From a virus, in the IMG/VR virus record IMGVR_UViG_3300027708_000112, positions 1 to 46,901 of that record: a stretch of DNA of 46,901 nt; one strand, 5' to 3'. Below the pieces are notes generated by a model, which was not told the DNA's origin, did not search any database, and saw nothing but the letters and a program-made list of their open reading frames with translations. The position numbers and the translations under genes are program-made. Position 1 is the stretch's first letter. Each line of letters begins with the position of its first letter. Of this stretch, positions 1-46,901 are shown in pieces.

Positions 1-2433
1 ACTAAAAAATTAGTAACAGCATTCAAAGATATAGCAAATATATCAAAGTCTGCCTTTTCGGCTATAAGAGATACTAGTACTGATACTAGTAAATGGGCAG
101 GGTTAATTACATCAACATCAAATGCACTTACACATGTTTCTGGTACTAGTTCAAAAACAGGAATGGCAATTACTCTTTTTATTAAGGGTGTAGAAAGTGC
201 AACCAATGCTTATTTAAAACAAGTTGATGCTCTTAATAATGCATATGATGGATTAGAATCTATCGGGGCAACTGCTAAATTAACCACTGTTGATTTTGAA
301 AACATAGGAACAGAAGCCGGTAGATACATTGAAAATATCGGTAAATTAGGTGATTCTATTGTTAATATTGGACCGGCATTAAGAAATTTAGGTCCTGATA
401 CATCAACTGCGGCAAAACGTTTAGGTAAAATCTTTTCAACACATGATACTCAACTTGAATTTTTACGTTTAGGTGTTAATCCAGATAGAATGCTAGAAAT
501 ACAAAGTGAAGCAATAAAGTATTTGACTGGTTATACTGCACCAATGGAAAACGATGATATAAAAATTAAAAAAGCTACATTAGAATATGCAAAATCATTG
601 ACAGTATTAACATCTATGACTGGGGAAACAAGAGACCAAACTGCCAAAAGACTAGCAGATTTAAGACTTGATGCAACTTATCAAATGCAAAAAACATTGA
701 TGATAAGAAACGGTAATGAAAAAGAAGCTAAAGAAATGGATAAAGCAATGGTAACGTTGGGTACTGTTAGTGCTGACATTGCAAAAGGATTTAGTGACTT
801 CTTAGCAAATGGTCAGGCTACTACTGATGAAGGTAATGCAATGATGTACGTTACCCGTGGTAAAGCACGTGAAATTGCAGAAGGTGTAAAAACCGGCAGA
901 ATTTCTGGAGCTGAAGGTACGAAAATGATTTTAAAATATTATCAAGAGTTTATGCAAAATCAAAAAAAGAATTTGATAATTAGTGATGAATATGCAAAAC
1001 AAACTGGTATTAGTGGCAAAGTATTAGAAAGAACGGATCAAATACTATCTGCAAAGAGTGAAAAGGAAGTCGAAGAATTAATTAAAAATATGGCTGCAAA
1101 AGATGATGACCTTAAGAAAACAGAAGATACTAGACTAGATACTGAAAGAACTGCTGGGCAATTGAAAAATAAACTTGTAGAAAGTTTTGCTGGAATAGCA
1201 TCAACCGTATTTAAATTCTTAATAGGTGTAGTGAGGTCTGTTGCTTACTATGCGGCAGCATCTGGTGCTTGGATATCCGGCGGTGAACTTAAAAATGCAT
1301 TTGAAGAAGTTCAAATAATGTTGGGTGACAAAAATCAGTTAAAGAAAAAACACGATGATATTTCTCTTGAATTAAAACAAGTAGGATTAAAAATTAGAAC
1401 AGTAGAAAGAATTCAAGAAAGAATTACAAAACAAGAAAAAGACATTGAAATACTTGAAAAGGTAAACAAAACTACACCAAATGATCCTGTAGTACAAGCA
1501 ACAATAAAGGCTGCCAAAACCAGATTACAAGAAGAAAAAAATGTAAAACAAACATTATTAGGTAAAGATTCTTATTCGGATCTTGTTGAAAAAAGACAGC
1601 AATTAATGAATAAAGAAGCTAGGGTAAGAAAACAAGGTACTGGATTAGAGGGTCAAGAATATAGAGAAAAAAAGGCAGAACAGCAACAGCTTAATCTTGA
1701 AATTAGAAATCGTACCTCTACTGTAGATATCAGCGAAGCATCAAAATACATTAAATTTACTAGCAGATCCGGTGATCTTGACCATTTTAACATGTTAGCA
1801 AGTAAAAATAAAGAATTGTCACAACGCATAACTTTAATGGCACAAGAGTATTACAACGCTACAAAAGAAAAATTAGAATTAAATTCGTCTTTTCGTACAG
1901 TTGAAGAACAACAAGAATTATACGATGCTTGGGTAAGAAACAACGGTGGACCAAATAATCCTACTGTATACGATAGTAAATTTGGTAAAATTACAACTCC
2001 TATGGATCCTAAAAAGGGATTAGGCCCGCATAATACCGGTCGAGCAGTTGATGTTAATAAAACTCAAGCAGAATACTTAGATAAAAATGGATTTTTAAAG
2101 AAATTTGGACTAAAAAGACCTATACATGACCCAGAGCATCTACAACAACTTAAACAAGGTGGATTAGTTAACGGGTCAAATATGATTGAGATGCATGGAC
2201 GTGAAGCATTAATAGCATTGCGTGACGGGGGAATTCCCATAGATATAGACTCTATGATGCAGGGTAGCGAAACACCACCACCTGCACCTATGACAACTCC
2301 AATACAACAACAAGATGATGGTATTGATTTAAGTTTATTATCGTTTATAAACAATCAATTTGATGAGTTGATATTAAATGTTGAACGAAGCAATATTATT
2401 CATAACGATATAAAAACATACATGGCGGCTTAA
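1..2433 (+). CDS. Probable tail tape-measure protein with C-terminal M15-type peptidase domain (5' partial)
   Basis: The frame is open from base 1, so the ATG at 163 is internal and the gene starts outside the window; 810 residues are visible. The middle is helical and charged (coiled-coil-like), with a hydrophobic stretch near 1190-1290. Near the C terminus there is a D,D-carboxypeptidase/endolysin M15 signature. It consists of SSFRT then EEQQELYDAW (about 1885-1935), HNTGRAVD (2029-2052; His and Asp zinc ligands) and DPEHL (2128-2142; acidic residue three before the last His ligand). It is followed by GGLVNGSNMIEMHGREALIAL, which resembles the GG...G...EA-hydrophobic ending typical of tape-measure proteins. 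Inferred role: sets tail length and may locally open peptidoglycan during DNA entry. T4 itself has gp19, not such a gene, just before gp20. The tape-measure call is likely but not certain; the peptidase call rests on motifs only. Confidence 0.62.
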   Translation, partial: TKKLVTAFKDIANISKSAFSAIRDTSTDTSKWAGLITSTSNALTHVSGTSSKTGMAITLFIKGVESATNAYLKQVDALNNAYDGLESIGATAKLTTVDFENIGTEAGRYIENIGKLGDSIVNIGPALRNLGPDTSTAAKRLGKIFSTHDTQLEFLRLGVNPDRMLEIQSEAIKYLTGYTAPMENDDIKIKKATLEYAKSLTVLTSMTGETRDQTAKRLADLRLDATYQMQKTLMIRNGNEKEAKEMDKAMVTLGTVSADIAKGFSDFLANGQATTDEGNAMMYVTRGKAREIAEGVKTGRISGAEGTKMILKYYQEFMQNQKKNLIISDEYAKQTGISGKVLERTDQILSAKSEKEVEELIKNMAAKDDDLKKTEDTRLDTERTAGQLKNKLVESFAGIASTVFKFLIGVVRSVAYYAAASGAWISGGELKNAFEEVQIMLGDKNQLKKKHDDISLELKQVGLKIRTVERIQERITKQEKDIEILEKVNKTTPNDPVVQATIKAAKTRLQEEKNVKQTLLGKDSYSDLVEKRQQLMNKEARVRKQGTGLEGQEYREKKAEQQQLNLEIRNRTSTVDISEASKYIKFTSRSGDLDHFNMLASKNKELSQRITLMAQEYYNATKEKLELNSSFRTVEEQQELYDAWVRNNGGPNNPTVYDSKFGKITTPMDPKKGLGPHNTGRAVDVNKTQAEYLDKNGFLKKFGLKRPIHDPEHLQQLKQGGLVNGSNMIEMHGREALIALRDGGIPIDIDSMMQGSETPPPAPMTTPIQQQDDGIDLSLLSFINNQFDELILNVERSNIIHNDIKTYMAA

Positions 2434-2437
2434 AAGC

Positions 2438-2443
2438 TAAATA
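2438..2443 (+). promoter_or_regulatory. TAAATA late-promoter-like box directly before gp20
   Basis: GCTAAATAC lies in the 14-nt gap before gp20 and ends 4 nt before the ATG. The T4 late promoter is TATAAATA with the start site about 6 nt downstream of its last base. If that geometry holds, transcription would begin at the start codon. The match lacks the first TA of the consensus. Confidence 0.45.
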
Positions 2444-2447
2444 CTTC

Positions 2448-4226
2448 ATGGCATATAAAAAGCGTTTTTCCGATCCAAATCCAAACGGCATTCTTAGCCC
2501 TATTTCTGGAAGCAACAGCAATAAGGGTAGTTGGAATGGTGGTAGCACATCCGATGGTGGCTACAATAATAATGACTTTGGGTATAAAAATTATCAAAGT
2601 CGCTTACCAGAAGTTTATACTGGTCACCCAAATCGTATTGAGCGTTATAATCAATATGAAATGATGGATGTGGACGCAGAAGTTAATGCATGTTTAGATA
2701 TTATTGCTGAATTCAGTACACAGCGCAACGAACATAATAATACTCCATTTAATGTAGAATACAAAGAAGATCCAACTCCCCATGAAGTTGAAATCATCAC
2801 AAAACAACTACAACAATGGTGTAAACTAAACGAGTTTGACACTAGAGTGTTTAAAGTCTTTAGAAATGCTATCAAATACGGGGATCAGGTTTTCCTACGT
2901 GACCCTGAAAACTTCAAACTATATTGGGTTGACATGACCAAAGTAACAAAAGTCATTGTTAACGAAAGTGAAGGCAAACTTCCGGAACAATATGTTCTTA
3001 AAGATATCAATTTAAACCTACAAAATTTAACTGTAGCACAGAAAGTTTCAACCGATTTTGCAGCCAATCCAAGTACAGGCTTTGGTGGTACAGGTGGCGG
3101 TGGTAGTGCTCAGGGTTATACGGTTCCAAGTATGCCAACAGGTACTGCAGGTAGTCGTTTTGCATTGGGTTTGAACGAAGCAGCCATTGATGCTGAACAT
3201 ATTGTGCATTTAAGTTTAACTGAAGGTCTAGACCGCTTTTGGCCGTTTGGTCAGTCAATACTTGAAAACATTTTTAAAGTCTACAAGCAAAAAGAATTGC
3301 TTGAAGATGCTATTCTTATCTATCGCATAAGTCGTGCACCAGAGCGCAGAGTGTTTAAGATTGACGTTGGTAACATGCCAAGTCATATGGCTATGGCTTT
3401 CGTTGACCGTATTAAGAATGAAATTCATCAAAGACGTATACCTTCAGTACAAGGTGGTACTAGCATTATGGATGCTAGTTATAATCCATTAAGCATCAAC
3501 GAAGATTACTTCTTTCCAGTAACAGCAGACGGGCGTGGTAGCGATGTCACTATGCTACAAGGTGGACAAAATCTTGGTGAAATCGATGACTTAAAGTACT
3601 TTAATAATAGATTAGCACGTGGATTACGTGTTCCAAGTAGTTATTTACCAACAGGTCCTGATGATAGTCAAAACGTATTGAATGACGGACGTGTTGGCAC
3701 AGCAATGATTCAAGAATTTAGATTTAACGAATATTGCAAACGTTTACAGAATTATATCAGCAAAAAGCTAGACGAAGAATTTAAGTTGTTCCTACGTTGG
3801 AGAGGATTCAACATTGAATCAAGCTTATTTGATATTAAATTTAATGAACCACAAAACTTTGCGGCTTATCGTCAAAGCGAATTAGATAAAGACCGTGTCG
3901 CTACGTTCCAAGCTATGGAAGCGTTCCCGTATATCAGTAAGCGTTTTGCTATGAAGCGTTTCCTGGGTATGAGCGAAGAAGAAATCAAAGAAAACGAAGA
4001 AATGTGGGAAGAGGAGCGTGAGGAGCCAGCAGAAACCGAAGTTAAGGGCAGTGACTTACGTAGTATTGGTATAAGTGCAAGCGATTTGGATACTGATGAA
4101 GAAGAAGCTTCTACTTCCGAAGAAAACCCAGAGGGAATGCCACCAGATGTGGCTCCGGGTGTTGCAGGCCCTAATGCAATGCCTGCAGGAGCCGCTGGCG
4201 CCCCGGCAGGCGCACCGTCAATGTAA
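2448..4226 (+). CDS. 20: Portal vertex protein (gp20-like)
   Basis: This 592-residue protein forms the dodecameric portal through which DNA is packaged and to which the tail joins. The gp20 family core is clear. Near residues 60-110 lie the NQYEMMDVDAEVNACLD and IIAEFS segments, which suit the helical wing. RAPERRVFKIDVGN lies near residue 295. GRGSDVTMLQGGQNLGEIDD with YFNNRLARGLRVPSSYL lies near residues 362-400. It is somewhat longer than T4 gp20 (524 residues). The extra length includes a Gly/Ser-rich loop (about 3073-3125) and an acidic then Pro/Ala/Gly-rich tail. The start follows the preceding stop by 14 nt and has no Shine-Dalgarno; a TAAATA box ends 4 nt before the ATG. It heads the conserved T4-type capsid gene order. 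Confidence 0.97.
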   Translation: MAYKKRFSDPNPNGILSPISGSNSNKGSWNGGSTSDGGYNNNDFGYKNYQSRLPEVYTGHPNRIERYNQYEMMDVDAEVNACLDIIAEFSTQRNEHNNTPFNVEYKEDPTPHEVEIITKQLQQWCKLNEFDTRVFKVFRNAIKYGDQVFLRDPENFKLYWVDMTKVTKVIVNESEGKLPEQYVLKDINLNLQNLTVAQKVSTDFAANPSTGFGGTGGGGSAQGYTVPSMPTGTAGSRFALGLNEAAIDAEHIVHLSLTEGLDRFWPFGQSILENIFKVYKQKELLEDAILIYRISRAPERRVFKIDVGNMPSHMAMAFVDRIKNEIHQRRIPSVQGGTSIMDASYNPLSINEDYFFPVTADGRGSDVTMLQGGQNLGEIDDLKYFNNRLARGLRVPSSYLPTGPDDSQNVLNDGRVGTAMIQEFRFNEYCKRLQNYISKKLDEEFKLFLRWRGFNIESSLFDIKFNEPQNFAAYRQSELDKDRVATFQAMEAFPYISKRFAMKRFLGMSEEEIKENEEMWEEEREEPAETEVKGSDLRSIGISASDLDTDEEEASTSEENPEGMPPDVAPGVAGPNAMPAGAAGAPAGAPSM

Positions 4227-4234
4227 GATAAATA
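4227..4234 (+). promoter_or_regulatory. GATAAATA late-promoter-like box
   Basis: GATAAATA begins immediately after the gp20 stop codon and ends 5 nt before the ATG at 4240. It matches the T4-type late promoter in 7 of 8 positions. There is no Shine-Dalgarno between it and the start, so a leaderless or nearly leaderless message is possible. Confidence 0.5.
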
Positions 4235-4239
4235 ATTGT

Positions 4240-4467
4240 ATGAAATTATTTGAAATGTTCGATCCAGCTATACAGGGTTATCAAGACGAAAAAGATGATA
4301 ACAGCAAACCTAAATGGAAAGAAAGCCGTAAGACTAAACTTACATTACGTCAAATAAGAAAGTTACGTAAAATGCGTGAAGTACGTGACTATGAAAGAAC
4401 GCAAAATCTTAAAAAAGTACGCAAACAATATAAGCCCGTAGCAGAGCCTGCGGCGCCAGCAATGTAA
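4240..4467 (+). CDS. Small basic protein between portal and core genes (gp67-position protein)
   Basis: This 75-residue protein starts MKLFEMFDPAIQGYQDEK and is rich in Lys and Arg (KLTLRQIRKLRKMREVRDYER). The frame is open further upstream to 4075, but that part overlaps the 3' end of the portal gene, so the ATG at 4240, just after the portal stop, is the sensible start. T4 has the small prohead core gene 67 at this place. T4 gp67 is acidic whereas this product is basic, so equivalence is positional only. Similar small basic proteins sit here in aquatic T4-like phages. It may be a core or DNA-contacting component of the prohead (inference). Confidence 0.75.
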   Translation: MKLFEMFDPAIQGYQDEKDDNSKPKWKESRKTKLTLRQIRKLRKMREVRDYERTQNLKKVRKQYKPVAEPAAPAM

Positions 4468-4491
4468 TAGATTTGTCATAAAAATCTATTA
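4465..4491 (+). terminator. AT-rich hairpin overlapping a stop codon
   Basis: A perfect 10-bp inverted repeat (TAATAGATTT, 4465-4474, and its complement, 4482-4491) with a 7-nt loop overlaps the TAA of the small basic gene. It has only two G-C pairs and no U-tract, so it is at best a weak terminator. It could be an mRNA-processing or stability element instead. Confidence 0.3.
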
Positions 4492-4532
4492 TCTTAGATA
4501 AAAACGTAAAAAAATAGCAGTTAATCAGTCGT

Positions 4533-4552
4533 TTTAGTACCCACGTACTAAA
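4533..4552 (+). promoter_or_regulatory. 8-bp dyad overlapping a promoter box
   Basis: TTTAGTAC (4533-4540) and GTACTAAA (4545-4552) form a perfect inverted repeat around a 4-nt CCAC spacer. Its right arm shares 4 nt with the TAAATA box at 4549-4554. The position would suit an operator or a small RNA hairpin; no function is shown. Confidence 0.35.
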
Positions 4553-4554
4553 TA
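4549..4554 (+). promoter_or_regulatory. TAAATA late-promoter-like box before the core protein gene
   Basis: ACTAAATA lies 34 nt before the ATG at 4589, leaving room for a leader of about 30 nt that contains the AGGAGA ribosome-binding site. It would drive the core, protease, scaffold and capsid genes up to the terminator at 8514. Confidence 0.45.
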
Positions 4555-4588
4555 ATCTTACAAAGCCATTCTTATAGGAGAACAAACA

Positions 4589-5485
4589 ATGGATAATAGA
4601 AAATTTGAACAACTTATTGATTTAATTATCAATGAGAATGAAGAACAAGCTAAAGCATTGTTTCATGATATCGTAGTTGAAAAAAGCCGCGAAATCTATG
4701 AATCAATGATGGATGAAGAATTAGAAGAAGGTTATACCGTAAGCGTTCAGGAAACAAATGACGATATGGAAGAATCTGACCAAGTTGGCGACATGATGGA
4801 CGAAGTTGAAGGTGATATGACCGGTCAAGCTATGTCCGAAGAAGATGATGAGTTTGCTGACATTGACATGGATGACGAAGAAGATGATATGGATCACGAA
4901 GAATTCGGCGGCGATGATGACATGGAAATGGGCGGCGAAGAAGATTTAGAAGACCGTGTAGTTGATTTAGAAGATAAACTAGACGAATTAATGGCTGAAT
5001 TCGAAGAACTAATGGGTCACGAAGAAGGCGAAGAAGATATGGGCGATGAAGAAGGTGAAGAAGATTCCGGCGATGATGAAATGATGGAAGCTGAAGAATC
5101 TGATGACGAAGGTGAAGATCCTTTAGAAGAATCTGTTCAGTTGAAGAAAGTTCCTGGCTTATATGGCAGTAACATCGGCGGTGATGACGGTGACAACGTA
5201 AGAAGTATCGCATTGACAAAACCAAAGATTATTCAAACTGGTGCTAAGCCAATTTCAATGGGTAGCCAAGAAGCCGGTAAAGGTGGTACACACGGTGGTT
5301 TACTAAAGCCAACATCTAAAACTATTCCTGGTACATATAAAAATGCTCCAGGTGGCAAGAACTTCAGCGAAAAAGGCGAATCTGTAGCTAAGCCAGCAAA
5401 TGGCAAGGGCAAAGAAGGTCAGAACAATAAATCTATTGTAGGCGAATCTAAAAAGTCTACAAAACAAGTTATCAAAAGAAGATAA
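4589..5485 (+). CDS. 68: Acidic prohead core protein (gp68-like)
   Basis: This 298-residue protein has a helical N terminus (FEQLIDLIINENEEQAKALF, then VVEKSREIYESMMDEE). A very acidic Asp/Glu/Met/Gly-rich middle follows (about residues 45-180), containing a short heptad-like segment (DRVVDLEDKLDELMAEFEEL). The C-terminal 110 residues are basic, Gly- and Lys-rich and probably disordered. It lies between portal and protease genes, where T4 carries core genes 67 and 68. Function as an internal scaffold of the prohead is inferred from position and composition. It is about twice as long as T4 gp68 (141 residues). The start is supported by AGGAGA 7 nt upstream. Confidence 0.65.
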   Translation: MDNRKFEQLIDLIINENEEQAKALFHDIVVEKSREIYESMMDEELEEGYTVSVQETNDDMEESDQVGDMMDEVEGDMTGQAMSEEDDEFADIDMDDEEDDMDHEEFGGDDDMEMGGEEDLEDRVVDLEDKLDELMAEFEELMGHEEGEEDMGDEEGEEDSGDDEMMEAEESDDEGEDPLEESVQLKKVPGLYGSNIGGDDGDNVRSIALTKPKIIQTGAKPISMGSQEAGKGGTHGGLLKPTSKTIPGTYKNAPGGKNFSEKGESVAKPANGKGKEGQNNKSIVGESKKSTKQVIKRR

Positions 5486-5497
5486 GGACTGAGAGCA

Positions 5498-6133
5498 ATG
5501 GCTTTGTATCTTAGAGAAAACCTCACTTTCGACCGTGCTAGTATGGTGGTTGAAAGTACGGGTGAAGGTAGTTTAAAGAGCCTTTACATGAAAGGCATCT
5601 TTATCCAGGGTGGGGTACGCAACGCTAATGAGCGTGTGTATCCTGTTTCTGAGATTGAATCTGCTGTAGATACTCTAAATGAACAAATCAAAGAAGGTCA
5701 TTCAGTTCTAGGTGAAGTGGATCACCCAGATGATTTGAAAATTAATTTAGACCGCGTGTCACATATGATTACTAATATGTGGATGGACGGACCAAATGGT
5801 TTCGGCAAATTAAAAATTTTACCAACTCCAATGGGACAATTAGTGTCTACCATGTTGGAGAGTGGTGTCAAACTAGGCGTATCTAGCAGAGGAAGCGGTA
5901 ACGTAGACGATGGTAGTGGCCGTGTTAGTGACTTTGAAATAGTCACTGTGGATATTGTTGCTCAACCGAGCGCACCTAATGCTTATCCTAAAGCAATCTA
6001 TGAAGGTCTTATGAATATGAGAAATGGTCATAGAATGTTAGATGTAGCAAAAGACGCACAGAGTAATAGTAAGGTTCAGAGATATCTAAAAGAGGAAGTA
6101 ACTCGCCTCATTAGAGACCTCAAAATTAAATAA
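5498..6133 (+). CDS. 21: Prohead core protease (gp21-like)
   Basis: This 211-residue serine protease belongs to the T4 gp21 / herpesvirus assemblin-like group and matches T4 gp21 in length (212). It assembles in the prohead core and cleaves scaffold, core and capsid precursors after a (Leu/Ile)-x-Glu type site. The family's two hallmark segments are visible: GEVDHPDD with the catalytic His at residue 76, and LGVSSRGSG with the nucleophile at Ser129 or Ser130. IVTVDIVAQPSAPNA follows, as is usual. It starts 12 nt after the core gene, with an AAGGA site, and is followed by the scaffold gene, its expected substrate. Confidence 0.95.
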   Translation: MALYLRENLTFDRASMVVESTGEGSLKSLYMKGIFIQGGVRNANERVYPVSEIESAVDTLNEQIKEGHSVLGEVDHPDDLKINLDRVSHMITNMWMDGPNGFGKLKILPTPMGQLVSTMLESGVKLGVSSRGSGNVDDGSGRVSDFEIVTVDIVAQPSAPNAYPKAIYEGLMNMRNGHRMLDVAKDAQSNSKVQRYLKEEVTRLIRDLKIK

Positions 6134-6145
6134 AGGGAAAAAGAT

Positions 6146-7246
6146 ATGCTAGACGCTATCAAACCATTACTTGAATCTGGAATCATCAATGAAGAAACAA
6201 GCATCGCTATAAACGAAGCTTGGGAAACTAAATTGAATGAAGCTAAGGAACAAGTACGTGCTGAATTACGTGAAGAATTCGCACAACGTTATGAACACGA
6301 CAAAGATGTAATGGTCGAAGCCCTTGACAAGATGGTTACCAATGGTCTTTCAGAAGAAATTCAAGAATTTCAACATGAAAGACAAGCAATGAATGAAGAC
6401 CGTGTTAAAGCACAAATGAAGCTACGTGAAAGCGCAGGAAAATTCAATAATTTTATGGTTGAGAAATTAGCCGAAGAAATTAAAGAATTGCGTTCTGACC
6501 GTCAGATTCAAAAAGAAAGTCAACAAAAATTAGAACAATTTATCGTTCATGCTCTTGCCCGCGAAATTAAAGAATTCGCACAAGACAAGCAAGCAGTTGT
6601 TGAAGCTAAGGTTAAGTTAGTTGCTGAAGGTCGCAAACAACTAGAATCTCTTAAAGCAAAATTTGTATCAGAATCAGCTAAAAGAATGAATACAGTTGTT
6701 AGCACACATCTTAAAGGTGAAATTGGCCAATTGAAAGAAGATATCAAAATCGCACGTGAGAATGATTTTGGTCGCCGTATATTTGAATCATATGCAAGCG
6801 AGTTCAGTGCTACTCATTTAAATGAGAAAGCTGACACACGTAATCTAATGATGCAAATTCAAGAAAAGGATCAGAAATTAGCTGAATCCTATCAATCAAT
6901 GAAGAAAGCAAAAGCATTGGTTGAAAGTAAAGAACGTGAAGTTCGTGTTATCAAAGAATCTAATCAACGTGAAAAAATAATGGGCGAGTTATTAGCCACA
7001 TTAAACGAAGAAAAAGCTTCATTGATGAAGAACTTACTAGAAGGCACTCAAACACCTCGTCTGAAGACCGCCTTTGATAAGTATCTACCCGCAGTGCTTA
7101 ATAACATTACTGAAAAGAAAGAGCCTAAAAAGCCTATGCTTTCAGAAAGTGTTAGAGCAGTTACAGGTGATAAATCTGCCGCAAAACAAGTTGAAGTTGA
7201 AGACCGTGATAACGTAATCGACCTTAGACGTTTGGCAGGGCTCTAA
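6146..7246 (+). CDS. 22: Prohead scaffold protein (gp22-like)
   Basis: This 366-residue protein is almost entirely charged alpha-helix or coiled coil, rich in Glu, Lys and Gln. It repeats the pattern VEKLAEEIKELRSDRQ / HALAREIKEFAQDKQ / STHLKGEIGQLKEDIK. The N terminus MLDAIKPLLESGIINEE resembles gp22-family starts in aquatic T4-like phages. It would form the bulk of the internal core around which gp23 assembles, and be degraded by gp21 before packaging. It is about 100 residues longer than T4 gp22 (269). An AAGGGA site precedes the start. Position between protease and capsid genes makes the call strong. Confidence 0.9.
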   Translation: MLDAIKPLLESGIINEETSIAINEAWETKLNEAKEQVRAELREEFAQRYEHDKDVMVEALDKMVTNGLSEEIQEFQHERQAMNEDRVKAQMKLRESAGKFNNFMVEKLAEEIKELRSDRQIQKESQQKLEQFIVHALAREIKEFAQDKQAVVEAKVKLVAEGRKQLESLKAKFVSESAKRMNTVVSTHLKGEIGQLKEDIKIARENDFGRRIFESYASEFSATHLNEKADTRNLMMQIQEKDQKLAESYQSMKKAKALVESKEREVRVIKESNQREKIMGELLATLNEEKASLMKNLLEGTQTPRLKTAFDKYLPAVLNNITEKKEPKKPMLSESVRAVTGDKSAAKQVEVEDRDNVIDLRRLAGL

Positions 7247-7275
7247 ACAAAAGACATTATTAGGAGAATATTAAC

Positions 7276-8472
7276 ATGTCACAAGTTCTATTAGAAAGCC
7301 GTTGGGACGAGACCAAAGAAGCCCTACTTGAAGGTCTTAAGGGTACTCGCCGCTCAACAATGGGTGTAATCTTAGAAAACACTCGCAAGTCACTATTGAA
7401 AGAATCTGTTGCTGGTACAACCACAGCAGGCAATATTGCAACACTTAATCGTGTTATTCTTCCAGTTATCCGTCGTGTAATGCCAACAGTTATTGCTAAC
7501 GAGTTGGTAGGCGTTCAGCCAATGACAGGTCCAGTTGGTCAAATTCATACATTGCGTGTACGTTATGCTTCTAGCTTAACAGACAACAGTGCAGCCAACA
7601 CAAGCATTCAAGCTGGTGAAGAAGCATTGAGCCCATTCAAAATTGCTCAAGCATATTCTACAATGACTAAAGATGGTAGCCCATCTACAGGCTATACTGG
7701 TAACAACACAGCGACTTTAGAAGGTAATGGCGGTAAGCAAATTTCCGTACAGATTCTACGTCAAGCTGTTGAAGCTAAGTCACGTAAATTGCAAGCACGT
7801 TGGACATTTGAGGCAGCACAAGATGCACAGTCTCAACATGGTATTGACGTTGAAGCAGAAATCATGGCCGCACTTGCACAAGAAATCACTGCTGAAATCG
7901 ACCAAGAGATTCTTTTATCTCTACGTACTTTAGCAACAACAGAGTACACATTCAACCAAGCTACAGTAAGTGGTACAGCTACTTACGTTGGTGACGAACA
8001 TGCTGCTTTAGCTGTTCTAATCAATCGTGTTGCTAACTTGATTGCACAACGCACTCGCCGTGGTGCTGGTAATTGGGCAGTTGTTTCATCTGCTAGTTTA
8101 ACAGTTCTACAATCTGCTACAACATCTGCATTTGCACGTACAACAGAAGGTACATTCGAAGCTCCTACAAATACTAAGTTTGTTGGTACATTGAATGGCG
8201 CTATGCGTGTATTCGTTGACTCTTATGCACCTGACACTACACCAGTATTGGTTGGTTATAAAGGTTCTAGCGAGACAGACGCGGCAGCATTCTATTGCCC
8301 ATACATTCCGTTGATGAGCAGTGGTGTTGTTCTAGATCCATCAACATTCGAACCAGTCGTATCATTCATGACACGTTATGGTTACATCGAATTGACAAAT
8401 ACTGCATCATCTTTTGGTAATGCGGCTGACTACGTTGGTGAGATTGCTGTAAGCAACCTAACATTCCAATAA
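7276..8472 (+). CDS. 23: Major capsid protein (gp23-like)
   Basis: This 398-residue protein would form the hexamers of the head shell. The family core is clear: PVIRRVMPTVIANELVGVQP followed by MTGPVGQIHTLRVRY, and later a helical AEIMAALAQEITAEIDQEIL. It is shorter than T4 gp23 (521). gp21 cuts after Leu/Ile-x-Glu; candidate sites are ILE34 and LKE43, which would give a propeptide of 34-43 residues against 65 in T4. TAGGAG (about 7260) is a strong ribosome-binding site, fitting high expression. An intrinsic terminator follows. Confidence 0.97.
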   Translation: MSQVLLESRWDETKEALLEGLKGTRRSTMGVILENTRKSLLKESVAGTTTAGNIATLNRVILPVIRRVMPTVIANELVGVQPMTGPVGQIHTLRVRYASSLTDNSAANTSIQAGEEALSPFKIAQAYSTMTKDGSPSTGYTGNNTATLEGNGGKQISVQILRQAVEAKSRKLQARWTFEAAQDAQSQHGIDVEAEIMAALAQEITAEIDQEILLSLRTLATTEYTFNQATVSGTATYVGDEHAALAVLINRVANLIAQRTRRGAGNWAVVSSASLTVLQSATTSAFARTTEGTFEAPTNTKFVGTLNGAMRVFVDSYAPDTTPVLVGYKGSSETDAAAFYCPYIPLMSSGVVLDPSTFEPVVSFMTRYGYIELTNTASSFGNAADYVGEIAVSNLTFQ

Positions 8473-8513
8473 TCGGAATTGAAACTTTTTACCCTCGGGA
8501 TGGGAAGTTACTT

Positions 8514-8537
8514 AAAGGGCTCTTAGGAGCCTTTTTT
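8514..8537 (+). terminator. Intrinsic terminator after gp23
   Basis: The stem GGCTC (8518-8522) / GAGCC (8527-8531) with loop TTAG is extended by a G-T and three A-T pairs. A run of six T (8532-8537) follows. This is a classical rho-independent terminator and the only convincing one in the window; it separates the capsid module from the fibre region. Confidence 0.85.
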
Positions 8538-8561
8538 GTTGGGCATCTGTTTGCTAATAAT

Positions 8562-8569
8562 GATAAATA
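8562..8569 (+). promoter_or_regulatory. GATAAATA late-promoter-like box starting the fibre region
   Basis: GATAAATA follows the gp23 terminator and ends 22 nt before the ATG at 8592. An AGGA site lies at 8583-8586 in the predicted leader. Terminator then promoter marks a new transcription unit. Confidence 0.6.
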
Positions 8570-8591
8570 CATAATAAATCTAGGATAATAC

Positions 8592-9272
8592 ATGGCAGCA
8601 GAACCCTTCAACTCAGCAGGCGGATATACAGTTGGTATCCCCCCTGTATCAATTATCAATGACAGTGGAAATATAACAGCACCTTATGCAAACATTAGCG
8701 GCAATATTAATGTTGGTAGAAATATTGTTGCTGTTGGAAATGTAACTGCAACTAATTTTTATGGAAATTTAGTAGGAAATATTGTTGCTGATGTTAAAAT
8801 TGACGCCCCTGATACAACTATCGCTTTTGTAAAAAACGGAATAGCAGCCGGTAATACAAATTTTACATTCAATGAAGTTAGCAATCTAGTAACTATAAAC
8901 GGAAATTTAATAGCTAACTCTCTTACAATGGGCGCAGGAGTTTATGAATTTAGCTCAACAAGAATGTTATTTGCAAGTACAAATAGTGCAGGAGCCGACC
9001 AAGTATTACAATCAGTCAGCGGATTAAATAATTCAGCAGTAGAATACATGATTATAGCAGACGATGTTACTGCTAATTCTAGACAAACAACAAAATTACT
9101 CGCAAGCATTTTAGGTACTCAAATTGCTTATTCAGAATTCGGAACCATTGATATTAACGGGGGTGTAGGGGATTTCAAAGTCCGATATAACACTGGAAAT
9201 ATAGAATTAACAGTTTCACCATTATTATCTAACCCAGCTAGTTATAAAATAATGGTTACTACATACAAATAG
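8592..9272 (+). CDS. Fibre-like virion structural protein, short paralogue (FNS-GG-VG family)
   Basis: This 226-residue protein starts MAAEPFNSAGGYTVGIPP and contains the FNSxGG(Y/F)xVG leader that also opens the next two genes. Residues 30-110 are Asn/Gly/Ile/Val beta-repeats (ISGNINVGRNIVAVGNVTA, NFYGNLVGNIV). The last 110 residues form a C-terminal domain also seen at the ends of the 9286 and 17548 genes (E..G....GGVGDFKVRY, GNIELTVSP). Such proteins are usual in tails of aquatic T4-like phages and probably trimerise as fibres or baseplate appendages. Exact role unknown. Confidence 0.7.
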   Translation: MAAEPFNSAGGYTVGIPPVSIINDSGNITAPYANISGNINVGRNIVAVGNVTATNFYGNLVGNIVADVKIDAPDTTIAFVKNGIAAGNTNFTFNEVSNLVTINGNLIANSLTMGAGVYEFSSTRMLFASTNSAGADQVLQSVSGLNNSAVEYMIIADDVTANSRQTTKLLASILGTQIAYSEFGTIDINGGVGDFKVRYNTGNIELTVSPLLSNPASYKIMVTTYK

Positions 9273-9285
9273 TAAGGCATAAAAA

Positions 9286-11556
9286 ATGTCAGCAATAATT
9301 ACCGCGTTTAACTCAATGGGCGGTTTCTCTGTAGGAGAAATCGCTAATGTTGTTGTATTACCAAATGGCGACATTACAACGTCTAATGTCTCGGCAACCA
9401 GCGGTGTTTATACTGATTATCTTTTCTATGCTAACGGAGTACCTTATAACTTCTCTGAGCCTGCAGGCTCACCTTACGCAATTCAAATCAATAGTGGTGC
9501 AGTACCCCCAAGATTTGGTGCAAGCGATAATCTTAAATTCAATCCAATAACAAATACACTTGATGTTCAAGGTAAAATTACCGCTTCTGGTAATATCACA
9601 GCCGCGTACTTTTTAGGTAACGTTGTTGGAAATATATCTGGTAATATTGTTGTACCCGGAACTAATACTGCAATTCTTTACAACAATGTAGGTAACGCCG
9701 GTGCAAGTGACGCACTCAAATTTGACTATTTGGCTAATGTATTAACATTAGACGGATCCTTTCAAGTATCAACAATAAATGCATCTCAAATTACAAGTAC
9801 ATTTGTTGGCGGACAATTAACTACACCAACTCAACCAAGTATTACTAGTGTAGGTGTATTAAATTCATTAACTGTTAGTGGAGCCGCAAATGTTTATTCT
9901 TTGAATATTAGTACTGATGCTAATGCTCAATCAATGAATGTTAGTGGAAGAACAAATACGTATAGATTAACTGCAAGTGGAATTAAATACCCCTCAGTTG
10001 ACGGATTACCTGGACAAGTAATCGTAACAGATGGTTCTGGTAATTTAGGGTTCATATCACTAAACACGGCTAATATCAGCAATGGTTCAAGTAATGCAAG
10101 TGTTGATTTAAACGGTAACTTTAATGTAAGTATTGCTGGTACAGCTAATATACTCACTGTTTCTAGTATAGGTGCTAATATAATCGGAGCTATTTCTGCC
10201 AATCAATTTTATTATAGTAATGGTGATCCCTTTTCAACATATAGTAATAGCAACGTTTCGAGTTATTTACCTACATATTTAGGTAATTTAAGTTCAGGTA
10301 ACTTAACAGTTGTGAATAACGTTAAATCAAATTTAATTCCAATTACTAATTCTACGTATGATTTAGGTAGTGATAATTTTAAATGGAATCAGTTGTACGT
10401 ATCAGCAAATGGTATTAGTTTAGGTACTACAATATTGACTGATGTAAATGGTGTATTGACTACTGGCAATGCTAATTTTGTTGGCAATATGACTAGTAAC
10501 ACAGTACGCACCGGAAACATCTTTGCTCAGGGTGATGCAACTATTAGTGGTAATTTAACTGTAAGCGGTAGCACACAATATATTAATGTAACTAATTTAG
10601 CTGTAAAAGATCCGTTGATATTACTAGGTGGTTCTGGTAACGGAGCTGATGCTGAAGCATATGATGGTAAAGACCGCGGCTTAATATTACAAAATTATAA
10701 GTTTGATGGATCAGGCCCGTATAATACATTCTTTGGATGGAAAACATCTGCTGGGCAATTTGAAGCAAGAGAAGATGTTACTGGATATCCAAACGAATCA
10801 GTGCAATCTACACAGTACGCAAACATCAAAGCAGACACTTTTATTGGTAACTTAGAAGGAACAATTCAAACATCAGCACAACCACAAATTACTAGTGTTG
10901 GTACACTTGCTAATGTAGATATAAGTGGTACAGCAAACATCAATCAATTAGTTGCAGGTGGATTAATTTATCCATCGCATGATGGGACTGCCGGACAAGT
11001 ATTAACTACCAATGGATTTGGTGGAATTGCATTTACCACTCCAGTAAGTAATAGACTTGCTAGTGGTAACAGCAGTATATCTGTTTATCCTAATAGCAAT
11101 GTAACTATCAGCACAACTGGTACTGCTAATGTAGTTGACATATCTACCGCAGTAACTAGTATTAAGGGTAATGTAACAGTTACTGGTAACTTAACGTCAA
11201 ATAATTTAACGTCAAATAATAGTATTTCGTTAGGTCAAACAAAAATTTTATGGTCTACTGTGACTACAACTAGCACAGTACCAAATCAAGTTATAGCAAG
11301 TGTAAGCGCAACTGGTATCCGAGGAGTAATTTTTACTGTAAAAGGTGAAGAATCTATGGGTGCTAAATATAGTGTTGAGTCAGTTTCTGCTGTGCATAAT
11401 GGTACTGCTGTAGACTATTCTGTATATGGGAGTGTTAATATGGGAGGTTTAACTGGTGTGTTAGCTGTATCGTTTGCAGGTGGCAATATAAGATTAACAG
11501 TTAGTCCTTCTAGTAGTAATTCAACTGTGTGGACTACACAGTTTAGTACAATTTAA
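9286..11556 (+). CDS. Modular fibre-like protein, 756 aa
   Basis: The start MSAIITAFNSMGGFSVGEIA carries the shared FNS-GG-VG leader, probably for virion attachment (inference). In order it has a YANG / QIN segment, two copies of the QP(N/S)ITSVG repeat, a STYDLGSDNFKWNQLYVS module near residues 350-370, and one DP-DRG-GWD module (about 10540-10795). The C-terminal domain (from about 11230) resembles that of the 8592 and 17548 genes. Composition is Asn/Ser/Thr/Gly/Val-rich, as in phage beta-helical fibres. An AAGG site precedes the start. Role as a receptor-contacting or structural fibre is inferred. Confidence 0.75.
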   Translation: MSAIITAFNSMGGFSVGEIANVVVLPNGDITTSNVSATSGVYTDYLFYANGVPYNFSEPAGSPYAIQINSGAVPPRFGASDNLKFNPITNTLDVQGKITASGNITAAYFLGNVVGNISGNIVVPGTNTAILYNNVGNAGASDALKFDYLANVLTLDGSFQVSTINASQITSTFVGGQLTTPTQPSITSVGVLNSLTVSGAANVYSLNISTDANAQSMNVSGRTNTYRLTASGIKYPSVDGLPGQVIVTDGSGNLGFISLNTANISNGSSNASVDLNGNFNVSIAGTANILTVSSIGANIIGAISANQFYYSNGDPFSTYSNSNVSSYLPTYLGNLSSGNLTVVNNVKSNLIPITNSTYDLGSDNFKWNQLYVSANGISLGTTILTDVNGVLTTGNANFVGNMTSNTVRTGNIFAQGDATISGNLTVSGSTQYINVTNLAVKDPLILLGGSGNGADAEAYDGKDRGLILQNYKFDGSGPYNTFFGWKTSAGQFEAREDVTGYPNESVQSTQYANIKADTFIGNLEGTIQTSAQPQITSVGTLANVDISGTANINQLVAGGLIYPSHDGTAGQVLTTNGFGGIAFTTPVSNRLASGNSSISVYPNSNVTISTTGTANVVDISTAVTSIKGNVTVTGNLTSNNLTSNNSISLGQTKILWSTVTTTSTVPNQVIASVSATGIRGVIFTVKGEESMGAKYSVESVSAVHNGTAVDYSVYGSVNMGGLTGVLAVSFAGGNIRLTVSPSSSNSTVWTTQFSTI

Positions 11557-11575
11557 GAGAGCCAGATAAAAATTT

Positions 11576-14500
11576 ATGGCATTAAAAAAGTTTAATTCGC
11601 AATCAGGGTTCTCAGTAGGACTAGAACCCACAATAGCAGTTGTTGACAGCAATGGTAATATAATAGCCAACTCCCTAGAAGTTAGTAACTTTGCAAATCT
11701 TGGTAGTATTAGTAACATTAGTATTCAAGGTGGAAATCCTGACCAAGTAGTTGCTACTGATGGGTTTGGAACACTATTCTTTAAAGATGCGGCACTAACA
11801 ACACCCGGCGGCAGCAATCAATCCATTCAGTTTAATAATAATGGTGCATTTAGTGGTGATGCTACACTAACATATAACAATGTTACTGGTCAACTTAATG
11901 CAACATCATTTGCTGGTAACGGTGCAGGAATATCTTATATTGCAGGGGCAAATGTATTTGGCGAAGTCGCAAATGCTAACTATGCACACTATGCACTGGT
12001 TACATTAAACAGTACCCAATCTAATACGTCAACTACTGTTATTGGTAATTATCAACCAAACATTAATCAAGTTGGTAATTTAGCAAATCTAACAGTTACC
12101 GGTGCATTAATTGCTAACTCATCACTAATTGTTGGAGGTGATGCTACTATTGTTGGTAATCTTATTGTTGAAGGTAATGCAATTTATGCAGATGTTCAAA
12201 CAATACGTATTGAAGATCCAATTCTTCAATTAGGTGCAAACCCAACAGGTGGTGTACTAACTCAAGCAGATGATTATAATGCTCGCGGTACAGTAATGCA
12301 TTATTTCACAAATAATGCAGTTGATGCGTTTGTTGGTTGGGATGATACAAATCAAGAATTTTCTGTTGCAAGTAATGTAAGTTTAGTTGCAAACAATTTA
12401 ATTATACATGAATACGGCAATTTACATGCTAGTTATTTTATTGGTGACGGTAGTAGACTATCAAATGTTACTGGTGCAAATGTTACTGGCTTTGTATCAA
12501 ATGCAGTTTATGCAAATAGTGCAGGTATCGCAGGAGTTGCAAATACAGTTAATGATTCAGCACAGCCAAATATTAGAAGCTTTGGAACACTAACTAGTTT
12601 AGCAGTAAGTCCTACAGTTAACCCAAGTCTTGGTAATGTAGTAACCGCTAATTTCTTTGTTGGTAATGGTTACAGATTATTTGGAATTACTGGTGGAAAC
12701 GTAATAGGTGAAGTATCAAATGCTACTTATTCTGTTAGTGCAGGAACAAGTTTATTAGCAGGACATGTAACAGCAGCCGATCAATCAAACATTACTAGTT
12801 TGGGTACATTGACCAGTTTAACAGTTGATGGACCAATTACATCACAAAACGCAAGTCTAGGTGACCATATTATTGCCACTCATATTATTGGTGAGGGTGG
12901 CAATTTAAGTAATATAACCGGAGCAAATGTTACTGGTAAAGTCGCAAATGCAATCTTTTCTGACAATGCAGGTTTAGCAGGCTATGTAACTCAAGGTGCT
13001 CAATCAAATATCACTAGTGTTGGTACACTAACAAGTTTAACAATTTCTGGAGTAATAACTTCTGGTAGCGCAAACCTTGGGGACGAAATCCGTGGTAATT
13101 ATTTTATTGGTGATGGAAGCAATTTAACTAGTGTTACTGGTTCAAATATTACTGGAAAAGTAGCTAATGCAATTTTCTCTGATAGTGCTGAAAATGCCAA
13201 CTATGCCAACTATGCTGGTAATGTCGTAATTGGAGATCAACCAAACATTACTGCTGTTGGGTTGCTTACCTTATTAAATGTTTCAGGTAATTTAACTGCT
13301 GGAAATGCCGTATTAGGTAATATAGCAATTGCTAATTTCTTTTCAGGTAATGCTACATATCTCGCAAACATTCAAGGTGCTAATGTTGTTGGTAACGTTA
13401 ATTTAGCCAAACAAGCAAATACTGCAAACTTTGCAAACATTTCAAACACTGCATTACGTGCCGGAACAGTTACTACCAATTATCAACCAAATATTACTAG
13501 TGTCGGCACATTAACTGATTTAACAGTATCAGGAAACATAAGCGTTTCTAATATTTCTGCTAGTGACACAATCACCGGTATTTACTTAGTTGGTGACGGT
13601 TATCAAATTGGAAACATCTCCGGTGCTAACATACAAGGTGATGTAGCAAATGCAAATTATGCAAATTTTGCAGGATCAAGTTTAACAGCAGACAGTGCTT
13701 ATATTGCTAATGTGGTTCACGATAACATTCAACCAAACATTAACGAAATTGGTATATTAAACTTCTTAAACGTTAATGGACCTACTACGCTAGATACGTT
13801 CACTGCTAATAGCGGTATAGTTAACAATATGTTAACTGTAGGTAATGTTGCAGGTGAAGCATCAGGTTTATATAATATTTATGGTCCAAACGTTACAGAT
13901 AAAGTAGCAAATGCTGTGTTTGCTGACAATACGGCGCAAGCTAACGTTGCTAATTATGCATTGCATGTAACTGCAAGTAGTCAACCAAATATTACTAGTG
14001 TAGGCACTTTAGTAAGTTTGATAGTAAATGATTCTGCTTCAATTGCAGTGAATTTAACTGTTGGTGAATTACTATCAGCCGATTATCTAGCGGGTGACGG
14101 TAGTAATATATCAAATATTACAGGCGGAAATGTTTTAGGTAAAGTAGCAAATGCCGTATATGCTGATAATGCTGGTCATTCAGACACTTCTGATTTAGCA
14201 ACACAGGCTACTGTTGCTAACACAGTCTCAACCAATGCACAGCCAAATATTACTAGTGTTGGATCACTAGTTAGTTTAGATGTACTTGGAGATGAGTCAA
14301 TTGGTGGAAACTTGGTGGTTACTGGAAGTGTAACAGCATCAAGTTTCATTGCTACACATATGTCTGGTAGTTTTTCTGGAGATATATTAGTTGCTGGTGC
14401 TAACAAAGCAATATTGTATAACGATGGCGGAACATTAAAAACATCTACAGTATTGTTTGACAAGACATCAAATTCAGTTGAAATTACAAGTAATTTAAGT

Positions 14501-17500
14501 GTAGGTAATAATCTTACACGTGACGGAAAAGTAGTTACTACCTTTGCAACACAAGCAACTGCACCAACCAATGCTAAATTAGGGGATATGTGGTTAGACA
14601 CAGATACTTCTAAAGTTTATCAATATTTTAAAGATCCGCAAAATCTTGGGTATGCATGGGTTGATGTTAGTACCGGCTTTATTAATTCAAACACCTCAGC
14701 TACCGGTGATACACTTGTATTGCGTGATGCTCAGGGTAATATTTCTGCAAATAACATATCAGTATCCGGAGATGCAACAATTCAAGGTAATTTAGATGTT
14801 AAGGGTGCAGTAACTTATATTCAAACTACTGTAACTTACGTAACAGACCCAATAACTGAAATAGGTGGCGGACAAAACGGTAATCCATTAGTATCAAACA
14901 ATAATATGGATCGTGGTACACTAATTCATAATTATACCACAACACCAGTTGATGCATTTATAGGTTGGGATACTAGTAATGCAGAATTTGCATTGGGCAG
15001 TAACGTATCAGTAACTGACAACGTAGTAACATTCAATGAGTATGGTAATTTAAGAGTAGGAAATTTAGAAGTACAACAAGATGCAAATATTACTGGGAAT
15101 ATTATAATTAATGGTACTATTAGTGTTACTGGTGGAATTTCGGGTAGTGTAGGTAATACAATACCTTTAGGAGGTCCTATAGATACCGACTTAGTATCAC
15201 CGGGTTCAATAACATCATGGACAACAGAGACTAAAGTGACTGACGCAATTGACGATTTAAACGAAGCACTTGAAAATGTGCGAAACAATACTTATGTAAA
15301 GAGTGTTAGCTTTACTGCTAGCCCAACAGCAGGTGGTGCAGGAACACTAGTTACACTGACAATTACAAGCGTAGGTAATCCAAATCGCTATGATATTGAT
15401 TGGGGTGATGGCAGTCAAACTACAGGTGCTACATCTACTACACCAACTCATACTTATTCTACTAATTCAGGTAGTCCATTCACTGTAACAGTTAGAGCAT
15501 ACAATAATGGTGGTTCTGGTAAGGGTAGTGAAGCAAGCTTTACTCGCACCGGCTACATTATCATATATACCGCTAATCCAATCGTTGGATTCAGTTTGTA
15601 TAGAGGTAGTATAGGTGGTAGTGCATTAACTGGTAGCACACTGTATGTTAGCGAGGGTGATACATTCTATTTGGAGAACACAACTACAAATACTTCAGGT
15701 GCAACTGTAACGTATACAATTAATTGGGGCGATGGAAATACTGACACAATCAGTAGTGATAGTGTAGCCGGTGGTGTAGGTGGCGGACGTAAGAGCCATG
15801 TTTATGCTACTGGACAAAATTCTGGTACAGGAACTAAAACAATTACATTGACATTAACAAGTCATAGTACAGCGACACCTTCTTATATTGCAACAGGTCC
15901 AAACAGCACCTCATCAATTAAAATCTATAACCCAAGTATTTCTGCACCAAACGGACTAAGCAGTAAGACTATTGCTTTCCAGTCTAGTGTTGGAACAAGC
16001 CCATATCTTGCAGTCAATTTTGCAAATAACACAGGTGGAACAGTATCTACAACAGCAGGATCAAGCATTAGTCGTGTGACTACAGGCACTCCGGTAGAAA
16101 CTGTAGTAATGTCAACATTTGCATACAATGCTGACAGTGGATACTTACGTGCATTTATTAATGGCTCAGAAGATGGTAACATTACATTAACTTCTAGTGA
16201 TAATTCTGGAACCAATCAGTCATTGGTGTTATCATCAGAAAGTGACTATAATTTATTGGATGCTACAGGTGCAACAACTACATTTGGAGCATCAATTTAT
16301 AGCCCTAGTTTATATAAAGGCTTCAAAGCAAAAATATCTAAAACAAACTCTGTACTGTCAGTAGGGGTAAACAATTTCAAAATAAGTCATACAGCAACTG
16401 GTAACACAAACATTGTTGAATTTGTAAAAGATGATGTAACAAGTGTGCCAACAGTTGATGTATCAGTTGCCACAATCAGCAATGCTACAAACGGAACTTA
16501 TCGTTATGTCTCAGGTATTCCATACTACAATACAGGTAGCCCAACAATTACTTTAACTGGTGCTAATATCTATAACTGGATTGGTCAAACATATCAAAAT
16601 ACAACTACACCATTCCAAATTGAAGCCGGCACAAATGATGAAAGCACTACAGGAAACGTAATTGCATCACAGACTAAGACTTATAGTAGTTTAGATGGCG
16701 CTAGTACATTCTTGTCAGGTGGAATACCAAACGCTAATACAGGTAATACAAGTAGCAATCAATATACAATTGGTAGTCAGACAATTAACATTGGTGGTGT
16801 CGCTGGAGTAGCCGCAGTTCAAACCATCAAGTTTTTGGCAACTAATGTTAATGGTTCAAGTGCTTATGCTACACATACTAAAAAGATTCAAGTATTCAAT
16901 GCTACTCCTAGCGGATTTGTAGAGGATAATATCAGTTGTACTATCCCTGTAGGTGCTGTACCAAATAGCAACGCTGCCAAACGTATTGTAATTGCTAGTG
17001 CATCAGGCGCTACACCGGCTTATGTAACAGCAACAAACTATTACACAAGTGGTCTATGGTCTGGCGCTCAAACAGTAGCAGGTACTGATGAAGCAATTGT
17101 TCGTTTCAATCAATTAAAGAATTTTGTAACTGACTTGTCAACTGGTTACTTACCAGTAGGACCTAATTTGTCTACTGGACGTAGTGGTACACAGTATTTC
17201 AGAGGTGCATTTGTAAGAGCGAGTAAGAGTAGCTTCAGTGTGACAATTACAGGTAAGATTTCTGGCTTGCGCTTTGCAGTACCGGGTGTAACAGATTCAC
17301 TACCATATGCAACTAACGGATGGTTAGATGCACACGTTGCATATTTTGGTGCAGGGGTAGCGGGTGCAAACGATAGCGGATGTGCTGACGGTTCAGTAGT
17401 ACCAACAGGTTCAGTAATATCAGGGGCAACGTATAAAATAACGTTTGGTGAAGGTAGTACAAGCTCACCAGGGAATTCAGGTAATCAAGTACTGTTTAGT

Positions 17501-17548
17501 ATTGCACTAGCATCAGGTGATTATATTACATCATGGAGCTTTAGTTAA
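11576..17548 (+). CDS. Giant modular fibre protein with two PKD-like domains, 1990 aa
   Basis: The leader MALKKFNSQSGFSVGLEP matches the two previous genes. Residues 1-1000 hold about nine units of (F)(I/V)GDGSxLxNITGANVTGxVANA plus QPNITSVGTLxSLxVSG, and one DP-DRG-GWD module (12145-12440). Near residues 1001-1040 is GDMWLDTDTSKVYQYFKD...WVDVS, followed by a second DP-DRG-GWD module (14776-15066). Two PKD-like Ig folds follow: DIDWGDGSQTTG...HTYS (about residues 1242-1330) and TINWGDGNTDTIS...HVYATG (1335-1450). The last ~540 residues end in a domain with NGWLDAHVAYFGAGVAG, a Cys-containing GCADGS and SIALASGDYITSWSF, similar to ends of large cyanophage fibre proteins. Probably a long fibre whose C terminus contacts the host. 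Confidence 0.8.
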   Translation: MALKKFNSQSGFSVGLEPTIAVVDSNGNIIANSLEVSNFANLGSISNISIQGGNPDQVVATDGFGTLFFKDAALTTPGGSNQSIQFNNNGAFSGDATLTYNNVTGQLNATSFAGNGAGISYIAGANVFGEVANANYAHYALVTLNSTQSNTSTTVIGNYQPNINQVGNLANLTVTGALIANSSLIVGGDATIVGNLIVEGNAIYADVQTIRIEDPILQLGANPTGGVLTQADDYNARGTVMHYFTNNAVDAFVGWDDTNQEFSVASNVSLVANNLIIHEYGNLHASYFIGDGSRLSNVTGANVTGFVSNAVYANSAGIAGVANTVNDSAQPNIRSFGTLTSLAVSPTVNPSLGNVVTANFFVGNGYRLFGITGGNVIGEVSNATYSVSAGTSLLAGHVTAADQSNITSLGTLTSLTVDGPITSQNASLGDHIIATHIIGEGGNLSNITGANVTGKVANAIFSDNAGLAGYVTQGAQSNITSVGTLTSLTISGVITSGSANLGDEIRGNYFIGDGSNLTSVTGSNITGKVANAIFSDSAENANYANYAGNVVIGDQPNITAVGLLTLLNVSGNLTAGNAVLGNIAIANFFSGNATYLANIQGANVVGNVNLAKQANTANFANISNTALRAGTVTTNYQPNITSVGTLTDLTVSGNISVSNISASDTITGIYLVGDGYQIGNISGANIQGDVANANYANFAGSSLTADSAYIANVVHDNIQPNINEIGILNFLNVNGPTTLDTFTANSGIVNNMLTVGNVAGEASGLYNIYGPNVTDKVANAVFADNTAQANVANYALHVTASSQPNITSVGTLVSLIVNDSASIAVNLTVGELLSADYLAGDGSNISNITGGNVLGKVANAVYADNAGHSDTSDLATQATVANTVSTNAQPNITSVGSLVSLDVLGDESIGGNLVVTGSVTASSFIATHMSGSFSGDILVAGANKAILYNDGGTLKTSTVLFDKTSNSVEITSNLSVGNNLTRDGKVVTTFATQATAPTNAKLGDMWLDTDTSKVYQYFKDPQNLGYAWVDVSTGFINSNTSATGDTLVLRDAQGNISANNISVSGDATIQGNLDVKGAVTYIQTTVTYVTDPITEIGGGQNGNPLVSNNNMDRGTLIHNYTTTPVDAFIGWDTSNAEFALGSNVSVTDNVVTFNEYGNLRVGNLEVQQDANITGNIIINGTISVTGGISGSVGNTIPLGGPIDTDLVSPGSITSWTTETKVTDAIDDLNEALENVRNNTYVKSVSFTASPTAGGAGTLVTLTITSVGNPNRYDIDWGDGSQTTGATSTTPTHTYSTNSGSPFTVTVRAYNNGGSGKGSEASFTRTGYIIIYTANPIVGFSLYRGSIGGSALTGSTLYVSEGDTFYLENTTTNTSGATVTYTINWGDGNTDTISSDSVAGGVGGGRKSHVYATGQNSGTGTKTITLTLTSHSTATPSYIATGPNSTSSIKIYNPSISAPNGLSSKTIAFQSSVGTSPYLAVNFANNTGGTVSTTAGSSISRVTTGTPVETVVMSTFAYNADSGYLRAFINGSEDGNITLTSSDNSGTNQSLVLSSESDYNLLDATGATTTFGASIYSPSLYKGFKAKISKTNSVLSVGVNNFKISHTATGNTNIVEFVKDDVTSVPTVDVSVATISNATNGTYRYVSGIPYYNTGSPTITLTGANIYNWIGQTYQNTTTPFQIEAGTNDESTTGNVIASQTKTYSSLDGASTFLSGGIPNANTGNTSSNQYTIGSQTINIGGVAGVAAVQTIKFLATNVNGSSAYATHTKKIQVFNATPSGFVEDNISCTIPVGAVPNSNAAKRIVIASASGATPAYVTATNYYTSGLWSGAQTVAGTDEAIVRFNQLKNFVTDLSTGYLPVGPNLSTGRSGTQYFRGAFVRASKSSFSVTITGKISGLRFAVPGVTDSLPYATNGWLDAHVAYFGAGVAGANDSGCADGSVVPTGSVISGATYKITFGEGSTSSPGNSGNQVLFSIALASGDYITSWSFS

Positions 17549-18990
17549 TGGCTATTTCAGACTCACAAAAAGTTGATTATCTTTGGAAGAAAATAGCCTA
17601 CGGTAAAACTAAGACTGACTTGGGAACAACCAAGCAGGGTTTTGAAGAAAGCATTTCTAGCCCATTATTAATTCGCGGCGATAGAATTTGGCAACGTTCA
17701 GATTTAATCTCAGCTAGTATTGCTACATCAAGTACGGTTGTTACTGTTTATTCAGGTGCAACTACAGTTGAATGTACAGAAGATAATAGTGCCGCAGATA
17801 ACAGAACTTGGAAAACAAATTTAACTGACTGGATAAGTCCTGAGTTTGGTGCTGACTATATTGTTAGTGTTTATATTGCTAACTCAGGAATAACTGGTTC
17901 TAATAAAACAACTCAAGTAACAATTTCTGCAAACAAGATTACGGCTGCAGGTGTAACAAGTCCAACTGCTCTTGATGACCAATGGTACTTTGATTATCAG
18001 TCAGGTGTACTACACTTTATTGGTACAAACATTCCAACAGGAATTGGTACCGGTGTCACTGGTAAGAGCGTTTATATCACTGGTGCAAGATACACCGGAG
18101 ATATTGGTCTTGGTACTACATCTAGTTCTACTATTTCAAATGCTAATTTAGGTAATTTGAACATTGTTGGTAATACTATCAGTAGTGTAAACACAAATGA
18201 TAGTATCGTTATTGATCCAAATGGTACTGGTAATGTTACTATTAGCGGAAATCTAGTAGCAGATGATTTATACGGTAATCTACATTTTAGTAGTGGTAAT
18301 ACTCATGTAATTTATATCTCTAGTTCAAATACAGCTACACATAGTTCTAAATTCACATTTAATGATACCTCAAACGTATTAGCAGTTGGTGGAAATATAG
18401 ACATCAGCACTAATTATTATTTAGGTAACGGATACTATCTAAGTGGATTAGACGCTACTAAACTTAGTGGTACTGCTAATCTAAATGCAGTTAATATTAA
18501 TTCAAGCGGAGATGCTAGTTACGGTGCAATAAGTCTTGGTAATGCAACAATTGCCGCAAACACAACAAGCGGAGCAGCCGGAATATTTACAGGAATTGGT
18601 TCTTCCGCAATAAGCAATATTACAATTGGAACATCAAATACAACTGTAAAAGTTCCTGGTACACTAGCAATGGGAAGCATTGTTGGTAACAGCGCAAACA
18701 TCACAATTACAACCGAAACTTTAATTGATACGTTCCCAATAACAACTTATAGAACTGCTAAATATATAATAAAAGTGTCAAATAGCACGACTTATGAAGC
18801 ACTAGAAGCGTTAGTTATACATGATGGTACAGATAGTTATATTACTGTTTATGGATATATTAGTTCCGACGACACTGATATAGTAAGCGTGAGTACAAGT
18901 ATAGCTGGTGGAAATGTGAATTTATATGCTTCTAGAATTGGTGCAACTACCACAGTGTTGAATTATTTGGCTACTTACATTAAAGATTGA
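17548..18990 (+). CDS. Structural fibre protein with DYLWKKIAYGKTKTD N-terminal domain
   Basis: This 480-residue protein's ATG overlaps the upstream TAA (TAATG), so translation is coupled. The N-terminal ~195 residues (SQKVDYLWKKIAYGKTKTD, ESISSPLLIRGDRIWQRSD) match a domain common in T4-like cyanophage structural proteins. The middle has NDSIVIDPNGTGNVTISGN, a usual fibre module. The last ~95 residues (EALEALVIHDGTDSYITVYG, AGGNVNLYAS) belong to the C-terminal domain family also found at the ends of the 8592 and 9286 genes. Probable tail or baseplate appendage; precise function unknown. It ends in TGA. Confidence 0.75.
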   Translation: MAISDSQKVDYLWKKIAYGKTKTDLGTTKQGFEESISSPLLIRGDRIWQRSDLISASIATSSTVVTVYSGATTVECTEDNSAADNRTWKTNLTDWISPEFGADYIVSVYIANSGITGSNKTTQVTISANKITAAGVTSPTALDDQWYFDYQSGVLHFIGTNIPTGIGTGVTGKSVYITGARYTGDIGLGTTSSSTISNANLGNLNIVGNTISSVNTNDSIVIDPNGTGNVTISGNLVADDLYGNLHFSSGNTHVIYISSSNTATHSSKFTFNDTSNVLAVGGNIDISTNYYLGNGYYLSGLDATKLSGTANLNAVNINSSGDASYGAISLGNATIAANTTSGAAGIFTGIGSSAISNITIGTSNTTVKVPGTLAMGSIVGNSANITITTETLIDTFPITTYRTAKYIIKVSNSTTYEALEALVIHDGTDSYITVYGYISSDDTDIVSVSTSIAGGNVNLYASRIGATTTVLNYLATYIKD

Positions 18991-19003
18991 TAAGAATAAG
19001 AAA

Positions 19004-19531
19004 ATGACATATAAGAATTTTAACGTTAAGACTGGGATTAAAACTGGTAATATAAGCTTAGACGCAGCCTCAGGCAACGCTAATGTAGCTAGTATTACGG
19101 TTACTAACCTAGCTAATATTTCTGTTCTTAAAGTCAAAGACTATGTTGCTAGTAATTTAATTCCAAACGCAAATGCTACTTATTCTATTGGTAATGCAGC
19201 CAATAGATTTCAAAATATTTCACTTTCGGGAAATATTGATATTAATGGGTATTTGATAAATGCAAACGCAACAACCGCTACTTTTTTGGGAAATATTGTT
19301 GCAGATGGGGCAAATTTCAACGCTATATCGATAAATAATACACTTACGATAAATAGTACTACAGACTCTACGTCCACAATAACTGGCTCAATAGTCACTT
19401 CAGGGGGTGTAGGGATAGCTAAAGATTTAACTGTAGGTGGTAACATTAACTTAACTGGCGGCGGAACAACACCAAAAGGAAGTTTAGGTTACAACTCAGG
19501 AGTTGATAGCTTTGAATTTCAGTTTAAATAA
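19004..19531 (+). CDS. Short fibre-like protein, 175 aa
   Basis: The start MTYKNFNVKTGIKTGNI is a diverged form of the FNS-G-G leader. Two known fibre modules follow: IPNANATYSIGNAANRFQNI (YDLGS-like) and a DSTSTITGSIVTSGGVGIAK / DLTVGGNI module. It closes with GYNSGVDSFEFQFK. The same last pattern (QYNSTSGSLDFIFN) ends the 1442-residue protein at 20530, so the C termini are homologous. It looks like a minimal fibre with leader and end but few repeats between. Role inferred only. Confidence 0.65.
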   Translation: MTYKNFNVKTGIKTGNISLDAASGNANVASITVTNLANISVLKVKDYVASNLIPNANATYSIGNAANRFQNISLSGNIDINGYLINANATTATFLGNIVADGANFNAISINNTLTINSTTDSTSTITGSIVTSGGVGIAKDLTVGGNINLTGGGTTPKGSLGYNSGVDSFEFQFK

Positions 19532-19543
19532 TTAGGGAAAAAC

Positions 19544-20491
19544 ATGAGCGCACCGACAACAATTGGAGCAAGATTAAAAAATGATGGTACACTATACACT
19601 GCTGGTATTACACCTGGTGATTTAAGTACCGGATTTGATGAAGTTACTGATTCTAATCACAAAGTTACAAAGACAAATATCTTTGCTGGTGAATTAGACG
19701 AAATTACATTGCCTTCAGGACAACCTTCCGGCGGATCTGTTTTATTTGATGGTACAACTCAGTATCTTTCATTGGCAGGTACCGGAGATTTTCAGTTTGG
19801 TACAAGCGATTTTACAATCGAAGGATGGTTTTATTCTACCTCATCTGCATATCAACGTCTATGGTGTTTCCCAGACGGAGATAACGTTGAAATAATGGGA
19901 ACTCAAGTATACTATTGGAAAGGTTCTGGTTCACCAATTGGTAGCGGATCAAATTCTTTTCATGCTAATGCGTGGACACATATTGCTTTAGTTAAAAGCA
20001 GTGGTGTAGCTAAAGTTTATATCAATGGTTTAGCAAGAATAGTAGATAACACACCATATGATTCAACTTCATCACGTGCATTAGCAATTGGCGGCGAAAT
20101 AGATTTAAGCGATGTTGGTCAAAATGCAACAGCAGGTGTTAAGGATGGTTATTTTGTAGGCAAGATTACACAATTTAGAATTGTAAAAGGTCTAGCAGTG
20201 TATACTAATACTTTCAGCACACCAATCAACCCATTACAAAAAATACAAAATTCAGGAGTAAACATCAGTGCTATTTCTGGATCAAGTACGAAGCTATTAT
20301 TAAAAGTAATAGATTCAGGTAGTTTAGTAACTGATAGTTCAGATAGTACACAATCAGTTACAAATAACGGTAGTGCAACATTTGATGCGGGTTCACCATC
20401 ATCAACAACATTCAACGGAGCAATGAAACAATTTAAAAATGGTAAGTTGCTAGTTCAAAATGAGTTTGACGAACATACGGGTATAGTGTAA
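19544..20491 (+). CDS. LamG (concanavalin-like lectin fold) protein, 315 aa
   Basis: A short N-terminal shell (TIGARLKNDGTLY ... GELDEIT) and C-terminal shell (AMKQFKNGKLLV ... FDEHTGI) enclose a LamG/ConA-like jelly roll. The jelly roll spans about 19733-20225: SVLFDGTTQYLSL, SDFTIEGWFY, WTHIALVKSSGVAKVYING and ITQFRIVKGLAVYT. A linker with KLLLKVIDSG follows. These are the standard LamG landmarks, including the W...H.A.V...G....Y.NG strand pair. The two shell parts alone form the 77-residue protein at 24870, so this gene looks like that small protein with a lectin cassette inserted. A glycan-binding role is inferred from the fold. It precedes a large GTRIYG fibre gene. Confidence 0.8.
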   Translation: MSAPTTIGARLKNDGTLYTAGITPGDLSTGFDEVTDSNHKVTKTNIFAGELDEITLPSGQPSGGSVLFDGTTQYLSLAGTGDFQFGTSDFTIEGWFYSTSSAYQRLWCFPDGDNVEIMGTQVYYWKGSGSPIGSGSNSFHANAWTHIALVKSSGVAKVYINGLARIVDNTPYDSTSSRALAIGGEIDLSDVGQNATAGVKDGYFVGKITQFRIVKGLAVYTNTFSTPINPLQKIQNSGVNISAISGSSTKLLLKVIDSGSLVTDSSDSTQSVTNNGSATFDAGSPSSTTFNGAMKQFKNGKLLVQNEFDEHTGIV

Positions 20492-20529
20492 ATCACTAAA
20501 CTAACTTTTAGAAACAAAGGAAAAATAAA

Positions 20530-23500
20530 ATGGCAAAATTAAAAGACGGTACTAGAATTTATGGTGATGCACAAGTCGACCAAACACTAACCGTAGGCAA
20601 TATTACAATTAGCGGTAACTTAGTAGTTACTGGTACTACAACGTCAGTTAACAGTACAGTTACTCAATTACAAGATCCAATCTTTGAATTGGGCACAGGC
20701 GCAAACGGAGCGGCACTAACAACTGATGATGGAAAAGAACGTGGTATTTTAATGCACTACTGGAATGGTAGTGCGGATACTAAAGCATTCATGGGTTGGC
20801 ACACAACTAATGGGCAATTTGAATTTGGTGCATCTGCTACCGAAGGTGCTGGAAAAGATGGTAACATCACTGTAGCAACATATGGTAACGTAAAAGCATC
20901 TCACTTTATAGGTGAAGGTGACACACTAGCAAATATTACTGGTGCTAATGTTACTGGTACAGTATCAAATGCAAACAATTCAGCATATGCAGGTATAGTT
21001 ACTGGTGCATCACAGGGTAACATAACAAGTCTTGGTAATTTAACTGGTTTACAAATTGGTAATGCTAGTACTACAGGTAATGTAGTTATTACAACAAATG
21101 GTACAATTACAGCTACAGGTCAAATTAATGCGGCTAATACAGCATCAAGTACAAGCACAACAACAGGTGCATTGATTGTTGGTGGTGGTACAGGTATTGC
21201 TGGTGATTTATGGGTTGGCGGAACAATTCACGGAACTGTTAGCGGTACTACAAGTGCTCCTGGTGCGAATACACAAGTAGGATTTAACGATGGTGGTACT
21301 ACAAACGCAACAGCAGGTTTCACGTTTGACAAATCAAGCAATACAGTAAGCACAACTGCTTTAGTATTAGGTGGCGCGGCAAACATTGAAGGCAACATCA
21401 ACATGACTGCCGCTATTGGTAACATTAAAGGTGGAAATCTTTCAATTTTAGCTACCACTACTGCTATATTAAACGGTGGAACTTCATACGCTAATCTAAC
21501 TTCATCTAGTGTAGTTTTAGAAACTTCCGGTGGTAATGTTACACTTAATAATAATGGTAATTTGACTGTTGGTACTGGCGCATTAAAAGTCAATTCAAAT
21601 GCAGCTATCTTTTCTGATGGTACTGCAAACGTAAAATCAATGATTGCAACTGGATCTGGTAACGTTGGTACAGCAAACGTTGGTAGTGCTATTGTTAGAG
21701 ATTTGTCTCAGGATCAAATTCCATTCTTAAATGGTGATAGTAGATTAGTTGGTGAATCAACATTCAAATATACTACAGGTACAAGTACATTAACAGTTGC
21801 TAATGCTACATTATCTGGTACAGCGAATGCAGCCAATGTTATTGTTACTAGCTTGGGTGATACACGCATTCCTTTTGCTAACGCAACAAAAGCATTGATT
21901 GACAGTGCTAACTTAACATTCAATTCAACAAGCAATACATTGTCAGTTTTCAACGCTACATTGGGTGGTACTGCAAATGCAGCCGAAGTTATTGTTACAA
22001 GCTTGACATCAACACGTGTTCCGTTTGTTGATACAGACAAGTCATTAACTGATGATAGCACATTCAAATTTACAACAGCTGGTTCTAAACTAGAAGTTGG
22101 TAATGTTGATTTAACTGGTGCACTAGTTGCAGCCAATGTAACTTCAAATAATCTAACATCTGGTCGTGTTACACTTGCAGGTTTATCTGGTAAATTACAA
22201 GATAGCGCAAATCTAACATTTGATGGTAACGTATTAACTGTTACAGGTAACGTAGCCGCAACTAATATCAAAACAGATAATTTGTTATATGCTAATGGAT
22301 CAGCTTGGGACTTACAACAAGCTCAAGGTAGTAACGGAGCAATTCAGTTTAACACAAATAATAACTTTGATGCAAGTGCAAATCTATCATTCAACACAAC
22401 AGGTAATGTTTTAACTACTGACAGCTTACAGTTAAATGCTAATGCAAACGTAGGTAATGCTGTTGTACGAAATTTAACTGATACACGCCTTGTATTCTCT
22501 GATTCAAATCACAAATTAGTAGACAGTTCAGACTTAACATACGGTTCTGGTAACCTAACAGTTAACGGTAACATTGTTACTGGTGGCGGTTCTGGTGGTA
22601 ACATTAGCGGTGTTAATTATCTATTTGCCAACATTGCTAACGTAGTAGATGTAAATGCTACGGGTAATCTTACTCTTACTGGTTATGCAAATGTAACTGG
22701 TAACTTGAATGCAGGTAATACAGTTATTACTGGTAACTTAACAGTTACAGGTACAACAACAAGCGTTAACACTACAGTTTCTCAGCTAACTGACCCGTTA
22801 TTTGAATTAGGTGGCGGCGCAAACGGAGCGGCACTAGCAAGCAATGATGCTTATGATCGTGGTTTATTCATGCATACACGTACTAGTGGTGTGAATAAAG
22901 ACTTGTTCATGGGTTGGGATAATTCTAACTCAACATTCGTTTTAGCACAAAACGTATCAGTAGTTAATAATGTAGTTGATTATGGTTCAAATGCTGCCCA
23001 AGTAGCCGCAAACCTTGCTGACTTAACATTAAGCAATATCTTTGCATACAATGCTAACTTTGGTGGTGTTGTATTCAGTAACGGTAACGTTACACTAGGA
23101 GCTGGAAGCTCATTCGTCGGTGACTTAACAGGTAACGTTACTGGTAATATTTCCGGTAACATTAAAGTAGCTGGTTCAAATGGTTCCGTTCAATTTGCTA
23201 CTAATGTAACAATTCATTATGGTTCTACTATAAATGCTACTGCTATTATGGCAGGCAGAACTTACGAAATCGTATCAGCTGGTACTACTGACTATACATT
23301 AATAGGAGCAGCCAATAATACTGTGGGTACACGATTTACTGCTTCAGGTGTTGGTACAGGTACAGGTACAGTTAAATCGTATAGTACATACGGTGACTTA
23401 GCTAATGACGGCTCTAATTTACTATATACTGGTGGAAACTTAAGTGTAAATGTTGGTACAGGTGGATATGTTAAGACTGACTATTTAACAGGTACATTAA

Positions 23501-24858
23501 CAACAGCATCACAACCAAACATAACAAGTGTTGGAACATTGACAAGCTTGTCTGTTTCAGGAAATATTTCTGGCTTTGGCGCAGGTAATGGTATCTTAAC
23601 AGATAATTTGTTCTATGCAAACGGTCAAGCTTGGGACTTGCAACAAGCATCTGGCTCAAATAATTATATCCAGTTCAACACTGATAATAATTTTGCATCA
23701 AGTGCTAAGTTTACATTTAACCCAACAGGTAATGTCTTTACAGTTGATGGTAATGCAAACATTACTGGTAAAGTTGAAACTTCTAACGTATTTGTTTCTA
23801 CACTGACTTCTGGTCGTGTTACATATGCAAGTACAAGTGGTAAATTAGTTGATGACTCTGCATTCACATTTGGATCAGGAAAATTAACTGTTGGTAATGT
23901 TGAACTTTCTGGCACTGCAAACGCAGCCAATGTTATTGTTACAAGATTAACAGCTACACGTGTTCCGTTTGTTGATAGTGATAAGTCATTGAAAGATGAT
24001 GCTAATTTGACATTTGCAAGTAACGAATTGAAAGTTACAGGTACTGCAAACGTTACTAGCACACTTACAGCAGCCAACGTTATTGTTACTGATTTGACAG
24101 GTGGACGCATCACGTTTGCTGAAGTTTCTACTGACCGATTAACTGATAGTGCTAACTTAGCATTTAACGCAGGTACAAATACATTGACAACTGATTATGC
24201 TAACGTAATTACAATCAATGCAAGTACTAATGCTAACGTTACTGGTAGTGTAATAGCCGGTAATGTTTATGCTAATTCAGGTACAGTTAAGGCTACTTAC
24301 TTAACAGGTACATTGACAACAGCATCTCAACCAAACGTAACAAGCGTTGGTACATTGACATCATTGGCAGTTAGTGGAACATCAAACTTAAATGCAATTG
24401 GTAATGTTTATATCTCTGGTGGTACTGCTGGTCAAATTATTCAGACAGATGGCGCAGGTAATTTAAGTTTCGTATCTAACGATACAACTAGAATTGTTAA
24501 TGGTACAAGTAATGTAAGCATTGCAACTTCTGGCGGTGATGCTGTAACAACAATTGCAGGTTCTACAATTCTTACAGTTTCTGGAACAGGGGCTAACGTA
24601 GTAGGTGTTGTTGAAGCATCAGGTAATATCACTGCAAACAATATTACTTCTAACAACTATATTACTGCAAACAGTACAACTGATGCAACTAGTGCGGCTG
24701 TTGGTAGTGCTATTCACACTAAGGGCGGTATCTCTGCTGAAGGTAATGTTTATGCTGGTAAGGCAGTTGGTTTTGCAGTTGGTAGTGGTAACACAGCAAG
24801 TGCGGCATATATTCAATACAACTCAACATCAGGTAGTTTAGACTTCATCTTCAATTAA
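20530..24858 (+). CDS. Large modular fibre protein (GTRIYG family), 1442 aa
   Basis: The start MAKLKDGTRIYGDAQVDQTL is shared with the gene at 25130; an AAAGGA site precedes it. It has two DP-(D/E)RG-GW modules (20602-20910 and 22723-22992) and three QPNITSVG-type repeats. Eight units of a ~45-residue module follow the pattern V(I)VTxLTxxR(V/I)PFxDxxKxLxDDS. It has two TDNL(F/L)YANGxAWDLQQA modules and a small domain MAGRTYEIVSAGTTDYTLIG near 23250-23370. Its C-terminal SLDFIFN ending matches that of the 19004 gene. Very repetitive Asn/Thr/Gly/Val sequence suggests a long beta-structured trimer. Function as host-contact fibre is inferred. Confidence 0.75.
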   Translation: MAKLKDGTRIYGDAQVDQTLTVGNITISGNLVVTGTTTSVNSTVTQLQDPIFELGTGANGAALTTDDGKERGILMHYWNGSADTKAFMGWHTTNGQFEFGASATEGAGKDGNITVATYGNVKASHFIGEGDTLANITGANVTGTVSNANNSAYAGIVTGASQGNITSLGNLTGLQIGNASTTGNVVITTNGTITATGQINAANTASSTSTTTGALIVGGGTGIAGDLWVGGTIHGTVSGTTSAPGANTQVGFNDGGTTNATAGFTFDKSSNTVSTTALVLGGAANIEGNINMTAAIGNIKGGNLSILATTTAILNGGTSYANLTSSSVVLETSGGNVTLNNNGNLTVGTGALKVNSNAAIFSDGTANVKSMIATGSGNVGTANVGSAIVRDLSQDQIPFLNGDSRLVGESTFKYTTGTSTLTVANATLSGTANAANVIVTSLGDTRIPFANATKALIDSANLTFNSTSNTLSVFNATLGGTANAAEVIVTSLTSTRVPFVDTDKSLTDDSTFKFTTAGSKLEVGNVDLTGALVAANVTSNNLTSGRVTLAGLSGKLQDSANLTFDGNVLTVTGNVAATNIKTDNLLYANGSAWDLQQAQGSNGAIQFNTNNNFDASANLSFNTTGNVLTTDSLQLNANANVGNAVVRNLTDTRLVFSDSNHKLVDSSDLTYGSGNLTVNGNIVTGGGSGGNISGVNYLFANIANVVDVNATGNLTLTGYANVTGNLNAGNTVITGNLTVTGTTTSVNTTVSQLTDPLFELGGGANGAALASNDAYDRGLFMHTRTSGVNKDLFMGWDNSNSTFVLAQNVSVVNNVVDYGSNAAQVAANLADLTLSNIFAYNANFGGVVFSNGNVTLGAGSSFVGDLTGNVTGNISGNIKVAGSNGSVQFATNVTIHYGSTINATAIMAGRTYEIVSAGTTDYTLIGAANNTVGTRFTASGVGTGTGTVKSYSTYGDLANDGSNLLYTGGNLSVNVGTGGYVKTDYLTGTLTTASQPNITSVGTLTSLSVSGNISGFGAGNGILTDNLFYANGQAWDLQQASGSNNYIQFNTDNNFASSAKFTFNPTGNVFTVDGNANITGKVETSNVFVSTLTSGRVTYASTSGKLVDDSAFTFGSGKLTVGNVELSGTANAANVIVTRLTATRVPFVDSDKSLKDDANLTFASNELKVTGTANVTSTLTAANVIVTDLTGGRITFAEVSTDRLTDSANLAFNAGTNTLTTDYANVITINASTNANVTGSVIAGNVYANSGTVKATYLTGTLTTASQPNVTSVGTLTSLAVSGTSNLNAIGNVYISGGTAGQIIQTDGAGNLSFVSNDTTRIVNGTSNVSIATSGGDAVTTIAGSTILTVSGTGANVVGVVEASGNITANNITSNNYITANSTTDATSAAVGSAIHTKGGISAEGNVYAGKAVGFAVGSGNTASAAYIQYNSTSGSLDFIFN

Positions 24859-24869
24859 TTGGAGATGTT

Positions 24870-25103
24870 ATGGCTACAATTGCGGCAAGATTGGGTAACA
24901 CAGGAAACCTATATTGTGATAAAAACAACAGTATAGGGTTCAGCGAAATCAGCCAAGCAAATATAAGCATCACCCCTAATGGGGTGTTTGCTTATACGTT
25001 GGATGAATACACAGGCACCGAAAATAGTAAGGCCATGCAACAGCTAAATACGGGTGTACTAAAAATTTCCGGAGTTTTTGACGAAGTATCTGGAATAACA
25101 TAA
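24870..25103 (+). CDS. Small structural protein, LamG-less paralogue of the 19544 gene
   Basis: This 77-residue protein has a GGAG site before the ATG. TIAARLGNTGNLY, GFSEI, FAYTLDEYTG, KAMQQLNTGVLKI and FDEVSGI align in order with both ends of the 315-residue LamG protein at 19544, which carries a lectin domain between them. Like that gene, it sits directly before a large GTRIYG fibre gene (25130), so it is the small partner of a duplicated gene pair. It may be an adaptor or capping piece for the fibre (inference). Confidence 0.7.
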   Translation: MATIAARLGNTGNLYCDKNNSIGFSEISQANISITPNGVFAYTLDEYTGTENSKAMQQLNTGVLKISGVFDEVSGIT

Positions 25104-25129
25104 GTATATAAGTAAGGTATAAAAACAGC

Positions 25130-27550
25130 ATGGCACTCTTACGATCAGGGACAAGAATATATGGTAACGCTACAATTGACACTGTTTTGGACATCAGTGG
25201 TCAAGATGCCGCTACCAGCAATGCTACCGGCGCATTAAAAGTAGCCGGTGGTATTGGCGTTAAGGGTAACGTATTCAGTACTGGAAATGTAACTGCATTA
25301 AATGCTAGTTTAGGCAATCTAGTAATTGCTAATTACTATCAAGGCACGTTAACAACAAACGCACAGCCCAATATTACATCAGTTGGGCAACTAACATCAT
25401 TAACAATCACCGGTGATTTAACCGGTAATAATGCTACACTTTCTGGTAATTTAATTGTAAATGGAAGCTTAGTGTATGCTAACGTTTCTACAGTAAACAT
25501 TAAAGATCCAATAATTGAACAAGGTGGAGGTGTTGATGGAACTGCACTTGGAACTAATGATTTAAAGGATCGCGGAACATTATTACATTACTATACAACT
25601 GCACCCATTGACGCATTCATGGGTTGGGATAATTCAAATGCAGAGTTTGCGTTTGGTAGCAATGTATCAGTAACAAGTGAGATTGTAACATTTAATACAT
25701 TAGGTAATGTACGTGCTAATAATTTCTTAGGTAATCTAAGTGGTTCTGCTAGTACAGTCACATCATCATCTCAACCAAATATAACATCAGTTGGTACACT
25801 ACTTAACACTACAATGGGCGGTGCAAACTCATTGTCTGGTGGTAATTTAGTAAGTGCTACTTACTTGTCAGGTACAATAACAACAAATGCACAACCAAAC
25901 ATTACAAGTCTTGGAACATTGTCTGGATTAAATGTTTTAGGTTCTTCTAATTTGGGTCCACCCGCAAATGTACGAATCACAGGTGGTAGTTCTGGTTATG
26001 TATTATCTACAGACGGTAATGGTAATTTAAGTTGGGTAACTAGTTATAGTGGTACTGGTAATGCTAACGTTGGCGGTAGTAACACGCAGATTCAATATAA
26101 TGATGGTACTAATTTAGCAGGCAGTGCAAATTTAACATTCAATTCAACAACTAAAACATTAACAGTAGATAAAATTGTTGCTGATGGTGGATTATTAACA
26201 AACGTAGCGGCATCAAGTGCTACTACTGCTAGTACAGTAACAGCAAGTAATCAACCTAACATTACATCAGTTGGAACATTAACAAGTTTATCTGTTTCTG
26301 GTAACGTTAACTTCACTGGACCTAATGTAAGTTTGGGAAATGTAAGTAATTTACATATCACAGGTGGAACACCAAATTATGTATTGCAAACTGATGGTAC
26401 TGGTAACCTAACTTGGGTAAGTGCAGGCGCCGCATTACAATCATCAGGTGGAATAGCAATTGTATCTACCATCTCTAATATTGTTGCAGGTTCTACAATT
26501 GATGTAAGTGTAAGTTATACTGATCCAGCTTACCCAGGTGGTACATATACAATTGCTCAGTTAGGTCCTGTAACACTGAGTACAACAGACGTTTGGTATG
26601 GCGGTGGTTCTAGTAAGAATGCTTATGCAAACTACATTGCAGGAACTGTTAATACACAAAATGTTAACGTTACATTCAGTCTAGCAAATGCAACTTTCAA
26701 TGTACAAAGTAGTGATTATATTAATATTGGTAGCAGTAATGTAACTGGAGCAAATCTATTAGCACTGAACATCACAGCTAACGGAACATACACGATTCCA
26801 AGTTCATACTTAACTGGCGCAGGAACGCAGACTAATACATCAGATGCAGTAAGTGTAAGTTTAACTACAAATAGAGGTGTTTACACATCTACTGGAACAA
26901 CATTAACAAACAATCAACCTGTACCATTCAATATAACAGCATTAAGTGGTACTTTCCCAAGCTCATCAGTTCCATATTGGAGCTTGAATCAGACATTTAA
27001 CTGGAATGCAACTACAACAAGTGGTGCAACAGTAGCAAGTGGTAACGTATCTTATGCTAATACTGCAAATAGTATTTCTGGTACATTAACAAGTTCTGGT
27101 GAAACAAGCGGAACTAGTACTTCATTAGATAGTACAATGAATTATACTATCACAAGTAGTGATTATTATGGTGCTGGTCAATATGGTGCTGGTAGTAGGT
27201 CAATGACCGCTACTGTTAACGGTACAGTAACTGCGGCAACTAAATATTACCCGTTGTTTTGGAAGATAACATCTAATAGTACTGTACCAACATTTACTAC
27301 AAGCGACAGTCATGGTACTGCAAACATTGTAATTGGTACTTCTTATGCTAATACCAATACTACATCATCAGATTATCTTTGGATGGCAACACCAACTACG
27401 GCATCACATACATTTAAACACATATTCTTGGGGTCAGATATTGTAGATACACCAAACGCAACTGGTGATGTTACTATTTCTGGTCAGGCTTATAAAGTCT
27501 GGGGATTTACTACTTTTAGTCAAGTAGCATCTATTATAATTACATCATAA
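25130..27550 (+). CDS. Modular fibre protein with unique C-terminal domain, 806 aa
   Basis: The start MALLRSGTRIYGNATIDTVL matches the 20530 gene. Then follow TSNATGALKVAGGIGVKGNV, four QPNITS(V/L)G repeats, one DP-DRG-GWD module (25440-25735) and a GSNTQIQYNDGTNLAGSANL module. From about 26430 (residue 434) the sequence changes to a ~370-residue region without these repeats. It includes VDVSVSYTDPAYPGGTY, DVWYGGGSSKNAYANY and KVWGFTTFSQVASIIITS. This is a good candidate for the receptor-binding tip (inference from position and uniqueness). An AAGG site precedes the start. Confidence 0.75.
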   Translation: MALLRSGTRIYGNATIDTVLDISGQDAATSNATGALKVAGGIGVKGNVFSTGNVTALNASLGNLVIANYYQGTLTTNAQPNITSVGQLTSLTITGDLTGNNATLSGNLIVNGSLVYANVSTVNIKDPIIEQGGGVDGTALGTNDLKDRGTLLHYYTTAPIDAFMGWDNSNAEFAFGSNVSVTSEIVTFNTLGNVRANNFLGNLSGSASTVTSSSQPNITSVGTLLNTTMGGANSLSGGNLVSATYLSGTITTNAQPNITSLGTLSGLNVLGSSNLGPPANVRITGGSSGYVLSTDGNGNLSWVTSYSGTGNANVGGSNTQIQYNDGTNLAGSANLTFNSTTKTLTVDKIVADGGLLTNVAASSATTASTVTASNQPNITSVGTLTSLSVSGNVNFTGPNVSLGNVSNLHITGGTPNYVLQTDGTGNLTWVSAGAALQSSGGIAIVSTISNIVAGSTIDVSVSYTDPAYPGGTYTIAQLGPVTLSTTDVWYGGGSSKNAYANYIAGTVNTQNVNVTFSLANATFNVQSSDYINIGSSNVTGANLLALNITANGTYTIPSSYLTGAGTQTNTSDAVSVSLTTNRGVYTSTGTTLTNNQPVPFNITALSGTFPSSSVPYWSLNQTFNWNATTTSGATVASGNVSYANTANSISGTLTSSGETSGTSTSLDSTMNYTITSSDYYGAGQYGAGSRSMTATVNGTVTAATKYYPLFWKITSNSTVPTFTTSDSHGTANIVIGTSYANTNTTSSDYLWMATPTTASHTFKHIFLGSDIVDTPNATGDVTISGQAYKVWGFTTFSQVASIIITS

Positions 27551-27551
27551 A

Positions 27552-28538
27552 ATGGCATCATTATCATTCCCATCCCCAACGCAACTGAAGAATATTTCTG
27601 ACCCTTCAATTGCTTCCGATGCGGCTACAAAAAACTATGTTGATAGTCAAATTTCCAGTGGTGGAAGTGTTGGGGCTGCCGGTAGCAACACACAAGTGCA
27701 ATTTAATACTGCCAATGTATTAAGTGCAAGTGCTAATTTTACATTCAACAGTGCAACTAATTTATTAACATTAACCGGTGATGCAGTTATTACCGGTAAT
27801 ATAACGGTTAATGGTGCAACTGAATACACTAACGTAACAAATATATACGTAAAAGATCCAATAATTGAACAAGGTGGCGGAGCAAATGCAGCCGCATTAA
27901 GTTCAAATGATAGCAAAGACCGTGGTCAACTTTTACATTACTATACTACCCAAGCAGTAGACGCATTCATGGGTTGGGATAACTCAAATGCTGAGTTTGC
28001 ATTTGGTAGTAATGTAAGTGTTACAAGTGAAATAGTAACATTCAACTCATACGGTAATGTACGTGCTAACGTATATTTTGGTAATGGTAGTCAGTTAACT
28101 AGTGTATCTGCTAGTACTGCCGCAACAGTAACAACTGCGGCACAACCAAATATTACAAGTACAGGTACATTAGTTAATCTAAGCGTATCCGGTAACACAG
28201 CATTTAGTGGTGCTAATGTAAGTTTAGGAAATATTAGTAATCTACATATTACTGGTGGTAGTGCTGGTTATCTATTAAAAACAGACGGAGCTGGTAATCT
28301 AAGTTGGTCCGCAGATACTTCACATTTAGATAGCGCAGTAGATGAGTATACAGGTGACGGTACTACTGTTGCATTTACCTTATCAGCTACACCTACTAGC
28401 AAAAATTATACATTTGCAGTAGTGCAAGGTGTTATGCAGCCAAAGAGTTCATATAGTGTAAGCGGGGCAATACTTACATTTAGTTCTGCACCCCCTAACG
28501 GAGCACTAGTTGAAGTCACAACTTTAGGGTTGAGTTAA
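27552..28538 (+). CDS. Fibre-like protein with DAATKNYVD start, 328 aa
   Basis: It starts 1 nt after the previous stop. The N terminus contains NISDPSIASDAATKNYVDSQ, a motif typical of phage tail-fibre proteins. It then has a GSNTQVQFNTANVLSASANF module, one DP-DRG-GWD module (27787-28085), one QPNITSTG repeat and a GNISNLHITGGSAGYLLKTD module. It ends in the common TGDGTTVAFTLS ... QPKSSYSVSGAILTFSSAPP domain. Directly past its TAA, the same frame continues for 18 codons encoding NDMYFWDENSTNWVEITT, so the protein may formerly have been longer. Probable short fibre or tip protein. Confidence 0.75.
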   Translation: MASLSFPSPTQLKNISDPSIASDAATKNYVDSQISSGGSVGAAGSNTQVQFNTANVLSASANFTFNSATNLLTLTGDAVITGNITVNGATEYTNVTNIYVKDPIIEQGGGANAAALSSNDSKDRGQLLHYYTTQAVDAFMGWDNSNAEFAFGSNVSVTSEIVTFNSYGNVRANVYFGNGSQLTSVSASTAATVTTAAQPNITSTGTLVNLSVSGNTAFSGANVSLGNISNLHITGGSAGYLLKTDGAGNLSWSADTSHLDSAVDEYTGDGTTVAFTLSATPTSKNYTFAVVQGVMQPKSSYSVSGAILTFSSAPPNGALVEVTTLGLS

Positions 28539-28595
28539 AATGATATGTATTTTTGGGATGAGAATAGTACAAATTGGGTAGAAATCACCACATAA
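28539..28595 (+). pseudogene. Relic of a C-terminal fibre module behind the stop of the 27552 gene
   Basis: In the same frame as the 328-residue protein, 18 sense codons follow its TAA before a second TAA at 28593. They encode NDMYFWDENSTNWVEITT. The Y-(F/Y)-...-W-V-(E/D)-I pattern resembles KVYQYFKDPQNLGYAWVDVS (in the 11576 gene) and VLYEYINDGSASYWVDIS (in the 31400 gene). Either a truncated C terminus or debris of a deleted gene. Readthrough is possible but not supported. Confidence 0.5.
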
Positions 28596-28608
28596 TTACT
28601 ATAACTAA

Positions 28609-28616
28609 GATAAATA
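28609..28616 (+). promoter_or_regulatory. GATAAATA late-promoter-like box
   Basis: GATAAATA ends 24 nt before the ATG at 28641. The predicted leader contains the AAAAGGGA ribosome-binding site. It lies after the relic in the longest gap of the fibre region (102 nt). Confidence 0.55.
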
Positions 28617-28640
28617 CAAATATAAAGAAAAGGGATAACC

Positions 28641-31373
28641 ATGTCACTATTAAAGATTAGACAGTTTAGCATAGACCAAACTGACACATTCACGTTTGCA
28701 AATGCTAATGTTACAGCAAATTTATTCACCGGAAATGCTAACTTAGGTAATTTAGCTACTGCTAATTTCTTTAGTGGCAACGGTAATGCACTGTACAACA
28801 TTCAGGGTGCAAACGTTGTAGGAACAGTAGCCAACGCTACGCTTGCTGTTAATGTAACTGCAAGCGCACAAGGTAATATTACAAGCGTTGGTAGCTTAAC
28901 TGGATTAACAGTTAGTAATGCTACTGGTATAGTTGATTTTACTACAACTGCAAATGTAACGTTAGGTGCAGTAGCAAACTTACACATATCAGGTGGTACA
29001 AACGGTCAAGTTCTAAGAACTGATGGTTCTGGTACTCTAAGTTGGTACTCAATGACAACTGGTACTGGTAATGCTAATATTGCCGGTAGTAATACTCAAC
29101 TTTTCTTTAATAATGCCAATAGTGCAACATTGGGAACAAGTGCTAACTTAACATTTGACTCAACTACTAAGACATTAACAGTAGATTTAATTTCTGCTGA
29201 TGGTTATAAATTATCAAATATTGCTGGTGCAAACGTAACCGGTAACGTAGGTAATGCATTAAATGCATATTCAGTAGCAGGTGCTAACGTTACCGGGGCA
29301 GTCGCATACGCAACAACCGCTAACTCAGTAGCAGGTGCTAATGTATCAGGTAATGTTGGTAATGCATTAAATGCATATTCAGTAGCTGGAGCAAACGTTA
29401 CCGGAGCAGTCGCATACGCAACAACTGCTAATGCAGTAGCAGGTGCTAATGTATCAGGTAATGTTGGTAATGCATTAAATGCATACTCAGTAGCCGGTGC
29501 AAATGTTACTGGTGCAGTATCATTTGCAACAACTGCTAATGCAGTAGCAGGTGCTAATGTATCAGGTGAAGTAAGTTTTGCGGCAACAGCCAATGCAGTA
29601 GCCGGTGCTAACGTATCAGGCGCTGTTGGACTAGCAACTTATGCAACAACTGCGAATTCAGTAGCCGGTGCAAACGTAACCGGTAACGTTGGTAATGCAC
29701 TAAACGCATATTCAGTAGCCGGTGCAAACGTAACCGGTAACGTTGGTAATGCACTAAACGCATATTCAGTAGCCGGTGCTAATGTTACAGGTGCTGTCTC
29801 TTATGCAACAACAGCTAACTCAGTAGCCGGTGCTAATGTAAGCGGTCAAGTATCTAATGCATTGATTGCAGGTACTGTATATACTGCGGCTCAGCCAAAT
29901 ATTACTAGTGTAGGTACACTAACAAGTTTAACAGTGTCTGGTGATTCTACAATCACTGGTAACTTGACAGTTTCTGGTGCTTTTGAATATGCAAACGTAA
30001 CATCATTCAGAGTAAAAGATCCAATTATTGAACAAGGTGGTAATACTGCTGGTGGTGCATTAGGTAGCAATGACGGATACGATAGAGGTCAATTACTACA
30101 TTATTATTCAGGATCAGCAATAGATGCGTTTATGGGTTGGGACAACTCAAACGCAGAATTTGGATTTGGTAGTAATGTATCAGTTACCAGTGAAGTAGTT
30201 ACATGGAATAGTTATGGTAATGTACGTGCTAATGTATACTTTGGTAATGGTAGTCAATTAACCGGTGTACAAGCATCAACTGCTCAGAAAACAGCAAACG
30301 GAACAAGTAATGTAGACATTGCAACGGCTGATGGTAACATCACTATGGCAGTTGGAGGTACTGCAGGAGTGGTAACTATTACAACTACTGGTGTTAATAT
30401 TGCTGGTTACGCAAACTTAGGTAGCGGTAATTTATTAACTACTGGTAATGTAACAGCCGGATATGTAATTGCTAATGGTTCAAGTTTAAGCTCAATTACA
30501 GGTGCTAATGTTACCGGTAACGTTGGTAATGCATTAAATGCATATGCAGTAGCTGGCGCTAATGTATCAGGGGCAGTATCATTTGCAACAACTGCAAATT
30601 CAGTAGCAGGCGCCAATGTTAGTGGTACTGTTGCAAATGCAACATATGCAGTATCTGCTGGTAGTGCAACTACTGCAGGTACAGTAACAACTGCGTCACA
30701 ACCAAATATCACTTCAGTTGGTACATTAACAAGTTTAGCAGTATCAGGCACAACTAACTTAGGTGCTATAGGAAATGTAACAATTACTGGTGGTAGTGCA
30801 AATTACTTCTTAAAAACAGACGGAGCAGGTGTACTAAGTTGGAGTTCATTACCATCAACAACACTAAGTGTTGATACGTACACAGGTGACGGTAGCTGGA
30901 CGATGAAAACATTGAGTTCAACTCCGTTAAATATCAACTATACTTTAGTAGCAATTGGCGGTGTATTTCAACCAAGGTCTTCTTATAGTTTAACTGGTGC
31001 AGTTATTACATTTAGTGATCCTCCACCAAATGGTGCTATCGTTGAAATTACAATCATTAACGGCGGAACTGCTGGTTCTGCAGGGTATGTATATCAAGGT
31101 ATTAACTCAAGTACAACTGCAATTGCAGGCGTGCGTTATTTGATTGACACAACTGCAAATGTAACATTAACGTTACCATCAAGTGCAAGCTTGGGAGATG
31201 AAGTTGGTGTTATTGATGCTACCGGAAATGCAGGAACAAAGAATATTATTGTTGCAAGAAATGGTGGCAAGATTGAAGGTGCAAGTGCAGACTTAACAGT
31301 TAGTACAAATCGTTCAGCTTTTACATTAGTTTACTATAATAGCACACAGGGTTGGATTAAAACGCAGAAATAA
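28641..31373 (+). CDS. Fibre protein with 18-residue repeat array, 910 aa
   Basis: The start MSLLKIRQFSIDQTDTFTFA pairs with the next gene (MSIEKIRPRVIDVTGNYTF). Residues about 194-410 are a tandem array of twelve 18-residue units (29220-29870). Units alternate between VAGANVTGAVAYATTANS and VAGANVSGNVGNALNAYS types. A DP-DRG-GWD module (29950-30245) and QPNITSVG repeats follow. The C terminus has TGDGSWTMKTLS...QPRSSYSLTG and then a domain with LIDTTANVTLTLPSSASLGD and GGKIEGASADLTVSTN, found at the ends of many T4-like phage fibres. A beta-solenoid shaft with a folded tip is the likely architecture (inference). Confidence 0.78.
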   Translation: MSLLKIRQFSIDQTDTFTFANANVTANLFTGNANLGNLATANFFSGNGNALYNIQGANVVGTVANATLAVNVTASAQGNITSVGSLTGLTVSNATGIVDFTTTANVTLGAVANLHISGGTNGQVLRTDGSGTLSWYSMTTGTGNANIAGSNTQLFFNNANSATLGTSANLTFDSTTKTLTVDLISADGYKLSNIAGANVTGNVGNALNAYSVAGANVTGAVAYATTANSVAGANVSGNVGNALNAYSVAGANVTGAVAYATTANAVAGANVSGNVGNALNAYSVAGANVTGAVSFATTANAVAGANVSGEVSFAATANAVAGANVSGAVGLATYATTANSVAGANVTGNVGNALNAYSVAGANVTGNVGNALNAYSVAGANVTGAVSYATTANSVAGANVSGQVSNALIAGTVYTAAQPNITSVGTLTSLTVSGDSTITGNLTVSGAFEYANVTSFRVKDPIIEQGGNTAGGALGSNDGYDRGQLLHYYSGSAIDAFMGWDNSNAEFGFGSNVSVTSEVVTWNSYGNVRANVYFGNGSQLTGVQASTAQKTANGTSNVDIATADGNITMAVGGTAGVVTITTTGVNIAGYANLGSGNLLTTGNVTAGYVIANGSSLSSITGANVTGNVGNALNAYAVAGANVSGAVSFATTANSVAGANVSGTVANATYAVSAGSATTAGTVTTASQPNITSVGTLTSLAVSGTTNLGAIGNVTITGGSANYFLKTDGAGVLSWSSLPSTTLSVDTYTGDGSWTMKTLSSTPLNINYTLVAIGGVFQPRSSYSLTGAVITFSDPPPNGAIVEITIINGGTAGSAGYVYQGINSSTTAIAGVRYLIDTTANVTLTLPSSASLGDEVGVIDATGNAGTKNIIVARNGGKIEGASADLTVSTNRSAFTLVYYNSTQGWIKTQK
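29220..29870 (+). repeat. Tandem 54-bp (18-residue) in-frame repeat array, 12 units
   Basis: Units run from 29220 in 54-bp steps, except the eighth, which is 63 bp; the twelfth starts at 29823. Units at 29661-29714 and 29715-29768 are identical at every base, and the identity runs 11 nt further. Others differ by mostly synonymous changes. It is coding in one frame throughout, so it is not a CRISPR array. A perfect copy points to recent slippage or unequal recombination. Confidence 0.9.
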
Positions 31374-31389
31374 TTGGGTTTCTTTAGAC

Positions 31390-31395
31390 TAAATA
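31390..31395 (+). promoter_or_regulatory. TAAATA late-promoter-like box directly before a start codon
   Basis: ACTAAATA ends 4 nt before the ATG at 31400, the same spacing as before gp20 and the 37415 gene. No Shine-Dalgarno lies between. By T4 geometry transcription would start at the ATG. Confidence 0.45.
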
Positions 31396-31399
31396 TAAT

Positions 31400-34300
31400 A
31401 TGTCAATAGAAAAGATTAGACCCAGAGTAATAGATGTAACCGGTAACTATACATTCAACGATGTAACAGCTACCGGAAACCTTGTCGCATTAAACGCCAA
31501 TCTTGGAAATATAGCAACAGCTAATTATGTAAAAACAGATAATCTACAATATGCTAACGGTGTGGCTTGGCCTATAGGTGGTGCTGTTACCGCATCTGGT
31601 TCTAACACCCAAGTTCAATTCAATAATGCTGGATCCTTAGGTTCAAGCGCAAACTTTGTATTTGATAAAAGCACAAATAGATTAACAGTTGATAATATTA
31701 CTGCTAACGGTGCCGCACTAACCAATATAACTGGTGCTAATGTTTCGGGAACTGTAGGAAACGCAAATTTTGCAGCCTATGCGGGTAACATCACTGTAGC
31801 CGCTCAAGGTAATATCACAAGTTTAGGTACACTAAGTAGTCTATTAGTTACTGGTAATATATCATCTGGAAATGCTGATCTTGGTAATCTAGTAATAGCA
31901 AATTACTATAGTGGAAGTGGTAATAACTTAAGCAATATTCAAGGTGCTAACGTTACCGGTGCAGTAAGTTATGCGACAACTGCTAATGCAGTAGCCGGTG
32001 CTAACGTATCCGGAGCAGTTACATATGCCGGAACCGCAAATGCTGTATCCGGCAGTAATGTAATGGGTGCAGTAAGTTATGCGACAACTGCTAATGCAGT
32101 AGCAGGTGGAAATGTTTCAGGTGCTGTTGGTTTAGCAACTTATGCAACAACTGCTAATGCAGTAGCAGGAGCAAATGTCAGCGGTGAAGTCGCATACGCA
32201 ACAACAGCCAACTCAGTAGCAGGTGCTAATGTAAGTGGTACCGTAAGTAGTGCAACTACTGCAGGTACAGTAACAACAGCCGCACAAGGTAATATCACAT
32301 CAGTTGGTACATTAACTGGATTGACTGTAGGTAATGCAACAGCGAATACTGTATTTGGCAACGGAACAATAACAGCAACGGGTGATATTTCTGGTGCTAA
32401 CTTAACACTAAGCGGTAATTTAATAGTTTCAGGCACGACCACTACGGTTAACTCTACAACTACACGTGTAGTTGACCCAATAATAGAATTAGGTGGTGGC
32501 GCAAACGGCGCAGCCTTAACAAGTAATGATAGCAAAGATCGTGGTCAACTTTTACATTACTACACTACCCAAGCAGTAGACGCATTCATGGGTTGGGATA
32601 GTTCAAACAGTGAATTTGCATTTGGTAGCAACGTAACAGTTTCAAGTGAAGTAACAACATTCAATAGTTTTGGAAATGTAAGAGCCGGATTTTTCTTAGG
32701 TAACGGTAGTGGATTATCAGGAGTCTCAGCGGTAACCGCAGTTTCTTTAGTTAATGGTAATAGTAATGTAGTTGTTGCACCTAATAGTAACGTAACAATA
32801 TCGGTTACAAGCACAGCAAACGTAGTAACGATTACAAGTACTGGCATGAATGTTGCTGGTAATATTACTACTGCGGGTAGCGGTGGTAATATATCTGGTG
32901 CATATTATGTAATAGCTAGTTATTTTAGTGGTTCTGGTAATAATTTAAGCAATATCCAAGGTGCAAATGTAACTGGTGCAGTAAGTTATGCAACAACTGC
33001 TAATGCAGTAGCAGTGGCTAACGTGTCAGGTATTGGTAATATTGCTACTATTAATAAAGATGGTAATTCAAGTAATGTATTATATGGTAATGGTGTATTT
33101 GCAGCCACCGCAGTTACCTATAATAATAGTAGTGTATCTACTTATCTAGCTAGTTTTGGTTCTAACACAATTAGTACTACGGGAAATGCTAACGTTGGTA
33201 ATTTAAATGCAACAACCGCAGTTATAGCAAGTACATTAACAAGTAATATAGCAACAGGCACGGCTCCATTAACGATAACAAGCACAACACGTGTGGCTAA
33301 TCTAAACGTTGCTTATGCTAACGTAAGTGATTATGGTGTAGTAACTACACAAACAACTGGCACTTTCTATCCAGTGTTTGTTAGTGGCAATACTACTGCA
33401 AACTATGCATACGCAAGTAATGCAAACTTATCATTTAATGCGGCAACTGGTAATCTTACTGTTGGTAATATTGTTGCTACTAATATAGGAAATATATCAT
33501 CTATTAATAAAGATGGTAATTCAAGTAATGTATTATATGGTAATGGTGTATTTGCTAGTGCTGGTTCTGTTGCGGTAGCATCTTTAGCAAATGGAACAAG
33601 TAATGTAAACATAACCGCAAGCGGTGGTAATATCACAATGGGTGTTGGTGGCACTGCCGGTGTAGTAACGGTTACAAGTACTGGTGTTAATATTGCTGGT
33701 TATGCTAACTTGGGTAGTGGTAATTTAACAACAACCGGTAACATCTTAGCTACAAAAGTTGGTAATGCATCAACTATTTTAGTTGGTGATGGCGCTAATA
33801 TTACTGGTATAGCAGCCTCAACAGCAGTTTCTTTAATTAATGGTAATAGTAACGTAGTTGTTGCCCCTAATAGTAATGTAACCATATCGGTCACAAGCAC
33901 AGCAAACGTAGTAACGGTTACAAGTATTGGTGTAAACGTAGCAGGAAAAATAACTAGTACTGGTAATATAGATGTAGGTAGTAACTACTTTGTAGGTAAT
34001 GGATTCTATTTAACAGGGTTAGATGCAGCCGGACAAATTGCTAATGGTACTAGTAATATTAGAATTCCAACAGCTAACGCTAATATTACATTCACTGTCA
34101 ATGGTACAACAGCGGCTAACTTAACGAGTTCTGGATTTGTATTATTAGGAACCGGTAATATAACTGCTGGTAATGTATTTGCAAACGCAGGGACAATTGG
34201 CGCAAGTGCATTGACCGGTACATTAAGTACAGCAAATCAATATAACGTCAATAACGTAGGTACATTAGGCAATTTAGCAGTCACTACTAACATTACATCT

Positions 34301-35218
34301 GGCAACGTATATGCTAACAGCGGTATAGTTAAAGGTCAATATATTTATGGTGATGGCAGTAACTTAACTGGATTGGGTGGTGCTGGATATATCTTTAATG
34401 GTAGTAGTAACGTATTCATTGCAACTGCAAATGGCAATGTAAGTTTTACTGTTGGTGGGTTTACGAATATAATGACTGTAACAACTACTGGTGCAAACAT
34501 TGGTGGTTATGCAAACGTAACAGGAAATCTTGAAGTTGTAGGAAATGTCACTAGTGGAAATGCTAATTTAGGTAATGCGGCTGTTGCTAATTACTTTATT
34601 GGTAATCTATATGGTAATGCTAACTCAGCAAACACAGTAATAAATGCAACTCAATCTAATATTACTAGTGTTGGCACACTAACAAGCTTAACAGTATCGG
34701 GTATTACTAATTTAGGTAGCGTAAGTAATGTACGTATTACTGGCGGTAGTGCAGGTCAATATCTAGCAACTGACGGTGCAGGTAATTTAAGTTGGGGCAC
34801 ACCTTCAGGTGGTGGTGGAGGCGGAACTTCATTAACTTATACTGCGGCTACAACACCACCGGGTACTGCAAATATTGCTGACCAATGGTTTAACACAACA
34901 GCTAATGTTTTATATGAATACATAAATGACGGTAGTGCTAGTTACTGGGTAGATATATCAAGCCCTACTACAACTACAACAGTCCCAACAACATTAAATT
35001 TAGCAAACGTATCTATAGCAGGCGGTAGTAATGGTCAAGCAATAGTAAGTAACGGTGCAGGTGGATTAAGTTTTGCAAATATATTCTTAAATATTACCGC
35101 ACCCATAAGTAATACTGCAACAGGAACACCCGGACAAATGGCATATAGTAGTGGTAATTTGTATGTGTGTGTAGCCACTAATACTTGGGCTAAATTTAGC
35201 GGAACAACAAGTTGGTGA
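31400..35218 (+). CDS. Modular fibre protein (KIR family), 1272 aa
   Basis: The start MSIEKIRPRVIDVTGNYTF is paralogous to the 28641 gene. It contains YANGVAWPIGG plus GSNTQVQFNNAGSLGSSANF, a shorter array of GANVSGAV..ATTANAVA units (about 31953-32270), one DP-DRG-GWD module (32405-32705), QPN/QGNITSVG repeats, and internal duplications (see 33048 and 33501). Near the C terminus lie TPPGTANIADQWFNTTAN and VLYEYINDGSASYWVDIS, a module also in the 11576 gene. It ends PGQMAYSSGNLYVCVATNTW plus a short tail, a usual phage structural C terminus, with TGA as stop. Probably a fibre subunit; target unknown. Confidence 0.77.
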   Translation: MSIEKIRPRVIDVTGNYTFNDVTATGNLVALNANLGNIATANYVKTDNLQYANGVAWPIGGAVTASGSNTQVQFNNAGSLGSSANFVFDKSTNRLTVDNITANGAALTNITGANVSGTVGNANFAAYAGNITVAAQGNITSLGTLSSLLVTGNISSGNADLGNLVIANYYSGSGNNLSNIQGANVTGAVSYATTANAVAGANVSGAVTYAGTANAVSGSNVMGAVSYATTANAVAGGNVSGAVGLATYATTANAVAGANVSGEVAYATTANSVAGANVSGTVSSATTAGTVTTAAQGNITSVGTLTGLTVGNATANTVFGNGTITATGDISGANLTLSGNLIVSGTTTTVNSTTTRVVDPIIELGGGANGAALTSNDSKDRGQLLHYYTTQAVDAFMGWDSSNSEFAFGSNVTVSSEVTTFNSFGNVRAGFFLGNGSGLSGVSAVTAVSLVNGNSNVVVAPNSNVTISVTSTANVVTITSTGMNVAGNITTAGSGGNISGAYYVIASYFSGSGNNLSNIQGANVTGAVSYATTANAVAVANVSGIGNIATINKDGNSSNVLYGNGVFAATAVTYNNSSVSTYLASFGSNTISTTGNANVGNLNATTAVIASTLTSNIATGTAPLTITSTTRVANLNVAYANVSDYGVVTTQTTGTFYPVFVSGNTTANYAYASNANLSFNAATGNLTVGNIVATNIGNISSINKDGNSSNVLYGNGVFASAGSVAVASLANGTSNVNITASGGNITMGVGGTAGVVTVTSTGVNIAGYANLGSGNLTTTGNILATKVGNASTILVGDGANITGIAASTAVSLINGNSNVVVAPNSNVTISVTSTANVVTVTSIGVNVAGKITSTGNIDVGSNYFVGNGFYLTGLDAAGQIANGTSNIRIPTANANITFTVNGTTAANLTSSGFVLLGTGNITAGNVFANAGTIGASALTGTLSTANQYNVNNVGTLGNLAVTTNITSGNVYANSGIVKGQYIYGDGSNLTGLGGAGYIFNGSSNVFIATANGNVSFTVGGFTNIMTVTTTGANIGGYANVTGNLEVVGNVTSGNANLGNAAVANYFIGNLYGNANSANTVINATQSNITSVGTLTSLTVSGITNLGSVSNVRITGGSAGQYLATDGAGNLSWGTPSGGGGGGTSLTYTAATTPPGTANIADQWFNTTANVLYEYINDGSASYWVDISSPTTTTTVPTTLNLANVSIAGGSNGQAIVSNGAGGLSFANIFLNITAPISNTATGTPGQMAYSSGNLYVCVATNTWAKFSGTTSW
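31953..32270 (+). repeat. Second GANVSG-type 18-residue repeat array
   Basis: About six units of the form (V/A)AGANVSGAVxYATTANA lie in tandem, with diverged members (SGSNVMGAVSYATTANA, AGGNVSGAVGLATYATTANA). They are homologous to the array in the 28641 gene, including the same 21-residue GLATYATTAN variant. That shared variant suggests transfer between the two genes rather than independent growth. Confidence 0.8.
33048..33102 (+). repeat. 55-bp exact direct repeat, copy 1
   Basis: Bases 33048-33102 are identical to 33501-33555. Both encode INKDGNSSNVLYGNGVFA in the same frame of the 31400 gene. The next base differs. Complete identity at synonymous positions indicates a recent duplication or gene conversion. 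Confidence 0.9.
33501..33555 (+). repeat. 55-bp exact direct repeat, copy 2
   Basis: Identical to 33048-33102, 453 bp downstream (151 codons, so in frame). Recombination between the two would delete or add a 151-residue block without a frameshift. Confidence 0.9.
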
Positions 35219-35219
35219 T

Positions 35220-35227
35220 TATAAATA
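35220..35227 (+). promoter_or_regulatory. Exact TATAAATA late promoter
   Basis: TATAAATA matches the T4 late-promoter consensus at all eight positions. It lies directly after the TGA of the 31400 gene and ends 16 nt before the ATG at 35244. A TAAGG site lies in the short predicted leader. It is the best promoter candidate in the window. Confidence 0.65.
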
Positions 35228-35243
35228 TAGAATAAGGTAAAAA

Positions 35244-36446
35244 ATGGCATTTCCAAGTAGTCCAACAAATAATCAAGTAGCGGTACAAAATGGTATCACA
35301 TATACCTACAACAGTACTTATAGTTCTTGGACACGTAATCCTGCTACATTACCTTCATTAAGTGTATACATTGATACATTTACCGGTGATGGTGTTACCA
35401 CAGCATTCACACTAAGTCTTACCCCAAGTGGTGCAGACTTTATCAATATTAACATTGATGGTGTAAGTCAATTAAAATCAGCATATACACTATCAACAAA
35501 CATAGTAACATTTACTGGTATACCCGATGTTGGCGCTGTCATTGAAATTAAATCATGGAATGCAGCCAGTGTTGGTGTATTGACTGGATTAACATTTGAT
35601 AGTTTTACTGGTAATGGTTCAGGAACAACATATACATTAAGCACAACTCCAACAAACAAAAACTATACATTAGTAACTGTTAGTGGTGTAACTCAACAAA
35701 AAACTGCATATAGCATTAGCGGGACAACATTAACATTTACTTCCGCACCCACAAATGCTGCGCCAATTGAAGTAATGACGTTTGGTCCTGCAATCAATAC
35801 AGCACAAGCCGGTGGTAGCAATACTCAATTTCAATTTAATAATAATGGAACATTAGCCGGAACAAGTCTTCTTACATTAGATATTGCAAATAGTAAAGTT
35901 GTATCAACTAATGCATCAGTTACTGGTACATTAGTTGCAAGCGTAGCAAATATTACAAATATCAATATCAGTAATACAAGTAGTCAAGTACCAAATGCAA
36001 TTGTTGCTAACACAGTTTATAGTAGTTCACAACCCAATATCACAAGTTTAGGTACACTTACAAGTTTAACTGTTTCAGGTACTGTTTCTTATGGTTTATC
36101 AGCAGATATTTTATTAACTAAGACCGGCGCAACTGGAGTAGTTGTGCATGATTTAAGTACTGGCGCAGTATTTTATCATACTACCCCATCAGCTAATTTT
36201 ACTGCCAATTTTACTAATGTCCCAACTACCGATAGTAGAGTGTTGATGGTTACTATATTAGTTAATCAGGGTGCAACACCCTATATACCCACAGCCGTAC
36301 AGATTGACGGTGTAGCACAAACTATCAAATGGATTGCAACTATTACTGGAACTGGTAATGCATCTAAAATTGACGTAATTACCTTTAGCTTAGTAAGAAC
36401 TAGTTCTGCTTGGATTGTTTTAGGACAATCTGCATACTATGGATAA
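35244..36446 (+). CDS. Fibre-tip-like protein with two TGDG domains, 400 aa
   Basis: It starts MAFPSSPTNNQVAVQNGITY, a segment common at starts of phage structural proteins. Two copies of the FTGDGxTTAFTL ... Y(T/S)(L/I)SGTxLTFTSAP domain follow (about residues 47-120 and 125-185). Then come a GSNTQFQFNNNGTLAGTSLL module, one QPNITSLG repeat and a C-terminal domain. That last domain contains ILVNQGATPYIPTAVQIDG, IKW and DVITFSLVRTSSAWIVLGQS, widespread at C termini of aquatic phage fibres. The next gene, a glycine-rich adhesin, starts 2 nt after the stop, so the two are probably co-translated and may form one tip. Confidence 0.77.
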   Translation: MAFPSSPTNNQVAVQNGITYTYNSTYSSWTRNPATLPSLSVYIDTFTGDGVTTAFTLSLTPSGADFININIDGVSQLKSAYTLSTNIVTFTGIPDVGAVIEIKSWNAASVGVLTGLTFDSFTGNGSGTTYTLSTTPTNKNYTLVTVSGVTQQKTAYSISGTTLTFTSAPTNAAPIEVMTFGPAINTAQAGGSNTQFQFNNNGTLAGTSLLTLDIANSKVVSTNASVTGTLVASVANITNINISNTSSQVPNAIVANTVYSSSQPNITSLGTLTSLTVSGTVSYGLSADILLTKTGATGVVVHDLSTGAVFYHTTPSANFTANFTNVPTTDSRVLMVTILVNQGATPYIPTAVQIDGVAQTIKWIATITGTGNASKIDVITFSLVRTSSAWIVLGQSAYYG

Positions 36447-36448
36447 TT

Positions 36449-37399
36449 ATGTTAAGACTTAATTCATTTAGTGGTTCTGGCTTAATAAGTGCAAAATTAA
36501 AATTCAGAGCCACGTATTATGAACCTTATGGTCAACAAGACTATACCACTCCCGGAACATATCAATGGACATGTCCTACAGGAGTAAGACAAGTGTCAGT
36601 AGTATGCATTGGTGCAGGCGGTTCGGGCGGTTCAAATGCTCGGGCAGGCGGTGGAGGAGGATTAGGTTATAAAAATAGTATTCCTGTTGTTGCTGGACTA
36701 CAATACACAGTTGTAGTAGGTCAAGGTAACACTCCTGGAAATCTTGCAGGCAATGGTGTTACGGGTGGTGATAGCTATTTTATAACCGCAGCTACAGTTA
36801 AAGGTGGTGGTGGTCAAGGTGGTGGCTTAAACGGTACAGCAAATGCATTGGGCGGTACATATGTAGGTGACGGTGGCGGGAATGGCGGCACCGGCGGCAA
36901 ACAAGTAAGTAGTAATGGTTCTGGTGCAGGTGGTGGTGCAGGTGGTTATTCAGGTGATGGCGGCGCCGGCGCGGATGCTTATGTTGGTGCAAGTTCAGGC
37001 CCGGCAGCCGGTGCAGGTAACGGCGGCGGCGGCGGTGGTGGTGGTGTTGCGTATGGTGATACTAACGCTAACGGTAATTTCCCATCAGGTGGTTTACTAG
37101 GTCAAGGAACTAGTGGTGCGGCAGGAACTAATACTAATGCTGGTTCTCCTAGCGGTGGCGGCGGAGGTTCAAGTGGTACAAGTGGCGGCGCCGGTACTGC
37201 GGTTATATTCTTAAGTGGTCAAAGCGGCGGTGCTGGTGGTACATATGGTGGTGGGGGTGGCGGAGGTGCAACTGCTCAATCAGGTGGTCCTTATGCAGAA
37301 TCAGGTGGTGCAGGTAGAAACGGTGCTGTAAGATTAATTTGGGGAGTAGGAGAAACAGGTAGTAGAGCATACCCCTCAACCAACACGGGTAATTTATAA
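36449..37399 (+). CDS. Glycine-rich adhesin-like tail fibre tip protein, 316 aa
   Basis: The ATG at 36449 lies 2 nt after the preceding stop. The frame opens earlier (ATG 36410), but that would overlap the previous gene. The N terminus has DYTTPGTYQWTCPTGVRQVS, a beta-rich domain often preceding Gly-rich phage regions, then LGYKNSIPVVAGLQYTVVVG. From about residue 65 onward are many glycine-rich tracts (GGGGGL, GGGGQGGG, GGAGGYSGDGGAGAD, GGGGGGGVAYG, GGGGGGATA) separated by variable segments. This matches the layout of T-even gp38 adhesins, where Gly-rich tracts form a polyglycine-II sandwich exposing variable loops to the receptor. Receptor binding is inferred; C-terminal AVRLIWG is a usual ending. 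Confidence 0.75.
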   Translation: MLRLNSFSGSGLISAKLKFRATYYEPYGQQDYTTPGTYQWTCPTGVRQVSVVCIGAGGSGGSNARAGGGGGLGYKNSIPVVAGLQYTVVVGQGNTPGNLAGNGVTGGDSYFITAATVKGGGGQGGGLNGTANALGGTYVGDGGGNGGTGGKQVSSNGSGAGGGAGGYSGDGGAGADAYVGASSGPAAGAGNGGGGGGGGVAYGDTNANGNFPSGGLLGQGTSGAAGTNTNAGSPSGGGGGSSGTSGGAGTAVIFLSGQSGGAGGTYGGGGGGGATAQSGGPYAESGGAGRNGAVRLIWGVGETGSRAYPSTNTGNL

Positions 37400-37402
37400 A
37401 AG

Positions 37403-37410
37403 AATAAATA
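37403..37410 (+). promoter_or_regulatory. AATAAATA late-promoter-like box directly before a start codon
   Basis: AATAAATA ends 4 nt before the ATG at 37415, in a 15-nt gap with no Shine-Dalgarno. This is the third case with a 4-nt spacing and suggests a leaderless message. Confidence 0.5.
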
Positions 37411-37414
37411 CATC

Positions 37415-37849
37415 ATGGCACTAACAACAATAAAATCAACCTCAAGTACTACAGCAAATGCTAGCATAGGCAATTTAACCTACACCGGTGGATTGTTTAG
37501 TAGTAGTGTTCCAATCGCATTAAACGACATTTCAACACAGTTTGATGGCAGTAAAACTGTGTTTTCACTACTATTGGATCAAACTAGCATAAATACAATA
37601 AGAGATTCAAAAGACGTAGATGTTATATTAAACGGACAGATTTTAGCGCCATATGTGCAAGATTTAAGATATCCTTGGATAACACCGTACGATTCTTTCA
37701 AAGGACATAGAATTGTAAGTGGTAATATCATCATTTACAACGCACCAAATTATGGAGACCAATGTGTGATGATAGTTAGAAATACCAGTCAGTCAATTCA
37801 GACCAGACGTTATCCATATTCAGCCGCTAGCATCGCATTCGGAGATTAA
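37415..37849 (+). CDS. Conserved phage structural protein, 144 aa
   Basis: The N terminus (STTANASIGNLTYTGGLFSS) precedes a domain of the FDGSKTVFSLLLDQTS type with DVDVILNGQILAPYVQDLRY, PWITPYDSF, and a closing SQSIQTRRYPYSA plus IAFGD. The whole is a familiar conserved protein in aquatic T4-like phage tail regions. It is a variant of the TGDGxTTAFTL fold used as C-terminal domains in the neighbouring fibre genes. It is followed after 4 nt by the large 37854 gene, which suggests they act together in the tail or fibre attachment. No specific function known. Confidence 0.75.
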   Translation: MALTTIKSTSSTTANASIGNLTYTGGLFSSSVPIALNDISTQFDGSKTVFSLLLDQTSINTIRDSKDVDVILNGQILAPYVQDLRYPWITPYDSFKGHRIVSGNIIIYNAPNYGDQCVMIVRNTSQSIQTRRYPYSAASIAFGD

Positions 37850-37853
37850 AAAG

Positions 37854-40724
37854 ATGAAACATGTAATAATAGAACAATACGCATTCACCCCAAGCACAAA
37901 AACAATCGTGGTCACTGGTAAATATATCAGAGCAGAACAATTGTTATTGATTACTAACGTAACCAGAGGTACAGTAGTATATAATTTTAGTGATCCTAGT
38001 TTACTTGGCACTATAACTAACACAGTAAGCACGACTACTGGAACAGAAACAACCACAATCGTATTAACCTATAATACAGCAAGTCATAGTAGCACAGATA
38101 AACTTGCTATTATGGTTGAAGAAACTTATACTGAAATTACCCCAAATGAAACATTACAAGACCCGGTTGGTAAATTACGTGTAAGTCAACCTCAATCATT
38201 GATTGATACTGACTTTGAATATGGTACACAACCAACTAAGTGGGAAAGTATTAGTTTATTAAACAATCGTCCAAGTGCTTTCTATGATGTTACTTCACCT
38301 ACTGTAATCTCAAACGTTACTTCAAGTACAACAACCGTTACTGTATCTATGTCTAATACAACAGGTTTAGTTGCAGGGCAACCTATTTTCATAATTGGTA
38401 CACTAGATATTGGCAATAGTGATGGTTGGTGGTTAGTTGATATAGTCAACACTAACGCTAATATAACTTACAAAACGTTTTCTGCTCCCACACAAGTCGG
38501 TGGTACTTTATACGATGCTACAAAAACATATTTGTATGCAGGTACATTCTTTACTGGCTCGGGTATTCCTACTTCTGGTATTGTTGCAAATGGATCAATA
38601 ATTACAGTAACTACTACAAACGCACATGGATTAACAATTGGTAATCACGTATTCATTTCTGGTACAACTGGTTTAACTGGTGTTAATGGTACATGGCAAA
38701 TTGCAACTACACCGACTAATACTACATTTACAATTACATCAACTATCAGTGCGGGTACCGCAACACTAGCTGCTGGTGCAAGTGCAACATTGTATACACG
38801 TACTCAAGGTTTCATAACACATCGTGCATTCGATGGCGGTGTACAGTTTTCAAATCAATTACCTTATCACGGTTATCAAGTTATTCGTCAAACCCGTCGT
38901 TATTTCCGATATCAATCAGGTAAAGGTATACAGTTTAGTACTGGTTCAATAATGAAACCAGCCGCATATGTTGACACTATGAGTAACGGTGGTAGCGGAA
39001 CAACTATTACAGTTAACACACGTTTCCCTCATGGTCTAAGTGCTGGTACAACAATTAAAGTTAGTGGGTGTGATGATAGTGCTTATAACGGAACATTCAC
39101 TGTTGTAACTGCCCCAACATTACTACAATTTACATATACCGCGACTTCTACTCCAGCAACATACCCTGCTACAGCAGTATTTTCAGGTAATATTGCTATT
39201 AGTCCAAGTCTTTGGTTTGGTAGTAAAAATCGTATTGGTATGTTTGACCAACAAAATGGTTTCTTCTATGAATATGATGGAGAAAATTTATATGCAGTTA
39301 AACGTAGCAGTACACAACAATTGGGTGGTTATTGTTCAGTTACTAATGGATCACCTACAGTTACTGGTACATTAACAACATTCTCAACTCAAATTAAACC
39401 AGGTGATATGGTTGTTATTCGTGGTCAAAGTTATACAGTATTGATTATTACTAGTGATACTAGTATGCAAGTTTATCCAGAATATAAAGGTATAACAGCC
39501 ACCAACGTATTATTAAGTAAAACAATTGATATTCGAACTAGACAAAGTAACTTTAATATTGACAAAGTAGACGGTACAGGGGCAAGTGGCTACAACGTTG
39601 ACTTGACACGTATGCAGATGTTCTACATGGACTATACATGGTACGGTGCTGGTGCAATTCGTTTTGGATTTAAAAACAATCGTGGTGAAATTATTTACGT
39701 TCATCGTATTCCAAATAACAACGTAAACACAGAAGCATATATGCGTAGTGGTAACTTACCTGCACGTTACGAAACAAATACACAAGCATATTATTCATAT
39801 TTGACAGCAACATTGTCAAGCAGTGCAACAACCGGGGCAACATTCTCATTATACGGATATCTTGATGATTGGCCAAGTACCGGTACAGTTGTACTTAACC
39901 AAGCGAGTGTTGGTGGAACAATTGAGTTTTTAACATATACTGCAAAAACATTAAACGCTATCAACGCCGCTGGGTATTATACTACAACATTTACAATTGG
40001 TACACGTGCAACAACAGGCGGCGCAGCTGCCGCAACAACATTTACTGTTACCGGTGCAGGCACATACACACCAGGTGGAACAGCACCTATCATGGTTACA
40101 CTAAGTAGCCCAGTACAAGCAAGTACAATCAGTCACTGGGGTTCATCAGTTATTATGGACGGACGTTATGACGATGATAAATCATTGGTGTTCAACGTTG
40201 GACAAAATACTGCGGTTCAAAACGTCACTGCTGGTACTCGTTACGCACTAATCAGCCTTCGTTCTGCACCCAGTGTAGATAACGGTATTACTGGATTGTT
40301 GGGCGCACGTGAAATTATTAACCGCATGCAGTTGATTATGCGACAGATGGATGCGTATACAACTCAACCATATCGTATTGATTTGATATTAAACGGTAGA
40401 GTGGCAAGTGGTTCATTTATACCAGTAGGTGGTTCAAGTTTATGTCAATACGCACTTCACGATCCAAGTACTACTATTTCAGGTGGTGAATCTATCTTCT
40501 CGTTCTTTACTAACTCATCTGGTGTTACTCAACAAGACTTGACATTGGTTCGAGATATTGGAACAAGTATTTTAGGTGGTGGTACAAGTTTAACATGTCC
40601 TACAACCAACAATAATAAATTTCCAGATGGTCCTGATATTGTTACAGTTTGCGCTACTGTTATTAGTAGTTCAGGTACAAACGCTATTAACGCTCGTATC
40701 TCTTGGACGGAAGCTCAGGCCTAA
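37854..40724 (+). CDS. Large conserved virion structural protein, 956 aa
   Basis: The N terminus MKHVIIEQYAFTPSTKTIVV leads to DPVGKLRVSQPQSLIDTDFE / YGTQPTKWESISLLNNRP (about residues 100-140), a landmark of a large structural protein family in T4-like marine phages. Three modules of the type (NA/FP)HGLxxGxxxxISG...NGT(W/F)xV follow (about residues 165-215, 245-300 and 375-425), a small phage beta-domain. YNVDLTRMQMFYMDYTWYG, AIRFGFKNNRGEIIYVHRIP and ARYET come near residues 578-645. Then there is a beta-rich region and a conserved end (REIINRMQLIMRQMDAYTTQ). It is less repetitive than the fibre genes. Baseplate or fibre-base structural role is inferred. Confidence 0.75.
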   Translation: MKHVIIEQYAFTPSTKTIVVTGKYIRAEQLLLITNVTRGTVVYNFSDPSLLGTITNTVSTTTGTETTTIVLTYNTASHSSTDKLAIMVEETYTEITPNETLQDPVGKLRVSQPQSLIDTDFEYGTQPTKWESISLLNNRPSAFYDVTSPTVISNVTSSTTTVTVSMSNTTGLVAGQPIFIIGTLDIGNSDGWWLVDIVNTNANITYKTFSAPTQVGGTLYDATKTYLYAGTFFTGSGIPTSGIVANGSIITVTTTNAHGLTIGNHVFISGTTGLTGVNGTWQIATTPTNTTFTITSTISAGTATLAAGASATLYTRTQGFITHRAFDGGVQFSNQLPYHGYQVIRQTRRYFRYQSGKGIQFSTGSIMKPAAYVDTMSNGGSGTTITVNTRFPHGLSAGTTIKVSGCDDSAYNGTFTVVTAPTLLQFTYTATSTPATYPATAVFSGNIAISPSLWFGSKNRIGMFDQQNGFFYEYDGENLYAVKRSSTQQLGGYCSVTNGSPTVTGTLTTFSTQIKPGDMVVIRGQSYTVLIITSDTSMQVYPEYKGITATNVLLSKTIDIRTRQSNFNIDKVDGTGASGYNVDLTRMQMFYMDYTWYGAGAIRFGFKNNRGEIIYVHRIPNNNVNTEAYMRSGNLPARYETNTQAYYSYLTATLSSSATTGATFSLYGYLDDWPSTGTVVLNQASVGGTIEFLTYTAKTLNAINAAGYYTTTFTIGTRATTGGAAAATTFTVTGAGTYTPGGTAPIMVTLSSPVQASTISHWGSSVIMDGRYDDDKSLVFNVGQNTAVQNVTAGTRYALISLRSAPSVDNGITGLLGAREIINRMQLIMRQMDAYTTQPYRIDLILNGRVASGSFIPVGGSSLCQYALHDPSTTISGGESIFSFFTNSSGVTQQDLTLVRDIGTSILGGGTSLTCPTTNNNKFPDGPDIVTVCATVISSSGTNAINARISWTEAQA

Positions 40725-40747
40725 TACTACACTAGGAGTTAGGTTAT

Positions 40748-41272
40748 ATGAGTACAAGAGATTACAACAAACACATAGTATCAACAACTCAACCCCCAAC
40801 AGGTAACCCGGGGGATGAGTGGTATAATCCTACCACAAACTATCTATACAAACTTTTTATAAATTCAGGTACAACTGTATCTTGGACACAAATTCCATCT
40901 ACTAACGTTACGGGTAGTGGTAGCGGTGGTACAGGTGCAACTGCTATCAACTTATCTACAAGTCCCACTATCACAAGTGGTTTATTAGAATTAAGTTTAA
41001 CAACATATACAGTATTTGAATTCCAATTAACACAAAATATAACTAGTATAACATTATCTAATGTGCCATCAGCCGGCACTATGTCAAGTTTTATGATAAT
41101 AATAACAGGTGATGGTACTGCAAGAACAGTAACATGGCCTGTAAGTTTTAAATGGCCCAGCGGCACAGCACCGTCAATTACAAGTACACTAAATAAAAAA
41201 GACGTTTTTGTATTCTTTAGCTCTGATGGCGGAAGTAGTTGGCAAGCGTTTATTTCAGGACAGAATTTATAA
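40748..41272 (+). CDS. Short structural/fibre-end protein, 174 aa
   Basis: A TAGGAG site lies before the ATG. The N terminus has TTQPPTGNPGDEWYNPTTNY and LYKLFINSGTTVSWTQIPS, the GD-W-Y module also present in the 11576 and 31400 genes. The C-terminal half (TVFEFQLTQNITSITLSNVP, SAGTMSSFMIIITGDGTART, VTWPVSFKWPSGTAP, DGGSSWQAFISGQ) is a very common C-terminal domain of phage tail proteins. Its stop overlaps the next start (ATG at 41272). Probably a small virion component; role unknown. Confidence 0.75.
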   Translation: MSTRDYNKHIVSTTQPPTGNPGDEWYNPTTNYLYKLFINSGTTVSWTQIPSTNVTGSGSGGTGATAINLSTSPTITSGLLELSLTTYTVFEFQLTQNITSITLSNVPSAGTMSSFMIIITGDGTARTVTWPVSFKWPSGTAPSITSTLNKKDVFVFFSSDGGSSWQAFISGQNL

Positions 41273-41802
41273 TGGCAAACTATGCACACATAGAAAATGG
41301 AACAATTACAGGTGTATATGATTTATATCCAGACAATTGGAGAAACATCAGTAATTTTTATCTATTAGAAAATGATATAGACACACTGCATGGGTTAGGC
41401 TGGAGAACTATTACTAAAACAACTCCTACATACAATAGTGATACGCAGTATGTTGGTAATCCTATTCATACAATTGAAAATGATACCGTTGTTGAAACAT
41501 ATGAAATAGTTAATATTGTTTTCTCTGAAATAGTACAACAAACTGAAGAAGAATTAGCCGCTATTAAATTAGCGCAACATAACTCTGCTATGGAAACATT
41601 GCGTAAGAAGCGTGATAAGTTATTAGCAGACACTGATTTTACACAACTCGCCGATATGATTAAAATAAACGGCACAGAGTTAACTCAATTATATGAGGAA
41701 TATAGGCAAGCATTACGTGATTTACCAAGTTCATACGCAACTGATAGTGAATTTGTTAGTGAGTCAAATGTAACTTACCCAACAAAACCCGGGAGTGCTT
41801 AA
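41272..41802 (+). CDS. Tail fibre assembly chaperone-like protein, 176 aa
   Basis: The ATG at 41272 overlaps the preceding TAA; the frame opens at 41239, but coupling favours the later start. The N terminus MANYAHIENGTITGVYDLYP, NWRNISNFYLLEND and LGWRTI resembles phage proteins that begin by describing a fibre-adjacent domain. The C terminus has LRKKRDKLLADTDFTQLADM and YRQALRDLPS, the signature of the tail-fibre assembly chaperone group (Caudo_TAP / XkdW-like: R..RD.LL..TD...........YRQALRD.P). It directly abuts the giant RCC1 gene, whose product is its likely client (inference). Confidence 0.72.
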   Translation: MANYAHIENGTITGVYDLYPDNWRNISNFYLLENDIDTLHGLGWRTITKTTPTYNSDTQYVGNPIHTIENDTVVETYEIVNIVFSEIVQQTEEELAAIKLAQHNSAMETLRKKRDKLLADTDFTQLADMIKINGTELTQLYEEYRQALRDLPSSYATDSEFVSESNVTYPTKPGSA

Positions 41803-44800
41803 ATGTCCTTCGTGGATTTCAAGCTAATAGGTCTAAATAGATTTCCTACTAGTCTATACATGTGGGGTGACAATACTAACGGCTTATTAGGTGATAACCG
41901 CACACTAACTTATTTCAGTTGGAGTAAAATATCTAGTGGTGGACTACACACTGTTGCTATTCGTAGCGATGGATTATTATTTGCTTGGGGTCGTAACACT
42001 GAAGGTCAATTAGGAGACACTACAACCATACATCGTAGTAGCCCCGTACAACTATCAGCTACTATAAGTTGGAATAGTGTTAGTGCAGGATTAAGTCACA
42101 CTGTTGCTATTAAAGGTGATAGTACACTATGGGTTTGGGGTGGTAATAGATATGGTCAACTAGGTGATAGTACTACTGTTAGTAAAAGTAGTTGGGTACA
42201 AGTTGGTACAGGTAGTTGGAATGCAATATCTGCCGGTGGAAATCACAGTGTTGGTATTAATATCAATGGACAATTGTTTACTTGGGGATTTAACGGATTA
42301 GGCCAATTAGGTGATTCAACAATAGTATTTAGATCAAGCCCGGTTCAAATAGGTACAGGTGATAGTTGGTTAAATGTAACAGCTGGTAAAACACATACAG
42401 TAGCAATAGCAACAACTTATAAATTATGGTCATGGGGCGATAACACATACGGTGAACTAGGCGATAGCACAACAATTAATCGTAGTAGCCCAGTTCAAAT
42501 TGGTTCAAATAATTGGTCACAAGTTAGTGCAGGTGGAACACATACTGCGGGTATCAACTCAACAGGTTTGTTATTAACTTGGGGATATAATAACTATGGT
42601 CAATTAGGTCTTAATACATTTTATTCTGGTAGTTATTATACACAAGTAAGTGAAGGCCCAACACATACATTAGCTATTCGTAATGACGGTGCATTGTTTG
42701 TATGGGGACGCAACCAATTAGGTCAATTAGGATTAGGTGATACTCTTTCTCGTAGTAGTCCAGTACAACTTGGTACTAGTAGTTGGACTAGTGTAGATGC
42801 AGGTAACAGTCATAGTGTTGCTGTTCGTAGTGATGGCAAACTATTTACTTGGGGCTCTAATGATTGGGGACAACTTGGTAATAACTTAACAAATACTACT
42901 CCTTCAATTAATATTGCATGGAGTAAAATTGTAGTAAGTAGTTCAAGTATCCATACTATGGCTATTAAAAATGATGGTACATTATGGGGTTGGGGTCAAC
43001 AAGGCAGTGAAGGTAGAATAGGTGATGGTACAACTATTAATAGAAGTAGCCCAGTTCAAGTTGGATCATTAAACACATGGATTGATGTTGCTGTAGGTTC
43101 AGGTCACTCTATGGGTATTACAAATGATAATGTGTTATATACTTGGGGTATAAACAGCTTTGGTCAATTGGGTGACGGCACGGCAACAGCAAGAACAAGT
43201 CCAGTAGTAGTTGGATTCAATTACAAAAAAGTATTTGCAGGGTATCAAACTAGTTTAGCAATAGATAATAATAATTTAGCATATATCTGGGGAGACAATA
43301 ACAATGGTCTTATCCCCGGTGGTATCGTGGGTACACACCGTTCAAATATTGCAACACTTAATAGTGATACTAATTGGAGTTCATTTACAATTGACCAGCA
43401 TATATTAGGTACTAAAACAGACAGTAGTCTGTGGACATGGGGATTAGGAACAACAGGTCAATTAGGTTTAAATGATTTAGTAAGTCGTAGTAGCCCAACA
43501 CAAATTGGTACTAGTAGTTGGAGTATTATAAGTGCAGGTCTTTCATATAGTGTTGGTATTGCAAATGACAACTCATTATACGCATGGGGACTTAACAGTA
43601 GTGGTCAGCTAGGATTAAGTGATACTATCAACCGTAGCAGTCCAACACTAATTGGTTCTGCAACAAGAGTCATTGCCGGCAACGCACATACATTGATGAT
43701 TAATTCAGCAGGTAATTTATATACATGGGGATCAAATCAAGCAGGTCAACTAGGTGATACTACAGTAGTAGCAAGAAGTAGTCCAGTACAAGTAGGTACT
43801 GATACTTATAATTTTATAATAGCAGGAACTAGTAATTCAACTGCAATCCGTAGTACCGATAGCGCATTAATTACTTGGGGCTCAGGCATAAATGGACAAC
43901 TAGCTGATAATACAAATATAAGCAAATCTAGCCCGATACAAGTAGGTACAACACTTGCCAATCAAAGCAATCCAGTACAAATTGGTAATAGTAGTTATAC
44001 AATAGTAAGTGCCGGTGAAGGACATACATTAAGTTTAGGTGTTGATGGTATATTGTATGGTTGGGGCAAAAACGACCAAGGACAAATTGGTGGACAATTA
44101 AACACATTAGGTATAGGTTGGAGTAAAGTAGTTATAGGTCCAACACATTCGTTGGGTATTCGTTTTGACGGCACACTATATGCATGGGGAGATAATAGTA
44201 GTGGTCAGTTGGGTGATAGAACTGTTGTCGCTAAATCAAGTCCGGTAGTTATTGATTCTACTAATAACTGGAAAGATATTGCTGTTGGTCAAGGTTCTCA
44301 ATATTTCTCAATGGCTATTCGCACTGATGGTAAATTATATGCATGGGGGAATAACCAAGGTGGACAATTAGGTTGGGTATCATGGAGACAAATCAGTGTT
44401 GGTGGCGGGCATTCATTATTATTACGTAGTGATGGTGCACTATATACTATGGGTACTAACACTGCTGGACAATTAGGTGATGCAACGACAATTAACAAAA
44501 GCAGTCCAGTATTGATTGGTACAAGTAGTTGGAGTGTAATTAGTGCCGGTGTAAGTGCAAGCGCAGCCATTGACAGTATAGGTAGATTATTTACTTGGGG
44601 AAATGCTAACTTAGGTCAGATTGGACTTGCAACAACTGCAAATCGTAGTAGTCCGGTACAAGTAGCAAGTGGTAGTTGGAGTCAAGTTGCAATAAAAGAT
44701 TATACAATTGCAATCACAAGTCAAGGTTCAATTTGGAGTTGGGGCAACAATAATAATGGTCAGCTTGGCTTAGGTACTACTGTTAATAGTAAAGTACCTA

Positions 44801-46901
44801 AATTATTAGATGGTAGTGTTACATCATACGCTATTGGTTTTGATGGTATTGGTGATTCTTTAACTATCCCCACTAACACAGCATTTGTGTTTGGTACAGG
44901 TAATTTTACTATTGAATCATGGTTTTATATTACATCGGGAACAGCAGGAGCTATATTTGATACTAGATCGGGCGCGGTTGGTGTAACTCCTCTATTATTT
45001 TTCAGTTCTTCTCTACTGAGATATTATATAAACGGCGGAGATCAAATATTATCAACCACTACATTGTCGTTGAATACATGGTATCATGTTGCATTAGTAA
45101 GAAATTCCGGTAGTTCAAAAATGTATCTAAACGGAGTTCAAACAGGAAGCTCATTCGCTGACACAAATAATTTCACATTAACCAATACTATTACTATTGG
45201 TAGAGGGAATGACGGAAATAACTCGTTAAATGGATATATCTCTAATTTGAGGGTAGTTAAAGGTCAAGCACTATATACAAGTAGTTTTACACCAAGTACA
45301 ACACAGTTGACTACAACAAGTCAAGGTGCAACTGCCGGTAATGTAAGTTTATTGACCGCGCAGAGTGCAACTATAATTGATAATGGTATTGCTAACAGTG
45401 GTGTTGGATTTACAATAACATCAGTTGGTACTCCAACAACTACACAATACAATCCATTCAGTATTATATCTTCTACTAGTAGCACAAGTTGGACAACAGT
45501 GGCAGCCGGCACAAATAGTTTAGCTATTCGTAATAACGGTACATTATATACTTGGGGTCAAAACATTTATGGACAACTTGGCGATAGTACAACAGTTAGT
45601 AAATCTAGCCCAATTCAAATTGCTGGTAACTGGTCATTAATAAGTTCAAGCAATACAGGACACAACCTCGCTATTAAACTTGATGGTTCATTATTTGCTT
45701 GGGGCAGGAATACATACGGCGAATTAGGTATTAACAATGAATTTATTAATGTAAGTAGTCCAACTCAAATTGGTTCATATAGTTATACAAGTGTAAGTGC
45801 TGGAAATAATAATTCATTAGCAATCGCATTGAATGGTACAAATAATGTATTGTATGGATGGGGATTAAATGATTCAAATCAATTAAACAATATAGCTGCC
45901 TTTAGTTGGAAAAGTGTTCAAAGCAACGCAGGTATACAAGCAAATATTGGTAGTAATATAGGTAAATTATATCTATGGGGTGATAATACGTATGGTCAGT
46001 TAGGTGATAATACACTTGCGGCAAGAAGTAGTCCAACTCAATTAGGTGGATTTTCTGGTAATGGGGCATATAAACAAATTATTACCACTCCATTAAACAC
46101 AGTTATCATAGGAAATGATAATTCATTGTCAATAATGGGTGATAATACATATGGTCAGCTTGGTCAAGGTGATACAATAAGTCGTAGTAGCCCAGTACAA
46201 GTTGGTGTGGCGGGTCAATGGAGTGCAGTAGCAATTAGTGGTACTGGACATGTACTAGCAATTAGTTCAACCGGTACATTATTCGCATGGGGTAATAATC
46301 AATATAATGAATTAGGACAAAGTGATTTAGTAGTAGCTAATCGTAGTAGTCCAGTAAATGTAGGAACAAATGGAAATTGGACTAAAGTAAGTGTAGGTAA
46401 TAATTATTCTTTGGCAATCATTGATACTGGTGCCTTGTATACTTGGGGACGCAATGATTGGGGACAATTGGGTACTGCTAATCCATTAAGTTATACAAGT
46501 ATAGGTGCTGGTATAGTATCACGTAATGATGGTAAAATATTTATTTGGGGCAATAATGTATTTGGTCAAGTTGGCGATGGTACAACTATTAATCGTAGTG
46601 CCCCAACACAAATTTCAGGCATTACGCAAATTTCACTAAGTTGGACGAATGTTTCTGGATCATTGTATAATCATGCAAGCATAAGAAACAATAGCACACT
46701 ATGGGCATGGGGTGATAATACTTACGGACAGTTAGGACAAGTTGATACTATTCCAAGAAGTAATCCTGTACAAATTGGTATTAGTAGCTGGACACAAGTA
46801 TATGTAAATATTAACAACATATTTGCAATACGCAGTGATGGTAAACTATTTGCTTGGGGGAATAACAACGTAGGTCAATTAGGTACGAATGACACAATTA
46901 G
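41803..46901 (+). CDS. Giant RCC1 beta-propeller protein with embedded LamG domain (3' partial)
   Basis: An uninterrupted frame runs from the ATG right after the previous stop to the window end: at least 1,699 codons. After only ~18 residues, RCC1-type repeats begin, with consensus W..(V/I)SAG..HT(V/L)AI..DG.L(Y/F).WG.N..GQLGD.T...RSSPVQ(I/V)G. I count 31 WG-centred blades: 21 before and 10 after a LamG jelly roll (about 44836-45330; IGFDGIGDSLTIPT, NFTIESWFY, WYHVALVRNSGSSKMYLNG, ISNLRVVKGQALYTSSFTP). Spacing is mostly 47-51 residues, with a few short units of 35-41 residues. RCC1 repeats form seven-bladed propellers. No signal peptide or enzyme motif is visible. Likely a host-surface-binding virion or fibre protein (inference). 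Confidence 0.85.
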   Translation, partial: MSFVDFKLIGLNRFPTSLYMWGDNTNGLLGDNRTLTYFSWSKISSGGLHTVAIRSDGLLFAWGRNTEGQLGDTTTIHRSSPVQLSATISWNSVSAGLSHTVAIKGDSTLWVWGGNRYGQLGDSTTVSKSSWVQVGTGSWNAISAGGNHSVGININGQLFTWGFNGLGQLGDSTIVFRSSPVQIGTGDSWLNVTAGKTHTVAIATTYKLWSWGDNTYGELGDSTTINRSSPVQIGSNNWSQVSAGGTHTAGINSTGLLLTWGYNNYGQLGLNTFYSGSYYTQVSEGPTHTLAIRNDGALFVWGRNQLGQLGLGDTLSRSSPVQLGTSSWTSVDAGNSHSVAVRSDGKLFTWGSNDWGQLGNNLTNTTPSINIAWSKIVVSSSSIHTMAIKNDGTLWGWGQQGSEGRIGDGTTINRSSPVQVGSLNTWIDVAVGSGHSMGITNDNVLYTWGINSFGQLGDGTATARTSPVVVGFNYKKVFAGYQTSLAIDNNNLAYIWGDNNNGLIPGGIVGTHRSNIATLNSDTNWSSFTIDQHILGTKTDSSLWTWGLGTTGQLGLNDLVSRSSPTQIGTSSWSIISAGLSYSVGIANDNSLYAWGLNSSGQLGLSDTINRSSPTLIGSATRVIAGNAHTLMINSAGNLYTWGSNQAGQLGDTTVVARSSPVQVGTDTYNFIIAGTSNSTAIRSTDSALITWGSGINGQLADNTNISKSSPIQVGTTLANQSNPVQIGNSSYTIVSAGEGHTLSLGVDGILYGWGKNDQGQIGGQLNTLGIGWSKVVIGPTHSLGIRFDGTLYAWGDNSSGQLGDRTVVAKSSPVVIDSTNNWKDIAVGQGSQYFSMAIRTDGKLYAWGNNQGGQLGWVSWRQISVGGGHSLLLRSDGALYTMGTNTAGQLGDATTINKSSPVLIGTSSWSVISAGVSASAAIDSIGRLFTWGNANLGQIGLATTANRSSPVQVASGSWSQVAIKDYTIAITSQGSIWSWGNNNNGQLGLGTTVNSKVPKLLDGSVTSYAIGFDGIGDSLTIPTNTAFVFGTGNFTIESWFYITSGTAGAIFDTRSGAVGVTPLLFFSSSLLRYYINGGDQILSTTTLSLNTWYHVALVRNSGSSKMYLNGVQTGSSFADTNNFTLTNTITIGRGNDGNNSLNGYISNLRVVKGQALYTSSFTPSTTQLTTTSQGATAGNVSLLTAQSATIIDNGIANSGVGFTITSVGTPTTTQYNPFSIISSTSSTSWTTVAAGTNSLAIRNNGTLYTWGQNIYGQLGDSTTVSKSSPIQIAGNWSLISSSNTGHNLAIKLDGSLFAWGRNTYGELGINNEFINVSSPTQIGSYSYTSVSAGNNNSLAIALNGTNNVLYGWGLNDSNQLNNIAAFSWKSVQSNAGIQANIGSNIGKLYLWGDNTYGQLGDNTLAARSSPTQLGGFSGNGAYKQIITTPLNTVIIGNDNSLSIMGDNTYGQLGQGDTISRSSPVQVGVAGQWSAVAISGTGHVLAISSTGTLFAWGNNQYNELGQSDLVVANRSSPVNVGTNGNWTKVSVGNNYSLAIIDTGALYTWGRNDWGQLGTANPLSYTSIGAGIVSRNDGKIFIWGNNVFGQVGDGTTINRSAPTQISGITQISLSWTNVSGSLYNHASIRNNSTLWAWGDNTYGQLGQVDTIPRSNPVQIGISSWTQVYVNINNIFAIRSDGKLFAWGNNNVGQLGTNDTI
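44836..45330 (+). other. LamG/ConA-like domain inside the RCC1 giant
   Basis: About residues 1011-1176 of the RCC1 protein. It has the same landmarks as the LamG domain at 19733-20225: FDG..DSL.., GNFTIESWFYI, NTWYHVALV...G...MYLNG, and SNLRVVKGQALYT. It is followed by a similar linker (VSLLTAQSATIIDNG against KLLLKVIDSGSLVTD). It separates blades 21 and 22. Confidence 0.85.

Follow-up and report, generated by a model that had tools for sequence, protein, structure and literature searches.

The locus described here raises two questions: how the blades of an exceptionally long RCC1-repeat protein are arranged, and what such a protein does for a phage. The window, by which we mean the whole stretch of DNA analyzed, is an entire IMG/VR record (46,901 bases, linear, probably a fragment), and the contig end is therefore the true limit of the data and places the 3′ end of the gene out of reach. 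Our reading, with a probability of roughly 0.7, is that the product of the gene is a giant adhesin on the virion surface of a T4-like and probably jumbo phage, and that it is composed of closed seven-bladed RCC1 propellers that are nested within one another.

The RCC1 gene and its locus

The genes of the window on which the argument depends are the following.

7276–8472, + strand: major head protein, which places the phage among the jumbo T4-like phages (sequence comparison)
37854–40724, + strand: 956-aa virion structural protein, phrog_5838 (PHROGs), the conserved neighbor used as bait for relatives
40748–41272, + strand: 174-aa tail-fiber-like protein, phrog_9017 and 7760 (PHROGs)
41275–41802, + strand: tail-fiber-assembly chaperone, PF16778 Phage_tail_APC (Pfam, E=1.8e-11) and phrog_4912 (PHROGs), directly upstream of the RCC1 gene
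41803–46899, + strand: giant RCC1-propeller protein, 1699 codons, 3′ end missing, with 31 blades and one LamG insert (ORF list, Pfam, segmentation)

The ORF at 41803–46899 (+) begins with ATG and continues for 1699 codons with neither a frame break nor a stop before the contig end, in agreement with the original prediction of a gene cut by the end of the window. The prediction of at least 31 RCC1-type blades in this frame was also borne out. Direct segmentation gave 31 WG-motif blades, the last of which is cut by the window end, and PF00415 matched above its cut-off in 28 places. Whole-protein Pfam matches were WD40_RLD (E=1.9e-292) and RCC1 (E=1.9e-214), RCC1 is the PHROGs assignment too, and a sequence search gave UVR8, HERC2, RPGR and RCC1 as the best relatives of solved structure. 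The LamG domain that had been proposed for the same frame is a Laminin_G_3 match (PF13385, LamG/ConA-like lectin fold) at residues 1015–1153 (E=1.6e-19; 71.0 bits versus a cut-off of 27.6). Approximately 18 residues (MSFVDFKLIGLNRFPTSL) precede blade 1 and have no family match. The protein is neutral (net charge −3, pI 6.7), and neither its context nor its domain partners support the Ran exchange or nucleosome-binding role of eukaryotic RCC1 proper.

The gene order leading to the RCC1 gene is the 956-aa structural protein, the 174-aa fiber-like protein and the PF16778 chaperone, whose stop adjoins the RCC1 start. The major head protein is 64–68% identical to those of jumbo T4-like phages such as PA5oct, GAP32 and Vibrio phage 2.275.O, and its closest phages include Vibrio phage 2.275.O (349 kb), Sinorhizobium phage Phosso (469 kb), PA5oct and GAP32. 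Together with the chaperone and fiber-like genes upstream, this agrees with the earlier assignment to a T4-like tail-fiber locus, and because the closest head proteins are those of jumbo phages, the 47 kb of the contig probably cover only a small fraction of a jumbo genome. At the DNA level, a megablast of the first 25 kb of the window against phages gave no match, and neither did an exact 24-mer scan of viral contigs for the window-terminal sequence.

Other ORFs of the window are recorded here as separate observations. An 810-aa ORF at 1–2433, open at its 5′ end, has a VanY/endolysin-like region and is possibly a tail-associated lysin. A 1990-aa ORF at 11576–17548 has no Pfam match, and its last quarter matches phrog_8578 (function not known). 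The 315-aa ORF at 19544–20491 contains a second LamG domain (Laminin_G_3) that resembles the LamG parts of baseplate wedge proteins, and three adjoining ORFs at 20530–28538 (1442, 806 and 328 aa) match the same part of phrog_697 as a local paralogue series.

Relatives of the RCC1 protein

Relatives were collected in two sets (loci numbered L): 80 viral loci gathered via the 956-aa neighbor protein, and at least 595 encoding viral contigs found by RCC1 alignment, of which 80 were kept. A search by the chaperone alone returned only contig L012/L013. This is also the closest relative, with a 956-aa neighbor that is 84% identical and the same gene broken after 69 codons. The slot behind the 956-aa gene is very variable, holding RCC1 genes in L029, L034, L048, L075, L076 and L089, and collagen plus S74, LamG, F5/8C or Big_5 proteins in other relatives. 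The PF16778 chaperone gene lies 4–96 nt upstream in every complete relative of the nested class described below, and the predicted link to a fiber-assembly chaperone holds; the same gene also precedes the RCC1 gene of BUCT-ZZ01. The domains that partner RCC1 across the family are LamG, TIG and He_PIG, and two LamG inserts lie inside RCC1 blades of L177, a protein of independent origin in the set. Some relatives have an N-terminal motif of ~80 aa that, in Xanthomonas phages FoX1-5, makes up a tail-module protein by itself.

Several of these loci have features of their own. Five single-propeller RCC1 genes with N-terminal TIG/He_PIG Ig-like domains are arranged in tandem in L034 (4403–13228), and seven single-propeller genes in L132 (1301–9330); these arrays look like paralogue banks of adhesins. 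Larger RCC1 frames, with ~77–88 blade matches, are found in L119 (2–12766, >4,255 aa), L178 (2–14245, >4,748 aa) and L136 (6269–18487, 4,073 aa, complete). A gene of 354–355 aa follows the RCC1 gene in L029 (19386–20447), L075 (20677–21738) and L089 (20703–21767), with no Pfam match in the two that were scanned, and it might also follow the window gene past the contig end.

RCC1-type proteins of phages are not new as such. The window protein matches phrog_4219 (E=7.9e-142) and, in BFVD, a GAP32 protein (E=4.2e-23). GAP32 gp1, phAPEC6 gp003, gp549, gp551 and others, and W70_237-239 (phrog_4219; RaK2/121Q-type jumbo phages and Vequintavirinae) have an RCC1/BLIP-II-superfamily propeller like that of the window, and GAP32 and related jumbo phages share its T4-like head-protein clade. 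These proteins differ, however, in being ~40 kDa (about one propeller) and often present as multi-copy sets, and neither nesting nor a LamG domain has been reported for them. RCC1 repeats also stand beside tail-fiber genes in cyanomyoviruses and Clostridioides phages (BUCT-ZZ01, 702 aa; S-SRM01, three genes; LIBA6276, 1627 aa), but BUCT-ZZ01 has 14 blades, none of them short or long, and S-SRM01 has 6–7 per gene. Outside phages, the plant UV-B photoreceptor UVR8 and the RLD domains of HERC and RPGR share the seven-bladed fold, yet have one propeller per domain, and nothing in the phage protein points to light sensing or a GEF activity.

Seven-bladed units and the bracket rule

Among 55 complete distinct RCC1 ORFs with at least 10 blades, 27 have a blade count exactly divisible by seven (14 blades in 11, 21 in seven, 28 in five, plus 35, 42, 49 and 56; binomial p 9e-10, a statistic that ignores kinship), and a further 32 complete ORFs have seven blades each. 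Because the totals pile up on multiples of seven, the repeat unit is, judged from blade counts, the classic seven-bladed propeller.

The distance between the WG motif and the 'W..V.AG..H' motif that follows it is trimodal in one subfamily (~13–20, 25–33 and 38–48 residues). Alignment A2 showed that a normal blade has one SSPVQIG strand between these motifs, a short blade none and a long blade two. When a short blade is treated as an opening bracket and a long blade as a closing bracket, nine complete proteins parse automatically to levels of exactly seven. The largest is L104, with 63 blades in nine propellers and 8 opens for 8 closes; the others are L110 (49 blades), L089 and L102 (35 each), L105 and L116 (28), L129 and a second L104 gene (21), and L122 (14). 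In L110, for example, the runs 4,3,5,4,7,3,2,4,1,7,2,6 resolve as 4+1+2, 3+4, 5+2, 4+3, 7, 7 and 1+6. Sevens plus one 14 came from L029 (and its near-copy L115) and from L120 (and L121), the outcome expected if one insertion site housed two sibling propellers. These relatives make up what we call the nested-propeller class, with short and long blades paired off like brackets and a multiple of seven blades at each level.

The rule has exceptions. L107 (1227–8234) has six opening blades and a regular 4+3 split down to the innermost propeller, with sevens at five inner levels, but its two outermost levels hold 11 blades where 14 are expected; repeat collapse in assembly and a real exception are both possible. 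One 45-aa blade of L112/L113 must be counted as short, the last blade of L103 is degenerate, and the giants L117, L119, L136 and L178 gave no automatic parse under these simple rules.

In the window protein, the bracket parse gave the following features.

41863–41985, + strand: blade 1, short, without SPVQ strand, residues 21–61, open 1 (segmentation, bracket parse)
42580–42702, + strand: blade 6, short, residues 260–300, open 2 (segmentation, bracket parse)
42850–42990, + strand: blade 8, short, 47 aa, no SPVQ strand, residues 350–396, open 3 (by eye and alignment A2)
42919–43941, + strand: predicted closed seven-bladed propeller, residues 373–713, 28 predicted strands = 7 × 4 (AlphaFold, Foldseek)
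43876–44061, + strand: blade 15, long, two SPVQ strands, residues 692–753, close of open 3 exactly seven blades later (segmentation, parse, alignment A2)
44062–44184, + strand: blade 16, short, residues 754–794, open 4 (segmentation, bracket parse)
44344–44448, + strand: blade 18, short, residues 848–882, open 5 (segmentation, bracket parse)
44815–45483, + strand: LamG-containing insert, Pfam match 44845–45261 (Pfam, segmentation)
45859–45975, + strand: blade 24, short, residues 1353–1391, open 6 (segmentation, bracket parse)
46444–46545, + strand: blade 28, short, residues 1548–1581, open 7 (segmentation, bracket parse)

One bracket pair closes within the window, at seven, in a truncated gene and with an opening blade that was re-called: the automatic spacing cut-off placed blade 8 as normal, and inspection by eye with alignment A2 placed it as short. 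At the truncation the levels hold 1, 5, 3, 7 (closed), 2, 6, 4 and 3 blades, none more than seven. The LamG insert interrupts blade 21, with the SPVQ-like strand (KVPKLLDG) on one side and the SWTTVAAG strand on the other. If the rule holds, the seven unfinished levels need ~25 more blades, and the full gene would have at least 56 (8 × 7) and encode roughly 3,000 residues. Two other readings were tried and rejected. Short blades taken as the borders of simple tandem propellers give intervals of 5, 2, 7, 1, 2 and so on, with sevens only if the propellers are nested, and the LamG position taken as a closing bracket would shut a propeller at three blades. Where the original prediction had pictured a string of propellers, the blade pattern instead indicates propellers nested within one another.

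Predicted structures

AlphaFold was run on residues 347–754 of the window protein with 25 aligned inserted propellers. The model (pLDDT 82.9, pTM 0.77) predicts a closed ring of seven four-stranded blades with 3 + 24 + 1 = 28 strands, and Foldseek aligned it to UVR8 with TM 0.80/0.87, so that a propeller fold is predicted here as first proposed. The lone last strand (SPIQV; model residues 362–367, window residues 708–713) is the first SPVQ copy of the long blade and completes the first blade, and closure is thus predicted exactly where the nesting model needs it. The flanking pieces of the host propeller are of low confidence, as expected when their partners are absent.

The complete L122 protein (711 aa, 14 blades) was modeled with pLDDT 79.6 and pTM 0.58, and its best PDB match was UVR8 (TM 0.89 by target length). 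Its strands fall in nested order, with 28 in the inserted ring (residues 39–385) and 28 in the host ring (residues 19–24 plus 394–710); closure of the host ring is suggested by this strand order.

Fiber tips, the variable face and probable receptor binding

In the Pseudomonas phages PollyC and Ppr_SeaP1-4, the protein encoded in the T7 tail-fiber slot has an RCC1 propeller as its C-terminal part. These fibers resemble the window protein in having an RCC1 propeller, there in a host-attachment protein, but they belong to podoviruses and have a single propeller mounted on an anchor of T7 gp17 type and an Ala-rich stalk, with no nesting. The anchor is T7-fiber-like (PF03906, a weak match just under the cut-off), and its type is common to ~50 other Pseudomonas phages with other C-termini. 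In four of six pairs of these phages the RCC1 tips are 33–36% identical, versus 99–100% for the anchor, and the flanking internal virion protein and terminase are 99.5–100% identical. Littlefix (74.9 kb), isolated on the host strain of PollyC, shares just the RCC1 tip with it. The PollyC/SeaP tail-fiber loci (L099:4621–7224; L183; L184) lend themselves to laboratory study of receptor binding by RCC1 tips.

Across seven nested relatives, variation between blades was greatest at columns 3, 5, 6, 14–16 and 35–36, every one of them in loop A-B or C-D; the strands and loop D-A hardly vary, and loop B-C is mostly constant. Faces were assigned from strand order. Because loops A-B and C-D of an up-and-down blade share one side, the blade-to-blade variation in the relatives is, on this assignment, on one propeller face; the pattern is clean in L029, L089, L102, L110, L107 and L112. 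Between paralogous blades of L029, L089, L110 and L107, a comparison that is not a formal dN/dS test, first- and second-position divergence at the variable columns was 0.60–0.65 versus four-fold synonymous divergence of 0.28–0.39 at the conserved columns. Variable columns 35–36 align with W285/R286 of the UVR8 dimer interface. The window protein has only seven blades of standard length, and they differ at all positions.

A different role has been put forward for phage RCC1-like proteins. Mass spectrometry found them in the virions of phAPEC6, which has 11 gene copies (PMC7247149), of GAP32, with multi-copy genes in 121Q and PBEC04 (PMC5259590), and of W70 (PMC11370258), and the suggested role is the ordering or encapsidation of DNA, or DNA condensation (PMC7247149, PMC11370258). 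By this account the propellers would bind phage DNA inside the capsid as a genome-condensing or inner-head protein, which would suit the virion association of the homologues, the basic pI of 9.8–10.0 in L029, L089, L110 and L122, and the placement of the family by PHROGs under DNA metabolism. The suggestion, however, rests on the eukaryotic name, while the window protein is neutral and that of PollyC is acidic (pI 4.8). The genes occupy fiber slots behind a fiber chaperone, the partner domains are LamG, TIG and He_PIG, and in PollyC/SeaP it is the C-terminal tip of a T7-type fiber that diverges in constant surroundings. Since the tips diverge amid constant neighbors and the variation appears on one face, receptor binding fits better than DNA condensation, which we regard as improbable.

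It is about equally improbable that the protein decorates the virion surface and adheres non-specifically to polysaccharide, particles or debris with no single host receptor. The LamG insert and the large number of propellers per chain in relatives, with as many as 88 blade matches, would be in keeping with such a coat, as would the hairy appendages reported on phAPEC6 virions and the whiskers on CBB virions. The replacement-rich variation of one face and the allelic divergence of fiber tips in near-identical phages point instead to specific targets.

Host recognition by receptor binding is therefore the best-supported reading and a likely one; for the window protein it is suggested by genomic context, domain swapping and the single-face variability seen elsewhere. 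The recognition role in the original prediction of a distinct host-recognition class is thus partly supported; phage RCC1 proteins in themselves are already known from PHROGs and from the GAP32, phAPEC6 and W70 virions, and 'organelle' was an overstatement. In a search mostly outside subscription journals, we found no published account of RCC1 propellers as phage receptor-binding tips or of nested propellers, and it is the nested architecture and the receptor-binding reading that appear to be new in a known family.

Nested versus tandem arrangement

Where short and long blades are absent, many relatives have simple multiples of seven (14, 21, 28 and 35), and the AlphaFold model of L122 alone does not fix closure of the host propeller. 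Both would be compatible with plain tandem propellers, in which irregular loop deletions and duplications create a bracket pattern of no structural meaning. The order of the junctions argues against this. When junction labels were shuffled 200,000 times inside each protein, equally good orders numbered 0 for L104, L110 and L102, 1 for L089, 27 for L105, 20 for L116, 330 for L129, 345 for the second L104 gene and 7615 for L122, and the Fisher-combined permutation p was ~2e-29 across eleven proteins. In addition, short blades lack exactly the strand that long blades have doubled, and a tandem reading of the L110 runs gives sevens for the two innermost propellers only. We consider the tandem arrangement unlikely. 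An assembly artefact, in which mis-joined reads made or scrambled the repeat frame, is very improbable: the contig does end within repeats, as does that of L012, and three blades are unaccounted for in L107, but the standard-length blades of the window are too different to confuse an assembler (57% identical DNA on average, 67% at most), the frame is open across 1699 codons, and the same architecture is present in many independent contigs.

The proposed adhesin and its significance

We consider it very probable that the propellers are recursively nested, with a circularly permuted seven-bladed ring inserted in a blade loop of another, up to approximately five or six levels deep. Repeated insertion of this kind is indicated by blade patterns and models in the relatives, with one complete putative instance in the window. 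The chain would enter an inserted propeller through a short blade without the SPVQ strand and leave it through a long blade, whose first SPVQ strand would close the inserted propeller and whose second would resume the host blade. The window would then contain one complete inserted propeller (residues 373–713) and seven open levels, one of them with the LamG lectin-fold insert. It is just as probable that the strand order along the chain reads as balanced brackets with seven blades at each level, a design that would give very large adhesins with many binding faces on constant scaffolds. The ~18-residue N-terminus is too short to match a known anchor, and attachment to the tail or fiber apparatus is thus proposed indirectly, possibly aided by the chaperone encoded just upstream. 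Binding to the host surface would occur through the variable loops of one propeller face, and the many faces per chain may provide high-avidity or multi-ligand attachment.

The phage RCC1 families PHROGs 7220, 4219 and 16766 are at present filed under 'DNA, RNA and nucleotide metabolism', and our analysis suggests a structural or host-attachment category for them. If this reading is right, it corrects the database label 'regulator of chromosome condensation' and moves a widespread class (at least 595 encoding contigs) to host attachment. The nesting rule is unusual among protein domain architectures, and it predicts the missing end of a truncated gene. It also raises the question of how a chain that holds several unfinished propellers folds, and how both halves of each ring, left and right, come to be duplicated jointly. 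The combination of a constant scaffold with one variable face resembles other repeat-based recognition proteins and could serve as a binding scaffold.
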